This document shows, piece by piece, positions 1-54,806 of a stretch of 54,806 nt of DNA; positions within the stretch are counted from its first letter, which is position 1; each line of letters begins with the position of its first letter. This DNA comes from a virus. The position numbers and the translations under genes were made by a program. Location: positions 1 to 54,806 of IMG/VR virus record IMGVR_UViG_3300020205_001884. One strand, 5' to 3'. Below the pieces are notes generated by a model. It did no database searches, had not been told where the DNA came from, and worked only from the letters and a program-made list of their open reading frames with translations.

Positions 1-1914
1 AATTAGACTGATTGCCGTACCAACACCATTAGGATCAGAAACAAATATTTCATAACCATTTCCCGATGGGAACACTATATCCTCAACACTAACAGAACCA
101 GTCAAAGAAGAAGCTATGATTACAGAATCGTCTGTGTTTTGTGTAAACGATATACCATTTCCAGCAATGAATTGTAGAGTATCTGTAGTGGACTCTGGAT
201 TATATGTAAGATCCGAAGCTCCAGCTGTACTAAATTTGAATGTCTTGAATGTGTTTGGTATTTCAAAATTTATTGTATCAGTTGCAGAATTTCCTGTTAT
301 GGTCAATGTGGTACTGGTCAAGTTTAAAATATCTGTTGGGCCGGATGCAACAAGATCAGTACCAGAAGGAACATTTATCGTCCTGAACACATCTTGAGAA
401 CCCGCCAAGCCAGTGGTACGAATTTCGATTTCATTATTAGTGGTTACATTAAATCCTATGTTTGTTCCAGCTACAAATCTTAAAGGATAATTTATAGAAT
501 CTATGTCTATTGTTTCTTCTGATCCTTCTCCATAATTTACAGTAACGGAGCCAATACCAGTAGTAACAGAAGAAGACGATGCAAGAATGATTCCTGTACT
601 TGAGGTAAGAGCAACAAATACTGGTCGCATAATTCCGCTAGAGTAAGTACCTTCTTCTACAAAGTCACCAGCAACTGTTTGCGAAAGATAATACTTAGAA
701 CCAGGATTAAGAGAAGCCGCACCAACAAATGCAAATTCACCAGAAAGAACCAGTGTTACTACATTTGCACTTATTGATTCTACTATTCCAATTACATCAG
801 AACTTCCTATTCCATCTGCAATACCAAGAGAATATTGAGCATCACCATCTGTTAGTGTAGAAACTACTACAAGATCACCAACACTGGGAGTTACTGCAAA
901 ATCTGTAGTGCTTATTCTATTTGTAAATTTCTTGTCAAGGAGTCCAGAAGAATTTGTTAATGGGACTTTATTGGCAGTTCCAGTTGGTCCGCTTATAAAT
1001 TGACTAGAATTTTGGATATCTGAAATATAAATTTTTCCATTTATATTTACTATATTATCAAACAATCCAATTTTCTGCATAGTAAGTACAGCATCGTCAC
1101 CATCGGTTGATGTTGGAGTATAGTTATAAAAACCTGCTGTATTTTCAGAAAATTTCAATTTCCATGTTGCAGGCCATTCAGTAGTAGTTCCTACCCCGGC
1201 ATCATTCCATGCTTCTGGAGCAATTCCAACATTAAAGTTGAAAGAAATACCAGTTGGTTTTATATTGTCTGTATCGGTACTTGTCAATGCTCCGGCATTT
1301 ATATGTGTACAGAAATTAAATACAGATTCTGTGTTATTAAGTATTGAATCGGACACAATTCCATAAAAATCAGAGGTACCCAATCCTATATTATTATTGA
1401 AATACCAAATAGAATCGAATCCTTGATATTCTAAAGAACCAATACCGCCTGCTTTAATCTCAGAATTCCATCGATCTCCTGCTGAATTTGTCGCATTTAA
1501 CCAAATATCATTATCAAATTTTATTGTTTCACTAAATGTGTGTTGGTGTTTTATTGTTGGTGGTAAAATTGCTTCTGTAGCTACAGATCTTAAAACTCCA
1601 GATCTATCCAGCAAAAGACGATCAGTAGCAAGTACCGGAGATGTGGTAGTTGCAGAAGATAATTGAGAAACTCCAATAAAACTTAATGTTAATTTATTAG
1701 CAGCAGTGAATGCAATTGCAGGGCCGGCATCTACATTGACAGTTATAACACCATCAACTGTAGTTGTGCAGATGCCATCTCCCTGAAACACATCAGAAAC
1801 ATATAACGAGTTCATTCCATTGATAATATCGTTAGTTCTTGACAACCAAGTAACCACGGTATCTGCATTTGTTAATGTATCGAAATTAAATAATGGCTCT
1901 CGGAATGTGCTCAT
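1..1914 (-). CDS. Tail fibre/baseplate-associated structural protein, partial (C-terminus beyond window)
   Basis: An open frame runs from ATG at 1914-1912 to the window edge without a stop (638 codons seen). Its ATG overlaps the stop of the 66-aa gene upstream (ATGA), so translation is probably coupled. The N-terminus (MSTFREPLFNFDTLTNAD) is followed by Thr/Ser/Gly-rich, beta-prone sequence. Near the left edge a pattern of the type LRFVAGTNIGF and LQFIAGNGISF recurs roughly every 80-90 residues, each followed by an I-x-I strand; this style is common in fibrous phage adhesins and whisker-like proteins. The position, last in the baseplate operon and downstream of the gp8 homologue, corresponds to the gp9-gp12/wac region of T4. 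A fibre role is inferred from composition and position; the receptor-binding end, if there is one, lies outside the window. Confidence 0.72.
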   Translation of the reverse strand, partial: MSTFREPLFNFDTLTNADTVVTWLSRTNDIINGMNSLYVSDVFQGDGICTTTVDGVITVNVDAGPAIAFTAANKLTLSFIGVSQLSSATTTSPVLATDRLLLDRSGVLRSVATEAILPPTIKHQHTFSETIKFDNDIWLNATNSAGDRWNSEIKAGGIGSLEYQGFDSIWYFNNNIGLGTSDFYGIVSDSILNNTESVFNFCTHINAGALTSTDTDNIKPTGISFNFNVGIAPEAWNDAGVGTTTEWPATWKLKFSENTAGFYNYTPTSTDGDDAVLTMQKIGLFDNIVNINGKIYISDIQNSSQFISGPTGTANKVPLTNSSGLLDKKFTNRISTTDFAVTPSVGDLVVVSTLTDGDAQYSLGIADGIGSSDVIGIVESISANVVTLVLSGEFAFVGAASLNPGSKYYLSQTVAGDFVEEGTYSSGIMRPVFVALTSSTGIILASSSSVTTGIGSVTVNYGEGSEETIDIDSINYPLRFVAGTNIGFNVTTNNEIEIRTTGLAGSQDVFRTINVPSGTDLVASGPTDILNLTSTTLTITGNSATDTINFEIPNTFKTFKFSTAGASDLTYNPESTTDTLQFIAGNGISFTQNTDDSVIIASSLTGSVSVEDIVFPSGNGYEIFVSDPNGVGTAISLI

Positions 1915-2111
1915 TGATTGTTACCTTTTAAAAGCATTTGTATAATTTGCTCTAATTCTTGTACTCGTTTTTCTAAAATTATATATCTATCATTTTCTTT
2001 TTTAAACCTCTTGGCTTCAATCAATTTAGATCTATCGCATGCCAATAATGCACCCGTTTTAACATCTCGACGAACATCATCTCTACCAGTAATGGAGATT
2101 TTGTTGTTCAT
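1911..2111 (-). CDS. Small coiled-coil protein of the tail operon (unknown function)
   Basis: This 66-aa protein is wedged between two structural genes with four-base ATGA overlaps at both ends, which is strong evidence that it is translated. The N-terminus is NNKISITGRDDVRRDVKTGA and the second half (about residues 28-62) has heptad-like hydrophobics (ILEKRVQELEQIIQMLL) that predict a short coiled coil. The residues between them are charged, and no membrane segment is present. I do not recognise a named family. A trimerising or chaperone-like role for one of the neighbouring long structural proteins is conceivable but is only inference. Confidence 0.7.
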   Translation of the reverse strand: MNNKISITGRDDVRRDVKTGALLACDRSKLIEAKRFKKENDRYIILEKRVQELEQIIQMLLKGNNQ

Positions 2112-5100
2112 AGAACTGCAATTCCTCTCATATCTTTAACACGAGGAACATATGCAGCATTTTCACTATACAAGCAGATTTTTATAGCAAATCTTATAAA
2201 TTCTGCAGATGATGTTGGTGGTAAATCAAATTCTACATCAACAAATTCGTCTTCATATTGAGTAGAATATGCATCAAATGCAGTTGCTCCCATTTTTGGT
2301 ACCATTTGAACATATGGATTTTCATGGAAATTTCTGGTCTGTTCTACTGTTTGAGTTTTCAAGAAAGCTTGAATTTTGCTACCAGTTGGTTTATTTACAG
2401 ATAGTATCAATTTAAATCCATTCGACTCAAATCCGTCTTCCAGTGTTACTATTTTTGTAATATATCTAGCTCTTCTAATATTAGTAGTTTCTGAGGCATA
2501 GGGATTCAATTCACCATTGAGTTCTATGTTGTTACTATTCTCTATTAGATTCTTTACTGCAAATAATGTCAATCTTTCTGTATTAATTACAGGAGAAATA
2601 TCTTTATTTGTTGTAATACCAGTAGCAGTAAAATACAATTTACCACTGTCAAGAAGGGTTTGTGTTGATGTATATTTGATATCATCGTTTGCATTGATAG
2701 TATCATCTATAAAATTAATAGAAGTTCCTGTTGTCCAAGAAATCTTTGCATTTTCGAATTCTTGATATGTGTTATTTAGATTCAATAATTCGTATTGAAC
2801 TGTTTTACCAAGAGAAGCCGTTTCTACTGTGAATGTATATGGAGTGTTTGTAGTAAACTCGCACTTATTCATAGTCATCATCATATCCATTGCTGGTTGT
2901 GGTAACCATGTACTTGCATTAGATGATGTGAAGAACACACCAACATATGGCTGTTCTGTTACTCTTTGTGTGCTATTTAAAAGAGTTTGTCCTATTTCAG
3001 CTATGTAAATTTCATATTCATCTGAAGTTGATTTAACAACAAAGGAATGTTCTCCCGGTTCGAGATAAACAGGATGTTCAAATGTAAATTTAGTTATACT
3101 TGCAACATTATTAGAAGCCGGAAGATCTGAAGTGTTTACTTGAGATGGATGTAAAATACAAATACCACCAGAATAAATCTTATTGATATCCGGGAATCCG
3201 TTTACAGTTGGTCTTACTTCCACTGTTACTGGAATGTTTGTATCGTTTGCTGGTTTTCTAGCAAAGAATATATCTATACTGCTTAAGAAGATACCATCAG
3301 GATACAATTCTCTATTTATTTCAAATGTTTGTGCAAGAGGATCTCTCTTTTTGGTAGTAACAGTTGTCTGTGTTTGTACTCGTTCTTCAGTTCTGTTAAC
3401 ACTCTCAACATCAAATGTTCTTACCGTTGCGCTAGTTCCTTGTCGAACTTGTGACACACCATATGCACTGAATGTTGCTCCTGCAATAGTAGATGCACGG
3501 GTGAAATCATTACTAGAACTATCAGATACAGTAAACTTTCTATCGCCAGTTCTGAAAGTTGCTGCAGGCATATCAAAAATTATAAATGCACTTCCTTGAG
3601 CATTTGTTTTTCTTATCGTAGCAGCACTAAATTTCTTAGCGGAATCTAAAGTAGCAGAAGCGATTGCAGCATCAACTTCTGCAATACTATCGTAAGAATA
3701 GCATTGTCCAGATACATCAATTCCATCAAAGAATGGATATAATCTTGAATTTGATTTCATTCCAGTAACAAACACTTTAATTCTCTTGGCTCTCATGTAT
3801 GGAATTATAGAAACATCTACAATTCTATCTCCAAGAGATACTCTATCTGTTGATGTAGAAACTTGTTCTCCAACAATTTCTCTGCTTTGTTGTGTTGTTG
3901 AAACAGTGGTCGTTCTTATGAATCTTCCTCTGTTGTTGTTACTTGGATTAAATACTCCATTATTTTTTCTGCCTCTTTGGCGTGTTTTTGAAGTTTGTCT
4001 ACTGAAGGTACTCCAGTTACCATAATCAAGTGCAAATGGTCCTTCAGTCGAGCTGTTCAATTGTTCCACTATTCCTTGCCAAGCATCATTACTTCCAGCC
4101 AAGTTTACATTCAACTCTGGTATTGTGTTTGTATCTACCCAATCATCTTCTCGCGGAGACAATCTGATAATACCTTCACTTTGAACTACTTCAAATGGAG
4201 TTACTGTTATTGATCGAGTTGCTTGTGGTTGAACAACAAACGGTATTGATGTGAATGGCATCATATACAAACCAGTAGAAACATCACCATTTTTGGTTGT
4301 TCCTGTTACTCCAGTTTTATCATTAAATAACTCTATAAATGTAGTTTCCGCTGGTAATGGTATCAAAGGAATTGGCACATTATCAAATTTAGGTCTTGCA
4401 CAATTTTCTTGTTTGTCAATGGAAATATAATAATCTGGTTGAGAAACATCGCCTATTTTATGACTTTCAAAAGAATCGACTATTATTCCATTCTTGAATC
4501 TGTTATTGCCCTCTGCATCTTCTACTAAAAGAGAATCTGCATTTTTTTCCAACAGAGACAGAGCAGAATATACTTCTAATTGTTGAACTCGTTTCTCAAT
4601 TCTGCCGATATCTCTCATGGTATATCGCTTATTGTCTGTGTAGTTCAGTGTCAAATCTTTATTGGTGAAGATATATGATGGTTTATCAATTTTGTACAAC
4701 ACCAATCCACCTTCTGGTAGGGTTGGATATGTTGGACTTATACTAGATTCACCATATACAATCTTAAATGCACCATCTTTGTTGATGTACAATACATCTT
4801 TTCTTGGTAAATATATACCAAGAGTTGTGTTTATAGTAGATGATTGTGGTAATATTACAAATTTAGTATTACCAGCATCATTATTCTCTGTCATTAATGG
4901 TCTTGTGTCTATTATTGCAGAAGAGTGATAGGTACTACCATCTACTTTAGAAGAATAGAATGGCATATCCTTTACAGACGATTGCGCGCCTGTGATATCT
5001 CTATATGATTCTCTTACTATTATACCTGCAGTGCCTGTATTGATAGAGTTTGCAATACCAGTAACAGAAATGTATACAGAAAAATCTGTTGCATTCAAGC

Positions 5101-7966
5101 CAGTCTGTGTATAAACTGCTGAGATAGGAACAAAAGGAACAATTGGTCCTTGTAATGGATCTGTATTTTTATTTTCTTGCAATCCATCAGCACCCAATAC
5201 GAGTAGTGATTTGTTATAAGAATAATCGTCAGTTTGATTGGAGATACCGAATGCGTTTTTATGATTGGCACTTAACGGCAAGACTCCACCAACACCAAGG
5301 AAGAATACAGATATCAAAGAATCGACATCATACTTTGAAGTTTCTGCTACCCATTTACCTTTAAACTCTCCAGTAGTTTGATACTTCAAAAGAATAGTTT
5401 CAGTGAATTGTTCTTTTGTTTTTGTTTTTGTCACACTAGATGCAACGCACTTTACCTCTGCGCCTAATATCATTTTCGTGATTCCCCCCGTTGCGTCCGG
5501 GGTTTTTCTACGAACTATTATTTGATTTCTAGGAGAAGTTGGAGAATCTTGTAATAGATCGTAATATACAGAACTATGCTGTGCTGGTTTTGCATCTGTA
5601 TTTGCTTGCAATCCGGTATATTTTATTAATTTTATAGAATTGCCATTAGAATCTGCACCAAATGAGTATGAAGAAGAGAAGCTGCTAGCAAATTCTGCAG
5701 ATGAGATATTATCTCCAATGTCCACTATAAGTGTGTCTGCTGAACTAGATTCTCCTCCAGCACTGAAATCTATATTATAAATTTTCTGAATAGTTAATTC
5801 AGTTGTACCAAAATTAGAAACACCACCTGTAACATTTTCCATAACATCACCACCCGGCAAAGGTAATATCATTTTATCTGCAAATGGTTCATATAAGGTG
5901 GTTATAGGCATACCATTAACAATAGTTTGCGCCACATTCAATACAGGGAATATCTTTGTATAGTTTATACTATCTACTGTTTCTGTACCTGCTATACCAA
6001 TCTGAGAAACATTACTGAATGAAATGGCATCATATTTCATATCAGAATCCATTAAATGTATTTTATAATTGCCAGAATCTTCTTCTATTGCCTTGACGCG
6101 GGTGTTTCCAATAGATGATCCTTTTACTATCGTTCCAACAGAGGCGCTGCCGGTGAGATTTGGATCTGTTTGATCGGCTGCTGTGCTTTCTTGTAATACA
6201 GCACCTGATGAAAAATTATACCAATCAAACTGTGTCGGACCAGGAACGATGTTATTAAATTGTCTGATTGGTAGAATATTTCTTTGACTTCTGTTTAGAA
6301 TAGTAAGATTAGCAGTACCATCTCCACCTTCAGTTGCAATGGTACCAATACGGAATCTGGCAAGTGGTTGTGTTTTTGGTACTAATGTATTATTAGTGTC
6401 AAACAATTTAGGATCAATTGTGCCGTATTCGTATCGTTTGATTACCAATCTAGACGGTATTGTAGACAGCGCCGTTAGATTTGGCTCCCAAGAAACAACC
6501 TTACCTGCAGCATATTGAGTTATAACACCAGCTGGAGATTCTGTTAGTGCTTGTATTACAGTTTCTCCGACTGAGTATTCATAATCTGGATTATACGAAG
6601 TTTCGTTCGTTTCTATTGTTTGTACAAGATACTCGCCATTAGAAGTTCCTGCATCTGTAGTTGGCCAACCTTGATAGAATTCTGAACTAGTTTTATATGT
6701 TGATGAAGATGCTGTATTTTTTATATTAATGAAAGAACCGCTCTTACGAATAAAATTACTTTTATCAATAGAAATAGCAGATCCTCTAGAAATTAAAACA
6801 TTATTTTGATCTTTTTGATATATATTTCCATATTTTATTTCAAATAATTTACTAGGAGCAAGAACAATTAATACCTTAGTTTGACTATCCCAATTCAAAA
6901 ATGTACCAGTTATTTTATATTCTGTGTCAGAACCCCTACCAGTGGCTCCTCCATTTCCAGAATGTTTTCCAGCTGCTTCCCATTTCCACTGATATACTTC
7001 TTGTCCAGCAATAAAATTAGATCCACCTTCATCTGCAAATGCAATCCTCTGTACAGTACCACATTCTGGTGTACTTATTTTTTTAGTATTATTTATTCCA
7101 TATAAGCAGCAAGAACTTTTGCAAGAATTATTAGAATCACCAATACAGAGAAATGTACCACAGTCAGTACAATTGCCATTTTGATTTATAGCATCGTTCA
7201 ATGGAGCATCAAATTGAACGAATATGGAAAGTCTTTGAGATACAGTATCGATTGTACTCGCCAACACAGTTCCTTTATTAATAATATTGCTGTTGCATAT
7301 ATTAGTCTCTGAGGACTTTAATACGACTCTTTGTCCATATTCAAATTCACCAGAACCTATTGCAGTTCCTTCTGTACCAGTTGAATTTGTACAAGCAAGT
7401 CGATCAACTACGCCATATGCTTGTTCTGTTGTTAGTTTATATACATTTGACGCAGTTTGAATACTACTAACTGCAGATCCTGCCCACATTGGGTTTGCTG
7501 GATATACTATGCCTGAAGTAAAAGGAGCAATTTCGTTACAAAATATAACACCATTATTTACATTAAAGTTTGATGGAGCACCACTTTGATGAAACAGTTC
7601 TTTGATGAATAGAGTTCCTCCACCAGTTTCTTTAGATCCGGGAACCCAACGCAGTGCAGTGCCTTCTGCAATAACAGTTCCAGTTGCTCCATCTATTTGC
7701 TTGACTCTAAAATTCTTAGAGATTTCATAATTAGCACTGAATATATCTTCGCGAAATCCTAAATGTCCATCGGTACGATTTATTGGATCATATCCAGTTC
7801 TAAAATTTCCACGCCAATTGTCATTAAATACTATTTTAATAACATCGCCTATTTTGTCTGAAAAATTACTAGCAGTATATGTGGTAGATGTTGTCTCACC
7901 AGATACTACCATCAAATTTGATGCTAAATCGTTCTTAAATTCGTTGTTCGTATTAGAAGTGGTCAT
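2108..7966 (-). CDS. Very large virion structural protein (1,952 aa), baseplate/tail periphery
   Basis: The C-terminal half resembles large structural proteins of T4-like aquatic phages. Around residue 1115 there is a short helical stretch (YTMRDIGRIEKRVQQLE) followed by a segment containing NNRFKNGIIVDSFESHKIGD. Around residue 1540 comes DPLAQTFEINRELYPDGIFL, followed by a beta-rich domain with PVYLEPGEHSFVV. In related phages these motifs go with DUF4815-type proteins, and the preceding gene carries the DUF4815 N-terminal part. A Cys-rich patch (CTDCGTFLCIG, then CKSSCCLYG, about residues 265-310) could bind metal or form disulfides. The start ATG at 7966 lies 33 bases after the previous stop, with a weak AAAGG upstream. 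The last four bases overlap the 66-aa gene. Its exact place in the virion is unknown. Confidence 0.85.
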   Translation of the reverse strand: MTTSNTNNEFKNDLASNLMVVSGETTSTTYTASNFSDKIGDVIKIVFNDNWRGNFRTGYDPINRTDGHLGFREDIFSANYEISKNFRVKQIDGATGTVIAEGTALRWVPGSKETGGGTLFIKELFHQSGAPSNFNVNNGVIFCNEIAPFTSGIVYPANPMWAGSAVSSIQTASNVYKLTTEQAYGVVDRLACTNSTGTEGTAIGSGEFEYGQRVVLKSSETNICNSNIINKGTVLASTIDTVSQRLSIFVQFDAPLNDAINQNGNCTDCGTFLCIGDSNNSCKSSCCLYGINNTKKISTPECGTVQRIAFADEGGSNFIAGQEVYQWKWEAAGKHSGNGGATGRGSDTEYKITGTFLNWDSQTKVLIVLAPSKLFEIKYGNIYQKDQNNVLISRGSAISIDKSNFIRKSGSFINIKNTASSSTYKTSSEFYQGWPTTDAGTSNGEYLVQTIETNETSYNPDYEYSVGETVIQALTESPAGVITQYAAGKVVSWEPNLTALSTIPSRLVIKRYEYGTIDPKLFDTNNTLVPKTQPLARFRIGTIATEGGDGTANLTILNRSQRNILPIRQFNNIVPGPTQFDWYNFSSGAVLQESTAADQTDPNLTGSASVGTIVKGSSIGNTRVKAIEEDSGNYKIHLMDSDMKYDAISFSNVSQIGIAGTETVDSINYTKIFPVLNVAQTIVNGMPITTLYEPFADKMILPLPGGDVMENVTGGVSNFGTTELTIQKIYNIDFSAGGESSSADTLIVDIGDNISSAEFASSFSSSYSFGADSNGNSIKLIKYTGLQANTDAKPAQHSSVYYDLLQDSPTSPRNQIIVRRKTPDATGGITKMILGAEVKCVASSVTKTKTKEQFTETILLKYQTTGEFKGKWVAETSKYDVDSLISVFFLGVGGVLPLSANHKNAFGISNQTDDYSYNKSLLVLGADGLQENKNTDPLQGPIVPFVPISAVYTQTGLNATDFSVYISVTGIANSINTGTAGIIVRESYRDITGAQSSVKDMPFYSSKVDGSTYHSSAIIDTRPLMTENNDAGNTKFVILPQSSTINTTLGIYLPRKDVLYINKDGAFKIVYGESSISPTYPTLPEGGLVLYKIDKPSYIFTNKDLTLNYTDNKRYTMRDIGRIEKRVQQLEVYSALSLLEKNADSLLVEDAEGNNRFKNGIIVDSFESHKIGDVSQPDYYISIDKQENCARPKFDNVPIPLIPLPAETTFIELFNDKTGVTGTTKNGDVSTGLYMMPFTSIPFVVQPQATRSITVTPFEVVQSEGIIRLSPREDDWVDTNTIPELNVNLAGSNDAWQGIVEQLNSSTEGPFALDYGNWSTFSRQTSKTRQRGRKNNGVFNPSNNNRGRFIRTTTVSTTQQSREIVGEQVSTSTDRVSLGDRIVDVSIIPYMRAKRIKVFVTGMKSNSRLYPFFDGIDVSGQCYSYDSIAEVDAAIASATLDSAKKFSAATIRKTNAQGSAFIIFDMPAATFRTGDRKFTVSDSSSNDFTRASTIAGATFSAYGVSQVRQGTSATVRTFDVESVNRTEERVQTQTTVTTKKRDPLAQTFEINRELYPDGIFLSSIDIFFARKPANDTNIPVTVEVRPTVNGFPDINKIYSGGICILHPSQVNTSDLPASNNVASITKFTFEHPVYLEPGEHSFVVKSTSDEYEIYIAEIGQTLLNSTQRVTEQPYVGVFFTSSNASTWLPQPAMDMMMTMNKCEFTTNTPYTFTVETASLGKTVQYELLNLNNTYQEFENAKISWTTGTSINFIDDTINANDDIKYTSTQTLLDSGKLYFTATGITTNKDISPVINTERLTLFAVKNLIENSNNIELNGELNPYASETTNIRRARYITKIVTLEDGFESNGFKLILSVNKPTGSKIQAFLKTQTVEQTRNFHENPYVQMVPKMGATAFDAYSTQYEDEFVDVEFDLPPTSSAEFIRFAIKICLYSENAAYVPRVKDMRGIAVL

Positions 7967-7999
7967 TTATAGCTTTGCCTTTATTTTATATATCTCTGA

Positions 8000-9973
8000 T
8001 TAAGCAGGAGGATTAATTACTTCTACAAATAAAACACTCTCATGGGGAAAGAGTGCATCCACATCCGCTTCACTAATTTTGTTAATATCGACTATGTTTG
8101 CTTCATTTACTAATTTAAATTCTTCATTATTTTTAAATGGAGCCCATGCCAATATTTTTGATTTTTTCTGACCGCCGGTGGTGGGGTATAATAAAATAGT
8201 ATTTGTATTGACATCGATTAAATCTAATAATGGCAATTTCTCAAAATCTACATTACTTGATTGATTTGCATCTCTTGCTGCAAAAGAACCGTAGACATAA
8301 TTACCCAATTCAAAGTCAACATTTAATCCACTCAGAGATTTTATACTTGATTGATTACCACTATTTACATATTCAACTACTCTTGGTGCAAATGTTTCGT
8401 ATTCATAACCAAACACATATGCTTTTCCTGATTGTAATGTGATTGCTAATTTATCAGAACTTCCTACAGGAACATCCAGTCTTGAATATGCTCCCTTTGG
8501 ATCAATTAAAACTTCCACAGAAGAAACTAATAATAATTTATTTGTAGAACCTGTTGATTGTTTAAAATAATAGGAAGTACCGATAGATGATAATTTTTTA
8601 TTATTTTGTAATTCTACTACCAGCTTTGCAGTATTTTGTCCAGTTTCTTCATTATGATCTACAATAATATCAACAACTTTTGCAACAGCAAAAGCAGAAT
8701 CATTTAAATTAGTTGCAGAGAATGGATTAAAATTTGGTTGATTTGCTTGCCATATATACCCACCAACACTTATTAATACATTTGCCGCCTGTCCTATATT
8801 GCTAGCAAAAACTTCAGGAACAGATGTATCAGCTATGGTTAAAACATATTTGTCGTTTCTTAAATGATTTTTTACATCTGCAATAAAGGGAACCACGGTA
8901 TAAGAACCAGACTCGTCTTGTGTTCTTCGTGCAAACAAATCTAAAATTTGTGAATATGAGGATTTATCTTTAATATAATCCACAACTCCGCGTGTTGTTC
9001 TCAGAAGTTGTATGAAATCTGTATTTACATAATTCTCAATATCTACAGAAGAATTGTCATATTCAATTGCTTTTAATGTAAAATTGATACTATAACGATC
9101 TCCACCGGGAGCATTGTAGTTGTAGAATCCTCTTGCGGGATCTTTCAGAGTAGAATCTTGAGTGGCTGTTATAGTTTCTCTGTTTACAGTATAACCAATT
9201 CTATGTGATGGTTTTGCAAACAATCGAACCGCTTTGTTGGCAAAATTATAATCTAATCCAGTATCAACTGTTATTTCTGATTCATCTTCTGCAGATTTCT
9301 TGAACAGAGCAACTGTTTGTTTTGTAGATTTAACAAAATATCCATCAATATAGAAGATACCATCATCAACTGTTACCAGATATCCCTCTCCATATGGAGC
9401 TATTGTATATTGAGTTGGTGTGCCAGCTTGTTCTGCTGGATTTATAACTTTCAGAAACGGACCAGACGAACTCAATCCAATGTAGTGAGATCGTTGTATA
9501 TCAAAAGTTCCTGCTTGTTCCGGTGCAACCGAAACTGTATTATAGAAGGCAACAGGGTAATCATCGTTTACTGAATAATTAGATGGTTCAAAATACGATA
9601 TCTTGATAGTAGCCAATTCTGTAAATACAGAACCAGATTTGCTGAATACTTTAAGAAGATTGGAAGGCAATGTATCCAAATAAGTATCAGCAGAGTTTGT
9701 AGTGACTCCAGATGCGCTATGTGTATATTTCTCTACACGAGCATACGGATTGCTTACAATTTGTATCTTTCCTCCAAAGACTTGACTACCATCTTGAAAA
9801 ATGCTATCAGCAAATTTAGCAAGCTGTGATTGTAGAATTGTTTGTAGTTGTGTCAATTCTCTAGCTTGAACGGCATATCCTGGCTTGAAAAGAATTTTTA
9901 GAAAATTCTTTGCATCATCAAAGTCGTCAAAGTAAGGTGAGCTACTACTAAATTCTGGATTCTTAAATGTCAT
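8000..9973 (-). CDS. DUF4815-family virion structural protein
   Basis: The first 75 residues carry the family signature: SPYFDDFDDAKNFLKILFKP, then GYAVQARELTQLQTILQSQL, then DSIFQDGSQVFGG. This is the classic N-terminus of DUF4815 structural proteins (VrlC-like) of T4-like aquatic phages. The remaining 580 residues are beta-rich and of low complexity without obvious catalytic motifs. A good Shine-Dalgarno (GAGGA) precedes the ATG at 9973. It lies between the gp8 homologue and the 1,952-aa protein. In this family the motifs seen in the neighbouring large protein are, as I recall, normally fused to DUF4815, so this may be a split version. The function is structural, probably at the baseplate rim or fibre attachment; no enzymatic role is suggested. 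Confidence 0.85.
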   Translation of the reverse strand: MTFKNPEFSSSSPYFDDFDDAKNFLKILFKPGYAVQARELTQLQTILQSQLAKFADSIFQDGSQVFGGKIQIVSNPYARVEKYTHSASGVTTNSADTYLDTLPSNLLKVFSKSGSVFTELATIKISYFEPSNYSVNDDYPVAFYNTVSVAPEQAGTFDIQRSHYIGLSSSGPFLKVINPAEQAGTPTQYTIAPYGEGYLVTVDDGIFYIDGYFVKSTKQTVALFKKSAEDESEITVDTGLDYNFANKAVRLFAKPSHRIGYTVNRETITATQDSTLKDPARGFYNYNAPGGDRYSINFTLKAIEYDNSSVDIENYVNTDFIQLLRTTRGVVDYIKDKSSYSQILDLFARRTQDESGSYTVVPFIADVKNHLRNDKYVLTIADTSVPEVFASNIGQAANVLISVGGYIWQANQPNFNPFSATNLNDSAFAVAKVVDIIVDHNEETGQNTAKLVVELQNNKKLSSIGTSYYFKQSTGSTNKLLLVSSVEVLIDPKGAYSRLDVPVGSSDKLAITLQSGKAYVFGYEYETFAPRVVEYVNSGNQSSIKSLSGLNVDFELGNYVYGSFAARDANQSSNVDFEKLPLLDLIDVNTNTILLYPTTGGQKKSKILAWAPFKNNEEFKLVNEANIVDINKISEADVDALFPHESVLFVEVINPPA

Positions 9974-9980
9974 TTTTTCC

Positions 9981-12395
9981 TCAAGACTCGATTAGGAGTT
10001 TTAGATTTTCTGTATTTTCTATCCGTCTTTGTATAGGACCGGCATCATTTATATATAACAAATTTCCAGAATATCTAACCACAGTTGGTTGGTAGATTAT
10101 ACTTTGTACTGTCAATTTCATATTTGTATATGTGGTTGGATTATACAAATCATTTATAATGTATAAATTATCATTACTTACTGTAAATACTCCATTATAG
10201 TTATTTACATACAAATACACAATATCAGTATTGCTAGTTCCGCCAGGAATAGCAGTTCTTATTAATTTTCCAACAGTTCCTTGTGTTCCTTGTCGTATAA
10301 GAATGTTGGTATCTAAAGAAATCCCATCTGCTACGAGTTGTTCTGGTGTGTTTATTAGTCCAGCACCTCTATCAATAGCACATTCAAGTATATAAGAGTA
10401 TCCTACGGTACTATCATCTCCAATTGTTTGAATAGTTTCACTGACTGAAACCAGTGTACCTCTCTTACCAACCGAGGCAACACTTCCTGTGACACGGAAT
10501 GCAGTAACTACCTCACCGGGAATATACGAACCGTCTTCATATCTTGCTGGCAAGAAACCAGTAGTCACATTTTTTACTTTTATTGTTGCTTTGGTAGGAT
10601 AGTGTGGGTGTACAAAACCATAACCCGTTGGTGGGGGTACAATCTGAGCAGTTGCAAAACTGGTACCACCATTTAAAGAACTATCCAAAATAAAGTCAGA
10701 AGAATTGTATGTATTTTCATATACTACTTCTATACTGTTAGAACAATTATTATCACAGTCTTGGAAAATAAATTCTTCGTCATCTCCAGTTTCTGTTGTA
10801 TTTTTTAGATTTTTGATTCTATAACCAGAATATGTTTCAAATGCACCATTGACTAAAGAACAAGTAAGAGCAGTAGAAAACCCGGTACTTGTTACATTTG
10901 TTATTATTGCTCGGAACTGATCTGGATAGTTGTTAGGTCCTCTAGTAATAACATCATTAATTTCAAAGAAATTTGCAGGATTTGTATAAGGTGTGACTGT
11001 TGTTCCTATTGTTATGGTAACTGTAGGATCAATTGCTTCTATTATCATTTCTTTTACTTCAATTACAGTTGTTCCAGCAATTTCTTCTAACCCATTTATG
11101 AATTTTTTGGGACTCTTTACCAGAGATATTTGTGTATAATATGTGTTTGGAGAAATTATATTTAAATATTCGGCTCCATCGTATACAATTCCTGTATTTT
11201 CTGGGGCAGAATACACAACCGGATCACTCTCGCTCAAAGATGATAATGGCTTTATTTTCTTAGAGATCATTATGTGTCTTGCACCAAGAACTTCAATCAC
11301 ATCTGATGCTAATCCATTCAGACCAATCACTGGTTTAATTACTGTTCCATTTTCCACTAAAACAGACACATCAACATAACTATAATTAGAACCACCATCA
11401 ATCATTGTTATTTTTGATATTAGTTTATCTTCTGTCATTACTGGAATTGCAATAGCTGAAGATCCATTTCCAATAATTTCTATTCTTGGTAATATAGAAA
11501 ATTGTACACCCTGTGGTGGTGATGCAGCAGAACTCGGATTACATAAAGTTAATTGTAAATATCCAGTGGTAGGATCAACAGCCGATGTTTGTATTGTTGC
11601 TGTATATTTGTTTTCAAAGTAAATAACATATTTATTATCGTAAAATCCATCAGTTAGTGCTAATTCTAGTCTTCCGCTAGGATCTATTGTTATTATAGGA
11701 AATTCTGCAGTATCTGTATTTTGTGATGCTATAAAATATAAAGCATTTGTAAAATTAACATTTACTGCACCAGCGTATGCATTTCCTTGAACTGAAACAT
11801 CAATCGCTTCTATTGCTCCTCTGATTGCTGCTGATGCAACATTCTGTTGATACAGTCTTTGATCTGTATACAAATCTGTTCCAATTTCTTGAATAGGAAT
11901 AAAATTAGGATAATCAAATTTTTCTAAATCTTCTTCTGAGATTTGATATAAAAATTTCCAAGTATATCCATCTAGTTTTATTTCTGGTTCTGTGCTCAAA
12001 GAACTAGGAGGATATGTACTTGTCGCAGAGGTATTTGATGGACTGGCCAAGCACAGATAAACAGATCGATTATCTGAATTATATGCATAAAACAAATCAC
12101 CCGACTCGTATTGATTTTTATCTTTGTTCAAAGCAACATAAACTTGATTTGCTTGCCACGGTATATTTTTAATCATCAAAGAAACATCAGATCTTAGAAT
12201 TTGATTCATAAAAAACATATTATCAAATGCAGTATAATCCGCTTGAATTGTGTCTGGTGTGGGCAATATGGTTGCCACGGAACTTGTAACTGCATTGCCA
12301 ATAGCAAGGAAGTACGAATGATCTTTTGATGCATTAAAGTCATTCAACAAAACTTTTGCTGTATTTTCTCTTCCTCTTTGTCTAAATGTTGCCAT
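9981..12395 (-). CDS. 8: Baseplate wedge subunit, gp8-like
   Basis: The N-terminus has typical gp8-family features of T4-like phages: an opening with FRQRGRENTAKVLLNDFN and YFLAIG, a segment resembling MIKNIPWQANQVYVALNKDK, and around residue 140 the diagnostic KLDGYTWKFLYQISEEDLEKF followed by FIPIQEIG. Length (804 aa) is more than twice that of T4 gp8 (334 aa); the extension is beta-rich, as in other aquatic T4-like phages. gp8 is a wedge component that links the inner wedge to the outer structures. Gene order (gp6, a wedge-type protein, then gp8) agrees with T4, except that two very large genes are inserted before gp8. A GAGG ribosome-binding site precedes the ATG at 12395. Confidence 0.85.
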   Translation of the reverse strand: MATFRQRGRENTAKVLLNDFNASKDHSYFLAIGNAVTSSVATILPTPDTIQADYTAFDNMFFMNQILRSDVSLMIKNIPWQANQVYVALNKDKNQYESGDLFYAYNSDNRSVYLCLASPSNTSATSTYPPSSLSTEPEIKLDGYTWKFLYQISEEDLEKFDYPNFIPIQEIGTDLYTDQRLYQQNVASAAIRGAIEAIDVSVQGNAYAGAVNVNFTNALYFIASQNTDTAEFPIITIDPSGRLELALTDGFYDNKYVIYFENKYTATIQTSAVDPTTGYLQLTLCNPSSAASPPQGVQFSILPRIEIIGNGSSAIAIPVMTEDKLISKITMIDGGSNYSYVDVSVLVENGTVIKPVIGLNGLASDVIEVLGARHIMISKKIKPLSSLSESDPVVYSAPENTGIVYDGAEYLNIISPNTYYTQISLVKSPKKFINGLEEIAGTTVIEVKEMIIEAIDPTVTITIGTTVTPYTNPANFFEINDVITRGPNNYPDQFRAIITNVTSTGFSTALTCSLVNGAFETYSGYRIKNLKNTTETGDDEEFIFQDCDNNCSNSIEVVYENTYNSSDFILDSSLNGGTSFATAQIVPPPTGYGFVHPHYPTKATIKVKNVTTGFLPARYEDGSYIPGEVVTAFRVTGSVASVGKRGTLVSVSETIQTIGDDSTVGYSYILECAIDRGAGLINTPEQLVADGISLDTNILIRQGTQGTVGKLIRTAIPGGTSNTDIVYLYVNNYNGVFTVSNDNLYIINDLYNPTTYTNMKLTVQSIIYQPTVVRYSGNLLYINDAGPIQRRIENTENLKLLIES

Positions 12396-12405
12396 TGTGG
12401 TCCTC

Positions 12406-15400
12406 TTATGTACTTTGATCAGTATTGATAGAAGTATCTAGTAATATTTGTTTTATTGTGGCATCTTTAATTGGTTTTGTTGCTCTGAATGCAGTAGATT
12501 TAGACTCTATTTCATAGACAGGTAATGATCTGTTTTCTGTAATAACATCCAGTGGATCTAGCGTATCAATTACTTCAAATCCAGCAACATATTCAAGAAC
12601 ATCGGCATGTACATCTTTTACTAATTGTAGATCGTTCTTATGTGCAGATGTCCAGAAAACATATCCTCGCTCAATGAAATTTTTAATATTTACGAAAATT
12701 TCATTTCTAACTTTGTTATAGAAAGCAGAATCTCTAACATGATTTCTTCCATCCCACGGCTCTAGAGCAGGATTAGTAATAGGTACTGGAGCTGGTTGTG
12801 CAATGCCTTGATCATGCCATGCTGGTGTTAATTGCCATATATTACCATAATCCTGAGTAGCACCCTGCCCGACTGCTGGAAAATATTGTCTATACAAAGA
12901 ACGCAAAGTCGGACTTAACAAATAATAGTTTTCTACATAAACACCTATCTCCGTATTTCTTCGATACCAACACCACATATTATTTGGATCTAATCCTGCC
13001 CAATTTGAAATAGTACCCATATTATGTTTTCCAATATTCCATTCACCAGAATTCAAATAACCACTCTGAAGAATTACATAAGGACAATATTGATATGCTC
13101 CTGCACTATAAACCAGTCCGTTTGGATCTGTTGGTGTTCTATAATCTTTACCCAGCGGATCTAGTTTACGATACCGTTCTCTTCCTTTATTTGCCCAGCA
13201 AGCATCTGCGTATACTGGATTTATGCTATCTAGTGTGGCGCCGCCTGGAACAGAAATTGCTTTACATACTTCAATGGAAGTATCCGTTAAATACACGGTT
13301 TTTCTAGGAAAAGTGGTATTTACTATTTGATTGAATTCATTCAATATCGGTGCTTTAGGATCTCTTGGAAGTGCTTCTGCTATGACAGTCTTTAGTGTTG
13401 GCCATTTTTCCATTAGCCATTTTCTGTAGTCACCGACTGGAGATTTAGATGCAGCAGTAGCACCAGATGACATGGTGCCTCCATTTGCATAATTAAATGC
13501 CCCCTCTCCGGCATCTAATCCAATAGAAGTTATTCCAATATCAATCCATGGCTGTAATTCGTTAGTTAAGAATGCTGCATGTGCTGCGATATTTGCAGGA
13601 TCTGGAATTTGCCAACCTCTTCCAGTAGCAACATTTTGCCCTACACTACTAACACCGGCTTCACCAACCATTGCAATATGAGTACTTGCATTAGGAACTC
13701 CATCTACTGTTGGAATTGCATAACCTATATAAATTCCAACATCTGCATCTGAATGGGTAGGGCTAGCAATCCACTCACCTAATTTATCCAACCATTCATC
13801 CAATCTACCATTTGGATTGAAAGTAGCAGCATTTGCTTGTGCTACAGTCTGTGGTATGAATAAATTGGTTGTAGGATCTTTTACTGTTATTCCTGACCAG
13901 CAAGATTCTGCCGGATTTATTATACCTCCAGTATATACTCTATTTTTCATTGCAGAAGATATTGCAGATGTATAACCTCCACCATCGGCTGACAAATATC
14001 CACATGGAAGCCATAGCATAAATCTACGAACTCCTCTGTTATAATTCCAATCAAGATGATCTTGTATAAGTTTAGCAATTCCAGTATTTTTAGTAAAGAT
14101 ACTCACACCATTAACAAAATTAAGATACTTTGCTGCAGCATCTCCTCCCGACACAGAATCTGGTATTGTTGATACCGGTCTTCTATCGACATTGAAATTT
14201 GCTGCTGGTTGTGGCCAATCTCTGATATAAGTTCGTTCAGGATTTTTCATATATTTGGCCAAGCTTGCATCTTTTCTTGCAGCCAAAATATACATCAACC
14301 CCTGAACACGCTTAGAAGTTTCTGAGAATCTTCTGTGTGGCCAACCAGAACTATCCAATGCTTGTGCTTCTGCTACAGTTGCTGGTGGTGTTGTAATGAA
14401 TGGATCAAATCTTCCATTTTGACCATGATATCCAATCCAATAAGAATCATTTCCATAATCTTCATATGGCACAGCAACCATATCATCATATGATGCATAC
14501 TCTACAGCAATTCCATAAATGTGTCTTCTAGCATTTAAGAGTGTATGTATTCCAGCACCACCATGAGATCCAGCCGGGATTATAGGATCAGAATAACAAT
14601 ACCCAATACACCTTTCAATCCCATCATTAGAAAAAGACACATCATAACCAAAAGGACTCATTATTGGACTAATGTAATTAGCAATATCATTATCCCGCCA
14701 TGCCAGCAGCCCACCATCCTGCATACCAGCATATAAAAGTTCACCATCATCTGCAATTTTAAATACTGGAGATCCGCTATCTCCATCGTGGAGTGAACCA
14801 TCTGCGACTAAAAATCGACCACCAATCGACGCACTAAGTTCGTCTGGAGACGGAACTAACGATATTTCATAATCACCACTAACTCTCTTATACGATCTTC
14901 CTTGATTTTCAAAAACCCATAAAGTTTCTCCTGCATCAATTCTAGACCAATTTGCAAATTTATTATAAATTTTTACATCATTTCCATCAAATGCATCCTG
15001 TGTACCTCCAAATTCAAATAACAGCTGATCAATCGGCCGCGGACCTGTCCATAGTTGGCCAGACACTTGTGTAGAGCCATCCCAATATACTTTTGTAATT
15101 GTTTTAAAGTACATTTGTCCAGATTTTCCTAAAAATCCAATCTGTCTGCCTATAAAATCTTGTTGACGATCCCATTGAAAATAATGCAGACATGCTAATG
15201 CGTGTCTAGGAGAAATTAATACAACAGCTCCACTATTTGTATTATAAAAATTTATATCAGTCGGATCTATTGTTATTGTTAATTTCGATTGATTTTGATA
15301 AACTCCTCTTTGTTTAAAGGATCTGTATCGTATACCAATACCAGAAAAATCTACACCGGCTAATGTTGCTCGACAGGTTTCACTATACCCTATTGGTATT

Positions 15401-15513
15401 CCATCTATACTACTCTGTGGAATTCCATCAATTAATGGTAATATAAATTGTGCAGACGGATTAAAAGTATAGACATCATGGATTACGGGATTATAATTTT
15501 TAAGTATTGCCAT
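12406..15513 (-). CDS. Tail protein with N-terminal trypsin-like serine protease domain and a C-terminal glycosidase-like region
   Basis: Residues about 90-270 look like a chymotrypsin/trypsin-fold protease. VVLISPRHALACLHYF provides the histidine (H110), PIDQLLFEF a candidate aspartate (D162), and HDGDSGSPVF the nucleophile serine (S246) in a textbook GDSGSP motif. The second half (about 330-1000) is Trp/Tyr-rich with repeated strand-helix character (RRFMLWLPCGYLS, GITSIGLDAGEG, YVFWTSAHKNDLQLVKDVHA) resembling a TIM-barrel glycoside hydrolase, but I cannot assign a family or catalytic acids. The C-terminus ends LLDTSINTDQST. No clear Shine-Dalgarno is seen; the ATG lies 9 bases after the previous stop. 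It sits between the giant beta-helix protein and gp8, so it is probably a virion component that digests surface protein or glycan during adsorption. Confidence 0.72.
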   Translation of the reverse strand: MAILKNYNPVIHDVYTFNPSAQFILPLIDGIPQSSIDGIPIGYSETCRATLAGVDFSGIGIRYRSFKQRGVYQNQSKLTITIDPTDINFYNTNSGAVVLISPRHALACLHYFQWDRQQDFIGRQIGFLGKSGQMYFKTITKVYWDGSTQVSGQLWTGPRPIDQLLFEFGGTQDAFDGNDVKIYNKFANWSRIDAGETLWVFENQGRSYKRVSGDYEISLVPSPDELSASIGGRFLVADGSLHDGDSGSPVFKIADDGELLYAGMQDGGLLAWRDNDIANYISPIMSPFGYDVSFSNDGIERCIGYCYSDPIIPAGSHGGAGIHTLLNARRHIYGIAVEYASYDDMVAVPYEDYGNDSYWIGYHGQNGRFDPFITTPPATVAEAQALDSSGWPHRRFSETSKRVQGLMYILAARKDASLAKYMKNPERTYIRDWPQPAANFNVDRRPVSTIPDSVSGGDAAAKYLNFVNGVSIFTKNTGIAKLIQDHLDWNYNRGVRRFMLWLPCGYLSADGGGYTSAISSAMKNRVYTGGIINPAESCWSGITVKDPTTNLFIPQTVAQANAATFNPNGRLDEWLDKLGEWIASPTHSDADVGIYIGYAIPTVDGVPNASTHIAMVGEAGVSSVGQNVATGRGWQIPDPANIAAHAAFLTNELQPWIDIGITSIGLDAGEGAFNYANGGTMSSGATAASKSPVGDYRKWLMEKWPTLKTVIAEALPRDPKAPILNEFNQIVNTTFPRKTVYLTDTSIEVCKAISVPGGATLDSINPVYADACWANKGRERYRKLDPLGKDYRTPTDPNGLVYSAGAYQYCPYVILQSGYLNSGEWNIGKHNMGTISNWAGLDPNNMWCWYRRNTEIGVYVENYYLLSPTLRSLYRQYFPAVGQGATQDYGNIWQLTPAWHDQGIAQPAPVPITNPALEPWDGRNHVRDSAFYNKVRNEIFVNIKNFIERGYVFWTSAHKNDLQLVKDVHADVLEYVAGFEVIDTLDPLDVITENRSLPVYEIESKSTAFRATKPIKDATIKQILLDTSINTDQST

Positions 15514-15522
15514 TGTTTAATA

Positions 15523-18500
15523 CTAACAGTTAAATGTTGAAAATGAATTGTTCCTTATACGCGAACTGTCATTCATTGGAGTTGGTAGGATGTATGGATT
15601 TGCCACTATGTCTCTGCAACCTGCATGTGGGGTTTCTCCTTGGGCACAAGGTCTCAATTGATTGTTGTATCCCGGTGGTGCAGAAACTTCATTTGGGAAA
15701 TATGAACTAACTACACTTTGTAAATTATTGTCAGACCAAATAATTTCGTCTTTATTCTTTAAAGCAGAACCTAATTGACTTCTAACAAGGAAATCATTCC
15801 ACATATTTACCCACACAGAATGTCTTAAAAAACTCTTTCTATTGGTGTTTTGAAACAAATTAGCAGCAACATATTTACGATCCCCTGCTTGATGATTTGC
15901 AACAGATTCTGATATTGGAAACGAACTAACTTCTATAGTATTGAATTCGCAACGACAAGCTGGTATTGCACACGGACATGTATAATTGAATGATTTTTTA
16001 TATCCACCATTAACAGGATCACTTGAATTATAGAATTCGTATCCCGAAGGTGCTACTTGAGATCCGCAGACTCCTTGCACCATGAATGAATATAATTTAC
16101 CAGATGATTGATTATTGAATAAACCGATTCTTGCTTGTTCGCTATGATGCACACTCATCTGTCTGCTTTTATTTGTTTCAGAATTATTCATCAAGGTTTC
16201 ACCACCGGCAGTAAACCCATCTGATGTTGCCGCATAGTATTTATGTGCATTATTTACAAGATCTCCGTGTACAGAATTTGGATAATGATTCAATCCAGTT
16301 ATAATGAAATTACTTGGATCTATTTGAGGCATAAGAGCAGTCATTTCTGGTCTTAAATCTAAAACATCAGGTTCACCTTCAGCTGGTTCAAAAATGCACA
16401 TTTTTGCTATTGCTGCAGCCAAGGCGAATACCTTGTTTTGTACTGCTTTCAGTGCCTTTATATTGAATTCTCTTTTATCTTCGAAAGATAATTGATTAAA
16501 CGCAGCATCGCCAGGATAATCTATATCTAATTCATCACAATATGGACAAGTAGCAACTCTAGATTGATTGTCTGAAGTATTTTCTAACAGATCCAATTCA
16601 CCCCACATCAGTGGGCCGGCAGTAGGATACCATTCTGATTTCCAATTTTGATAATAAGGGAAACTCATCATATCATAATGATTTATGTTTGCTTGAGATC
16701 CCCATACTTCACGAATTTTGTTATTCATTTTTCTGGTTAGTTTTACATATGAAACTACTTTCTGCCATATCTTATCATTCACCAGCACACCACCCATACC
16801 ACCATATTGACCTGGTCCAAATCTAGCAGTCATATCTAATCCACGAATTTGATCTACTAATTGATCTTCAAAATTGACAAATACTCGTTTCGGTGTATAT
16901 ACACCATTAACAAAATCATCATCTGACCAAGTTTTCCAGGCGTCTCCTTGAGTTATGCACGGTGGTACTATAGGTGAATGCATTATCTTATATGCATATT
17001 CTTCTTGTTCCTTTGCGGACTCAAGTACCTTTGTATATGTGGACATGAAAAGTGCGTCTGCACATCCATCATCTTCGCGTATCGGAGCAAATATAAATCC
17101 ATTATACTTCCACATATTGCCTGGTTCATATTTTGTTGGCAACCCATCATTCTCTGAGCGAATTTCTTTTGCACCAGAAACGATCATTGGACATTCATGT
17201 CCGGGAAGTAATCCAGCTGAAGGGTTTGGTAGTATTATGTTATCATTTACTAATTTAATAGCAACACCATCTGTTGCTCCAGCTTTAAGTAATGAAACTT
17301 TTCCCCACGCCCACAATTCTCCGTTGCGTTTTAGTGCTAGTGTGAATCTTGCGCCAGCATCTATCCAGAGACATTGACCAAGATCTAATGGAACATTACA
17401 TTCTCCCTCTGTATTTTCTCCCCAACACACAACTGTGCCGTTTTCTCTGAGGGCACATGTATGGTGATATCCACCATTTATTTGCTTAAATGGACCATTT
17501 GGTAATCCTGTAGTTCCGTCTGAATTTTGATATGGAAGCGACTCACCCCATTCATTTCTATCCCATGCAAAAATACTACCGTCTGGTCTGATAATTTGAC
17601 TAGTATAATATCCTGTTCCAATTGCCTTTACAGAATTAATATTTCTCTTAACCCGTTTAACCTCAAAATATGTACCATATCCGTGTGGTATGGCCGGTGG
17701 GTTTCCATTTCCACTTGGTTGACCAACACGACCCCATCCCAAATTTTCTCCAGTATCTGGATCTACGGGAGCAGGACCACTTCCGGTGATTGTGTAATAC
17801 CAATTTTGACCCCATGTTTCTATGTTGCCAGTTTCTGTTAATAATAAACTATGGGCTCTTCCAGCAGCAATATCGATGTATTTCTTTAATGCTGTACCAA
17901 AAACAGAATTATATACTAGTGCTCCACCTTCGGCCGCGGAATTTTCATAGCCAATTTCAACTCCTCCAGATGCCTGTACCATTGGAATATTCTCTTGGGC
18001 TCTCCTCCACCCACCACTACCAACAGAATAATTGACTCCGGGTGAGCCTAAGTTTGTGTCTCTTGTTGTATGTCTGCTAAATTGATAATCGTTTGGTGCT
18101 CCGGTGTACTGTGCCCAATTTATTTTACCACTCCAAGCAAAATTTCCACCTTGTTCTATTGGATATGTTTCTCCAGTTATTACATATGGAGTATCATACG
18201 CACCATTTGGATTTGCTTGAGTATATTCATTATTTGAATGAAACGGACAGCCTAATAAATTATTTCTAAATATTCTATAATGTCTATTTTCTGGCACAGG
18301 CACACAACTATTACTCATTGGTTGACCGTCAGTACCACCATCAGTAGTGTCATCAAAAGTATACATCAATGATGATTTCTTTTGATCATAAAAGAAATCT
18401 TGATATGGGATCCAATCTATAATATATTCGTGATTCGTTGCAGTTGGAGTAGGAATAAGACCAATTGGTGTCCATACAGTATTTGGATCACTACATTGAG

Positions 18501-21500
18501 CAGATTCATTGCTACCCCAAGTTACTGCTTGTCCATCGTCAAGAAGTGCTATATAATGTCCGGCACCTGCTGCAACTTTTTTGATAGTTCTTCCCTTGAA
18601 AGTTACTTGTTGTTGGAAAAATGCAGTACTTCTTTCAACTTCTCCATCAACTCCACCCCACCCAACAACTGTACCATCTGTTTTAAGCCCAATAACACTA
18701 CCATATCCAACAGCTATTTGTTTGTATTTTAGAACTGCGAGATTATTCGGTGGTAATATTGGATATCCAGCATAAGTAGACGAAGCTGTTTGCCATTTTA
18801 ATGTACCATCTGCAAGTGTATAGAATACTACATTTGACCATCCAGTAGCTACTGAACTATAATCAGTACCGTTTGTATTGTTTACTCTATAGTCATATGC
18901 AAGATCGCTACGACCACCTTCGCTTCTGCTTCTTTGCCAGAAACTACTGTATACCGGAACAATAGGTAGCAGTTCACCGGGGAGTCTTACTTGTTCAGAG
19001 GGGTTAACGGAAACCATAAACTCCATAGGAGTATCTTTTCCCTTGGTATCATCAAATGGTTGATGAATTTTTACAGTTGTTCCGTCTTCTAAAGTCACAT
19101 AAGGAAACCATGTATTTCTTTGAGTTGCAGATGTATAGTATGTGGTGTTATTTGGGAATGGTTGTTCTGGACGCAAAGGCGATCCCCATTCTCCAGATTT
19201 GGACATTTGTTCTATCCATTCTGCAGCATGAAGAGGTGGTGCTTGATAACAACCTTGTCCAGAATAGCAAGCATCTCCAGTACACAATATTTGTGTTTGA
19301 TTAGGTGCATATTCTATTTCTACTGGTATAAGTCGACCATTAGTATCTAATCGGTAATTATTTTTATAATACCAGTTAACATTTCCAGAATGATGACCAG
19401 AACTTTCAATTCTGGCATCTGTCATATACTGCAATCCACCAATAGATTTCCCATTTGCATCAAAACCAACACCAGAACCGAAATCGTGAGTAGCTCCGCC
19501 AAAAATGGCATGTTCTCTTGCAATAAGACCTTGTGCTACTGTATTTCGTAATAAAGTAACATATTTGAATTCGGTAGTTTCTTGTTGTGTATTTTCATCT
19601 AGAATATAGATTGGCGGAACTGAAGTGGTTGTGGTTAACCAGGCACCTCTAGATGCGCTGTCGAGAGTAATTGTTTGAGGAATATCTGTTCGTGATGTAG
19701 ATGCTCCGAATGCTCTTAATGTCACAGAAGCTGATGGTTTGGCTGTAATTCTCCACAAATATTGATTTGTGCTTAGAAGTCTACCACCGGAAATAATAAC
19801 ACTAGAATTTACTGCTATTCTGTTTACAGCAGTTGGCTGAGCGCGAGAATTGCCACTAGTGACTCTCCATTCTTCAAGAACATTGTGCATATCCAATGTG
19901 CTTTGTGGATTTTCTGGAGAAACTCCATTAAAATAATTAATAAATTTAGCACCATGCAAACAGCTATGTAATATTATTTCTTTCCAATATTGCTTTCCAA
20001 CATCACCTGTCAATGGACCATATCGATAACGATCAACATCTCCACCAACATCTGTGCTTACAATCCACGGCGCAAATCTTTGCCATGCACTAGAATCGCT
20101 TCTATGAATAGCTTTCATTAGTCTCATGTCTAATAAGAAAGCCAACCAAGTCGGACTACTGTATCGTAATGTTGTAGCTGGTGGTGTGGAATTTGGATCT
20201 ATACTAGAAAATAAATATCGCTCATCATCAGTAGTTGGATTTATGATATAGCTAAATGTTCCAAATGCATTTGGTGTAAGTTCTCCATAGAATGGAGGAG
20301 AAACAAGTACATCTAGATTTGCTCTCATCGGAGATGCTTTCCATCCATATCCATTATCAACATACTCAAATTCTACATCATTTAAGGGATAGTTATAATC
20401 TTGTGTCAAACCAACATTGCTGAAATTAGCAGATGATAAAGCATCTAACCACATGTATGGTCTGTAGAAAGAACTTCCCCAGTCTATAACAACTCCGGTC
20501 CACGCACGAGTTGCTGCCTGAGCATTTGAATTTCCCCAAGGGAATACAGCCATATTGTTTTGTGAATTTTCAGTATCTCCAAGATATCCATACATTGGTG
20601 ATAATGCTTGTGCGGCTGTAGTGGCAGTAGGAACATACCAATTATTGGAATATATAGAAAATAAACTTCTCTGTCTATTGTCTGTTTCTGTTTTGCATAA
20701 ATTATATCTATCCATGAAATCCTGATCTATAGTTTTATCATTTATAGGATTCACAGTTGAAGTGAATCTAGGATCTGTTACTATCGCTTCTAGTGCATCT
20801 GGATCTGAAAAATCTCTTTCACAACTGTAATGACTGTTGCCTACTGCACATGTTTGCCAAGTTTGTTGTGTATAAGATTCTGGAACATAGTTTACAGTAG
20901 GAATTGATTGGAAAGGTATATTGGAAAATCCTGGAATATCTCGTTGTATTTGTCTCAGACCTTCTCCGGTTAATCTAAAATCCAATCCCGGCACATTTAC
21001 AAAGTGTGTCATATCTGTAGATTGGAACTCACCCTCAACAATAAATCCACCAATGGTAGGATTGCTTCCAACAATACCAGAATGAGAAATTCTAGCACAA
21101 TTAACAAAAACATTATTTATTGCTTTTGTTTTATATAAGGTTGCATTTGCTACATTTACGGTAATTGTTCCGGGAGTTCCTGGAGTAGAGCTAGAAAAAT
21201 TATATATTTCATGTAGCCAAGGTGCGCGATTTTTGTACTCAGGTGTGCGAATATCAGACACAGCCATCACTCCTTTGAAGCTTAAACTTGGATATGCAGT
21301 AGGACCAAAAGTCATAGTCCAAGGACTGTATCCTGTGACTGGTATAGTTGTTATTCCATCGCGATCTAATGGACCGCCAGATTCATACCAAGGATAAGCG
21401 TCTGTATTAATTACATAAAATGCCTGTCCAGATAATGATGTGTTCCACACTGTTTGATTATTTAAAACATCTCCATATCCAGTTGGACACTCTATAAAAA

Positions 21501-24351
21501 TATTGTTTTCTATTTTGTGGTTAATCCCACCATTCATACCAATTCCACCACCAAAATCACCTCTACCACATTTATAAAATACATTTTGACTTATTGTATT
21601 TCCGGATAACAAATCATCAAAATATATGCCTATAACACCCTGTATACGCTTATCGTCATTAGTTACTGGTCTTGTATTTGGGGATCTTCCGCCAGGACAT
21701 CCGGCATCTCCGCTGCCTACTGAGACAGGACCACCATATATAAATCCACCATCTTGATCAGGTCCAATATCATTAAAGAAATTGTTTCGTATTATGATAT
21801 CAAAGGAAGATGCATTTCTTCCGGCGTATATTGCACCTGCATCATCATTATTTTTACATAACTTATAAAAATGATTATATTCTATTACTATATCATTACC
21901 AAGAGAAGCCCATACACCACTCGGACCCTCTGATATTAGATTGTAAGAAACTGTATTGCCAACTCCCTCTATTCTTACTGCTACAGAAGTATCTAATAAT
22001 TTACCAAATTTTTTAATAGAGCATCTAGTAACTACTTTATTAGCTGGCTCCAGTGTTTGTTTATTACCACCTGTATTGATAATTGCACCAAGTCCAATAT
22101 CATGTATATCACAACTATCAATGGTTATGTTTTTACCACCGGGTGCGTTTATTGCATGTTTCTTTATATTATAGATTTTGCATTTCAATACTGTAACATT
22201 TTCACACAATTGAATTTCTATACCGGATCCAGCACTATCTCTGAAAGTTAGTCCTTCGAATCTTATATTTTTAGCACCATATAATTTGAATAATGATCGC
22301 AATCCTCCTTTAACATTCCATATGTGTCTGGATTGCATTGCTCCTCCGGTTTGTGTCCATCCAAACGGAGAATCTTCCCAACCCGGATATGGGAAATCTA
22401 TTCTACTAATATTTCCACTAGGATTATATCCGACCTCAGTTGTGTCGTTAGATTTAACACCAGCACCGGCTACAGCTCTGTGTGTTAATCTTATACTAGA
22501 ATTACTATTCAGTGCGGATTTAGGCCAGAAGTATAATTTCTCATTAGCTCTATCGATAAAATATTCACCGGGAGAATCCAATTCTTCTAATATATTCAGT
22601 GCGTACCATCTTCTTGGAGTTGGGTTTGATAAGTACGCATACTGACCACCACAAATAGATGGATCCTCACAAAGAATTCCAGTTGTTGCATCGCATAATG
22701 TATAATTTTGTATTCCATAATTAGATTTTCTGGAATTCACTGTGATTCTTCTATTGACAATATCGAGAGATACTACTTTATAATTTTCTTGTGCCCAGTC
22801 CCATCTCCAAGAACCATACAACCAAATTCCATCATTAATAGCCGTAGATGTCCATTTAGAAATAACAGAATCATACTCCGAGGAATATGTAAACACACCA
22901 TTTCTAAAACAATCAGCAGTACCATCATTATTTGCATCAGTTGAAATAAATTCTCCACATGGATCTGGAGTAGTGTCACCAGCTCCAATATAAAATCTAT
23001 CTACACTCCACTGACCAGTTGTGCCAGAATCAACTACAGTTTTAATAGTAGCACACTCTGCCAAAGAAAAGCCATGACTATTTGTATTATTTTTATTAGG
23101 CCATCTAGCGACAACCATTGTCTCATTGTCAAAAATTAAATCAGGAAGTGCTGGTAAATCTGATGTATATCCGACCTGCGAACCAACACCATCTCCTTTC
23201 CACATGGAAGGATATCCTGGTCCAATATCAAAAGAAGAAATATTAGCAACATATACATTTCCTCTTGCAGCAGCAGATATACGACTCCACTTAGGATCAC
23301 TAGAATTTACTAATGTAAATGCTGTGTGTTCAATTGCTTCCGATCCAGTTATGATTACTTCATCAGATGCAGATTTTGGTTTGAATGTTAAAGTTCTACC
23401 ATCCTTTGCACTATATGTGCTATTCATGTATAGAATAGGATTTGCATCAGTTCCAAGCATTCTGTATGTGCCACCAGCAATGCGAATCTCTATATTGAGA
23501 TCGCCGCCAGCTGCTGTATATGTTTTTGCTAAAAGAGCTGCTTTAGCAATAGTCTTGACCGGACCAGAAGTTCCAGATATGGTAGAATTTTCTCCAGTCC
23601 ATGCATCATTTCCAATAGAATCTGACACATATATGTTATGAGTTGTGTATCGTGGAGGAATGGATGTATTCCAAATTTGTGGCATACCACCATCACCGTA
23701 GAATGTGTTATCTGTAATATAATCAAAACTAAGACCATCATTTGAACATCTATTCAAAAACTGAAGAATGCTAGTTTTAGCATCTGCAATCACATTTTCT
23801 TGCCACGGTGTCCAGATTAATTTTCTGCCATTTATTTCTGTTCCATCAGAATTGGTGTAATAATCAATCATATCTAATGACGACCATGTCCAATTAGCAG
23901 GAGCAGCACTCCAGAATGTTGGCTGCACAACTCGTCTTCCTTCTGGTATTGCTTCTAGTGCTGCTTTAAAATCATTATATTTAGTAGTATTTACAAAATA
24001 ATCGTCGCCTGGAGTAGGTGTCCATTCTCCCGCGTAATCAACATACACAAAAGGTACAACAGAAATTGCATCTTCGTGAACTTGTCTATTCCATGTCGCT
24101 GCCCATACTTCATAATTGAGAGAGGATGCATTTGTAGGAAGCTCAGGAACTACTATATCGGTACTCGGCGGATAAACAATATCTGTACCCGGAAGTCCGT
24201 CCGTACCCAGAATTTCGTCTGTAGTTGTTGTTTCTGGTTCGGTTGGTAATGAACCCAATACCTGATTGAAAACATTTTTTGGATCATTTATAATAGGTCC
24301 AAGACTGTCTGTTGTGGTTGTTGGTATTACAATAGCATTAATTTTTTGCAT
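15523..24351 (-). CDS. Giant tail protein (2,942 aa): beta-helix plus RCC1-type beta-propeller
   Basis: Domains, by approximate residue: 1-75 Thr/Asp-rich linker; 76-230 Trp-rich region with glycosidase-like flavour; 240-1000 right-handed parallel beta-helix, opened by IYVSDSIGNDAWTGE and continuing with coils such as NIRFEGLTFRDSAGSGIEI, NITIDSCDIHDIG and IEYNHFYKLCKN; 1180-1800 a second Trp/Tyr-rich region; 1865-2355 six RCC1-like repeats of the form G-x(5)-(A/L)L-x(2)-(D/N)G-x-(V/I)-x-(G/T/C)WG (for example GAGHYIALLDDGQAVTWGSN and GGYHHTCALRENGTVVCWGE), with a possible seventh just upstream; 2400-2942 a Cys-containing tail. Repeats 2 and 3 are separated by about 200 residues. Such architecture suggests a polysaccharide-binding or depolymerising tail appendage. 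No catalytic residues can be assigned. The start is 3 bases after the upstream stop, without a clear ribosome-binding site. Confidence 0.82.
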   Translation of the reverse strand: MQKINAIVIPTTTTDSLGPIINDPKNVFNQVLGSLPTEPETTTTDEILGTDGLPGTDIVYPPSTDIVVPELPTNASSLNYEVWAATWNRQVHEDAISVVPFVYVDYAGEWTPTPGDDYFVNTTKYNDFKAALEAIPEGRRVVQPTFWSAAPANWTWSSLDMIDYYTNSDGTEINGRKLIWTPWQENVIADAKTSILQFLNRCSNDGLSFDYITDNTFYGDGGMPQIWNTSIPPRYTTHNIYVSDSIGNDAWTGENSTISGTSGPVKTIAKAALLAKTYTAAGGDLNIEIRIAGGTYRMLGTDANPILYMNSTYSAKDGRTLTFKPKSASDEVIITGSEAIEHTAFTLVNSSDPKWSRISAAARGNVYVANISSFDIGPGYPSMWKGDGVGSQVGYTSDLPALPDLIFDNETMVVARWPNKNNTNSHGFSLAECATIKTVVDSGTTGQWSVDRFYIGAGDTTPDPCGEFISTDANNDGTADCFRNGVFTYSSEYDSVISKWTSTAINDGIWLYGSWRWDWAQENYKVVSLDIVNRRITVNSRKSNYGIQNYTLCDATTGILCEDPSICGGQYAYLSNPTPRRWYALNILEELDSPGEYFIDRANEKLYFWPKSALNSNSSIRLTHRAVAGAGVKSNDTTEVGYNPSGNISRIDFPYPGWEDSPFGWTQTGGAMQSRHIWNVKGGLRSLFKLYGAKNIRFEGLTFRDSAGSGIEIQLCENVTVLKCKIYNIKKHAINAPGGKNITIDSCDIHDIGLGAIINTGGNKQTLEPANKVVTRCSIKKFGKLLDTSVAVRIEGVGNTVSYNLISEGPSGVWASLGNDIVIEYNHFYKLCKNNDDAGAIYAGRNASSFDIIIRNNFFNDIGPDQDGGFIYGGPVSVGSGDAGCPGGRSPNTRPVTNDDKRIQGVIGIYFDDLLSGNTISQNVFYKCGRGDFGGGIGMNGGINHKIENNIFIECPTGYGDVLNNQTVWNTSLSGQAFYVINTDAYPWYESGGPLDRDGITTIPVTGYSPWTMTFGPTAYPSLSFKGVMAVSDIRTPEYKNRAPWLHEIYNFSSSTPGTPGTITVNVANATLYKTKAINNVFVNCARISHSGIVGSNPTIGGFIVEGEFQSTDMTHFVNVPGLDFRLTGEGLRQIQRDIPGFSNIPFQSIPTVNYVPESYTQQTWQTCAVGNSHYSCERDFSDPDALEAIVTDPRFTSTVNPINDKTIDQDFMDRYNLCKTETDNRQRSLFSIYSNNWYVPTATTAAQALSPMYGYLGDTENSQNNMAVFPWGNSNAQAATRAWTGVVIDWGSSFYRPYMWLDALSSANFSNVGLTQDYNYPLNDVEFEYVDNGYGWKASPMRANLDVLVSPPFYGELTPNAFGTFSYIINPTTDDERYLFSSIDPNSTPPATTLRYSSPTWLAFLLDMRLMKAIHRSDSSAWQRFAPWIVSTDVGGDVDRYRYGPLTGDVGKQYWKEIILHSCLHGAKFINYFNGVSPENPQSTLDMHNVLEEWRVTSGNSRAQPTAVNRIAVNSSVIISGGRLLSTNQYLWRITAKPSASVTLRAFGASTSRTDIPQTITLDSASRGAWLTTTTSVPPIYILDENTQQETTEFKYVTLLRNTVAQGLIAREHAIFGGATHDFGSGVGFDANGKSIGGLQYMTDARIESSGHHSGNVNWYYKNNYRLDTNGRLIPVEIEYAPNQTQILCTGDACYSGQGCYQAPPLHAAEWIEQMSKSGEWGSPLRPEQPFPNNTTYYTSATQRNTWFPYVTLEDGTTVKIHQPFDDTKGKDTPMEFMVSVNPSEQVRLPGELLPIVPVYSSFWQRSRSEGGRSDLAYDYRVNNTNGTDYSSVATGWSNVVFYTLADGTLKWQTASSTYAGYPILPPNNLAVLKYKQIAVGYGSVIGLKTDGTVVGWGGVDGEVERSTAFFQQQVTFKGRTIKKVAAGAGHYIALLDDGQAVTWGSNESAQCSDPNTVWTPIGLIPTPTATNHEYIIDWIPYQDFFYDQKKSSLMYTFDDTTDGGTDGQPMSNSCVPVPENRHYRIFRNNLLGCPFHSNNEYTQANPNGAYDTPYVITGETYPIEQGGNFAWSGKINWAQYTGAPNDYQFSRHTTRDTNLGSPGVNYSVGSGGWRRAQENIPMVQASGGVEIGYENSAAEGGALVYNSVFGTALKKYIDIAAGRAHSLLLTETGNIETWGQNWYYTITGSGPAPVDPDTGENLGWGRVGQPSGNGNPPAIPHGYGTYFEVKRVKRNINSVKAIGTGYYTSQIIRPDGSIFAWDRNEWGESLPYQNSDGTTGLPNGPFKQINGGYHHTCALRENGTVVCWGENTEGECNVPLDLGQCLWIDAGARFTLALKRNGELWAWGKVSLLKAGATDGVAIKLVNDNIILPNPSAGLLPGHECPMIVSGAKEIRSENDGLPTKYEPGNMWKYNGFIFAPIREDDGCADALFMSTYTKVLESAKEQEEYAYKIMHSPIVPPCITQGDAWKTWSDDDFVNGVYTPKRVFVNFEDQLVDQIRGLDMTARFGPGQYGGMGGVLVNDKIWQKVVSYVKLTRKMNNKIREVWGSQANINHYDMMSFPYYQNWKSEWYPTAGPLMWGELDLLENTSDNQSRVATCPYCDELDIDYPGDAAFNQLSFEDKREFNIKALKAVQNKVFALAAAIAKMCIFEPAEGEPDVLDLRPEMTALMPQIDPSNFIITGLNHYPNSVHGDLVNNAHKYYAATSDGFTAGGETLMNNSETNKSRQMSVHHSEQARIGLFNNQSSGKLYSFMVQGVCGSQVAPSGYEFYNSSDPVNGGYKKSFNYTCPCAIPACRCEFNTIEVSSFPISESVANHQAGDRKYVAANLFQNTNRKSFLRHSVWVNMWNDFLVRSQLGSALKNKDEIIWSDNNLQSVVSSYFPNEVSAPPGYNNQLRPCAQGETPHAGCRDIVANPYILPTPMNDSSRIRNNSFSTFNC

Positions 24352-24353
24352 AA

Positions 24354-26282
24354 TTATAAGTCGTTTTCTATAAAGAGAAATGCAGCAAATGGGTGTTCTG
24401 GTCCGGGATTATCTGTTGAAATTTGATCTGTAGAATACATGTCTGTTGTATTTGTAATAGGAGGTACGATTGATAATACTACGGTCCAATTTGGTACAAG
24501 AATCCTAGTTTCTCTTTCTCTTTGTTGCGGCCTTTCAACTTCTACCTCTGCTGCTATATACTCTTCTAACTCATCAGTAGAATATGTTATTTGATCTGTG
24601 CTTACATCTGTTCCAGCATCAGTAGAAGTTGTAGATACTACTGGTATATCTATACTAGGAGGAAACGGTTCATATTCCGCAATAATTAAACTTGCTACTC
24701 TTTTATTAAATGGTGCAGTTCTTGCCACCAAATTTTGGAAATCATCTACATCCTGATCAAATGCACCAACATCAAATGAAGTGAAACTTATTTGTTTTGC
24801 TTCGATTATAGAATCTATGATGTCATACTTATAGAATGCTTTATATCCAGCTGGATGTACAGCTTCTTTAAGAATATCAGAATAGCGATATGGAGTTATA
24901 GCAGCGCCAATTTCATATGAATTTTGTTGATAATAGAAATTATCTTGGAGTACTGCTATTTGCGATAATAAAGAATATTTGTTTTGGTATTTACCTTGCT
25001 CATAAAAGATATAGCCAGTTTCAAATTCAATAATACAATTATTGATCTCTCCGTTTATCACGATTGTGTATGCTTCATTTATAGGCGAAGTATACTCAAA
25101 TCCAGGATTTAAAATTTCTATTTTCTGAATTTTACCAAATTTATCTATTTCCTGAACAGATGCAATAAAATTATAACCATCAACCGGAGTTGTATCTAAA
25201 TCTGTAGTTTCAACAGAATTACACGAAGAACATGAATGAGATCCTGTGTTTTCAAACCGTATCTTTTGACCAACTTTGAAATCATAAACAGGACAATCTT
25301 TTGGTGTTGCAGAAACTACCATAGGACTTAGCGTCAATTTTGTAGTTTCTTCTATACCAGCTAAGATGTATTTGTAATACACAGTAGAAGATGGTAAAGT
25401 GCCATTTATTCCAGATAAAAGTAGAGTTGCGTATATACTACCTTTTTTGGTTATAACAATAACATCATCAACATATGCTGAAAATACTTTATCACCAGAA
25501 TTGTTTAATGCATAGATTTCAGTGGAATGTATTGTTTCTAATTGTTCATGGGAATTTACTTTTGCAATTACAAATACAGATTCTTTCCATTTAGCTTGTG
25601 ATGCAATTAGCATCTTTTCTCGTGGATAAGTTAATGTAATTTCTGTATCAAACATCAAACGAAAAAGAAATCTAAATGAGTCTTCTGTTCCTTTTTTGGA
25701 ATAAAATTCTCTAATTCTTTTTATTACTTTAGTTACATCTACGCCAGCACCTGTCTCTTTGTCCTTAGAGAATTGCGTAGGAAAAGATGAAAGATATGTT
25801 GCATAAAATTTATCAAGCAATTCTGGTGGAATGGTATCAACATCCAAGAACTGCTCTATACTGTGTGGAATTAAATTTGGATCTTTTGATGATTCCAACC
25901 AAATATAATAATATTTTACAAAATCAACAAATACTGAATATTCTTGTTCTAAAAAATCAGGAATACTAGAACTAACAACCGAAGATAATTTGTTCTTTAA
26001 TTCTATCGTTATTGGTTTAGCTGAAAATTCTACAGTATTTCTTGTAGAAATTATCTCTTTTCCATATTTATTTTTTACATATGCAACAAGTACATGATCC
26101 CCTTCTGGTACTGTTATTTCAAATAAACCAGATCTTGCAGTTTTTTCGAAAAGAACACCATCAACATCAAATATAACTTTATTGAATATCCCCTCAGTAT
26201 CCTTTACCTCATAATTAATAACAACTCGATTTGAAAAAATCAAATCTCCTGCTGTTGGAGTTTTAATCGTGAGTGATATCAT
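24354..26282 (-). CDS. Baseplate wedge protein with Ig-like N-terminal domain (gp7-position)
   Basis: Residues 1-95 look like an immunoglobulin-type beta sandwich (LTIKTPTAGDLIFSNRVV, then VIFDVDGVLFEK, GDHVLVAYVKNKYG). From about residue 100 the sequence has the typical start of a conserved wedge protein of T4-like aquatic phages: SIPDFLEQEYSVFVDFVKYY, then YATYLSSFPTQFS, then IREFYSKKGTEDSFRFLFRL. The C-terminal 80 residues are a Ser/Thr/Asp-rich linker with STDQIT and STDQIS. It overlaps the gp6 stop by 4 bases. In T4, gp7 (1,032 aa) follows gp6, so position suggests the gp7 role of wedge initiator, but sequence alone does not prove that homology. Length is well below T4 gp7. Confidence 0.68.
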   Translation of the reverse strand: MISLTIKTPTAGDLIFSNRVVINYEVKDTEGIFNKVIFDVDGVLFEKTARSGLFEITVPEGDHVLVAYVKNKYGKEIISTRNTVEFSAKPITIELKNKLSSVVSSSIPDFLEQEYSVFVDFVKYYYIWLESSKDPNLIPHSIEQFLDVDTIPPELLDKFYATYLSSFPTQFSKDKETGAGVDVTKVIKRIREFYSKKGTEDSFRFLFRLMFDTEITLTYPREKMLIASQAKWKESVFVIAKVNSHEQLETIHSTEIYALNNSGDKVFSAYVDDVIVITKKGSIYATLLLSGINGTLPSSTVYYKYILAGIEETTKLTLSPMVVSATPKDCPVYDFKVGQKIRFENTGSHSCSSCNSVETTDLDTTPVDGYNFIASVQEIDKFGKIQKIEILNPGFEYTSPINEAYTIVINGEINNCIIEFETGYIFYEQGKYQNKYSLLSQIAVLQDNFYYQQNSYEIGAAITPYRYSDILKEAVHPAGYKAFYKYDIIDSIIEAKQISFTSFDVGAFDQDVDDFQNLVARTAPFNKRVASLIIAEYEPFPPSIDIPVVSTTSTDAGTDVSTDQITYSTDELEEYIAAEVEVERPQQRERETRILVPNWTVVLSIVPPITNTTDMYSTDQISTDNPGPEHPFAAFLFIENDL

Positions 26283-28168
26283 TTAATCGGTTTTCTGAAT
26301 GCAGACTCAATCAAGTTAATAACAGTTGCATTTCTATCATTTGTGTCTATTGATAATATGGTGTTAGGATTCACAAATATATCGCTGTCTACAACATTCG
26401 CAAATATCTTTATGGTATTGTTTTCGGCAGAATATATTGGATTGAATTTTACTAAATTCATTTCTCCAGTTTCATAATCAATTGTGCCAATAGATTCTGG
26501 CGATAATACAGACAGATCTAAATTATCAAATCTTCCAATTGAATAACTCAAACCATCTTGTTCATAGCCAATATAAATCAATCCAAATCCATCGTCATAT
26601 AGCTTACAGACACGGACTACATTTTTGTAATCCAAGTATGTAAATGAATTGCTTTGAATGTTCGGCACATCTATACTATTACTCCTTTGAATTGCATTTT
26701 GGAATTTTACAGTATAGGATCTTGCTGCACCATATTCTGGTATCAAACGATATTCTAATTGAGGAGTAATTGTCACACTCAATATAGAAGAATCCATATC
26801 AAGAATAGAAGCTTCCAGTTCATTTGCTATCAGATCTGCGTCAAAGATATCCAAATTAGTTATTATGTAATCATCAATTGCTTTGATTATTTTTGCATTT
26901 AATTGAACAATTGATCCTTTATTTTTAACAATATCTACCTTAGCATCACAATTTATAATAAGGTATATTATATTTGGATCTACCAGTTCAGGTACAACCC
27001 CAACAACTCCTCTGTTCTTAGTCAAAGATTTCAATATGGCATTCTTTTCACTGCTAGTAAGTGCTGCTCGATTTTCCGGTTTAATACAAATGAATACTTT
27101 ACCGTATGCAGGTGGATCGTTTTCTTCTCCTCCCCAGCATTTTATAGATTTGATGAATGCAAAATCTTTTTGTAAAATTATAGAATAATCACTTGCAGTC
27201 ACTGCTCTTTCTTGTGTAGTAAAATTCTTTGGAGCATTGTACTTGATGGAATTTGTTGTTTCTTTCTCCGAACCACCAAAAGAAGGTAGTACGACTTTTA
27301 CAGTATCTACAGAATCTAACGAATTAAATACTCTATTGGATTCTGCATCTGTGAATCCTATGTCGTTTGCTTCTGTTCCGCTACTTTCTAAGAAGGTAAT
27401 AGTAACTAGATTACCTTCGTTTAATCTTTTACCCAAAATACCATCGCCAAAATATATTCTATAATACTCATCCGGTCCTTCTTCTAAGAAGAATACATTA
27501 GACTCACCATTGATTAATGTTATATTTTGAGATTCTGTCCAAGTAGCATCACTTCCTGTATCATTTGAGGCGCTATTTTGAACTGTTATCGATATAGTTT
27601 GTGTGTCTATATTTTTGTATCTGAGTGTGAATTTTTGAGTTGGATTTGATCCATCTATAACGAAAGAATTGGTTCTTAAGAATCCTTCACGAATAGCAAC
27701 GGATCCTGTTGTGTAGTTGATAGGAGTTATTCCATCAACATCGATTTCGTTTACACTAAAGGTTGCTTCTTCTAAATTATAGAAAAAGAATGCAGTAGAA
27801 TCTTTATTGGCTTTAAATGCTTGATATTTTGGTAATATGAGAGATCCTACTATCGCTCCGGTATCTGAAGCAGATCTAACAATTTCCACTATGCAAGTGG
27901 CACTTCTAGAAGAAGAGGGGGTATATCCTAAGTTTTTAGCAATAGACACAACAGAAGATCTTTTCTGTGCAGTATCCAGAAAAGCTTCATTGAAAGTTAT
28001 GTTATTGTATAATGCTTGATAATGTGTGTTGTATGCAAGTATGTCCAACAGAATATTTAAGGTAGATCCCTCAAAATTGTAACCACTAAACTTATCTTGA
28101 TTCTTTAAGAACGAAATAAGATTTTGTTTGATGTCGTTGTAATCTAGCTTAGAAAAATCCGGATTCAT
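26279..28168 (-). CDS. 6: Baseplate wedge subunit gp6
   Basis: The N-terminus is diagnostic of the gp6/J-like family: DYNDIKQNLISFLKNQDKFS, then GSTLNILLDILAYNTHYQAL, then ITFNEAFLDTAQKRSSVVSI followed by AKNLGYTP. A central segment (TTQERAVTASDYSIILQKDF, about residues 315-335) matches the region after which baseplate J-type proteins form the inner ring. At 629 aa it is close to T4 gp6 (660 aa). gp6 dimers form the continuous inner ring of the baseplate and bind gp25 and gp53, which are encoded nearby. Its start overlaps the gp25 stop by 4 bases, and its stop overlaps the next start by 4 bases. Confidence 0.93.
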   Translation of the reverse strand: MNPDFSKLDYNDIKQNLISFLKNQDKFSGYNFEGSTLNILLDILAYNTHYQALYNNITFNEAFLDTAQKRSSVVSIAKNLGYTPSSSRSATCIVEIVRSASDTGAIVGSLILPKYQAFKANKDSTAFFFYNLEEATFSVNEIDVDGITPINYTTGSVAIREGFLRTNSFVIDGSNPTQKFTLRYKNIDTQTISITVQNSASNDTGSDATWTESQNITLINGESNVFFLEEGPDEYYRIYFGDGILGKRLNEGNLVTITFLESSGTEANDIGFTDAESNRVFNSLDSVDTVKVVLPSFGGSEKETTNSIKYNAPKNFTTQERAVTASDYSIILQKDFAFIKSIKCWGGEENDPPAYGKVFICIKPENRAALTSSEKNAILKSLTKNRGVVGVVPELVDPNIIYLIINCDAKVDIVKNKGSIVQLNAKIIKAIDDYIITNLDIFDADLIANELEASILDMDSSILSVTITPQLEYRLIPEYGAARSYTVKFQNAIQRSNSIDVPNIQSNSFTYLDYKNVVRVCKLYDDGFGLIYIGYEQDGLSYSIGRFDNLDLSVLSPESIGTIDYETGEMNLVKFNPIYSAENNTIKIFANVVDSDIFVNPNTILSIDTNDRNATVINLIESAFRKPIK

Positions 28169-28560
28169 CTATTCCTCTCTAGATTAACTTGCAGAGATTG
28201 TGATTGTAAATTTTCTTGATTTACTACTCCATAAGTTATCTGTATTGTTAAACCATTCTGATCTTCCGAACTAACAACATCTACTTCTTGTAATTTAACT
28301 CGCGGTTCGTACTTATTGATTATATATTCAACTTTTTCACGAATTATATTCTTTCGAATGAAATCTGGAAAATTCTCAAACAAAACCTCTCTCAATCCTA
28401 CATCTATGTCTGGATTGAAAGGTTTATCGAATTTATTGAGTAATAGCAAGTTTTTCAGGGATTGTTTGATAGCATTACCATCTTTTAGGATATTAATATC
28501 CCCCGTTGAAGGATTTTTAGTAAAATCATTACTTATATCTGTTATGTTTAATTTTGCCAT
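28165..28560 (-). CDS. 25: Baseplate wedge subunit gp25
   Basis: At 131 aa this is the usual size of gp25 (132 aa in T4). Family motifs are TGDINILKDGNAIKQSLKNL, followed by KPFNPDIDVGLREVLFENF and by IREKVEYIINKYEPRVKLQE. gp25 has a lysozyme-related fold without activity and joins the wedge to the sheath-initiator region. It is located directly before gp6 with a 4-base overlap, as is common in contractile injection systems. The start ATG (28560) shares its base with the last base of the membrane-protein gene upstream. Confidence 0.93.
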   Translation of the reverse strand: MAKLNITDISNDFTKNPSTGDINILKDGNAIKQSLKNLLLLNKFDKPFNPDIDVGLREVLFENFPDFIRKNIIREKVEYIINKYEPRVKLQEVDVVSSEDQNGLTIQITYGVVNQENLQSQSLQVNLERNR

Positions 28561-29210
28561 TATTTGGAAGTAAGTAAGGTGTTTATGATCCTAGTATTCT
28601 TTTTAACAAAAAACTCAAAGGTATCTACTACATCTGCATTTATCGCATCAACATGTGCCCAAGAACACCACTCACAACAATAGTAACCATATGGAGTCAA
28701 TGAACTGTCGGTTCTCAATGGAACCAAAATAAACGCAATAGTGTTTCTTGCTTCTAAAAATCCCTTAAAATGACAATCTGCTAATGTATTTGTAAAGATT
28801 AATCTTGGTTCGTCTTCTTGTAATATTTTTAATTTTTCAATAAACCGAGTTAACAGAACTCCTTGTTGCTGATCTATTGTGTTCACAACCCCAAGACTAC
28901 AAGATTCGTGCGTAATTGAAAACTTTAATATACTTTCACCTGTGAAGAAATCCCCACCATTATGAAACTGTGAAATGAATACTCTGGCGGAATCAAGTTC
29001 TAGTCGCATCTCAGTCAGCAATTCATTTACTTGTGTGTGAACTTTTGTAAAATCCTTTCCAGTACCGTTGCAGAAAAGAGGGTGTTTGCATTTTGTACGA
29101 ATATTTAATTTTCTTATTAAAGTGATTACACACCCAACAAGAAACGAAACTACAGCCACGCCAATACCAAACCACACATCAGGAGAAAGAGATTTGAAAA
29201 ATGTTAACAT
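28560..29210 (-). CDS. Membrane-anchored GAF-like protein inside the baseplate operon
   Basis: A single strong transmembrane segment lies at residues about 11-31 (VWFGIGVAVVSFLVGCVITL), followed by a positively charged stretch (RKLNIRTKCKH), so the C-terminal 180 residues probably face the cytoplasm. That part contains LDSARVFISQFHNGGDFFTG, KFSITHESCSLGV and NTIAFILVPL, the pattern of a GAF-like sensory domain that I associate with small membrane proteins in other large phages. Two Cys-rich spots (CKHPLFCNG and GYYCCEWCSW) might bind metal. It lies between the spike gene and gp25 in the tail operon. Its role is unknown; it is probably not a virion component but could act at the host membrane. 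An AGGA ribosome-binding site precedes the ATG. Confidence 0.65.
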   Translation of the reverse strand: MLTFFKSLSPDVWFGIGVAVVSFLVGCVITLIRKLNIRTKCKHPLFCNGTGKDFTKVHTQVNELLTEMRLELDSARVFISQFHNGGDFFTGESILKFSITHESCSLGVVNTIDQQQGVLLTRFIEKLKILQEDEPRLIFTNTLADCHFKGFLEARNTIAFILVPLRTDSSLTPYGYYCCEWCSWAHVDAINADVVDTFEFFVKKNTRIINTLLTSK

Positions 29211-29243
29211 ATTAGTGTCCTATAAATTACCGAACATTGTTAT

Positions 29244-30857
29244 TTATTTATTTTTAGTATTGGTTGGAACCCAAGGTTTTTTATTATTTTTAAGATAGGT
29301 ATTGGTTGTCTTGGCGTCTGTTACTTTATTCAAGTATGGATCCTTATCATTTATTGGTTTTGGATCTCTCCCAAATCTTGGAGCAGTTTCGGTTTCTGGA
29401 ATATACAGCTTTGGTGTGATTGTTTTAATATTCTGAGGAGCTTTCAACTCTATCTTATCACTAGAGGAACGAATTAGAGCATAATTTTCTGCTACAAACT
29501 CAAAACTTGCAGCACTATACAGTTTCATGGGAGAAATCCCATCTATTGATGAGAATATGTCCATATTAGCAAAAGATTTTATCAACATGGTTCCAGAAGA
29601 GTGTAATGTAAGATCTGTACCAGAAGTCACATCTAGAGTACCACCAGCACGAATCATGCCATATCCATAAATATCAACAGTCATTGTGTTGCTATATTTT
29701 TCTGTTTTTATTTTAGCAGATTCGTCTGAATTGCCAGCAACCTGTACTATCTGATTTCCGCTAACATACACTCTTTTAGCACCCTCCAAATATTCCGCAT
29801 AATAACCAGAAGGGTTTGTGAGGTATTTTTGATCAAATTCACCATCGATTCTTTCATCGCGATTTCCTCCTATTTCATGAATAACATTTCCACCAACTAC
29901 CGTGTGCATGTGTCCAACCACTTCTAAATTATAATCTCCACCAACTGTGTGATTGTAGTTACCCTGATCTTGTAAAATGTTCACATCGCCTTTGTTCACA
30001 CGCATATTCAAATCGCCTTCTGCTAATGAAACATTCATATTTCCTTTATGAACATATATGTTTACATTGGCATTACCCGATATGTGGATATCAAAATTTA
30101 CATTCTTTTCTGGTGTGTTATCGTCTTCGTCACTATTAATCAGAATCTTCAATCCTTTGTCTATAGTAACTGTAGAATACCCACCTAAATGAACATAATT
30201 GTCTCTAAACACATGGATATAATTGTCTCGAACATTTTGATGAATCACATCTCCATTCGGAAAGTATTCATAATTAGAACCAGATCTATGAAAGAATGAA
30301 ACTCGTTCGCTTCCCGGCGTATCATCAGTTTCAGTAACATGTCCGGATTCTGTTTGAGTTACTTTATTGAACGGGTATATTGTTCTTGGCTTAAATTCTT
30401 CGCTTTTCTTTTCTTGTCCATTACAAGGATCTTTTTCTTCAATCTTCTCGCCATTGATACGACCGTGTTCTGTTTTTGGTTGTGTCCATTGATTAACTTG
30501 TGGTTTTTCAACTGTTGGTGTTTGTGTTTGGGGATTTACTTGTGCGGTTGGTTGAACTGCTCCGGGAGGAGTAGAACTGGCTTTCACCTTTCCGCCGGCT
30601 ACTGCTGGACTTCCACCGCCGCCACCACCGCCACCGCCGCCTCCACCACCCGCAGCTGCGGCTAACGCCGCTTGAGATGCTGCTGTATCTGTTGCATTAT
30701 TTGAAGATGGATTTACCTTTCCACCAGAAACAGTAACATTAGTTGCAGATGTAGTGTTTGGCAAAGGTTTTCTATTTCTAGAACCTGTCTTCCCCTTTAC
30801 CTGTTTTGCAGTACCATTTGGTGGTATTATATTTGGATCATCGCAATTATTTGACAT
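29244..30857 (-). CDS. Central spike protein, gp5 C-terminal/VgrG-like beta-helix
   Basis: The middle of this 537-aa protein (about residues 230-345) shows short strand repeats: NVNIYVHKGNMNVSLAEGDL, NMRVNKGDVNILQDQGNYNH and TVGGDYNLEVVGHMHTVVGG. These are the V-x-G-type repeats of the gp5 C-terminal needle and VgrG spikes. The N-terminal 130 residues are disordered, with a run of 13 glycines (30612-30650). No lysozyme motif is present. It follows the gp5-type OB-fold gene by 4 bases, so the T4 gp5 polypeptide appears split here into two genes. The C-terminus (APRFGRDPKPINDKDPYLNK) is polar. Function: membrane-piercing tip of the tail tube. Confidence 0.78.
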   Translation of the reverse strand: MSNNCDDPNIIPPNGTAKQVKGKTGSRNRKPLPNTTSATNVTVSGGKVNPSSNNATDTAASQAALAAAAGGGGGGGGGGGGGSPAVAGGKVKASSTPPGAVQPTAQVNPQTQTPTVEKPQVNQWTQPKTEHGRINGEKIEEKDPCNGQEKKSEEFKPRTIYPFNKVTQTESGHVTETDDTPGSERVSFFHRSGSNYEYFPNGDVIHQNVRDNYIHVFRDNYVHLGGYSTVTIDKGLKILINSDEDDNTPEKNVNFDIHISGNANVNIYVHKGNMNVSLAEGDLNMRVNKGDVNILQDQGNYNHTVGGDYNLEVVGHMHTVVGGNVIHEIGGNRDERIDGEFDQKYLTNPSGYYAEYLEGAKRVYVSGNQIVQVAGNSDESAKIKTEKYSNTMTVDIYGYGMIRAGGTLDVTSGTDLTLHSSGTMLIKSFANMDIFSSIDGISPMKLYSAASFEFVAENYALIRSSSDKIELKAPQNIKTITPKLYIPETETAPRFGRDPKPINDKDPYLNKVTDAKTTNTYLKNNKKPWVPTNTKNK

Positions 30858-30861
30858 TATA

Positions 30862-31704
30862 TTATCCTAAAATTTTTCCATTATTGGCATTCAATGGTTC
30901 TTCTTTTACCAATTTCCAATTTTTAAATTCTGAAGATAACATAGTACTGGCAACAGAATTATCTCCATATCCAAATCCACTCAATGTTCCTTTATTTGTA
31001 TTAGAAATATTAATAACACCACATTTGAATTTCTCTTCTACTTTTATATCTGCAATCTTAGAATAATCATATAGACCATCCGGTCTTGCAGTTTTCTTTA
31101 ATTCTATTATTGTGTTTGCTATTTTGGTAGGATCATTTATTGCAATAGAACGACCATCTTTGCTTGTTTGTTTTTGTGGTTCCTTTTCGGTGAGCTGAAC
31201 TCCACGATCTTTTGTTACTTTATCTTTTCCAAATGGATATTTCCGTTCAACATCTTTCGATGGAAATTCTTTTAGTTCCTTTTTAGTTCTAGGATCTCTA
31301 AATCCATCTCCATAATTTTTCTGAAATGTTTCTTTTGCCGAAGTCTTTTGCTGTAAAGTATCGGAACCAGTTGTGTCTTTTTTCTCAGTTTCTTCCGGAA
31401 GAGTTGGTAACCACCCAATGATCACGGGTTGTTGACAATCAACTCCATCTTTAAAGAAACCAAAAACCCAAAGACCTTCTGCAATTCCGGTTGGACTGCT
31501 CTGTGGTGTTGCACCGGTCGTGGGTGGTTGTACTACTTCTGCCCATGGCAAAGCCGATGTCGGGATATCCTTTTGAAATGGACTATGATATCCATGTATT
31601 CTTACACGAACTCTGCCCTTTTGTAGAGGATCTATACGATCTTCAACACACCCCCACCACCATCTAAATGTAGGATTTCCTAATGTTGGATTAGGCATAT
31701 TCAT
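30862..31704 (-). CDS. 5: Baseplate hub gp5-type OB-fold protein (no lysozyme domain)
   Basis: Residues about 8-100 form the gp5/VgrG OB-fold: NPTFRWWWGCVEDRIDPLQK, GRVRVRIHGYHSP, ALPWAEVVQP, GLWVFGFFKDG and QQPVIIGWLP, all conserved in gp5 N-terminal domains. The next 180 residues are charged and low complexity, and no glycoside hydrolase motif is visible, whereas T4 gp5 carries a lysozyme between the OB-fold and the needle. The start overlaps the gp27-like gene by 14 bases, matching the structural partnership of gp27 and gp5 at the hub. The spike gene follows directly. Confidence 0.82.
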   Translation of the reverse strand: MNMPNPTLGNPTFRWWWGCVEDRIDPLQKGRVRVRIHGYHSPFQKDIPTSALPWAEVVQPPTTGATPQSSPTGIAEGLWVFGFFKDGVDCQQPVIIGWLPTLPEETEKKDTTGSDTLQQKTSAKETFQKNYGDGFRDPRTKKELKEFPSKDVERKYPFGKDKVTKDRGVQLTEKEPQKQTSKDGRSIAINDPTKIANTIIELKKTARPDGLYDYSKIADIKVEEKFKCGVINISNTNKGTLSGFGYGDNSVASTMLSSEFKNWKLVKEEPLNANNGKILG

Positions 31705-32983
31705 CTCCTATAGAATCTTTAATTGCTTTTACGCGCATAGTATACACAGCAGTTGCTGCTGTTGGTGTTACTCCTTGTCGCATAACGATATCATGTGTTA
31801 TTTCTACTACTAGAAATTTTCCACTGTAAAATATATCAGTTTGTTTCATTTGTACTTTACTTGTATCCAGAATTGATTCATGTAATGGTCGTCTAAATTC
31901 CAGTAAATCTCCAACTTTCATTTCACTGTTTCCAGGTACAACCATATTCAATGTCATCTGATTTGATAATTGCATAGATGTTAGTCTATTTCCAACCCAA
32001 TCGTCCTGAAGACCAACTTCATCTTGTCCTGATGCATTTTCAGAACAATCGTATAAAAATCTTTGCTTATTGTATCTTCTTACTGCTACTCCACTCTTTG
32101 CAATATCATCAAATAATGGATCTTTTGTTGTATCTACTATTGGTTTATTTGATATTTTTGTGTATTGATCTGGTTGTAGGACATGCGTTTTTGAATAGTA
32201 ATTGCCTGTAGTGCTATCAAAGGAAATGATTTCTGATGAATACATTCCTCCTAGTGCGTTGTCTATTGGCGCAAAAGATTCGGAGCCGTGCTTCAATATA
32301 CTATACTTTGCATCCATCATGGTTAGATCTGGAGTTGGTAAAATGTATTTGTACTTCCATTTTACTTCTTTTTTCTTAAAGGAAGATAGTGGTTTAAAAT
32401 AAAACTTGTGATCTATATCCTGATAGAAAATAAAATCAACATCTTTTGGATTTTCTGATGCTCTTGCTTGCTTTGATAGATTTGTTATATGGGAAAAGAC
32501 TGAATCGTATGGAAGGACTTTTTTGACTTTACCAACAGATTTTGTAGTTTCACATTTTATATCAAGTTCCTTACACATTTTTGTCACTATGTCAGAAACA
32601 GTATCATCAAAATATCTTGATATCATTCTAGATTCATTAATAAAAACATATTTAGAACTAAAATAACCAATCGCAACGCTGTTTGTAGTTCCTTCTGTTG
32701 GTCCAGGCATATACTTGTAGACAAAAAATTCTTTGCTTTGAATTTCTTTTTCAGAACTATTGCCAAGCATACTATGAAAAGAAAATTCAATTTTAGTCAA
32801 TCCGTTGAACCCACCAATAACTTGAGATAATCTGGAACTTGCTGTATCAAATACAACAAAAAATCCACGCAAAACAGGTTCAAAGACACTTTCAGTTAGT
32901 GATATCTCTTTTATGATATCAGAAACATCAATATCTTTTATTTTGATAACTGGTCTATTTGTATTTAAAACAAGTGGAATCAT
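31691..32983 (-). CDS. 27: Baseplate hub protein, gp27-like
   Basis: This 430-aa protein (T4 gp27 is 391 aa) has features of the gp27/phage tail protein D family: an N-terminal beta region with VSDIIKEISLTESVFEPVLR, FFVVFDTAS, then a central helical segment (DDTVSDIVTKMCKELDIKC, SHITNLSKQA) and a C-terminal beta domain with MTLNMVVPGNSEMKVGDLLE and GKFLVVEITHDIV. gp27 trimers form the cup that connects the tail tube to gp5, and the gp5 homologue overlaps the end of this gene. Identification rests on domain pattern and on neighbours rather than a single signature motif. Confidence 0.75.
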   Translation of the reverse strand: MIPLVLNTNRPVIKIKDIDVSDIIKEISLTESVFEPVLRGFFVVFDTASSRLSQVIGGFNGLTKIEFSFHSMLGNSSEKEIQSKEFFVYKYMPGPTEGTTNSVAIGYFSSKYVFINESRMISRYFDDTVSDIVTKMCKELDIKCETTKSVGKVKKVLPYDSVFSHITNLSKQARASENPKDVDFIFYQDIDHKFYFKPLSSFKKKEVKWKYKYILPTPDLTMMDAKYSILKHGSESFAPIDNALGGMYSSEIISFDSTTGNYYSKTHVLQPDQYTKISNKPIVDTTKDPLFDDIAKSGVAVRRYNKQRFLYDCSENASGQDEVGLQDDWVGNRLTSMQLSNQMTLNMVVPGNSEMKVGDLLEFRRPLHESILDTSKVQMKQTDIFYSGKFLVVEITHDIVMRQGVTPTAATAVYTMRVKAIKDSIGDEYA

Positions 32984-32984
32984 A

Positions 32985-33710
32985 TCAATCAGCTCTCGCT
33001 AATACTTTAAATGCGTTTACATATGTCGAAATATATGTGGGGTTTATTAAAAATATACTTCTTCTGTTTTCGTTTTCTTGTACTTCATAATCATAATTAG
33101 AAACAATATTTTGCTGTCCCTCTGAATTAATATAAGCATTTAAATATGTTCTATTTTCATCACCATCGTTTGTATGGTGAACTGCATATATGTTTTCGTA
33201 TACTACTCTAGAAACAACCAAGGATGCAATTATTTTTTTATTTATATCAAGAAATTGAACAACAGATCCAGAAATAACAATTTCTTCTGTTTTTGTTATT
33301 ACTATTTTATTTAAATTTCTGTCACATTCTGATACCGTGCTTAGTTTTCCAGCAGAATTTATAATATACTTGGTATCACAAAAATTAAATTGATTGTTTA
33401 TATCAGTTTCCTTGAAAAACAAAGCAATCCTATTGCCATATTTCGATTCCACATATTGTCCCAATTCTTGCGAAGACATTGGCCAATCAAAATAACGACT
33501 CTTAATATTATTGACAAGAAGAATAGTCCAATAGTAATCAACACTTCCATAGTAATCAAAAGAAACACTCTCTGGAGTTTCTCCTTCACCTATGGAATAT
33601 TGATCTACCAAATTACTTTTAGATACATCACCAGTAAGTGAAATTCTCTTTAAGATATCTGGAATTACTATTCCATTATATTCGGTTGTTCCTAATTTAT
33701 TGAAATACAC
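32985..33710 (-). CDS. 53: Baseplate wedge subunit gp53
   Basis: The start has a hallmark of gp53 in T4-like phages: a short N-terminal segment, then SLTGDVSKSNLVDQYSIGEG, then ETPESVSFDYYGSVDYYWTI followed by LLVNNIKSRYFDWPMSSQEL. The last part is a LysM-like stretch conserved in gp53. Its length of 241 aa compares with 196 aa in T4. gp53 joins neighbouring wedges during baseplate assembly. It lies between the tube-cap gene and gp27, one base from the next start. Confidence 0.9.
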   Translation of the reverse strand: MYFNKLGTTEYNGIVIPDILKRISLTGDVSKSNLVDQYSIGEGETPESVSFDYYGSVDYYWTILLVNNIKSRYFDWPMSSQELGQYVESKYGNRIALFFKETDINNQFNFCDTKYIINSAGKLSTVSECDRNLNKIVITKTEEIVISGSVVQFLDINKKIIASLVVSRVVYENIYAVHHTNDGDENRTYLNAYINSEGQQNIVSNYDYEVQENENRRSIFLINPTYISTYVNAFKVLARAD

Positions 33711-33719
33711 AATTAACCT

Positions 33720-34499
33720 TTACTTTGAATTGTCGCTGTATAGTTTCTGAATTGATTGCTGAGTTTGTGGGAACAGTTCTTGTAATTCTATAGTCAAGAC
33801 TGTATGTACTGCAGTACCATCATCATGAAATGCGGGCATTCCTGAACCAAATGAATTTATCGTAAGATTGGTCATAGCACATGGTAGTGTACTGATGATA
33901 ATTTTGCTTTGTACCTGGAGTTTCACTCTGAACAAATATGGAGTAAGAAAATTCATATTACTTTCTAATCGTGGATGCATCTTTAAACGAAAATCTTCTA
34001 TCATTCTATTATACCCCTTAGAATCTTCTCGTCTAAGCGGAATAAGATCCCAAGTGAATTGAAAATTTCTCAAATTGGATGATTGAAACAGTAAAGTATT
34101 TACTGTATTTTTTGCAATTCCAGCATTCTGCCTCAGAGAGTCCATTACACCGGGAAGAATGCCAGCACCAGCGACAATATCAAGACCACTACCATACATG
34201 GCATTTGCTCCTACTGCACCACTGTCAGAACCAGCACCACCACCCGTTTTACCACCAGTAAATAAAGCACTCAATGCACTATCGCCTAATTCTTTTTGTT
34301 GCCAATCTATGGAAAATACATTATTCAGTTCTTTTGGTAACTGTAAATAATATGACATTATTGGAGTAGCATTGGCACCAAATTCAGTAGGTTCTAGTAT
34401 TTCTATTACAGACCACATTCCACCAGATTGATTGCCGTTTGCTCTTGGTGGTATTAAGTTTGAATATTTGCCTTCAGATTTGCGTTCTTTATCTGCCAT
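33720..34499 (-). CDS. Baseplate tail-tube cap/junction protein, gp48/gp54-like
   Basis: The C-terminal half carries RNFQFTWDLIPLRREDSKGY followed by MIEDFRLKMHP, then NFLTPYLFRVKLQV and MTNLTINSFGSGMPAFHDDG, the pattern of gp48/gp54 tail-tube initiators in T4-like phages. The central part (about residues 75-120) is Gly/Ala/Ser-rich. These proteins sit on the hub and start polymerisation of the tube. It is the first gene of the minus-strand tail operon and is transcribed divergently from gp4. Which of gp48 and gp54 it represents cannot be decided from sequence alone. A GGAG lies 12 bases before the ATG. No clear promoter is seen upstream on this strand. Confidence 0.75.
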   Translation of the reverse strand: MADKERKSEGKYSNLIPPRANGNQSGGMWSVIEILEPTEFGANATPIMSYYLQLPKELNNVFSIDWQQKELGDSALSALFTGGKTGGGAGSDSGAVGANAMYGSGLDIVAGAGILPGVMDSLRQNAGIAKNTVNTLLFQSSNLRNFQFTWDLIPLRREDSKGYNRMIEDFRLKMHPRLESNMNFLTPYLFRVKLQVQSKIIISTLPCAMTNLTINSFGSGMPAFHDDGTAVHTVLTIELQELFPQTQQSIQKLYSDNSK

Positions 34500-34521
34500 T
34501 TTCGCAATTACTCCGTTTCTG

Positions 34522-34528
34522 CTAAATA
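34522..34528 (+). promoter_or_regulatory. Late-promoter-like element CTAAATA before gp4
   Basis: CTAAATA resembles the T4 late promoter box TATAAATA. The surrounding 12 bases TGCTAAATAGTA recur exactly at 53,026-53,037 on the other strand, also just upstream of a gene. With T4 spacing, transcription would start about 6 bases after the box, one base before the gp4 ATG at 34535. Confidence 0.5.
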
Positions 34529-34534
34529 GTATGT

Positions 34535-34996
34535 ATGTCCTATAAAGGTAAATTTAAACCAAAGAACCCATCAAAGTACTCTGGGGATCACACAAATATT
34601 GTGTATCGTTCTCTGTGGGAAAGAAAATTTATGACTTTCTGTGACAACACCGAAAACATAATCAAATGGGCATCAGAAGAACTTCCAATACCGTACATAT
34701 CCCCCGTAGATAAAAAATATCATAGGTATTTTGTTGACTTTATAATAGAAGTAAAAGAGAAGAATGGTGAAGTTCAAACATATCTAGTAGAGATAAAACC
34801 ACATAGAAAATGCTCAGAGCCTGTGAAAAAGAAGAAGATCACAAAAGGATATCTACACGAAATAGTAGAATGGCAGATAAATAAATCAAAATGGGCATTT
34901 GCAGAACAATTTGCAAATAAACGCAACTGGAAGTTCAAGATAATAACAGAGAAAGAACTATTTGGTGGAAAAGAACCAACAACCGACGAACTCTGA
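34535..34996 (+). CDS. 4: Head completion protein gp4 (PD-(D/E)XK-like)
   Basis: This 153-aa protein matches T4 gp4 (150 aa) in length and pattern: YSGDHTNIVYRSLWERKFM, then RYFVDFIIEV, then TYLVEIKPH. E29, D68, E86 and K88 are arranged like the active site of a PD-(D/E)XK nuclease of the TnsA type. In T4, gp4 is needed to complete filled heads so that tails can join. It is transcribed divergently from the tail operon. The start at 34535 is the only reasonable ATG, but it leaves almost no leader after the late-type box. It overlaps the next gene by 35 bases. Confidence 0.88.
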   Translation: MSYKGKFKPKNPSKYSGDHTNIVYRSLWERKFMTFCDNTENIIKWASEELPIPYISPVDKKYHRYFVDFIIEVKEKNGEVQTYLVEIKPHRKCSEPVKKKKITKGYLHEIVEWQINKSKWAFAEQFANKRNWKFKIITEKELFGGKEPTTDEL

Positions 34997-35540
34997 GGAT
35001 GCTCCCAAGAACGCAGCAAATTGGTTCAAAGAAAGCATTAAAGGTATTGTTAAAACTCAAAAAGGAAAACCATCCGATTATAAAGAGTTTTTTCAAGATA
35101 GTGAGAAGAATGTACGCAGAAAGCTGCTGGGACAGGTTTTACTTTTCAACTATAGACCCACTTCCAGAATACGGGTATACGATAAGTTTCCATTAGTAAT
35201 AGTCACTGGAATGACGGGAACTGGGTTTTCTGGTATAAATTTGCATTATATCCCACCAATGGACAGATTGAAGATTGTATTGATGATGGACTCTCTTTTA
35301 TATAATAGAAAAGAAGAAGATCCTCAAAAAATGCGTATTAAGATATTGTCATTATTTAATAAGAAAATCTTTGCTAAATATTACGGAACAGTATTTAATC
35401 AATACACCACTGCTAATATTTTTGGAAAACCTAAAATAACGACACCAGAAGAATGGACAAATTTTGCGTTTCTTCCCGTATTCAAGGGAATCAATCCAAG
35501 TAGATTATATTCTCAGATTCTAAAGGAAGTAAACAAATAA
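34962..35540 (+). CDS. gp2-like DNA-end protector/head-tail completion protein
   Basis: The central region has YDKFPLVIVTGMTGTGFSGI followed by NLHYIPPMDRLKIVLMMDSL. I associate this pattern (a short strand, G-F-x-G-x-N-x-H-Y-x-P-P) with the gp2-type DNA-end protector annotated in T4-like phages. In T4, gene 2 adjoins gene 4, and it does so here. There is no ATG at the N-terminus: the frame opens with TTG at 34962 or GTG at 34965, inside the gp4 coding region, so a non-ATG start coupled to gp4 translation is likely. Length is 192 aa versus 274 aa for T4 gp2, so the assignment is moderate. Confidence 0.65.
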   Translation: MVEKNQQPTNSEDAPKNAANWFKESIKGIVKTQKGKPSDYKEFFQDSEKNVRRKLLGQVLLFNYRPTSRIRVYDKFPLVIVTGMTGTGFSGINLHYIPPMDRLKIVLMMDSLLYNRKEEDPQKMRIKILSLFNKKIFAKYYGTVFNQYTTANIFGKPKITTPEEWTNFAFLPVFKGINPSRLYSQILKEVNK

Positions 35541-36088
35541 TGGCAATATCATCATCAGTAACTGGGTTTTCTGCAATAGCACTAGCAACAAATGGATTGG
35601 TTAGACCTAATCGATTTTTTGTAGAAATTAATTTTCCATTTGCAAAAAATAAAGGAGTTGCAAATTTCGATTCATATGCAGAAAGTGTAGAGTTTCCTGC
35701 GATGGCAATTGGAACTGCAGACTATCAATATAACACACATCCCACTCTGAAGGTGCCATATGCAAAACTACCAGCACAGGTGTGTAATATTACATTTAGA
35801 TTAGATGGAAGCGGCAATCCAGTAAAAGGATTATATGAAAACATCGAAGAGATTGTATCGGCTCAGAGTGGAGAATATTTTGTAGCATATGCAGATACCA
35901 TATGGGGTGAAATCAAAATAAATGTAATGAATATACAAGACAAAACAATATACAATTTGACATTATCGAAAGTGTTAGTAACAAATATAGATACTACACA
36001 ATATTCATTCGATGAGAGAGATTCTTACTTGAAGCAAACAGTATCATTTGCATACCAAGAAGCAAAATTTGAAACCGGCGGAGTGTGA
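35540..36088 (+). CDS. Tail tube protein family (gp19-like)
   Basis: At 182 aa it is close to T4 gp19 (163 aa). Family features are the N-terminal NGLVRPNRFFVEINFPF, then SYAESVEFPAMAIGTADYQY, and the C-terminal SFDERDSYLKQTVSFAYQEA, typical of tube-type beta-barrels. Its place beside gp26, away from the usual gp18-gp19 pair, leaves open that it is a tube-like junction protein instead of the main tube subunit. Its ATG shares one base with the preceding TAA stop. Confidence 0.75.
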   Translation: MAISSSVTGFSAIALATNGLVRPNRFFVEINFPFAKNKGVANFDSYAESVEFPAMAIGTADYQYNTHPTLKVPYAKLPAQVCNITFRLDGSGNPVKGLYENIEEIVSAQSGEYFVAYADTIWGEIKINVMNIQDKTIYNLTLSKVLVTNIDTTQYSFDERDSYLKQTVSFAYQEAKFETGGV

Positions 36089-36117
36089 TTGAAATATACC
36101 CTTTAGGAGATTAGATA

Positions 36118-36822
36118 ATGGCATTACCCAAGATCGACTTTGTAACATATGAATTGAAATTGCCCTCTAGCGAGCAAAAAATAAAATATAGACCATTCTT
36201 AGTAAAAGAAGAAAAAATTCTTCTCATTGCTGCAGAATCTAAAAACAACGAACAGATTCTATTAGCACTAGAACAAGTAATCACAAACTGTCTATTAGAT
36301 CAAGTTGATATAAGCATCCTACCTTCTTTTGATGTTGAGTATATCTTTCTGAAGATCAGAGAGAAATCTATGGGAGAAATTATAAAGGTAAATATAGTAG
36401 ATCCAGAGGAAAAGAAGAAATTTGAAGTAGATGTTGATCTAAGCAAAGTTATAGTTAAGAGATCGCCAAAACACGAAAAGCGCATAAAGCTATCGGAAAA
36501 TATGTTCGTTGAGATGAAATATCCAACAATGAAAACGATCATGTCAGTAGATGCAACCAAGCCACTCATAGAGAATGGATTTGATATATTGACTAGTTGT
36601 ATCGATAAGATATACGATAAAGATGTTGTGTATGCTTCAAAAGACTACACTAAGAAAGAACTTCAAGAATTTATAGAACAGTTCCCACAAGACATGTACG
36701 ACAAGATTGGTAATTTCTTCGAAACCATGCCAACGCTATATTACGAAAACGACGCAATATCTCCATATACAAATAAAAAGATAAAGGTAGTATTGGACAA
36801 ATTTATCGATTTTTTCAATTAG
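36118..36822 (+). CDS. 26: Baseplate hub assembly protein gp26
   Basis: The first 30 residues (LPKIDFVTYELKLPSSEQKI, then KYRPFLVKEEKILLIAAES) are diagnostic for gp26 of T4-like phages. Length is 234 aa (T4 gp26, 208 aa). gp26 is involved in assembling the baseplate hub. A TAGGAG ribosome-binding site lies 8 bases before the ATG. The last sense codons before the TAG stop are TTT TTC AAT; the run T TTT TTC (36810-36816) is a -1 slippery heptamer in the correct phase, and slippage would extend the protein by 63 residues into the next small gene to give 296 aa. Confidence 0.9.
   Translation: MALPKIDFVTYELKLPSSEQKIKYRPFLVKEEKILLIAAESKNNEQILLALEQVITNCLLDQVDISILPSFDVEYIFLKIREKSMGEIIKVNIVDPEEKKKFEVDVDLSKVIVKRSPKHEKRIKLSENMFVEMKYPTMKTIMSVDATKPLIENGFDILTSCIDKIYDKDVVYASKDYTKKELQEFIEQFPQDMYDKIGNFFETMPTLYYENDAISPYTNKKIKVVLDKFIDFFN
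36810..36816 (+). other. Candidate programmed -1 ribosomal frameshift site (T TTT TTC)
   Basis: The heptamer is in the gp26 frame as X XXY YYZ, two codons before the gp26 stop. After slippage the frame reads through CAA TTA GGG CTT and on to the stop at 37005-37007 without interruption, joining gp26 to the 52-aa gene. No strong stem-loop is apparent just downstream. The same gene logic (short ORF reached by frameshift, then a tape-measure gene) is well known in tail-assembly chaperones of lambda-like phages. Confidence 0.6.
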
Positions 36823-36848
36823 GGCTTACTAGTGAATCTCTTGAAAAC

Positions 36849-37007
36849 ATGTATAGAACCAATTTTATACTAATTCAAGAACACAAGTATAGCCTAAGTG
36901 AATTGGAGAATATGATACCTTGGGAGAGGGAAATCTATTTGAATATGTTAATTAAACATGTCGAGGACATAAATAGAAAAAGAGAGATGCTGAATAAGAA
37001 GAAATAA
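36849..37007 (+). CDS. Small tail-assembly chaperone-like protein (52 aa), expressed alone or as a gp26 fusion
   Basis: The ATG-initiated reading gives 52 residues: MYRTNFILIQEHKYSLSELE, then NMIPWEREIYLNMLIKHVED, then a basic end. The central (M)-P-W-x-R-E-x-Y pattern is typical of the second part (GT-type) of phage tail-assembly chaperones. There is no convincing Shine-Dalgarno before this ATG. The frame extends upstream without a stop through QLGLTSESLEN to the gp26 slippery site, which suggests that the main product is a gp26 fusion made by -1 frameshifting. The tape-measure-like gene starts 1 base after its stop. T4 gp51, an essential hub-assembly factor, is encoded next to gp26; homology to it cannot be judged here. 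Confidence 0.65.
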   Translation: MYRTNFILIQEHKYSLSELENMIPWEREIYLNMLIKHVEDINRKREMLNKKK

Positions 37008-37008
37008 T

Positions 37009-38958
37009 ATGGAAAAAAGCAGTAAACCATTACCAAAGACAAATACCGGAACAAAGGGGTATGGAACTGTAGTTGGTAAAATTGCTAAAATGGTATTAGG
37101 AAATAAGTCTGATATGTCAGCAGCAGCGACTAAAGGTCGTCGACCAGCTAAATCTCCCAGAAAAAGACAGAATAGAAATGTAGCCAAACCCGAAAGAACT
37201 GGTACTCCAGCAGAAAATGCTGAAAGAGTTGTCGGAGGTTCTACTGTAACTAAACCTACTAGTATAGCATCCGGTGATAATTATACTAAAAAAGCACTAG
37301 ACATTTACACCAATCTAGTAAATTTTGTCAAGAAAAGTGTAAATGATTTAGTACAAAAAACAAAAACCATTGTTGGTATGTCCAAAGATACTGGCGTATC
37401 TTCTTCTGTTGGAGCATCCAAAAGCGCATCTGTAAATCCTTCTATAGAAGAATCGCGAGAAACTGCAGAAGGCAAAGAGAAAGAAATTCAATTAGAATCT
37501 GAACAAGTCTCTCTGTTGGAGAAGATTAAAAAAGTATTAGAAAAGATATTGAAGAAGAGCGGTGGTGGCGGTGAAGGTGGGGGAGGACTGCTTTCTTCCT
37601 TGGGAGATGTTGCAGCAATAGCATCATTGGTGCCTGGTAAAGGTAAAATGATGGGTGCATTAGGAAAAAAAGCATTACCAAGGATGGCAGGTCAATTTGC
37701 AGGTATTGCAAAGTCTGGGGGGTTAGCAAAACTAGCCAATGCACGCGGTGCAAGTCCAATAGTAAGTTCATTGGCTAAAAAATCGGATTCTGTAGTTCGA
37801 GGAGTTGGTGCAGTAAAAACTAAGGTGGCAGAGACTGCTACTAAAGCAGCCGGATCAGTTACGAGCAAAGGGGCTCAAATGCTTGGGATGGGCACAAGTT
37901 TAGCTAGTAAAAGTGCCACTACAGCAGGCGCTGCAGGAGCCGCTGGAATAACTGGTGCAGCAGGAGCAGGAGCCGCTGGAATAACTGGTGCAGCAGGAGC
38001 AGGAGCCGCTGGAGCAACTAGTGTTGCTGGAGCAGCGGGTGCTGCAGGCGCGGCAGGTACAGCAGGAAAGAGTGCAGGATTCTTTTCGCGAACATTTAGT
38101 GCTATGGGTGAACTGGCGTCTGCTCCAGCCGCGCTGGCAAAAGCAATTGCTAATCCAAAAGCATTCTTAGCAGGACCTGGTGGCAAATTGATGCTGAAAA
38201 GCATAAAAGGTAGCGCACTGATCTCTGCCGTTTTAGAACCACTCATTGCAGTCTTTACTATAAAAGCCATCCAAGATGATCCAAATATGAGTGTTGAAGA
38301 AAAGAAAAAAGCAATTGGTACAGAATTGGGTGCAAGACTTGGTTCTGGTCTTGGTGCTATCATTGGCGGTGCTGTTGGTACGCTTGGAGGACCACTTGGA
38401 ATGATTGCTGGTGGATTGGTTGGTTCTCTTGGAGGAGAATATTTGGGTGGTGCATTAGTAAACGCAATTGGACCGACTGGTGTGTATGATTTTGCTGCCA
38501 GTATACCCGGTATTGGTCCAAAGATACAGGTAGAGGAAACAAAACCTAAGCAAGATGCTCCTACTGTCCCTGCTGGCCCAGCGCATCCTGAATATGGAGA
38601 CTTACCATCCATGTCTCAGGCAATGCAGAAGCCTACAGTTCCAAGCACAGGAACACCACAGTCCCCAACTCCTGCTACTGGAAGCAGCCCAGTAACGCCT
38701 AGTGCGGTTGCCGCACCATCTGGTAAAGCCTTGCAGACACAAACACAGCAATCTATAAATTCCGGTATACAGCAACAAGCCGAAGCAAGACAACCAATGG
38801 CTTCTACTGCGCCTGGAAATACTGTAATTAATAATTATTACAACACCACAACCAATAGTTCACCTTCTGCTGAATCTAGTGCGCCAAATATGACTGCAAG
38901 TCCAGAACCATCTATGCAAAGTATGTTGGTTGGTAATGTTGGTGGCGTAAGTACATAA
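37009..38958 (+). CDS. Tail tape-measure-like/hub protein, Gly-Ala-rich
   Basis: The 649 residues start with a Lys-rich region, followed by a helical stretch (about 95-180), a glycine run and a long Gly/Ala-rich low-complexity centre with tandem GAAGITGAAGA units (from residue 310). About residues 400-500 are hydrophobic and glycine-rich (LGARLGSGLGAIIGGAVGTL, then MIAGGLVGSLGGEYLGGAL), a probable membrane-active segment. The C-terminus is Pro/Ser/Thr/Gln-rich with TVINNYYNTTTNSS, a style common in tape-measure proteins. The position right after gp26 and the small chaperone-like ORF agrees with a tape-measure or gp29-like hub protein (T4 gp29 is 590 aa). Its length would specify a short tail, so another hub role remains possible. 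Confidence 0.55.
   Translation: MEKSSKPLPKTNTGTKGYGTVVGKIAKMVLGNKSDMSAAATKGRRPAKSPRKRQNRNVAKPERTGTPAENAERVVGGSTVTKPTSIASGDNYTKKALDIYTNLVNFVKKSVNDLVQKTKTIVGMSKDTGVSSSVGASKSASVNPSIEESRETAEGKEKEIQLESEQVSLLEKIKKVLEKILKKSGGGGEGGGGLLSSLGDVAAIASLVPGKGKMMGALGKKALPRMAGQFAGIAKSGGLAKLANARGASPIVSSLAKKSDSVVRGVGAVKTKVAETATKAAGSVTSKGAQMLGMGTSLASKSATTAGAAGAAGITGAAGAGAAGITGAAGAGAAGATSVAGAAGAAGAAGTAGKSAGFFSRTFSAMGELASAPAALAKAIANPKAFLAGPGGKLMLKSIKGSALISAVLEPLIAVFTIKAIQDDPNMSVEEKKKAIGTELGARLGSGLGAIIGGAVGTLGGPLGMIAGGLVGSLGGEYLGGALVNAIGPTGVYDFAASIPGIGPKIQVEETKPKQDAPTVPAGPAHPEYGDLPSMSQAMQKPTVPSTGTPQSPTPATGSSPVTPSAVAAPSGKALQTQTQQSINSGIQQQAEARQPMASTAPGNTVINNYYNTTTNSSPSAESSAPNMTASPEPSMQSMLVGNVGGVST
37936..38013 (+). 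repeat. 33-bp tandem repeat coding for GAAGITGAAGA
   Basis: Two identical 33-bp units (37936-37968 and 37969-38001), each starting GGAGCCGCTGGAATAACTGG, are followed by a third partial copy that diverges after 12 bases. They keep the reading frame and add 11 residues each to the Gly-Ala-rich centre of the tape-measure-like protein. Copy number could vary by recombination and thereby change protein length. Confidence 0.85.
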
Positions 38959-38988
38959 AAAAAGGATGATCCGAAGATCATCCCTTTT
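38957..38988. terminator. Bidirectional intrinsic terminator between tape-measure-like gene and gp32
   Basis: The 8-bp perfect stem GGATGATC (38964-38971) and GATCATCC (38976-38983) encloses CGAA. On the minus strand the loop reads C-UUCG-G, an extra-stable tetraloop, and is followed by seven U residues, so the main use is to end gp32 mRNA. On the plus strand the stem is followed by CTTTT and overlaps the stop region of the converging gene. Confidence 0.88.
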
Positions 38989-39010
38989 GTGAAACTATTA
39001 AAATTTAAAC

Positions 39011-39931
39011 TCAGTCTTCCTTAGCCAACTTCTCGAAGTACGAGAGAGCATTCTCTTCTTCCGCATCTTCATCGACAGCGGTCTTCTTTTCAGGCATCTT
39101 AGGAGCAGGTCTCATCTTCGGAGAACCGAAACGAGCCTCGGCTTCTGCTTCCATCTCTTCCATCTCTTCGGCAGACTTTGCCTTCTTATCGTTACCACCT
39201 TTGAGAACCGAATCCATCTTCGTCTTCAATTCATCATATGACTTGAAGTTTTCTGCAGCAGTGAACTCCTTGAGAGCATATTGCTTCTTCCAAAGTTCTT
39301 CCAACTTGGCATCTTCACCACCAAGCAAAGCCGACGGAGTTTCAAATTCACTCTTGTCGTAGTTGACATAACCCGCAACCTTACGGATCTTCAACTTGAA
39401 ATTAGCACCTTGCCAGAAATCGAAGATGTTGATTGGCTCATCATCCGGGAACTCCGGTTGAATCTTCTCCATCAACTTATCGAAGATCTTCTTGCCATAC
39501 TTGAACAGGAAGATCTTTCCCTCGTTCTCAGGATGCTTTGGATCGGAAACGACCATGATGTTTGAGACATAACTCAACTTGCGCTTACGATCACGCGCAA
39601 CTGTCTTGTCATCTTCATTGCCGCTATTCCACAATTCATTGTTTCCTTCACAGATTGGGCACTTCTTACCCAATGTGGTTGGGCAATTCTCAATGAGCCA
39701 GCCACCCTTACCTTGGAAACCATGACTGAACACACGCGCCCAAGGAATATCTTCTCCCTCAACAACTGGCAGAAAACGAATTACTGCAAAACCATTTGAT
39801 GCTTGATCCAACTCTGGCTTCCAGAATCGATCATCCTTGTAGGACTCTGCACCACCCTTGTTGAGTTTCTCCATCTCCTGAGTGAGTTTGGAGATATCCT
39901 TAGACTTCTTCTTTAAATCTTTAAATGACAT
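39011..39931 (-). CDS. 32: Single-stranded DNA-binding protein gp32
   Basis: The 306-aa protein (T4 gp32, 301 aa) begins with a basic N-terminal segment (MSFKDLKKKSKDISKLTQEM) that mediates cooperative binding. The core contains a zinc site of the gp32 type, H70, C83, C91 and C94 (FSHGFQG...NCPTTLGKKCPIC). The C-terminus is strongly acidic, as needed for contacts with replication proteins. It coats ssDNA during replication, recombination and repair. Codon and base composition is clearly richer in G+C than in the adjacent sugar cassette, consistent with high expression. It has its own promoter (39984-40011), an AAGGA ribosome-binding site and a strong terminator at 38957-38988. Its neighbour is gp33, as in T4. 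Confidence 0.95.
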   Translation of the reverse strand: MSFKDLKKKSKDISKLTQEMEKLNKGGAESYKDDRFWKPELDQASNGFAVIRFLPVVEGEDIPWARVFSHGFQGKGGWLIENCPTTLGKKCPICEGNNELWNSGNEDDKTVARDRKRKLSYVSNIMVVSDPKHPENEGKIFLFKYGKKIFDKLMEKIQPEFPDDEPINIFDFWQGANFKLKIRKVAGYVNYDKSEFETPSALLGGEDAKLEELWKKQYALKEFTAAENFKSYDELKTKMDSVLKGGNDKKAKSAEEMEEMEAEAEARFGSPKMRPAPKMPEKKTAVDEDAEEENALSYFEKLAKED

Positions 39932-39983
39932 TTATATCCTTTCGTGTACGAAATATTAAGAGTTTAGTAACTGTATACGATGT

Positions 39984-40011
39984 ATTATACTGAAATATTT
40001 AGACAAGTCAA
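39984..40011 (-). promoter_or_regulatory. Sigma70-type promoter for gp32
   Basis: TTGACT (40011-40006) and TATAAT (39989-39984) are separated by 16 bases; the -35 box overlaps the gp33 stop codon. A CTAAATA late-type box (40002-39996) lies within the spacer, which might allow early and late use. The promoter at 53327-53354 has the same boxes and the same spacing and shares CAGTATAATA. Confidence 0.8.
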
Positions 40012-40229
40012 ATGGGAAGTCTAGAAGTTCTTGGAAGAAGATTCAGCGACTGTCCCTCTGCTTTGATCTTTTCAATGATTGGCTTAGACAAATGTTTGGC
40101 AATATATGAAGGATCGATTTCATGATTTTCACAAATTTGAAGAACAGCATCCATATATGAGCAATTCTTCTTTTTGATTATCTTTTCAACTTCTGTTTGT
40201 ATATTTAATTCACCTGATTCAAGTATCAT
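40008..40229 (-). CDS. 33: Late transcription co-activator gp33
   Basis: The protein matches the short gp33 of T4-like aquatic phages: an N-terminal NIQTEVEKIIKKKNCSYMDA, then VLQICENHEIDPSYIAKHLS, then KPIIEKIKAEGQSLNLLPRT. gp33 binds RNA polymerase and the sliding clamp to activate late promoters together with gp55. I place the start at 40229 (MILESGELN): it has AGGAGA four bases upstream, whereas an in-frame ATG at 40247 has no ribosome-binding site. That gives 73 aa. Next to gp32, as in T4 (33-59-32), but gp59 is absent here. Its -35-overlapping stop couples it closely to the gp32 promoter. Confidence 0.82.
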   Translation of the reverse strand: MILESGELNIQTEVEKIIKKKNCSYMDAVLQICENHEIDPSYIAKHLSKPIIEKIKAEGQSLNLLPRTSRLPI

Positions 40230-40243
40230 AATTTCTCCTAATA

Positions 40244-40834
40244 TCATTGTTTAATAAAACTACCCCAAAATATATCTAAAAACTCATCATACATAAATTT
40301 TTCAAGACCATTACTTTTAACTGCATTTTGTATTTGCTCATAACAAGATTCATAGTTATGAAATGCTCCAACTATATTATATTGTTGTTTTATATTATTC
40401 CAATTTTGCAATTCGTTTGGAGAATCTGCATAATCATGTAACATTATTACATCGTTTAATTTTAAAAATTTACAATATAAATTGAACTCATTAACTTTAT
40501 TTCCACCATCACATAAAAATAAAATTCTTCCTCCATTTTTAATTATTTGTGATAATTGTTCGATGGATGAAGAAGAAAAACAATCTTGAATGTTGATACA
40601 TTTATATGCTCTATGTGTTATTGGTATTTCTATGCACTTAGGATTTATATCGTAACTCAAAAATGCACAATTTTCTTTTTTATTATCATTTAACCATATA
40701 GAAAATCCGCCACGGTTTGTTCCAATTTCTATAATTGTATCAAATTCCTTAATTATTTTAGAAAAAATGTTTAAAGTATTTGGAACCTGTGCTGCTTGTA
40801 TATTTTCTATCCAAATAAATGATTCAGTTGTCAT
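40244..40834 (-). CDS. Class I methyltransferase-like/cephalosporin hydroxylase-like protein
   Basis: Residues 36-43 (EIGTNRGG) are a SAM-binding glycine loop after a helical N-terminus. Later motifs are FLCDGGNK (107-114) and VIMLHDYAD, which are typical of the CmcI/cephalosporin-hydroxylase-like family of small-molecule methyltransferases often found in glycan clusters. No membrane segment is seen. It closes the sugar cassette next to gp33. The substrate is not predictable; O-methylation of a sugar is the likeliest role. Confidence 0.65.
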   Translation of the reverse strand: MTTESFIWIENIQAAQVPNTLNIFSKIIKEFDTIIEIGTNRGGFSIWLNDNKKENCAFLSYDINPKCIEIPITHRAYKCINIQDCFSSSSIEQLSQIIKNGGRILFLCDGGNKVNEFNLYCKFLKLNDVIMLHDYADSPNELQNWNNIKQQYNIVGAFHNYESCYEQIQNAVKSNGLEKFMYDEFLDIFWGSFIKQ

Positions 40835-40846
40835 AGTTATTTCTTT

Positions 40847-42193
40847 TTATTGTTTAAAAATGTTAGAAAAATATTCATCTACTTTGTGTTCAATATAATC
40901 TAATTGTTCATTAGTTATAACTGGACTTGTCCCTAAGAAAAAAGTATCAGTTGTAACTTTAGTTGCAACTGGAAATTTTAGTTTAGGATTTTCACTATAA
41001 ATTGATTGATATGCTGGTTGAAGTAATAAGTTACCACCAAAATAATTTCTAGTTTGTATTTTACTATCTTCTAAGTACATAGTAAAGTTATTTCTTTTTA
41101 AATTCACTCCATCTCTTATTGTTAATGGAAAGGCAAACCAAGATGGATTTGCCTTTTCGGTAGTCTTTGGGAGATGAAACAAATTTTCATATTTTGCAAA
41201 AATATTATAAAGTCGTTTAAAATTATTTTTTCTAATCTGTATCATGTTATCTAATTTATCTAACTGAACTAACCCAATAGAGGCTTGCATTTCTAGTGGT
41301 TTTAAATTATATCCTATTTCTTCATAAATGTATTTGTGATCCATTATTTCATCTGGAAGAGATGGCAACCAATTACTAAATCGTTTTTTACATAAACCAT
41401 TTTTTAAACATGATGCCGCTTTTCCAGAACAATAACAACCACGCCCCCATTCTCTTAAACTTTTAATAACAACTTCCTGTTCTTTGCTTTTACATGCAAC
41501 AAAACCCCCTTCACCCATAGTCATATGATGTGCGGGATAGAAGGAACAGGATGACATTTCTCCAAAAGAACCCAACAATTTACCATCGTATGTACTACCC
41601 AGTGCATCGCAACAATCTTCTAATAAAATTAAACCATATTTTTTTACTATATGATTAACTTCATCCATGTTGGGAGGGTTGCCTAAGACATGAGCAAAAA
41701 ATAAAGCACTTGCACCATCCTTTGCGGCTTTTTCTAATTGCTCTATATTTAAATTTAATGTATCTATTTCTATATCAATAAAAACAGGAATATATCCATT
41801 TTGTAAAATAGGATTTACTGTAGTTGGAAATCCGGCAACAGGTGTTATTATTTTAGAACCTTTTGGTAAATTATAAAGGTTTTTAGAACCAAGCCCGCTA
41901 ACAATTAATAAATTTGCGCTAGAACCACTATTAGTCAATGCACCATAGGGCTTTCCCAATCTAGTAGAAAACTTATTCTCAAATCTGATACCATTTTCTC
42001 CCAGAGCCAACCAACCATCTAATAAAGTTTCAATAGCACTAATGTATTCGTTTTCATCAAATAACGAACCAGAATATTGAACAACATCTACACCGGGTGT
42101 CCATTTTTTTTGTTTATTTTCTAATTTAAACTGGACCAATTCTTTTATTTTTTCTCGTAAAATCTCATTAAAATTAATATTTATTGGAACCAT
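40847..42193 (-). CDS. rfbH: CDP-4-keto-6-deoxyglucose-3-dehydrase-like (RfbH/E1, PLP and [2Fe-2S])
   Basis: This is a DegT/DnrJ/EryC1-family protein in which the usual PLP-binding lysine is replaced by histidine (FYPAHHMTMGEGG, H222 or H223), a mark of the sugar 3-dehydrases E1 and ColD. The cysteines C195, C253, C255 and C268 form C-x57-C-x-C-x12-C followed by KKRF. In E1 the [2Fe-2S] site is C-x57-C-x-C-x7-C at almost the same positions, so this is an E1-type (RfbH/AscC) enzyme and not ColD, with 5 extra residues before the last cysteine. It removes the C3 hydroxyl of a CDP-4-keto-6-deoxyhexose to form 3,6-dideoxy sugars. Its reductase partner (E3, RfbI) is not encoded in the window. Length 448 aa is normal. 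Confidence 0.9.
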   Translation of the reverse strand: MVPININFNEILREKIKELVQFKLENKQKKWTPGVDVVQYSGSLFDENEYISAIETLLDGWLALGENGIRFENKFSTRLGKPYGALTNSGSSANLLIVSGLGSKNLYNLPKGSKIITPVAGFPTTVNPILQNGYIPVFIDIEIDTLNLNIEQLEKAAKDGASALFFAHVLGNPPNMDEVNHIVKKYGLILLEDCCDALGSTYDGKLLGSFGEMSSCSFYPAHHMTMGEGGFVACKSKEQEVVIKSLREWGRGCYCSGKAASCLKNGLCKKRFSNWLPSLPDEIMDHKYIYEEIGYNLKPLEMQASIGLVQLDKLDNMIQIRKNNFKRLYNIFAKYENLFHLPKTTEKANPSWFAFPLTIRDGVNLKRNNFTMYLEDSKIQTRNYFGGNLLLQPAYQSIYSENPKLKFPVATKVTTDTFFLGTSPVITNEQLDYIEHKVDEYFSNIFKQ

Positions 42194-43077
42194 TTGTAAA
42201 TACCTTTTGGATGTTTAGGTGTCCATCCCATATTGTTTATTTTATCAGTGTTCAGTGCATATCGAAGATCTTGTCCCCATCTATTAGGAACAAATTGAAT
42301 AGTGCTTTCGTGATCTACATTATACCAATCTAAAATACTTTTAACAACATTTATATTTTCAATTCTATTTCCACTTCCTATATTGAAAATTTCATTCTTA
42401 ATATTTTTCTCTATTAAAAATAATATAGCATCTGCATTATCTTTTACATAAATCCAATCCCTAACATATGAACCATCTCCATGAATTGGTATCTTTTTAC
42501 CATCTTGTATACATTTGATAGTTTTTGGTATTAATTTTTCTTCATATTGGCGTTCGCCGTAATTATTAGAACTTCTTGTTATAATGTAGTTAATACCATA
42601 AGTTCTGTGATATGCCAATACTAGTGCTTCGGCAGAAACTTTAGTTGCAGAATACGGATTACTTGGTTTTAAAACATCATTTTCCGCAAATTCACCATCA
42701 GATCTGTCTCCATATACTTCATCTGTACTTATTTGAAAAAATAAAGGTCTTTCATATTCTGGTTTACCTCTGCATATCTCCAACAAGTTATGAACACCTA
42801 AAATATTACTATTAATGAATGGTTTTGTATCGTTAATGGAATTGTCAACATGAGTTTCAGCTGCAAAATTTACAATAACATCACATGTTGGTATATTTTT
42901 AAGTTCACATATATCGACCTTCAAATGTTTATAGTTTGGATCGTTGTCGAATGGTAAATTATGATTAGAACAATAGCCCATAAAATCAATATCAAGTACA
43001 GAATGTTTATTTTTTAAACATGCTTCAATAAAATGACTTCCTATAAATCCTCTTCCGCCTGTTGTTATAATTTTCAT
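42181..43077 (-). CDS. Nucleotide-sugar 4,6-dehydratase-like SDR enzyme
   Basis: An extended SDR protein with NAD-binding GGRGFIGSH (7-15), the active-site set ISTDEVYGD (S117, T118, D119, E120) and YSATK (Y142, K146). The D-E pair is typical of dTDP-glucose 4,6-dehydratases (RmlB type), which oxidise C4 and remove the C6 hydroxyl. At 298 aa it is shorter than bacterial RmlB (about 350 aa). The start overlaps the preceding SDR gene by 4 bases and its end overlaps the RfbH gene by 13 bases, so the two act in one pathway. It would supply a 4-keto-6-deoxy sugar; whether the nucleotide is dTDP or CDP is uncertain. Confidence 0.85.
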   Translation of the reverse strand: MKIITTGGRGFIGSHFIEACLKNKHSVLDIDFMGYCSNHNLPFDNDPNYKHLKVDICELKNIPTCDVIVNFAAETHVDNSINDTKPFINSNILGVHNLLEICRGKPEYERPLFFQISTDEVYGDRSDGEFAENDVLKPSNPYSATKVSAEALVLAYHRTYGINYIITRSSNNYGERQYEEKLIPKTIKCIQDGKKIPIHGDGSYVRDWIYVKDNADAILFLIEKNIKNEIFNIGSGNRIENINVVKSILDWYNVDHESTIQFVPNRWGQDLRYALNTDKINNMGWTPKHPKGIYKWFQ

Positions 43078-43931
43078 GCTAAATCCTCTATTATAGAATC
43101 AACCGATTCCAAAACTTTTATTTGTTGTTCATATCCATATGATAATAATTTTGTATTATCTAACCACATATTTTGTATTTGTACAATTTTATGAAATTCT
43201 GGTGTAGATATAGATTCTATAATGCTTTTTGAGTTTAATTTATTTTTAGCATAAAAGATCAAATCTCTGATACTCCTTGGTTCAGAATTACTAATATTTA
43301 TTATATCATTTAATGGTGCAGAATCTGTACAAATTTTAATTGCCCTAACACAATCTCGCACATCCATGTAATCACGAATACTACAACCATCGTCATATAT
43401 TTTTATATTTTCATTGTTTCTGAGATTTCCTATCATATATTGTAATGCATTCTTTTTGTTTGAAATTTTTGCATCACCTATTCCTATGATATTTGTTAGT
43501 CTTAATATTCTATAATTTAATCCAAAAGTATGACAATAAGATTTTAAAAGATTTTCTGCTGCATATTTTGTTATTGAATAGAATCCTGTAGGATTGCATA
43601 TAGATGTTTCTTTTGCAGGCAGTTCATTTGTTTTACCATATACAAACCAAGAACTAATAAAATTAAAAACAACTTGTTCTTTACTTTGTTGTTTTATTTT
43701 TTTACACTCTTCTAAAACATCTATGAGTTTAATTAAATTAGTTTCAATATCTAGATATGGATCATCGTAAACATTATAATTATCTACGGTACTAATGAAA
43801 TATAAAATGTTATTAGTTTTTGGTGTATTATCATTTCTTGGTATAGGTATGCTACAATCTGAAAATATTTTTATAAAATATTTTGCAATAAAACCAGAAG
43901 AACCATAAATTGAAAATTTTACATCATTCAT
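43074..43931 (-). CDS. Nucleotide-sugar epimerase/reductase-like SDR
   Basis: NAD(P)-binding GSSGFIAKY lies at residues 10-18 and the catalytic pair Y118/K122 is in FYSITK. FISSWFVYG and the later LRLTNIIGIG fit extended SDR sugar epimerases/reductases. No substrate-specific motif is visible. In 3,6-dideoxyhexose pathways the last step after the 3-dehydrase is reduction of the 4-keto group by such an SDR (for example abequose or paratose synthase); this gene is a candidate for that step. Overlaps the next gene by 4 bases. Confidence 0.75.
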   Translation of the reverse strand: MNDVKFSIYGSSGFIAKYFIKIFSDCSIPIPRNDNTPKTNNILYFISTVDNYNVYDDPYLDIETNLIKLIDVLEECKKIKQQSKEQVVFNFISSWFVYGKTNELPAKETSICNPTGFYSITKYAAENLLKSYCHTFGLNYRILRLTNIIGIGDAKISNKKNALQYMIGNLRNNENIKIYDDGCSIRDYMDVRDCVRAIKICTDSAPLNDIINISNSEPRSIRDLIFYAKNKLNSKSIIESISTPEFHKIVQIQNMWLDNTKLLSYGYEQQIKVLESVDSIIEDLA

Positions 43932-43934
43932 AAA

Positions 43935-44726
43935 TTAAAAAGTAACAAAAGGTTCCACTTTAGTATAACGATAATCGTGAACTGTTTCAGTTTTATTATT
44001 AAATTGGGATCTTGGTTCTCCATTAAAACCTACTGCAAAACACATTTCAATATCTTGAACCCAATTTCTATCGTCTTTATGGCCCCAAGATGTAACTTTT
44101 TTAATCATTTCTTCTTTTGTTCTAACCCAACTATAATGATGAAACATTATGCTATCATTTATTCCTGTAGTATATTTTTTGCTTGTAGGATACTGTTCAG
44201 TGTCAAACCAAAACCATCTTTCTGCACCTGTCTCTAAAGAATGTGTATTTATTGCTTGCATATTATGAAAAGATCCACAAAATTCATTAACAGTAGCTCT
44301 CCAGTAAGGTTCTCTGTAATACCAATAACAAGCAAAATTCATATGATCATAATTTTTAATATCAGCCGAAGTCTCCAACCATTCTTTGAATAAATTTCCA
44401 TCAACAATTTCATCTACATCTAAAAATAAAATATTATCAACTTTTCCTACTAAATGATCATATCCCAAAATACGACATTTATTGTGTCCATCTCTTGGAG
44501 CGTGTTTGAAATTTTCTTCAAAAGGAAACGATATGAAAGTAATGTCTGGATTTTGCAATTGAAATTGCTGAATTTTAGTCAAATCTTGCAAATTGCCATT
44601 AAATAATTTTTCGCAAAAAGTAATTACAATATTTTTACTAAATTTTCTAACATTGTCTATACAAGGTTTTAAAAATTTATGATCGTGTTCGCAATAATTG
44701 ATTACAGTGCCTATATTTTTGGACAT
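43935..44726 (-). CDS. Glycosyltransferase, GT-A fold (GT2/GT92-like)
   Basis: The 263-aa protein starts IGTVINYCEHDHKFLKPCID and has FLDVDEIVDG at 102-110, where D103 and D105 form the metal-binding DxD of GT-A glycosyltransferases. The C-terminal MFHHYSWVRTKEEMIKKVTS is reminiscent of the glycan-processing GT17/GT92-like families. It is part of the sugar operon, 3 bases from the SDR gene. Donor and acceptor are unknown. Confidence 0.75.
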   Translation of the reverse strand: MSKNIGTVINYCEHDHKFLKPCIDNVRKFSKNIVITFCEKLFNGNLQDLTKIQQFQLQNPDITFISFPFEENFKHAPRDGHNKCRILGYDHLVGKVDNILFLDVDEIVDGNLFKEWLETSADIKNYDHMNFACYWYYREPYWRATVNEFCGSFHNMQAINTHSLETGAERWFWFDTEQYPTSKKYTTGINDSIMFHHYSWVRTKEEMIKKVTSWGHKDDRNWVQDIEMCFAVGFNGEPRSQFNNKTETVHDYRYTKVEPFVTF

Positions 44727-44749
44727 AATAACTCTTTCTAATTAGTTTA

Positions 44750-45409
44750 TCATAATTTTAATATAAAATTCAAATCTCTTCCAGTTCCATGTCCCGTTCC
44801 ATGAAATCCAAACACTTTATTTATGTCATCATTTAACTCAGTGTTCATTTCTAAAGAAAATTTACTTGCCAGTTCAACCGGAGCAAATTTAATTCCATTT
44901 TTCTTTAATACTTCATCAAATACATAACACAACTGATAATCTTCGTTTCCTTCAATATAATTCAATTTGGAAGCTTCTTGCAAGAATTTTTTACTGCGTA
45001 AACAAAAACCACCATTTCCAACTCTTTTATTTGGATCTACCCAATTAAAATATAAAGGCCAAGGAGCACCAATATAATCATATTGTAAAAATTCATCTGT
45101 CCATAAATGTGGATTGATTATAAATCCATCAGTATGGTATATTATACAATACTCAGTATCAACATAATCGTTTAATTTTTTAATACAAAAACGACTATAT
45201 TCTTGGTATGACGGAATATGAACATTATGTATCTCTATGCTAGAATTTAGAGATACTGCTCCAGAAAACCCTGTTAATATTTTTACTTTACCAAAATTTA
45301 TAGATTTTAATGAATTATTTGCTATTTTAAATAAAGTATCAAACTCATTTTTATCGGGGGTTCCGCCTATACCTATCAAAGTTATATTATTTAATGTTAT
45401 CATTGACAT
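44750..45409 (-). CDS. DUF5672-type glycosyltransferase
   Basis: The middle of this 219-aa protein carries YCIIYHTDGFIINPHLWTDE, then LQYDYIGAPWP and VGNGGFCLRSKKFLQ, the signature of DUF5672, a GT-A-like family. HTDGF replaces the DxD. The C-terminal FGFHGTG is also typical. It overlaps the methyltransferase gene by 10 bases. Likely transfers a hexose to the glycan made by the cassette. Confidence 0.8.
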   Translation of the reverse strand: MSMITLNNITLIGIGGTPDKNEFDTLFKIANNSLKSINFGKVKILTGFSGAVSLNSSIEIHNVHIPSYQEYSRFCIKKLNDYVDTEYCIIYHTDGFIINPHLWTDEFLQYDYIGAPWPLYFNWVDPNKRVGNGGFCLRSKKFLQEASKLNYIEGNEDYQLCYVFDEVLKKNGIKFAPVELASKFSLEMNTELNDDINKVFGFHGTGHGTGRDLNFILKL

Positions 45410-45993
45410 GTGTATCTATATGATGCTTTGACTTTTCCCATTTGAACTAATTCAAACCCATGTTTTTCTATCAATGCTGTATGAACAACCGTGTGATCAT
45501 AATAATCTGTAATATCATCAAAAACTAAAAACCCACCACACGACATTCTATCTTTAAAAAATAAAACCTGATTATACACATCTTCTAATGTATGACGAGC
45601 ATCAAGAAAAACCATAGAGTATTTTTCATAAATTTTTTGTTTTGTTTCTTCGAAAACAGGAACTCCATCTGAAAATCGTTTAAAAAATTCAGTATCTGTT
45701 AAATTATAAAAAATAAAATTAACAGAAGTATTTTTACTTATACTATAAAGACTGGAAATAGCAGAATTTCTCATTTCATTATCGTATATACATTGTCCCG
45801 GATATGGTAATGTTCCATATGGATCTACTCCGATATGGATTTTGGGGATCGTATATCCTTGTATAATGATTTGACTACTCCCCCCTGCGCGTATTCCAAA
45901 TTCTATAGATAGTCCTTCTATATTATTTGCTGCATTAACAGCATTTTGCAAAATTTCATATTCAGACGAATCTTTTTCTAGTATAATATTCAT
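45400..45993 (-). CDS. SAM-dependent methyltransferase (TylF/class I-like)
   Basis: A SAM-binding loop EFGIRAGGSS occupies residues 31-40; MVFLDARHTLEDVYNQVLFF and GGFLVFDDITDYYDH resemble the metal-binding DxxH/DD region of TylF/MycF-type sugar O-methyltransferases. At 197 aa it is shorter than TylF. Overlaps both neighbours by a few bases. Sugar O-methylation is inferred from family and neighbours. Confidence 0.7.
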   Translation of the reverse strand: MNIILEKDSSEYEILQNAVNAANNIEGLSIEFGIRAGGSSQIIIQGYTIPKIHIGVDPYGTLPYPGQCIYDNEMRNSAISSLYSISKNTSVNFIFYNLTDTEFFKRFSDGVPVFEETKQKIYEKYSMVFLDARHTLEDVYNQVLFFKDRMSCGGFLVFDDITDYYDHTVVHTALIEKHGFELVQMGKVKASYRYTCQ

Positions 45994-46616
45994 TGTGTAT
46001 TTCCTAATAATTTTTTATTTTGATAGATAAAATCCTCATGACCAAGAATGCCTTCATGGTAATGTTCTTCTATTTTAAGTATTTGTTCGAATCCTAATCT
46101 ACACAATAATATATCTATTTCTTTTTTATGAGGAGATTTGATATTATAATCAATATTTGCAGTTTCTACCTGTATATATTTACATGCCATAATTGTATTG
46201 ATTCCGCCGCTAATAATATCAAATTCAGTTCCTTGTGTGTCTAGTTTTATATACTCAAATGTTTCTGTGTGATTCTCCAATAAAGCATCCAATGTATTGG
46301 TCTGTATCTCTATGAAGTCATTTTCTGTAAAGTGTATGGTATTTTCTTTGTAATACGATGATCCTGTTGATATTAAAAATAAAGGATTTATATAAAATTT
46401 TACTGTTTTTATAGTATCAGATAGGCAGCAAATTTTATAATTTAAGTTTTTATCTTTTAAAAAACATTCACAATATGGATTTGCTTCTATAGATAATGTT
46501 TGTCTATTATTCCCACGCACCTGTTCCGCCCATTCTCCTGTATTTGCGCCAATATCTAGAATTCTTGTTATATTATGTTCATTTAAAAAATTTAGAATTG
46601 TAGTGTATGGTGTCAT
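45990..46616 (-). CDS. FkbM-family methyltransferase
   Basis: Residues 19-27 (ILDIGANTG) form the SAM loop; KLDTQGTEFDIISGG (124-138) is the hallmark of the FkbM family. Length 208 aa is typical. FkbM enzymes O-methylate sugars or polyketides and are common in glycan gene clusters. The last four bases overlap the TylF-like gene, and a 12-base gap separates it from the GT4-like gene upstream. Confidence 0.85.
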   Translation of the reverse strand: MTPYTTILNFLNEHNITRILDIGANTGEWAEQVRGNNRQTLSIEANPYCECFLKDKNLNYKICCLSDTIKTVKFYINPLFLISTGSSYYKENTIHFTENDFIEIQTNTLDALLENHTETFEYIKLDTQGTEFDIISGGINTIMACKYIQVETANIDYNIKSPHKKEIDILLCRLGFEQILKIEEHYHEGILGHEDFIYQNKKLLGNTQ

Positions 46617-46628
46617 TATAATTTCCTA

Positions 46629-47600
46629 TTACTGTAAAAATACTGTTTTAAATTTCTCCATAACAAGTTTTGGAGAAAATTTAGTTATGAGTGAATGATA
46701 ATCTTGAACAAATACACCATCCTGTAACATATTGAATTTCTCATATAGATCATCTTGAGATGTATATATTAAGTCCGAGGATTGTAAAAGTTGTACATGA
46801 TGAAGATCGTGTCCTTCATTAAACGCAAAGACTGGTTTATTGTGATATAAAAATTCGCAAATTGACAATCCAAAAGATTCCCCATCGGATCTAGCATGTA
46901 TCATAGCATCGCACATATTTATGAAATTACTTTTAGCAATCTCATCAACAACAGAATCACAAAATATTACTCTATCGTGTTGTATAAACTTATTAGTATT
47001 TAAAAAAACAAAATAACAATTAGAATTTGCTGTCAGATACTTTAATATTGTTTGATATACTTCTGGTATATCAAATGTATCAGCACCACCATATCTTCCT
47101 ATTACTAGAGCATTTTTTGGTATTCCCAATAATGATCTGGTATATTTTTTTGTTTCTGTGGGAGTAACCATACTAACAATATGAGGAACCCAGTTTGTTT
47201 TTACTTTATATTTAATATTAATAGTATTTGATAACCATTCTGATATGTACGCATAACATGACCCGTGTGGCTGATATTCTTGAAATACTGCATGGATTAT
47301 ATTTTTTACATTACTTAGATAATTATCATTATTGCCAGCTTTTATAAAATAAACACAATCAATATTGTTGTTATTGCAGATATAATTTACATAAGATATC
47401 CCCTGTTTAACTCGACTATATGGTAATACTTTAAATCTTGTATTAAATTTTGATAAAACTGCGGAATTAATTTCATTATCTGTATTATAAAGAATAACAC
47501 TTTCATTATTTAATATTTCTTCATTATATTTGGCATAATTAAATGTTGAAACTTCTGTTCCTCGCTCATTTAATTGATTGCAGTGAAATAATAATTTCAT
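46629..47600 (-). CDS. Glycosyltransferase, GT-B fold (GT4-like)
   Basis: The 323-aa protein has an N-terminal domain typical of GT4 (MKLLFHCNQLNERGTEVSTF), a domain linker with LVIGRYGGADTFDIPEV, and a C-terminal nucleotide-sugar site DAMIHARSDGESFGLSICEF, where the E-x7-E pattern of GT4 is recognisable. It overlaps the GT10-like gene by 4 bases. Acceptor unknown. Confidence 0.82.
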   Translation of the reverse strand: MKLLFHCNQLNERGTEVSTFNYAKYNEEILNNESVILYNTDNEINSAVLSKFNTRFKVLPYSRVKQGISYVNYICNNNNIDCVYFIKAGNNDNYLSNVKNIIHAVFQEYQPHGSCYAYISEWLSNTINIKYKVKTNWVPHIVSMVTPTETKKYTRSLLGIPKNALVIGRYGGADTFDIPEVYQTILKYLTANSNCYFVFLNTNKFIQHDRVIFCDSVVDEIAKSNFINMCDAMIHARSDGESFGLSICEFLYHNKPVFAFNEGHDLHHVQLLQSSDLIYTSQDDLYEKFNMLQDGVFVQDYHSLITKFSPKLVMEKFKTVFLQ

Positions 47601-48442
47601 ATTAGTTTTTGTATGTTTGCAAATATCATATCGTCTGCAGATTCCATGTTACATACTATTTCAAAATTGGTTTTAATTGCATTTATTTTTGATTGGTAAA
47701 GATCAGCAGATAAAGTGGAAGGATCAAAATTTTCGGTAAACATGATAATGCCATCTAAATCAAAATATTTACCTATTTCATCTGTACCAAAATAAACAGG
47801 AATAACTCCGTTTGCAAAACAATCAGTTATTTTTTCAGTAAAATAACAATTATATTTTATATTTTCTATGGCAATACTAAAATAATATGGTTTCATTGCC
47901 TCTGTTTTTGGTTTATGATGATAATGTGATCCGTTATGTGTTCCTATAGAATTGGCACCAAAAACATTTCCATATAAATCTACTTTTGATTTTAATTTAT
48001 GAGCACATGATAATCTATATCTATGACCTTCTGTCATAGAATTGTTTGAACATAAAAAAGATACAAGTTTTGTTTTATTATGAATACCAAATTCTGATTT
48101 TGGTGTCCAAGGTAAATTGCTTCCAGCAAAATTAAACACAAAAAAATTACGATCTAAATTTATCAATTCTTGATCACAAGTAAATATGTTGAAATATGAA
48201 TTTTTATAAAGATCTAAATTTTGTTTAATACTTTCAAAAATTTGTTGTTTTACAGTTCTGGATTCACAAAACCAACCAAATTTTTTATTATGCTTATTTG
48301 TTTTGGTTCCCTGAACTAAAGCAGAATCCATGTATACTTGTATCTCAGAATTTTTATTTGTCCAATTAAATGATTTAGGAGTCAATGTTCCGCAAGATGA
48401 ATAATTAATATTAAAAGGATTTCCTATTGCTTGTATTTTCAT
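47597..48442 (-). CDS. Fucosyltransferase-like glycosyltransferase, family GT10
   Basis: The C-terminal part contains YYFSIAIENIKYNCYFTEKI followed by TDCFANGVIPVYFG (about 187-219), the conserved alpha-1,3/4-fucosyltransferase motif of GT10. KLVSFLCSNNSMTEGHRYR upstream is also typical. GT10 enzymes transfer fucose, or related 6-deoxysugars, to glycans, which would fit the deoxysugar genes downstream. Length 281 aa. Confidence 0.85.
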   Translation of the reverse strand: MKIQAIGNPFNINYSSCGTLTPKSFNWTNKNSEIQVYMDSALVQGTKTNKHNKKFGWFCESRTVKQQIFESIKQNLDLYKNSYFNIFTCDQELINLDRNFFVFNFAGSNLPWTPKSEFGIHNKTKLVSFLCSNNSMTEGHRYRLSCAHKLKSKVDLYGNVFGANSIGTHNGSHYHHKPKTEAMKPYYFSIAIENIKYNCYFTEKITDCFANGVIPVYFGTDEIGKYFDLDGIIMFTENFDPSTLSADLYQSKINAIKTNFEIVCNMESADDMIFANIQKLI

Positions 48443-49047
48443 ACTCTTCCCCGTTTTCTAATATTAAATTCTATATGTCTTTTATCCATTGATACAGAAT
48501 TGCCCATTAATATTTTAACATTTGGTAAATTTTTAGGACTTGCATATGACCAATGATATTCTCTAATTTTAATATTTTTATGTTTTTTATAATCATTATA
48601 AAGATCTATCAAAATTAGATGATCCAGATCTCTGATCGCTTTTTCAGCACCATCAATCCAATCATTGATAAAAGTTATAGATTGTTGTGTATTATTAAAA
48701 TATATGAAACAAGATTCTGGTATTATTTCAGTTGGTCTAGTTTCTCGTATAGCAGCACAAATATCAAAATTATTATCAATAAAATCATGAGGATAGTTTC
48801 TAATATGACAATCAATATCCATCCACACCACTGGGGTATTTAATTGTTGCATTTTTTCCAAAATATATCTTGGTTTTCTTAAACAATTTTCCATATAATT
48901 TGTTTTTGTTGGCAATTCATCTATAGAATAATTTATAGACACATTATCAAGTTCTTCTTTTAATCTCAAATAATTATCTTTGTAATAAGTAGATATTGCT
49001 GGATTACTATCAGAATAAAAACTTATCAAGGTATATGGCACATTCAT
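48439..49047 (-). CDS. Small GT-A-type glycosyltransferase, tandem paralogue 4
   Basis: VVWMDIDCHIRNYPHDF (73-89) provides the DxD (D77, D79). NCLRKPRYIL and the later CFIYFNNTQQSITFINDWID are shared with the three genes upstream. The family resembles small nucleotide-sugar transferases of viruses. Overlaps the neighbouring paralogue by 4 bases. Most similar by eye to the 49044-49628 gene. The sequence is strongly AT-rich. Confidence 0.7.
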   Translation of the reverse strand: MNVPYTLISFYSDSNPAISTYYKDNYLRLKEELDNVSINYSIDELPTKTNYMENCLRKPRYILEKMQQLNTPVVWMDIDCHIRNYPHDFIDNNFDICAAIRETRPTEIIPESCFIYFNNTQQSITFINDWIDGAEKAIRDLDHLILIDLYNDYKKHKNIKIREYHWSYASPKNLPNVKILMGNSVSMDKRHIEFNIRKRGRV

Positions 49048-49628
49048 ATTATTTTTCCTTCATTTTTTCTTCTATTTATTACCAGTTGTGTATGTTCTTT
49101 TTTCCCTAAAGTTTTAGACATAATAATTGTTACTTTGGAATCAGGTCTAATTGAACAAGTAGAATCTGAAAAATTTTTTCTTGTTTCGTTTGGTGGTGTA
49201 TACCACAGTTCCTTCAAAACTGGATGATCTAATTCTGGTTTATTTATGGAACACCCATCAATCCAAGTATTAATAAATTGTTTTGATTTTTGTGTATTAT
49301 TAAAATAAATCAATGCACTTTCTGGACAACCATTCGATTTAATGACACATGCTATATCTTCATCAATATTATCCATTTCCATAGGAAGAATATTTACAAT
49401 AGAATCGGCATCTATCCATATTATTGGTTCATTAAATTTTTGCAAACAATCTGAAATAAATTTTGGTTTTCTTAAACAATTTAAAGCATAACTTCCCAAA
49501 TTAGGCAATTCCTCTATATAAATTTTTCCGCCTAATTTTTCTATTGTATTTTTTAATTTGAATGCACTATCTTTATAAAAAGTGCATGGAGGTATATCAG
49601 AATAATATGATACAAACATTGTATTCAC
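49044..49628 (-). CDS. Small GT-A-type glycosyltransferase, tandem paralogue 3
   Basis: IIWIDADSIVNI contains D73 and D75, and NCLRKPKFISDCLQKFNEP as well as SALIYFNNTQKSKQFINTWI match the neighbouring paralogue. Length 194 aa. Located within a tandem array of four; overlaps both neighbours by 4 bases. AT-rich, like the gene downstream. Confidence 0.7.
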   Translation of the reverse strand: MNTMFVSYYSDIPPCTFYKDSAFKLKNTIEKLGGKIYIEELPNLGSYALNCLRKPKFISDCLQKFNEPIIWIDADSIVNILPMEMDNIDEDIACVIKSNGCPESALIYFNNTQKSKQFINTWIDGCSINKPELDHPVLKELWYTPPNETRKNFSDSTCSIRPDSKVTIIMSKTLGKKEHTQLVINRRKNEGKII

Positions 49629-50254
49629 TTTATTGTTCCCTTCAGTCTTCGACTTGCTTGGGTGTGTTCAATCACTACGGGCTTTTCCGGCTCAAACCAT
49701 TTGCAGTCAAATACCTTGCAATATGATTGTGGAAGATTGAAAGTACGCAAACCTTTGTTGTCAAATTCTTCCCATACTTTTTGCAAGCTTTGCTGTTCCC
49801 AGACCGTAGGATTTGCTTCGCTTTGTTTTTGCCATGCGTGAATCAAGTCTATAGCAATCTGGGTATTGTTGAAAAACAATGTACCACCTGCCAACGCTTC
49901 ATTGCCACGAGTCCAAGGCTTTAGATGCTTGTTTCTTTCTTGATTCCAAACATTAGGTATCCAATAGCAACCAAAATCATAATTCTCTAATTCATCGAAT
50001 AATTTTGGATGTCCCACAAATCTAGCATCAGCATCAGTCCATACAACTCCACATTTCAATTCATGTATTGCACTTAATGTGACTTGTGCTTTCATTGTGC
50101 AGTTGTGAACCCAAGACTTTTTACTTGGCATTTCATATGATTTGAACGGATATTGTGTAGTAGTATTCTCTTGTAAAAAACTATGACAAGATCTTCTCCA
50201 TGCCACAGCTTCTTCTTTATATTCTGGCGTATAAAATGTTATAACTGAAATCAT
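49625..50254 (-). CDS. Small GT-A-type glycosyltransferase, tandem paralogue 2
   Basis: The protein opens with SVITFYTPEYKEEAVAWRRS; VVWTDADARFVGHPKLFDEL holds the DxD (D74, D76). NCTMKAQVTLSAIHEL and GGTLFFNNTQIAIDLIHAWQ correspond to the conserved blocks of the other copies. The DNA is clearly richer in G+C than paralogues 3 and 4, so the compositional boundary of the cassette falls inside the array. Confidence 0.7.
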   Translation of the reverse strand: MISVITFYTPEYKEEAVAWRRSCHSFLQENTTTQYPFKSYEMPSKKSWVHNCTMKAQVTLSAIHELKCGVVWTDADARFVGHPKLFDELENYDFGCYWIPNVWNQERNKHLKPWTRGNEALAGGTLFFNNTQIAIDLIHAWQKQSEANPTVWEQQSLQKVWEEFDNKGLRTFNLPQSYCKVFDCKWFEPEKPVVIEHTQASRRLKGTIK

Positions 50255-50877
50255 GATCTATTCACCTTCTGTTCAACAGATGCTAGTTTATGTAGGATGA
50301 CTGCACCATGTCTTCCATGCAATCTATCTATCTGACAATACGATTGCGGTAGGAACTCTGTAATAGGTTGTACATCGCACCAGGCTTGCTGCAGCGTCCA
50401 TTGATCCCATGCACGGGGATCTTGCTGCTTTAGATCAATCCAACGATCACATAGCTTTATAGTATTCTCACACACTCTCATAAAGATTGTGCCAGAATTA
50501 AACCAACAAGCAGGTGTTGTGGCTGGCCAGTTAGTGGGTAAATGAATTCGTTCTCTACCAGCCGGTACTTTGCTTTTACCGCCTGGTTCTCCCCGAATCA
50601 TGAATTCTTGATTACCCAATAAAAATAAATCTGGATACTTTATAATCTGGGCATCGCTGTCGATCCAGATAAGACAATCTCCATGTGCAGATTCTAATAG
50701 CATTTCTTTTATGAATTCTGCTTTCAATGCACAATTCTCTACCCAAGTACCTTTGTCTTGTTTTTGTTTAATTACAAAATCGAGAGAGTGTTTCTTCAAA
50801 CTACTCTCCAATTCTTTTATTAATTGTGGATATATCCCATTCGGTGTATAGAACGAGATAAATTTTAACTTATTCAT
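50251..50877 (-). CDS. Small GT-A-type glycosyltransferase, tandem paralogue 1
   Basis: KFISFYTPNGIYPQLIKELE, then NCALKAEFIKEMLLE and CLIWIDSDAQIIKYPDLFLL (D73, D75) show the same layout as the three genes downstream; the later block is WFNSGTIFMRVCENTIKLCD. G+C-richer codon use, as in paralogue 2. The start overlaps the upstream GPSL-motif gene by 4 bases. Confidence 0.7.
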   Translation of the reverse strand: MNKLKFISFYTPNGIYPQLIKELESSLKKHSLDFVIKQKQDKGTWVENCALKAEFIKEMLLESAHGDCLIWIDSDAQIIKYPDLFLLGNQEFMIRGEPGGKSKVPAGRERIHLPTNWPATTPACWFNSGTIFMRVCENTIKLCDRWIDLKQQDPRAWDQWTLQQAWCDVQPITEFLPQSYCQIDRLHGRHGAVILHKLASVEQKVNRS

Positions 50878-51728
50878 TTTTTGCGTTTATGCATCATATT
50901 AAAGTACACACCCATGTCTAATTTAGGCTTGGGTTTTTCTTTTTCTTTTTGTCTAGTTTCTCGCATCAGGCGAAAATAATTATTCATATTATTGTCCTGC
51001 TCCGATTGTTTATTCTTAGGAATTTCTCGTGGTTGTTCTGCTTGATATGATCCTATATCAAATTTTATTTCTCGAAACATCACATTTTCCGAAACTTCTG
51101 GAGTATATTTTGGAACTCCCATATTTTCAAAAGCAGATCCACACTCCCAAGAATACCAATTATATCCTTTGTTTTTTGCAACAGGATACCATGTCTGTAA
51201 AAATGCTGCAGTCTGATCTAATGTCTTTTTAAAATTGTGTTCTTTCTTTTTATCGAATGCTGCTATGGGATATGAATACTTTGATTCAAAATTATCAGCA
51301 GTAAGATCATTCCCAGCAAATATTAAATTCTTGACACCAGACACATGCAACCATTGTATTGCGAAAGTCAGTGTTTTATGTGGTCCACGAAGCAAGGGAG
51401 TAGATGGATCAAAAAGCAGTGATTCATATTTTTGATTCGCTTCTCTTCCCTCATGATATGGATGTTGTATCACATGCTTACCGGGAGTTCTAGTAGTTTT
51501 GTTTGGTACTACCTTTATTATATCCGGATCATCCCAAGCAGTCTTTCCTTCTTCCCCGTGCATCTCATTCAAATTATCTGCAATGAACCAATAGTTCGGT
51601 TTCTTTATTGATCTTATTGTTGTGCTTATTGCACAGACTGGCAATCCAAGAGAAAACACATCAACTTTATTGAGAGAAGGCCCAGAGCAAGCAACTATAC
51701 ATGTATCAGTTGGGAATAAGTAACTCAT
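50874..51728 (-). CDS. GPSL-motif protein (possible glycosyltransferase/DUF115-like)
   Basis: Near the N-terminus it reads CIVACSGPSLNKVDVFSLGL, like the G-x-GPSL loop of sialyltransferase-like (GT42) or DUF115/Maf proteins, followed by PNYWFIADN. LRGPHKTLTFAIQWLHVSGV and NLIFAGNDLT follow. The C-terminal 60 residues are charged. I choose the ATG at 51728 (MSYLFPTD): AAGGA lies 9 bases upstream, whereas the in-frame ATG at 51755 lacks one. It overlaps the nuclease gene by 23 bases. It precedes the tandem glycosyltransferases, so a role in the same glycan pathway is likely; exact function unknown. Confidence 0.6.
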   Translation of the reverse strand: MSYLFPTDTCIVACSGPSLNKVDVFSLGLPVCAISTTIRSIKKPNYWFIADNLNEMHGEEGKTAWDDPDIIKVVPNKTTRTPGKHVIQHPYHEGREANQKYESLLFDPSTPLLRGPHKTLTFAIQWLHVSGVKNLIFAGNDLTADNFESKYSYPIAAFDKKKEHNFKKTLDQTAAFLQTWYPVAKNKGYNWYSWECGSAFENMGVPKYTPEVSENVMFREIKFDIGSYQAEQPREIPKNKQSEQDNNMNNYFRLMRETRQKEKEKPKPKLDMGVYFNMMHKRKK

Positions 51729-52380
51729 TGTTGTTTTCCTTGTAATACTCATCAATGGCTTCTTTGAGATCTTTTACATAATCCATAGGATCTCTTTCAT
51801 AAACCATTACGCTGCCTTCTTCGCAAGACATCAATATTGCTATATTACGAATGGCAATTCCCGTTCTTTCCTGAAACATTATTGCATATGCAGTCGCTTG
51901 CATAAAGTATTCTTTAATGTCTTTATCTGATTTGGGTGCTTTACTTGTCTTAAAATCTATAACAGATAGTTTACCATTATATTCAGCAATACAATCTACT
52001 CTACCTGCCATCTTCAAAGTACTAGACCACAATGCAGTTTCGAGTGATTTGATGTTGGTTATCTTATCAAGTTCTTCCTTGATTTGAGTAAACATGTAGT
52101 AATCGCCAGGGCGTTTCTGCTTACCGGCTTCTACTGCAATCTCGTCATTGAGTATATAGTTTTCAATTATAGTATGAAAGTGCGTTCCGCGAGCCAGTAC
52201 TCGACGAGATTCATCGGGATTCTTTCTACGCCATTCGGCAAAGAAAGCCCGCTTCTTCCATCCTGTTATTGTAGTAACGGAAGGATACTTGTTGCCGTCT
52301 GGTGCAACATAGAATCGTTTACCGTTTATTTCTTCTGTTCTTAAATTGTCTTCAATCGCTACTATCTCATGATTAAACAT
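51706..52380 (-). CDS. PD-(D/E)XK nuclease (RecB/exonuclease-like)
   Basis: Residues 63-73 (ARGTHFHTIIE) are the alpha-helical H/E motif of RecB-like nucleases; E115 precedes GRVDCIAEYNGKLSVIDFKT, with D129, D142 and K144 forming the catalytic D-(D/E)-x-K set, then a conserved QATAYAIMFQE. Length of 224 aa fits single-domain phage/mitochondrial MGME1-like exonucleases. Probably acts in phage DNA processing or recombination. It is separated from the upstream gene by 9 bases. Confidence 0.85.
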   Translation of the reverse strand: MFNHEIVAIEDNLRTEEINGKRFYVAPDGNKYPSVTTITGWKKRAFFAEWRRKNPDESRRVLARGTHFHTIIENYILNDEIAVEAGKQKRPGDYYMFTQIKEELDKITNIKSLETALWSSTLKMAGRVDCIAEYNGKLSVIDFKTSKAPKSDKDIKEYFMQATAYAIMFQERTGIAIRNIAILMSCEEGSVMVYERDPMDYVKDLKEAIDEYYKENNNELLIPN

Positions 52381-52389
52381 ATTTTACTT

Positions 52390-53001
52390 TCAGTCTAGGG
52401 TGGGAGTTCCACCTTGTATTCTCATCTTAAATTTAGAACCAATGCCACTCTTTTCCACTTGATCGGGGGCAAATGTTCTGATGTCATTGTGCGAATCTGC
52501 TCCAGCTGGAATGTATCCAATTGGTGAAGCAGATCGATTGCCTTTGGAATATGGCATTACAGCAATCATTCCGTGTTCGCCAGGTATCATGGATGCTATC
52601 CTAGTCGTCTTCATCTTCTTACCACTTTTACCACTACCACTTACAAGATAATGTCCATCTGTATGAGGAACAATATAATGTCTGTCTAGTTCGCCTTCTT
52701 GATCTGCACCAAATACTGGTTCCTTTTGGAGATAGACTGCAACACCTCTACCACCTTGAAGATGTGTGTTTATATGTCCATGAAGCTTTTTAGAAGACTC
52801 ACTTCTTGCTGCGCCTGTTACGCTACCAGCAATATCCTTGTTGGTCAACTTAACAGGATGTAACAGATCTATATCTTTTGCAAATGTTCCATCAGGCTTT
52901 TTGGCAGCGGTGTAAGCCGCTGGAACCGAACGCTTTGCTTCTTCTAATTTTTGAGCAATGAGTTGGGTTACTTGTCTGAGTGTAAAGAAATTGATTGCCA
53001 T
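52390..53001 (-). CDS. Unknown protein, late-type promoter
   Basis: I do not recognise this 203-aa protein. It begins with a helix (TLRQVTQLIAQKLEEAKRSV) and continues with beta-rich, Gly-rich sequence (GHINTHLQGGRGVAVYLQKE, HYIVPHTDGHYLVSGSGKSG, HGMIAVMPYSKGN). Several His residues and RH-x-IV-x-H could bind metal. A CTAAATA box at 53030-53036 and an AGGAG ribosome-binding site 9 bases before the ATG support this start. Its end is 9 bases before the nuclease start, so it heads the operon that continues through the nuclease into the sugar genes. Confidence 0.7.
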   Translation of the reverse strand: MAINFFTLRQVTQLIAQKLEEAKRSVPAAYTAAKKPDGTFAKDIDLLHPVKLTNKDIAGSVTGAARSESSKKLHGHINTHLQGGRGVAVYLQKEPVFGADQEGELDRHYIVPHTDGHYLVSGSGKSGKKMKTTRIASMIPGEHGMIAVMPYSKGNRSASPIGYIPAGADSHNDIRTFAPDQVEKSGIGSKFKMRIQGGTPTLD

Positions 53002-53029
53002 ATGCCAGTTCTCCTGTGAATTATATTAC

Positions 53030-53036
53030 TATTTAG
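53030..53036 (-). promoter_or_regulatory. Late-promoter-like element CTAAATA
   Basis: The box lies in TGCTAAATAGTA, identical over 12 bases to the element before gp4 (34,520-34,531). The start predicted from T4 spacing (about 53,024) leaves a 22-base leader with AGGAG before the ATG at 53001. Placed between a terminator (53061-53092) and the gene, as expected of a functional promoter. Confidence 0.6.
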
Positions 53037-53050
53037 CACGAATAGAACTT

Positions 53051-53285
53051 CTATTGGCATATATAAAGAACCGGACTCTTTGCAGAGCCCGGCCCCCCTG
53101 ACGGTCTAAAGGTAGCGAAGTTCCTATAACGCATGAATAGCGTAATCAAGTTCGCAACTGTCTCCGAATCCTGACTCCCGGTATTCAATCCCTCAAACCA
53201 CATGTATTTATAAAGGCAATCATCTAGATCTTGCTGAAATTCTTTTAGCTCTGCGTAGATTTTCCTTATCCGCAGAATTAATCAT
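53051..53285 (-). other. Small transcription unit with ambiguous coding content (small protein or RNA)
   Basis: Between a promoter (53327-53354) and a terminator (53061-53092) lies about 260 bp. GGAG six bases upstream starts a 21-codon ORF at 53285 (MINSADKENLRRAKRISARS) ending at 53220. In the +1 frame, from 53278, a longer reading looks protein-like (KIYAELKEFQQDLDDCLYKY, then MWFEGLNTGSQDSETVANLI, then TLFMRYRNF) but has no ATG near its beginning and reaches a stop only at 53051, beyond the terminator hairpin. A +1 frameshift, a non-ATG start or a functional RNA are the options. A TATAAATA (53205-53212) within it may be accidental. Confidence 0.4.
53061..53092 (-). terminator. Intrinsic terminator with GNRA loop
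   Basis: On the minus strand CCGGGCTCT pairs with AGAGTCCGG (one G-U pair) around GCAA, a GNRA tetraloop, and is followed by TTCTTTATAT. The matching plus-strand stem would have an A-C mismatch, so it serves minus-strand transcription. It separates the small unit from the 203-aa gene. Confidence 0.75.
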
Positions 53286-53294
53286 AATATCTCC

Positions 53295-53326
53295 AAATAA
53301 AAAGAGAACGAGGTTAGTCGTTCTCT
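53295..53326 (-). terminator. Intrinsic terminator of the 145-aa gene, overlapping the next promoter
   Basis: AGAGAACGA (53326-53318) and TCGTTCTCT (53311-53303) form a perfect 9-bp stem around CTAACC, followed by TTTTATTT. Its first arm begins immediately after the -10 box of the promoter at 53327-53354. It ends transcription from the gene upstream. Confidence 0.75.
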
Positions 53327-53354
53327 ATTATACTGGTATTCTTATGTAAGTCAA
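53327..53354 (-). promoter_or_regulatory. Sigma70-type promoter, same design as the gp32 promoter
   Basis: TTGACT (53354-53349) and TATAAT (53332-53327) with a 16-base spacer. The shared core CAGTATAATA with the gp32 promoter suggests a phage promoter class. Start is expected at about 53319-53321, inside the left arm of the hairpin that follows. Confidence 0.75.
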
Positions 53355-53426
53355 GGTGGTCTTAATAGGTCTTGAAGGGCCTTAGTAGGACTACACAGGT
53401 ATGTAGAATTTTAAAGAAGTGGCCTC

Positions 53427-53864
53427 TTATGGAGTTTTTCTTAAGAGATCTGCTTTTTCTTTTCTCATTGCGGCCAATTGTTTAGCTGCGGCTCGTTCGT
53501 TGGATGCTGCTTTTATTTTTGCACATTCAGCCTTTGCTTCTTTCAATTGATCTGCTACAGCGGCTTCGTCGGGTTTACCTTTTCTTCTCAGTAATTCCTT
53601 TTCCAAAGAAGTAACTCTGGCAGAACATTGTATAACTGCATTATCTAACATTTCTGCGCCTTGTTTTCGTTTCTCGACTGCTTCCGTTCCACCTTGAATA
53701 ATAGCACCAACACCAGATCCGCCAATTACTTTGCCGGCACTGCTTAGCAGACCTTTACCTATTGTGCCCAATGCACCTTTCATAAATGTGCCAACTTCTT
53801 CGTCAACAGATTGATCACAATTGCAGTCTTCATTTGAATTAATGTATTGGGAGAATTTCTTCAT
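53427..53864 (-). CDS. Unknown protein with glycine-rich and coiled-coil segments
   Basis: This 145-aa protein starts MKKFSQYINSNEDCNCD, a style common among small proteins of T4-like aquatic phages. Residues about 24-62 are Gly/Ala-rich and hydrophobic (GTFMKGALGTIGKGLLSSAG, then KVIGGSGVGAIIQGG), possibly membrane-active; residues 75-140 are helical and highly charged (SLEKELLRRKGKPDEAAVAD, then QLKEAKAECAKIKAASNERA), likely a coiled coil. A TATAAATA late promoter lies just before its ATG. No family recognised. It could be an internal head or hub protein, but this is speculation. Its transcript ends at the terminator near 53300. Confidence 0.65.
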   Translation of the reverse strand: MKKFSQYINSNEDCNCDQSVDEEVGTFMKGALGTIGKGLLSSAGKVIGGSGVGAIIQGGTEAVEKRKQGAEMLDNAVIQCSARVTSLEKELLRRKGKPDEAAVADQLKEAKAECAKIKAASNERAAAKQLAAMRKEKADLLRKTP

Positions 53865-53872
53865 AGTGCCAG

Positions 53873-53880
53873 TATTTATA
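53873..53880 (-). promoter_or_regulatory. T4-type late promoter TATAAATA
   Basis: An exact TATAAATA box (53880-53873) lies 8 bases before the ATG at 53864. T4 spacing places the transcript start about 53867, so the leader would be about 3 bases. No Shine-Dalgarno sequence fits in that space. Confidence 0.7.
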
Positions 53881-53914
53881 ACAAAAGATTACTACATAAT
53901 TTGGAGAAATTCAA

Positions 53915-54661
53915 ATGGCAGGAAATATAGCAGAACGACAAGAAAATAAATTCATTGATGAGATAACAAGTGCAATTAAACTGAATGGAAAATCAAAATC
54001 TGGAATAACATTAATTGGCGTAAATAATATTAAAATAAATAATGTAATACAGGCAAAAAAACAAAATGCAAGAACTTCTTCTGGTAATGAAAATTATACA
54101 GATGTTATATTAACATTAAACAATAACCAAAAATTAAATATATCCATGAAAGGCACTAGTGCTGCTTCATTTGGTGGTGGTGGACTATCTGGACTAGAGA
54201 AAATTATTCCGGGTATTGCTACTAAGTTTTTAAAACAAGTATACAAAAAGTTAAAAAAATCATTAAAATGTGGAGATAAAGTACCAGATCAATATGGTGC
54301 GATAACTGAAGCACAAGCAAAAAAAATTATAAAAGGTAATAAAGCGGTTGGTGGACCAATTGATTATGTGTATGTTGGTCCAATGGAGTTAAAGGCGGAC
54401 TTTGATAAAGCGGCATCTACTTTAACATTCAATGGTTCGTTTTTTACTCCAGTTGCGTTCGCTAAGGAACATCCTTTATTTTTGCGACTGAGAGCAAGAA
54501 GGGAAGATCAAACATTCGATCCTTCGGCTATGGATAAAAACGGTACACCAAAAATATACGGAACTTCTTGTTCTAGAGGAGATTCTGCTGGTAGAATTGT
54601 AATGACTAAATCTGTACCAAAAAATGCAGAGGCATTTACTATTGACCTTGCATTGAAATAA
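53915..54661 (+). CDS. Unknown protein, basic, possibly nuclease-like
   Basis: A 248-aa protein with N-terminal ERQENKFIDEITSAIKLNGK, then ENYTDVILTLNNNQKLNISM followed by KGTSAASFGGGGLSGLEKI, and later GPIDYVYVGPMELKADFD. The D-x(n)-strand-x-K arrangement (DVILTL, then ISMKG) is loosely like the core of PD-(D/E)XK nucleases, but the acidic residue before the lysine is missing, so I do not assign the fold. GGAG lies 8 bases before the ATG. It is transcribed divergently from the 145-aa gene. I recall similar unnamed proteins in other aquatic T4-like phages; function unknown. Confidence 0.7.
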   Translation: MAGNIAERQENKFIDEITSAIKLNGKSKSGITLIGVNNIKINNVIQAKKQNARTSSGNENYTDVILTLNNNQKLNISMKGTSAASFGGGGLSGLEKIIPGIATKFLKQVYKKLKKSLKCGDKVPDQYGAITEAQAKKIIKGNKAVGGPIDYVYVGPMELKADFDKAASTLTFNGSFFTPVAFAKEHPLFLRLRARREDQTFDPSAMDKNGTPKIYGTSCSRGDSAGRIVMTKSVPKNAEAFTIDLALK

Positions 54662-54677
54662 TTATTTTTTTGTAAAG

Positions 54678-54698
54678 TCGGGGAGACCTACTCCCCGA
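54678..54698 (-). terminator. Hairpin between converging gene and tRNA-Tyr
   Basis: TCGGGGAG (54678-54685) pairs perfectly with CTCCCCGA (54691-54698) around ACCTA. The U-tracts are weak on both sides (CTTTAC on the minus strand), so it could be a terminator for the tRNA transcript, or for the plus-strand gene ending at 54661, with lower efficiency. Confidence 0.45.
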
Positions 54699-54709
54699 AA
54701 CAAATAGAA

Positions 54710-54792
54710 TGCAAGAGGAGGGATTCGAACCTTCGTAGAAATTAATCAGCAGATTTACAGTCTGCCCTCGTTGACCACTTGAGTACCCTTGC
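54710..54792 (-). tRNA. tRNA-Tyr (anticodon GUA)
   Basis: The minus strand folds as a class II tRNA: acceptor GCAAGGG with CTCTTGC (one G-U), T8-A9, D-arm CTC/GAG, anticodon stem GCAGA/TCTGC around CTGTAAA (anticodon GTA), a long variable arm, and a T-loop TTCGAAT. The T-stem has one A-C mismatch. The discriminator is A and CCA is not encoded. A phage tRNA-Tyr could help with the many tyrosine-rich tail proteins. Confidence 0.9.
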
Positions 54793-54806
54793 CAAATATC
54801 CAAGGT

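Follow-up and report, generated by a model that had tools for sequence, protein, structure and literature searches.

Known phage tail enzymes mostly act on sugars and glycans or on peptidoglycan. A trypsin-like (Trypsin_2-type) protein is encoded by the T4-like rhizobial phages phiM9 (phiM9_102) and P10VF (PMC10783043). This rhizobial phage protease, phrog_9683, is similar to the protein described here in being trypsin-like and in belonging to T4-like phages. However, it is a free-standing protein of 230 aa encoded outside a tail gene, and in phiM9 its gene adjoins head genes. We considered that our protein could belong to the same family and rejected the idea, as it has no PHROG match and the hhalign probability is 0.7%.

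The protein of interest is encoded in a viral genome fragment (IMG/VR record IMGVR_UViG_3300020205_001884), the whole 54,806-nucleotide stretch of which was analysed and is referred to below as the window (GC about 35%). Its ORF lies on the minus strand; it starts with an ATG at 15513, encodes 1035 aa and stops at 12406-12408. The complete protein finds no match in Pfam, PHROGs, NCBIfam, PDB sequences or phage genomes. A sequence-only reading had placed the gene in a tail operon, and indeed it stands among the baseplate genes of a T4-like phage, with gp53, gp5-OB, gp25, gp6 and a gene at the gp7 position upstream and a gp8-like gene downstream (Table 1). Two DUF4815 genes are also found downstream, and gp32 is present in the window. 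Two genes of 1952 and 657 aa at 2108-9973 (minus strand) each correspond to a different part of phrog_358 and of DUF4815, resembling a single tail gene that became divided. A further stretch, 40244-51755 (minus strand), holds a series of genes of the sugar/glycan type (DegT aminotransferase, GDP-mannose dehydratase/epimerases, glycosyltransferase-like and methyltransferase-like); GC over 40-50 kb is about 28%, below the rest of the window.

Table 1. Features of the peptidase locus and its surroundings (window coordinates)
Feature	Positions	Strand	Remarks
gp53	32985-33710		upstream of the ORF
gp5 OB	30862-31704		upstream of the ORF
Baseplate wedge gp25	28165..28560	-	GPW_gp25
Baseplate wedge gp6	26279..28168	-	phrog_219 E 2e-151, Gp6-like_1st
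Baseplate wedge gene, gp7 position	24354..26282	-	PF23786, phrog_17744; upstream of the giant
Giant tail gene, 2942 aa	15523..24351	-	beta-helix, RCC1 repeats
Split point	15514..15525	-	giant stop TAG (15523-15525), then TAT TAA ACA and ATG, same reading frame
Whole ORF	12406..15513	-	N-terminal putative serine peptidase and C-terminal tail-giant domain; full-length 82% homologue L001
Peptidase cassette, residues 1-301 (MAILKNYNP...)	14611..15513	-	no counterpart at the junction in related phage L038/L039
Predicted catalytic His110 codon	15184..15186	-	invariant, 11-member family alignment
Predicted catalytic Asp162 codon	15028..15030	-	invariant, 11-member family alignment
GDSGSP motif, residues 244-249	14767..14784	-	Ser246 codon 14776-14778; all 11 homologues keep GDSG and P249
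C-terminal domain, residues 302-1035	12409..14610	-	equals C-terminal end of the L038 giant, 56% identity
gp8-like baseplate wedge gene	9981..12395	-	directly downstream of the ORF; phrog_438 E 3.8e-42

In our opinion, residues 1-301 form a serine peptidase of the chymotrypsin fold (PA clan, S1-like) that is probably catalytic, as judged from the sequence and from a structural model. The complete triad H110, D162 and S246 with its GDSGSP motif, as originally claimed, stands. The pattern GDSG[SGT]P occurs once in the 20,152 aa of window ORFs, where about 0.001 occurrences would be expected, hence the motif is not a matter of chance. The homologue in L001, which is 82% identical in the best segment, retains all three residues; its residues 201-300 are only 48-58% identical to those of the window ORF, and the triad is nevertheless kept. 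Using the N-terminal domain as query brought up more members of the family, with about 26-37% identity to the window sequence. In the resulting 11-member alignment 24 of 298 columns are invariant, among them H110, D162 and S246 (the chance of three preset positions all being invariant is about 5e-4) and also G244, D245, G247, P249, H12, D13 and H104. The pair His12-Asp13 (window 15475-15480, minus strand) thus is fixed family-wide, far from the triad in sequence.

The fold could be examined by structure prediction followed by a Foldseek search. The model of the N-terminal domain obtained with AlphaFold is of low confidence (pLDDT 52, pTM 0.61), and from this model came matches to double beta-barrel S1 peptidases: the best E-value against PDB is 9e-6, there are 151 matches with E<=1e-3, and the matches listed are all S1 peptidases. 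VIA-align gives Z-scores up to 12.0 (thrombin, Esp) at 3.3-4.6 Å rmsd over about 170-200 residues. The order of elements in the model fits S1 as well, with H110 in a short helix preceded by two strands and D162 and S246 each just before a strand. Sequence profiles point the same way, though weakly. The best matches of the family profile among PDB sequences are weak and mostly trypsins and Hbp (E 0.13-0.25), the best Trypsin_2 E-value in the family is 0.0025, and the window domain does not reach the Pfam Trypsin_2 (PF13365) cut-off (15.2 bits vs 27.6). The designation "trypsin-like" applies to the fold only. In the family members read, the residue six before the catalytic serine, which corresponds to the trypsin Asp189 position if no gap is assumed, varies between S, P, V, T and G and is never D, so that Arg/Lys specificity is not predicted.

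The peptidase belongs to a hitherto undescribed family, found in phage sequences only. No bacterial homologue was detected in the genome contig scan, nor in 392 Planctomycetota genomes, a set that included no genome with a known match as a positive control. The relatives share a similar N-terminal start, MA(I/V)(L/I)xxYxPxxHDI, and come in several architectures. The peptidase is joined to the tail-giant domain in the window and L001, to a C-terminal Dockerin_1 domain in 6 of the 12 records searched, and to other large parts in proteins of 580-963 aa (L063, L064, L065); there are also forms of 322 and 412 aa (L004, L033) with no dockerin match. The window protein has no Dockerin_1 domain. In the tree the window pair stands apart from the dockerin set, with weak support, and L063-L065 are separate. 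Five of the 12 records encode gp23, the T4-type capsid protein. In L059, gp20, gp23 and tail-tube genes precede the gene for the peptidase.

The sequence-only reading also spoke of a large glycosidase-like part. Residues 302-1035 are indeed a separate region, but a glycosidase fold is unproven: the model has a pLDDT of 32 and gives weak TIM-barrel matches with Z up to 6.7. The domain, which finds no match in Pfam, PHROG or PDB sequences, is possibly a (beta/alpha) barrel. Searches of phage genomes with the peptidase homologues, and others with this domain, likewise returned no match.

The relationship of the ORF to its giant neighbour can be read from a related phage. In L038/L039, which are 56% identical to the window ORF over the C-terminal domain, the giant and this domain are one ORF of 3976 aa (read in L038), without a peptidase. 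Residues 41-2942 of the window giant align with residues 353-3234 of the L038 giant. The match to the window giant stops at L038 residue 3234; that to the 1035-aa ORF sets in, from residue 295 of the latter, at L038 residue 3240, while its residues 1 to about 300 have no counterpart in the L038 giant. The peptidase of about 300 aa thus is located exactly at the junction, and the gene is thereby split. The end of the giant reads TGT TAG TAT TAA ACA ATG, in a single frame, in L001 as well as in the window. The family profile finds no member in the 77-kb (incomplete) contig of L038. Modules are gained or lost in these giants in other places too, since a SASA esterase domain is found near the N-terminus of the L038 giant (L038:254-2500) and not in that of the window.

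Insertion of the cassette into a fused gene is the simpler reading of this comparison, since the cassette, like any inserted gene, brings with it the start seen in free-standing genes. Nevertheless the reverse history deserves mention. The split, peptidase-bearing form could be the older one, with the cassette later removed and the halves joined in the L038 lineage. Such a loss is conceivable because the fused form is known from one lineage (L035 and L036, which stem from the same two contigs, yielded identical fused ORFs), and the GC3 of the cassette equals that of its flanks, so no recent import is visible. However, loss would require an in-frame deletion that restores a continuous giant, and we regard this order of events as possible but doubtful. 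It concerns the origin of the gene only and is compatible with the role that we propose below.

As to function, we lean towards a tail-borne peptidase that would cut a host surface protein at adsorption. A host-surface-degrading protease had been suggested before, and it is the most plausible role that we can infer from the fold, the triad and the tail-operon setting. Under this explanation, a phage peptidase cassette of about 300 residues would have entered at a junction between domains and broken up a gene like the 3976-aa one of L038. Two stop codons in frame, together with a newly gained ATG, now separate the giant from the ORF for the peptidase and C-terminal domain. The protein would be built in, via its C-terminal domain, at the distal baseplate or tail-spike region. 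There the peptidase may cut an S-layer, a pilus, a glycoprotein or a secreted matrix, with glycans being bound or cut by other domains. By-eye reading reveals no evident signal peptide in the ORF, which makes carriage in the virion or lysis the likely exit from the cell. Evolutionary rates are also relevant here. Between the window and L001, dN/dS is highest in the peptidase domain (0.57, dN 0.174), against 0.38 and 0.21 for the two halves of the C-terminal domain, 0.26-0.30 for the giant and 0.10 for gp8. Fast change around a fixed triad fits an enzyme that meets a changing host target, or relaxed constraint.

The alternative offered originally, that the peptidase processes the giant neighbour during assembly, has been weakened. 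A maturation protease that cleaves the giant or other tail proteins would not need any action on the host; phages do employ proteases in head assembly, and the gene is adjacent to the giant, in the same operon and orientation. But in L038 the giant and C-terminal domain form a single polypeptide with no family member in the contig, and a fused relative that is peptidase-free disfavours processing of the giant. Further, the halves in the window are already separated by stop codons, and most of the homologues found, several of them with a dockerin, do not adjoin such a giant. We therefore consider this role unlikely.

We give less credence to the view that the fold was retained as a binding or structural module, with catalysis lost or irrelevant. 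Enzyme folds without activity are known generally, and an 813-aa protein in L033, whose kinship to the family is not established, has GDIGSP and could be counted in favour of this view. A non-catalytic module would, however, be expected to lose one of the conserved residues somewhere, and all 11 aligned members have kept H, D, S and GDSG although identity to the window drops to about 26-37%. The L033 protein (L033:9278-11719, minus strand), with GDIGSP where a peptidase would have GDSGSP, may be a dead peptidase in its own right; we do not claim it as a relative (hhalign probability 5.8%).

Least probable, in our opinion, is that the protein acts outside the virion, breaking down proteins of the host or of competitors within or near the cell when it lyses. 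The free-standing genes of the dockerin-type relatives and the lack of an evident signal peptide would agree with such a role, but it sits poorly with a peptidase that in the window is joined to part of a tail giant and encoded amid baseplate genes.

Tail carriage may not be the general role of the family, because the six dockerin records have no tail domain or adjacent giant and their peptidases are free-standing genes. It is tempting, if quite speculative, to imagine a phage-only cassette that moves among T4-like phages, either in tail giants or with a dockerin, the dockerin form hooking onto planctomycete cohesins and cutting the surface protein coat. If so, such a phage would aim its protease via the docking system of the host itself. 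No cohesin was found in the 12 phage records. One dockerin-type phage also encodes a 1446-aa protein (L067:11967-16307, minus strand) containing a domain of about 210 residues that also occurs in the window giant (33%, E 1e-23).

A lead to the host comes from another dockerin-type phage. Directly upstream of its peptidase gene is a gene (L061:1164-2252) for a pilin-like protein with N_methyl. Five MAGs, of which three are named planctomycetes and one is labelled Bacteroidia, have genes that are 80-81% identical to it along the full length. On the strength of this identity to genes in planctomycete MAGs, the T4-like L061 phage probably infects a planctomycete; the lead applies to this phage only and not to the phage of the window. 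Four of the five MAGs have 18-27 dockerin matches each, together with weak cohesin matches; none of the five has a match to gp23 or the peptidase. A literature search found no relevant study on phages of Planctomycetota and nothing direct on a phage dockerin or a virion trypsin. Dockerin-bearing relatives, one with a planctomycete-like neighbour gene, thus represent a lead to phages of this phylum.

How, then, does this locus compare with what has been described? With S1 peptidases (Esp and Spl of Staphylococcus, thrombin, TMPRSS11D) the window domain has in common the His-Asp-Ser order, GDSGSP and a fold match with Z about 12. It differs from them in being only 10-16% identical, in having no Pfam S1-type match over the cut-off, in lacking an Asp where trypsin has residue 189, and in being part of a tail gene of a phage. 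The related phage peptidases of six records, but not the window protein, resemble type I dockerin proteins of Planctomycetota in that they likewise end in Dockerin_1. Together with L038, the split giant offers a before/after pair for the gain or loss of tail modules. Finally, like the phage tail spikes and fibres that carry depolymerase or esterase domains, the window protein is large, modular and encoded near baseplate genes, and the giant of L038 even includes a SASA esterase domain; the module of the window protein, however, is a predicted serine peptidase. A family of S1-like peptidases borne on tails would be unusual among these proteins, and it provides a testable case of the degradation of a protein coat.

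Follow-up and report, generated by a model that had tools for sequence, protein, structure and literature searches.

A predicted seven-bladed RCC1-type propeller with a conserved insertion in a putative baseplate-associated phage adhesin

Residues 1829-2352 of P0001, a protein of 2,942 amino acids from an uncultured T4-like phage, form a closed seven-bladed propeller of the RCC1 type, according to a well-supported prediction. P0001 is encoded on the minus strand, at positions 15523-24351, of a linear IMG/VR record of 54,806 bases (hereafter the window); the original prediction had placed the reading frame correctly. From the comparison of its arrangements in related viral contigs, this propeller is shown to be an exchangeable cassette. 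The reading that we favour, and that we hold to be rather probable, is that such a closed propeller cassette belongs to a giant baseplate-associated adhesin, in which it would bind a ligand on the host surface; for P0001 we infer both the role as an adhesin and the location in the virion.

Identification of the propeller

Five repeats were detected in P0001 with the Pfam profile RCC1_2, with a whole-protein E-value of 1.6e-36 (123.6 bits, which passes the cut-off of 22). The RCC1-like domain WD40_RLD was also matched (E-value 9.8e-34), with a score of 117.7 bits that lies under its curated cut-off of 150. An AlphaFold2 model of residues 1822-2942, obtained from 17 aligned sequences, shows seven three-stranded blades at approximately residues 1833-1855, 1875-1899, 1923-1946, 2158-2181, 2243-2264, 2288-2311 and 2327-2350, mostly with pLDDT values of 70-90; confidence is low in the remainder, which comprises domain B and the insertion that separates blades 3 and 4, and the mean of the whole model is 48.8. 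Two alignments in which short fragments of A1 (Table 1) had aligned to the propeller were dropped, and a better set of rows was used for the prediction.

The top matches of this model in Foldseek were UVR8, RCC1 and BLIP-II. With VIA-align, residues ~1826-2374 matched closed seven-bladed propellers of the RCC1 family at Z scores of 18-23 (ACR4 ectodomain, 23.3; UVR8 and BLIP-II, 22.7; human RCC1, 17.9). By sequence, the best match among solved structures was BLIP-II (E-value 3.6e-12), and a profile of the subfamily described below also matches HERC2, UVR8, RCC1 and phiKZ gp131. The profile match and the seven modelled blades bear out the original prediction of an RCC1-type propeller in this protein, and the repeat that it had listed as only possible is a real blade in the predicted structure, for a total of seven. 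It had also proposed a search with RCC1 profiles and a structure prediction as checks; the two contrary results that it named, a search without an RCC1 hit and a model without a closed propeller, did not arise.

Table 1. Position of P0001, its modules and the flanking baseplate genes in the window.
Feature	Residues of P0001	Position	Strand	Remarks
P0001, tail/baseplate-operon protein		15523..24351	-	relative on another contig 87% identical, full-length
N-terminal segment and Thr/Asp-rich linker	1-75	24127..24351	-	segment present in every arrangement type of the clade
Scaffold A, first part (A1)	76-232	23656..24126	-	
Right-handed beta-helix module inside scaffold A	237-1170	20842..23643	-	Pfam Beta_helix
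Scaffold A, second part (A2)	1180-1590	19582..20814	-	contiguous with A1 in L039, L052, L055
A3 region ahead of propeller	1591-1821	18889..19581	-	
RCC1 propeller module, seven-bladed	1829-2352	17296..18867	-	profile and predicted structure
Blade 1	1830-1857	18781..18864	-	predicted structure
Blade 2	1875-1900	18652..18729	-	
Blade 3	1921-1948	18508..18591	-	
Conserved insertion, blades 3-4 (209 aa)	1949-2157	17881..18507	-	
TGAPNDYQFSRHT motif	2083-2095	18067..18105	-	top-conserved 13-mer of the module
Blade 4	2158-2184	17800..17880	-	
Blade 5	2240-2266	17554..17634	-	predicted structure
Blade 6	2285-2312	17416..17499	-	Pfam and predicted structure
Blade 7	2324-2351	17299..17382	-	
Domain B	2381-2942	15526..17211	-	abuts A3 in propeller-less relatives
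Neighbour protein (1,035 aa)		12406..15513	-	residues 301-1035 fused to the end of the P0001 homologue in relatives
gp7-like baseplate wedge protein		24354..26282	-	
gp8-like baseplate wedge protein		9981..12395	-	phrog_438

Domain organization and genetic context of P0001

PHROG matches place the gene of P0001 in a tail/baseplate operon, between those of a gp7-like and a gp8-like protein. The order on the minus strand resembles that of the T4 baseplate genes: tail tube cap, baseplate wedge protein, hub/lysozyme pieces, gp25, gp6, gp7-like protein, P0001, the 1,035-aa protein, gp8-like protein and a split DUF4815 protein. Within P0001, the Pfam profile Beta_helix matched residues 690-859 (E-value 6.6e-12), and GH141_M, the insertion domain of the beta-helix glycosidase GH141, gave 16.2 bits (E-value 0.0096) against a Pfam cut-off of 27. 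The proposal that the propeller follows a beta-helix within a T4-like baseplate operon is thus borne out by the Pfam and PHROG matches. The N-terminal segment of P0001 probably acts as the virion or baseplate anchor. In a relative, L023, a 30-bp tandem repeat (L023:9058-9267) encodes a TTDYVVTTD-like linker that leads from this segment to the modules, and that is far shorter in the window.

Other features of the window were recorded. In relatives where the homologues of P0001 and its neighbour are fused, the reading frames encode 3,556 and 3,976 aa. Residues 1-300 of the neighbour (14614-15513) are present in the window and in L006 only; they show trypsin-like motifs (LISPRHALACLHYF and GDSGSPVF), with a match to Pfam Trypsin_2 (E-value 0.037) below the cut-off. 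The gp5-like hub/lysozyme (29244-31704) is apparently formed by two genes, 29244-30857 and 30862-31704, which match different parts of phrog_430, and the DUF4815/phrog_358 protein (2108-9973) is encoded by two genes in the window versus one in Methylophilales phage Melnitz-1. A 33-bp tandem repeat with a Gly/Ala-rich consensus (37933-38035) lies within a plus-strand reading frame of 649 aa (37009-38958) for which no match was found in Pfam or PHROG. Sugar-nucleotide and glycosyltransferase-like genes are found at 40-53 kb.

A conserved insertion distinguishes a phage subfamily

The insertion of ~200 residues that the original prediction considered unusual does exist, with 209 residues between blades 3 and 4, but it is not an oddity of one protein, given that it is conserved on 16 contigs. 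These 16 viral loci with propeller and insertion were found with a scan of viral contigs and a broader alignment, and they provide the homologues in other phages that the original prediction had suggested looking for. In an alignment of 12 members, the motif TGAPNDYQFSRHT shows the highest conservation of any 13-mer in the module, and cysteines 2016 and 2035 as well as tryptophan 2115 of the insertion are invariant. The consensus of the motif across the subfamily is TGAP[NY]DYQFxRxT, and it is kept even where the overall identity is ~30%. The insertion itself was modelled at a pLDDT of ~30.

The combination of propeller and insertion was not found in a search of one genome per bacterial and archaeal species, and the insertion gave matches only at chance level in 50,697 reference phage records. 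The motif is also absent from the RCC1 proteins of phages S-SRM01, BUCT-ZZ01 and PS6. From these alignments and within the libraries searched, the insertion is a hallmark of a phage RCC1 subfamily. Five loci with weak RCC1 matches (L062-L066) were left out of this subfamily, since they could not be aligned as a single module together with the insertion; the motif is missing in L062, L064 and L066. L062 encodes a protein of 1,713 aa (L062:6100-11238) that consists mostly of RCC1 repeats (16 HMM stretches) and does not carry the insertion motif. Protein 442 of SCTP-2 gave no match in the HMM check, though it had been matched by tblastn.

Arrangements of the propeller in related phages

The propeller with its insertion occurs in at least five contexts across the 16 viral loci, most of which are contig fragments from metagenomes. 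In the window, L006, L049 and L050/L057 the order is A1-[beta-helix]-A2-A3-[RCC1]-B. The propeller is missing in L016, L021, L024 and L025, where the equivalent of residue 1821 is joined straight to that of 2381 and the protein extends into the homologue of the gene that comes next in the window, which in L016 includes a BNR propeller. Since the members of this group are closely related, nearly one phage (gp6 98-100% identical among themselves), they represent one event only, either a loss or a non-gain. In L023 and L038 the order is A1-[RCC1]-A2-A3-B1, i.e., the RCC1 module occupies the place that the beta-helix has in the window; L038 comes from another metagenome and is 69% identical to L023 over 1,601 aa. 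The beta-helix follows B1 in L023, and the contig of L038 stops before that point. In L055 a beta-helix is followed by the RCC1 module and then by an uninterrupted scaffold A. The propeller is near the N-terminus in L051 and L054, internal in L052, C-terminal in L060, and essentially alone in L053, L056 and L061. In L051 (7950-12971), ~1,100 residues come after the propeller, and their end resembles by eye a heparinase-type lyase (GHKHTDQAHISVYQG); a Pfam search of the region gave no match.

Scaffold A is found without any insert in L052, L055 and L039/L040, the last of which have a podovirus-like gene set. When L039, L055 and L052 were left out of the A2 profile, it still detected them, with E-values of 2.3e-24, 1.2e-12 and 6.7e-11, respectively, and A1 was detected in L039 at 3.7e-4. 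This profile search is the independent test, since one set of HMM E-values was inflated by tested sequences that had also trained the models; one further comparison of scaffolds had L039 on both sides. Since scaffold A also occurs uninterrupted, the slot at the junction of A1 and A2 is a genuine site of insertion. A search of one genome per species brought no bacterial relatives of scaffold A, and profile searches of PDB and Pfam with it gave nothing significant. A possible TIM barrel, (beta/alpha)8, of the glycosidase type was considered for A1 and A2; an AlphaFold2 model of L023 residues ~142-1333, with the propeller inside, reached a mean pLDDT of only 41, and the neutral name scaffold A was therefore used. 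A further idea, that domains A, B and C might be duplicates of a single domain, was dropped, since profile-profile comparison gave no support to it.

The history of the propeller differs from that of the baseplate genes. L056 and the window are 23% identical in gp6 and 49% in the propeller, while for L023 these values are 69% and 42%. In the propeller tree, L023 and L038 group with L060 and L061 with a support of 100/100. This conflict with gp6 indicates that the inheritance of the propeller departs from that of the baseplate core, which points to horizontal exchange. The modules of L023 and L038 all share just 33-42% identity with those of the window, so that in their case a swap of the whole gene for a remote, differently ordered homologue has the same likelihood as the movement of a single cassette. 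Between the window and L006 the propeller module has a dN/dS of 0.29, which reflects purifying selection. In the same pair blades 1-3 (18508-18867) are almost identical (dS 0.09, dN 0.007), against a dS of ~0.26 elsewhere in the gene; this near-identity suggests a recent local recombination.

Proposed role in host-surface recognition and alternative explanations

In the mechanism that we propose, the conserved N-terminus would anchor P0001 to the baseplate, and the scaffold domains A, B and C would reach outward from it together with the beta-helix. The propeller would then bind a host surface ligand, either a glycan or a protein, through a face to which the conserved insertion would contribute, and recombination that adds, removes or moves the propeller among phages would alter the binding target. 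The partners of the propeller in relatives include a SASA esterase (sialate-O-acetylesterase-type, PF03629) at the N-terminus of the 3,976-aa homologue (L050:1584-2783) and the BNR propeller of L016, each of which exceeds the Pfam cut-off; such partners suggest a device directed at glycans. Known propellers of phage tails are receptor-binding or enzymatic, or have been proposed to be so (PMC4901313). Taking these together with the beta-helix, the most likely function of the propeller by analogy would be host-surface recognition. The original prediction had likewise suggested binding to host glycans or to a surface protein, or a part in capsule degradation; of these, binding to the host surface would best explain the observations. 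A further reading is put forward tentatively, as a possibility that we consider doubtful: the RCC1 subfamily would be restricted to phages, its insertion would be a new ligand-binding or catalytic site, and the cassette would dock in a fixed slot of the scaffold in which beta-helix and propeller are interchangeable.

The module itself could be an enzyme that cleaves or modifies a surface polysaccharide, with catalytic residues provided by the TGAP[NY]DYQFxRxT insertion. Conservation within the module peaks at this motif, a pattern that would be unusual in a loop with a binding role only, and some phage propellers are enzymatic, such as the endosialidases of K1F and phi92 (PMC4901313); nevertheless, none of the RCC1-family propellers matched in the PDB carries an annotation as a glycan-active enzyme, and we regard this explanation as unlikely. 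A role internal to the virion and away from the host, in which the propeller would bind a further tail protein or keep the catalytic domains apart, would agree with its position between two large domains in the main arrangement and with the typical use of RCC1 propellers as platforms for protein-protein interaction (BLIP-II, HERC2). It is hard to reconcile with the clean absence of the propeller from close relatives, and a propeller that is stand-alone, terminal or nested in otherwise different phages ill suits a fixed structural contact; this role is therefore judged improbable.

As to the cassette itself, all the loci are metagenomic and some are fragmentary or interrupted (the reading frame of L021 is split and gp6 of L023 is broken), so that the differing module orders could be chimaeras of contig assembly. 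Every order used in the argument is, however, open in one frame, that of L023 recurs in L038 from a separate metagenome, and that of the window recurs in L006, L049 and L050, which makes such an artefact very improbable. Finally, phage RCC1-like proteins carry a chromosome-condensation annotation, and one paper suggested DNA condensation or packaging for those of phAPEC6 (PMC7247149); we give this almost no credence for P0001, as it draws on the family name alone, the domain is embedded in a beta-helix tail protein of a baseplate operon, and propellers that are secreted or extracellular, namely BLIP-II and the ACR4 ectodomain, are among its closest structural matches.

Host-surface recognition by an exchangeable propeller is thus the reading that we retain. 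With this family, the RCC1 fold is located in the tail, in a module open to exchange, which turns its role into a testable idea. Relatives that lack the propeller or have swapped orders are, along with the conserved insertion, natural variants with which to ask which module sets the adsorption target of T4-like phages.

Comparison with known propellers and tail proteins

RCC1 proper is a guanine nucleotide exchange factor for Ran that binds chromatin, activities that would not be expected in a phage. BLIP-II, the beta-lactamase inhibitory protein II, is a compact secreted protein of ~270 aa that inhibits class A beta-lactamases, and not a tail protein. This bacterial seven-bladed RCC1-type propeller (PDB 1jtd, 3qhy) is similar to P0001 by sequence and structure, with the values given above, but it lacks a large inter-blade insertion, whereas P0001 has ~209 residues between blades 3 and 4.

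The original prediction had called an RCC1 propeller in a phage tail operon unusual. The placement is confirmed, but RCC1-like proteins of virions were already known, since gp1 of GAP32 was identified as one by mass spectrometry (PMC5259590). RCC1-type repeats are shared with the proteins of GAP32 (gp1), phAPEC6, 121Q, PBEC04, S-SRM01, BUCT-ZZ01 and PS6; these are separate and short, in contrast with the P0001 propeller, which is a cassette in a protein of ~3,000 aa. In annotated cyanophages there are RCC1 reading frames adjoining tail-fibre genes, and that of S-SRM01 adjoins the gene of the long tail fibre.

Among myophage tail proteins, gp131 of phiKZ has a seven-bladed propeller at the periphery of the baseplate that was proposed to be a receptor-binding or degrading domain (PMC4901313). 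Its C-terminal domain (PDB 4gbf) resembles the P0001 model with a Z score of 14.2; the match to the subfamily profile is weak (E-value 1.6e-4) and covers the last blades only, and no counterpart of the insertion was seen in it. Gp45 of Staphylococcus phage phi11, a receptor-binding protein of the baseplate, has a propeller with a proposed GlcNAc site (PMC4901313), which differs from that of P0001 in having five blades and in being of a non-RCC1 type. Domain shuffling among phage receptor-binding and tail proteins has been described, including pectin-lyase-like and SGNH hydrolase domains (PMC10684548); the words propeller and RCC1 are absent from the main text of that report. Compared with that mosaicism, here one slot in a host domain takes either a beta-helix or a propeller. 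Thus, to the extent of the libraries searched, what is new with respect to these systems is the subfamily with a conserved insertion and its alternative placements, including the shared slot in scaffold A.

Follow-up and report, generated by a model that had tools for sequence, protein, structure and literature searches.

A probable -1 frameshift joining gp26 to a gp51-like domain in an uncultured T4-like virus and its relatives

In the window, the whole stretch of 54,806 nucleotides that was analysed, the gp26-like gene ends in a slippery heptamer, T TTT TTC, from which the -1 frame continues into a gp51-like C-terminal domain. Comparison with related sequences makes it highly probable that -1 ribosomal frameshifting at this heptamer yields both a short form, TAC-N (gp26), and a long form, TAC-NC (gp26-gp51C), as for G and GT of phage lambda. 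The observation of the slip site and of the open -1 frame is confirmed and lies far beyond chance, because the heptamer is found in all 163 non-redundant relatives counted and only 7 times at 37,854 other codon positions of gp26, and because in these relatives the -1 frame runs on past the gp26 stop over a median of 61 codons (minimum 40), the median for the other two frames being 7. In hundreds of cyanophage and related genomes, the genes that carry the annotations 'baseplate hub' (gp26) and 'hub assembly catalyst' (gp51) very probably make up a single chaperone gene with a frameshift; the extension often goes unnoticed there or is wrongly annotated as a gene of its own. The wording 'hub gene' that the original prediction used for gp26 is a historical label only.

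Gene layout in the window

The window is a fragment of an uncultured T4-like virus, which is a new member of the T4-like gp26/gp51 chaperone group. The features concerned are the following.

35540..36088, + strand: tail tube-like gene (phrog_45 tail tube, E=8.9e-19), adjoining gp26 on its upstream side
36118..36822, + strand: gp26-like short form, putative TAC-N, 0 frame, 234 aa (PF12322, E=1.6e-56; phrog_150, E=1.3e-60)
36810..36816, + strand: slippery heptamer T TTT TTC (163/163 non-redundant relatives have T TTT TTC/T here, in phase)
36820..36822, + strand: 0-frame stop TAG, one codon past the heptamer (same spacing in 139/163 relatives)
36816..37007, + strand: -1-frame extension, 63 aa and stop, putative C-terminal domain of the long form (TAC-C; phrog_634, E=3.6e-21)
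36827..36889, + strand: possible stimulatory RNA hairpin, beginning 10 nt past the heptamer (MFE -14.9 kcal/mol, z -3.02 for 36817-36891)
37009..38958, + strand: candidate tape-measure gene, 649 aa, named from its position, one base after the -1 stop

The 3' end of gp26 reads GAT TTT TTC AAT TAG, with the heptamer in the X XXY YYZ phase and separated from the stop by the single codon AAT. The original prediction had placed the heptamer at these very coordinates, in phase near the gp26 stop, and had them right. It was equally correct that the -1 frame, which is open from 36777 to 37007, passes without a stop into a short ORF and ends one base before the start of the next ORF, and that this short ORF has no Shine-Dalgarno (SD) motif of its own, none being found at its ATG (36849). 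The -1 frame reads ...FF|QLGLTSESLENMYRTNFILIQEHKYSLSELENMIPWEREIYLNMLIKHVEDINRKREMLNKKK, and the predicted peptide that spans the gp26-gp51C junction is ...DFFQLGLTSESLEN....

The order of genes in the window, tail tube (phrog_45), gp26/51 and a large ORF, would match the lambda tail gene order V - G/GT - H. As in lambda gpG/gpGT, the putative -1 slip is situated near the end of a short chaperone gene and would add a short C-terminal extension, and the site lies between the tail tube gene and the tape-measure position. The slippery sequence of lambda is G GGA AAG, and the gp26 of the window is larger than gpG. The large ORF had been called tape-measure-like, a name that fits its position and that sequence comparison did not confirm: no relatives of the 649-aa ORF at 37009-38958 were found by family search (PF, phrog), by tblastn, in phage records or by comparison with HTVC008M, and the label 'tape measure' is therefore given by position only. 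The product of this ORF is Ala/Gly-rich.

In the mechanism that we propose, a fraction of the ribosomes would slip back by one base at T TTT TTC (we infer both the slipping and its rate), with the two Phe-tRNAs re-pairing from UUU/UUC to UUU/UUU, and the slipped ribosomes would no longer read the UAG that follows after one codon and would continue in the -1 frame. The product would be a minor gp26-gp51C fusion (TAC-NC), of about 296 residues in the window, and the short and long forms together may bind the tape-measure protein and deliver it during tail assembly, as in lambda. This chaperone function of gp26/gp51C is a predicted one. The AF2 model of gp26 (pLDDT 90.4) matched 2ob9, the tail assembly chaperone of HK97, weakly (prob 0.92, E 0.63), and nothing relevant came up when the gp26 profile was compared with PDB sequences.

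Conservation of the slip site and of the -1 extension

The relatives were drawn from viral contigs and phage records, which gave 260 usable loci and, after removal of near-copies, 166. Three of these were set aside, namely L178, whose gp26 is interrupted by an in-frame stop, and the loci of Vibrio phages K364 and D506, leaving 163 that were counted; these relatives are not independent of one another in phylogeny, and the p-value and most of the counts given here ignore kinship. The contig of L178 is 99% identical to the gp26 of HTVC008M, and its stop in the middle of gp26 may reflect a sequence error or a pseudogene.

Comparison with these relatives, which the original prediction had proposed as a check, supports its view that a -1 frameshift joins gp26 and a C-terminal domain of gp51 type in the lambda G/GT layout: with the three loci set aside, the slippery run and the open -1 frame are kept in every relative, the heptamer being T TTT TTC in 136 and T TTT TTT in 27, always in the X XXY YYZ phase. 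The distance from the heptamer to the stop is 0-3 codons in all but six of the 163, and 8 codons in those six. The heptamer is also kept in all 61 clusters of gp26 at 70% amino acid identity and in all 23 at 50%. Its carriers include Kyanoviridae, Pelagibacter phage HTVC008M, Stenotrophomonas phage Ps15, Sinorhizobium phage phiM7, Aeromonas phage Ah1 and Agrobacterium phage OLIVR5, and T TTT TTC was found in Vibrio phages V05 and nt-1 when these were read by hand. As judged from these sequences, the slip site is common to T4-like phages of several families. Five loci considered as exceptions (L020, L026, L053, L066 and L034) were rejected as such; their 0-frame stop merely comes later, and the heptamer is present further upstream.

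The extension itself behaves as coding sequence. It matches phrog_634 ('baseplate hub assembly catalyst', that is, gp51) and also the C-terminal part of phrog_150 (E=1.2e-6), and therefore the phrog_150 profile itself includes fused proteins, T4 gp51 among them. Past the slip site, substitutions at -1 codon positions 1, 2 and 3 number 258, 130 and 701 in 53 independent pairs, and the extension is under purifying selection in the -1 frame. The AF2 model of the C-terminal domain consists of three helices (pLDDT 85.7), the first of which begins at the junction; the alignment for structure prediction was built from sequences of the window and related loci only. In the records of S-CAM4 and DSL-LC03, gp51 is unannotated.

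Signals around the heptamer and alternative explanations

An SD-like match of at least 5 nt lies within 22 nt upstream of the heptamer in 52% of the relatives, in comparison with 10% of control positions. GGAGG stands exactly 10 nt upstream in 51 of the 163, and AAGGA 8-9 nt upstream in 20. Within the SD-like element the Glu codon is GAG in 81 cases and GAA in 32, against 28% GAG elsewhere (Fisher p=2e-21, a value that ignores relatedness), and the ratio is 21:6 across the 70% clusters. An internal SD 8-11 nt upstream of the slip site has been reported as a stimulator of -1 shifting (PMC6321510); in E. coli dnaX it acts together with a downstream hairpin (PMC6321510), a pair of stimulators similar to the signals described here, although dnaX has the site A AAA AAG and encodes an unrelated protein, and although the window shows no SD-like element upstream of its heptamer.

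Downstream of the heptamer, folding was compared with that of dinucleotide shuffles. At +5 the mean z is -1.83, with 40% of the relatives below -2, against about -0.35 elsewhere, and the group also shows excess stability at the hairpin offset. For the 75-nt stretch 36817-36891 of the window, the MFE is -14.9 kcal/mol and z is -3.02, and this downstream fold would be the only stimulator present there. When a universal downstream stem was sought among the relatives by mutual information and helix scans, no helix emerged that is shared or covaries in all of them; the strongest mutual-information couplings, considered as a common stem, were rejected since they look phylogenetic. RNA folding downstream of the slip site is lineage-specific. 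It is likely, by inference, that an SD-like element 8-10 nt upstream and/or folding 5-10 nt downstream raises the rate of slipping in many relatives.

Other explanations of the same arrangement can be weighed against this evidence. The small ORF might be a separate gene, with ribosomes that have ended gp26 reinitiating at its own ATG at 36849 and the T run being incidental; such an ATG does exist in the window, several records annotate a stand-alone gp51, and the TAATG overlap in Vibrio phages K364 and D506 could serve reinitiation. However, in 50 of the 163 relatives no ATG, GTG or TTG comes until 40 nt or more beyond the heptamer, within the domain, the window ATG has no SD, and reinitiation does not require T TTT TTY in every relative. 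Furthermore, residue conservation and the first helix of the model both begin at the junction, 11 residues ahead of this ATG, and a start there would, on the model, cut the first helix because the helix begins at the junction. We consider a separate gene very unlikely.

It is a little less probable still that the frame is changed by slippage of RNA polymerase on the T run rather than by the ribosome. A homopolymer of 6-7 T is indeed present, but six T's are short for transcriptional slippage, the heptamer is always in the tandem-codon phase and ends in C in most relatives (T TTT TTC in 136/163), and the SD-like elements and the RNA folding speak for the ribosome. The least probable explanation, to which we give almost no credence, is that the T run is due solely to conservation of Phe232-Phe233 in the protein. 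These two residues are conserved, but F232 is encoded by TTT in all 163 relatives, and all 163 have T at the wobble position just before it, though the residue to which that position belongs varies (Ser 95, Asn 32, Asp 29, Ala 5, Thr 2). The similarly conserved pair F200-F201, an internal control, is encoded by T TTT TTY in only 7 of 151, TTC TTT being commonest.

T4, other variants and earlier work

Frameshifting is reportedly conserved across several T4-like groups, and T4 is said to use genes 26 and 51. The original prediction described gp26 and gp51 of T4 as separate genes, and so they are, on opposite strands (L095 1803-3229), but T4 gp51 is not simply a C-terminal domain: PF12322 covers its first 201 residues (E=3.9e-52) and phrog_634 matches at its end, and therefore T4 gene 51 encodes the long form in frame. 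T4 gp26 and gp51 are detectable paralogues (E=2e-6), and gene 26 ends TTC TTT GAG, which is not slippery. T4 thus shares with the window the PF12322 family and, at the end of gp51, the same type of C-terminal domain, and differs in that its long and short forms are separate genes, in contrast to the one, probably frameshifted, gene in the window. Comparison with T4 offers a testable route from frameshifting to separate genes.

That no case had been described for a gp26-type gene, as was first believed, is wrong. Vladimirov, Gautam and Davidson (2022, Virology 566:9-15) identified the chaperones for tail assembly in T4-like phages, according to the passages of PMC10274946 and PMC12846349 that cite this work, and the general principle of frameshifting in T4-like chaperones is already published. 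As reported from it in PMC10274946, some T4-like phages have a short gene and a fused long gene with no frameshifting, and PMC12846349 credits it with poly-T slippery sequences in T4-like TAC-N genes. The chaperones described there resemble those of the window in having short and long forms in T4-like phages. Sullivan et al. 2010 (PMC3037559) noted that the first ~200 residues are missing from cyanophage gp51, which the proposed frameshift would explain. For the upstream SD statistics at T4-like slip sites, no match was found in the literature searched; these statistics and the altered site of the Ackermannviridae may be new details.

Six Ackermannviridae (Vi01, Mutine, Magnus, IME250, phiDP10.3 and 2050H1; L271, L276, L277, L278, L279 and L281) have a -1 extension of 49-55 codons with a related gp51-like domain, and their site reads ATT/GTT TTC ATY TRA, with no tandem heptamer. 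It is possible, though we hold it with less than even confidence, that the stimulators are interchangeable, an internal SD of the dnaX kind 8-10 nt upstream in many cyanophages and a downstream hairpin elsewhere, as in the window; that a single tRNA slips at NTT TTC in the Ackermannviridae; and that the variants form a series from the canonical heptamer through a degenerate site to separate in-frame genes, as in T4.

In Vibrio phages K364 and D506 (L269 2218-2225 and L273 2170-2177), the site is CTT TTY with a TAATG stop-start overlap, and the sequence suggests that translational coupling possibly takes the place of frameshifting. Vibrio phage Bakedbeans has a related extension, and its site is T TTT TTC. 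The Ackermannviridae extension occurs in 280 phage records and is frequently unannotated.
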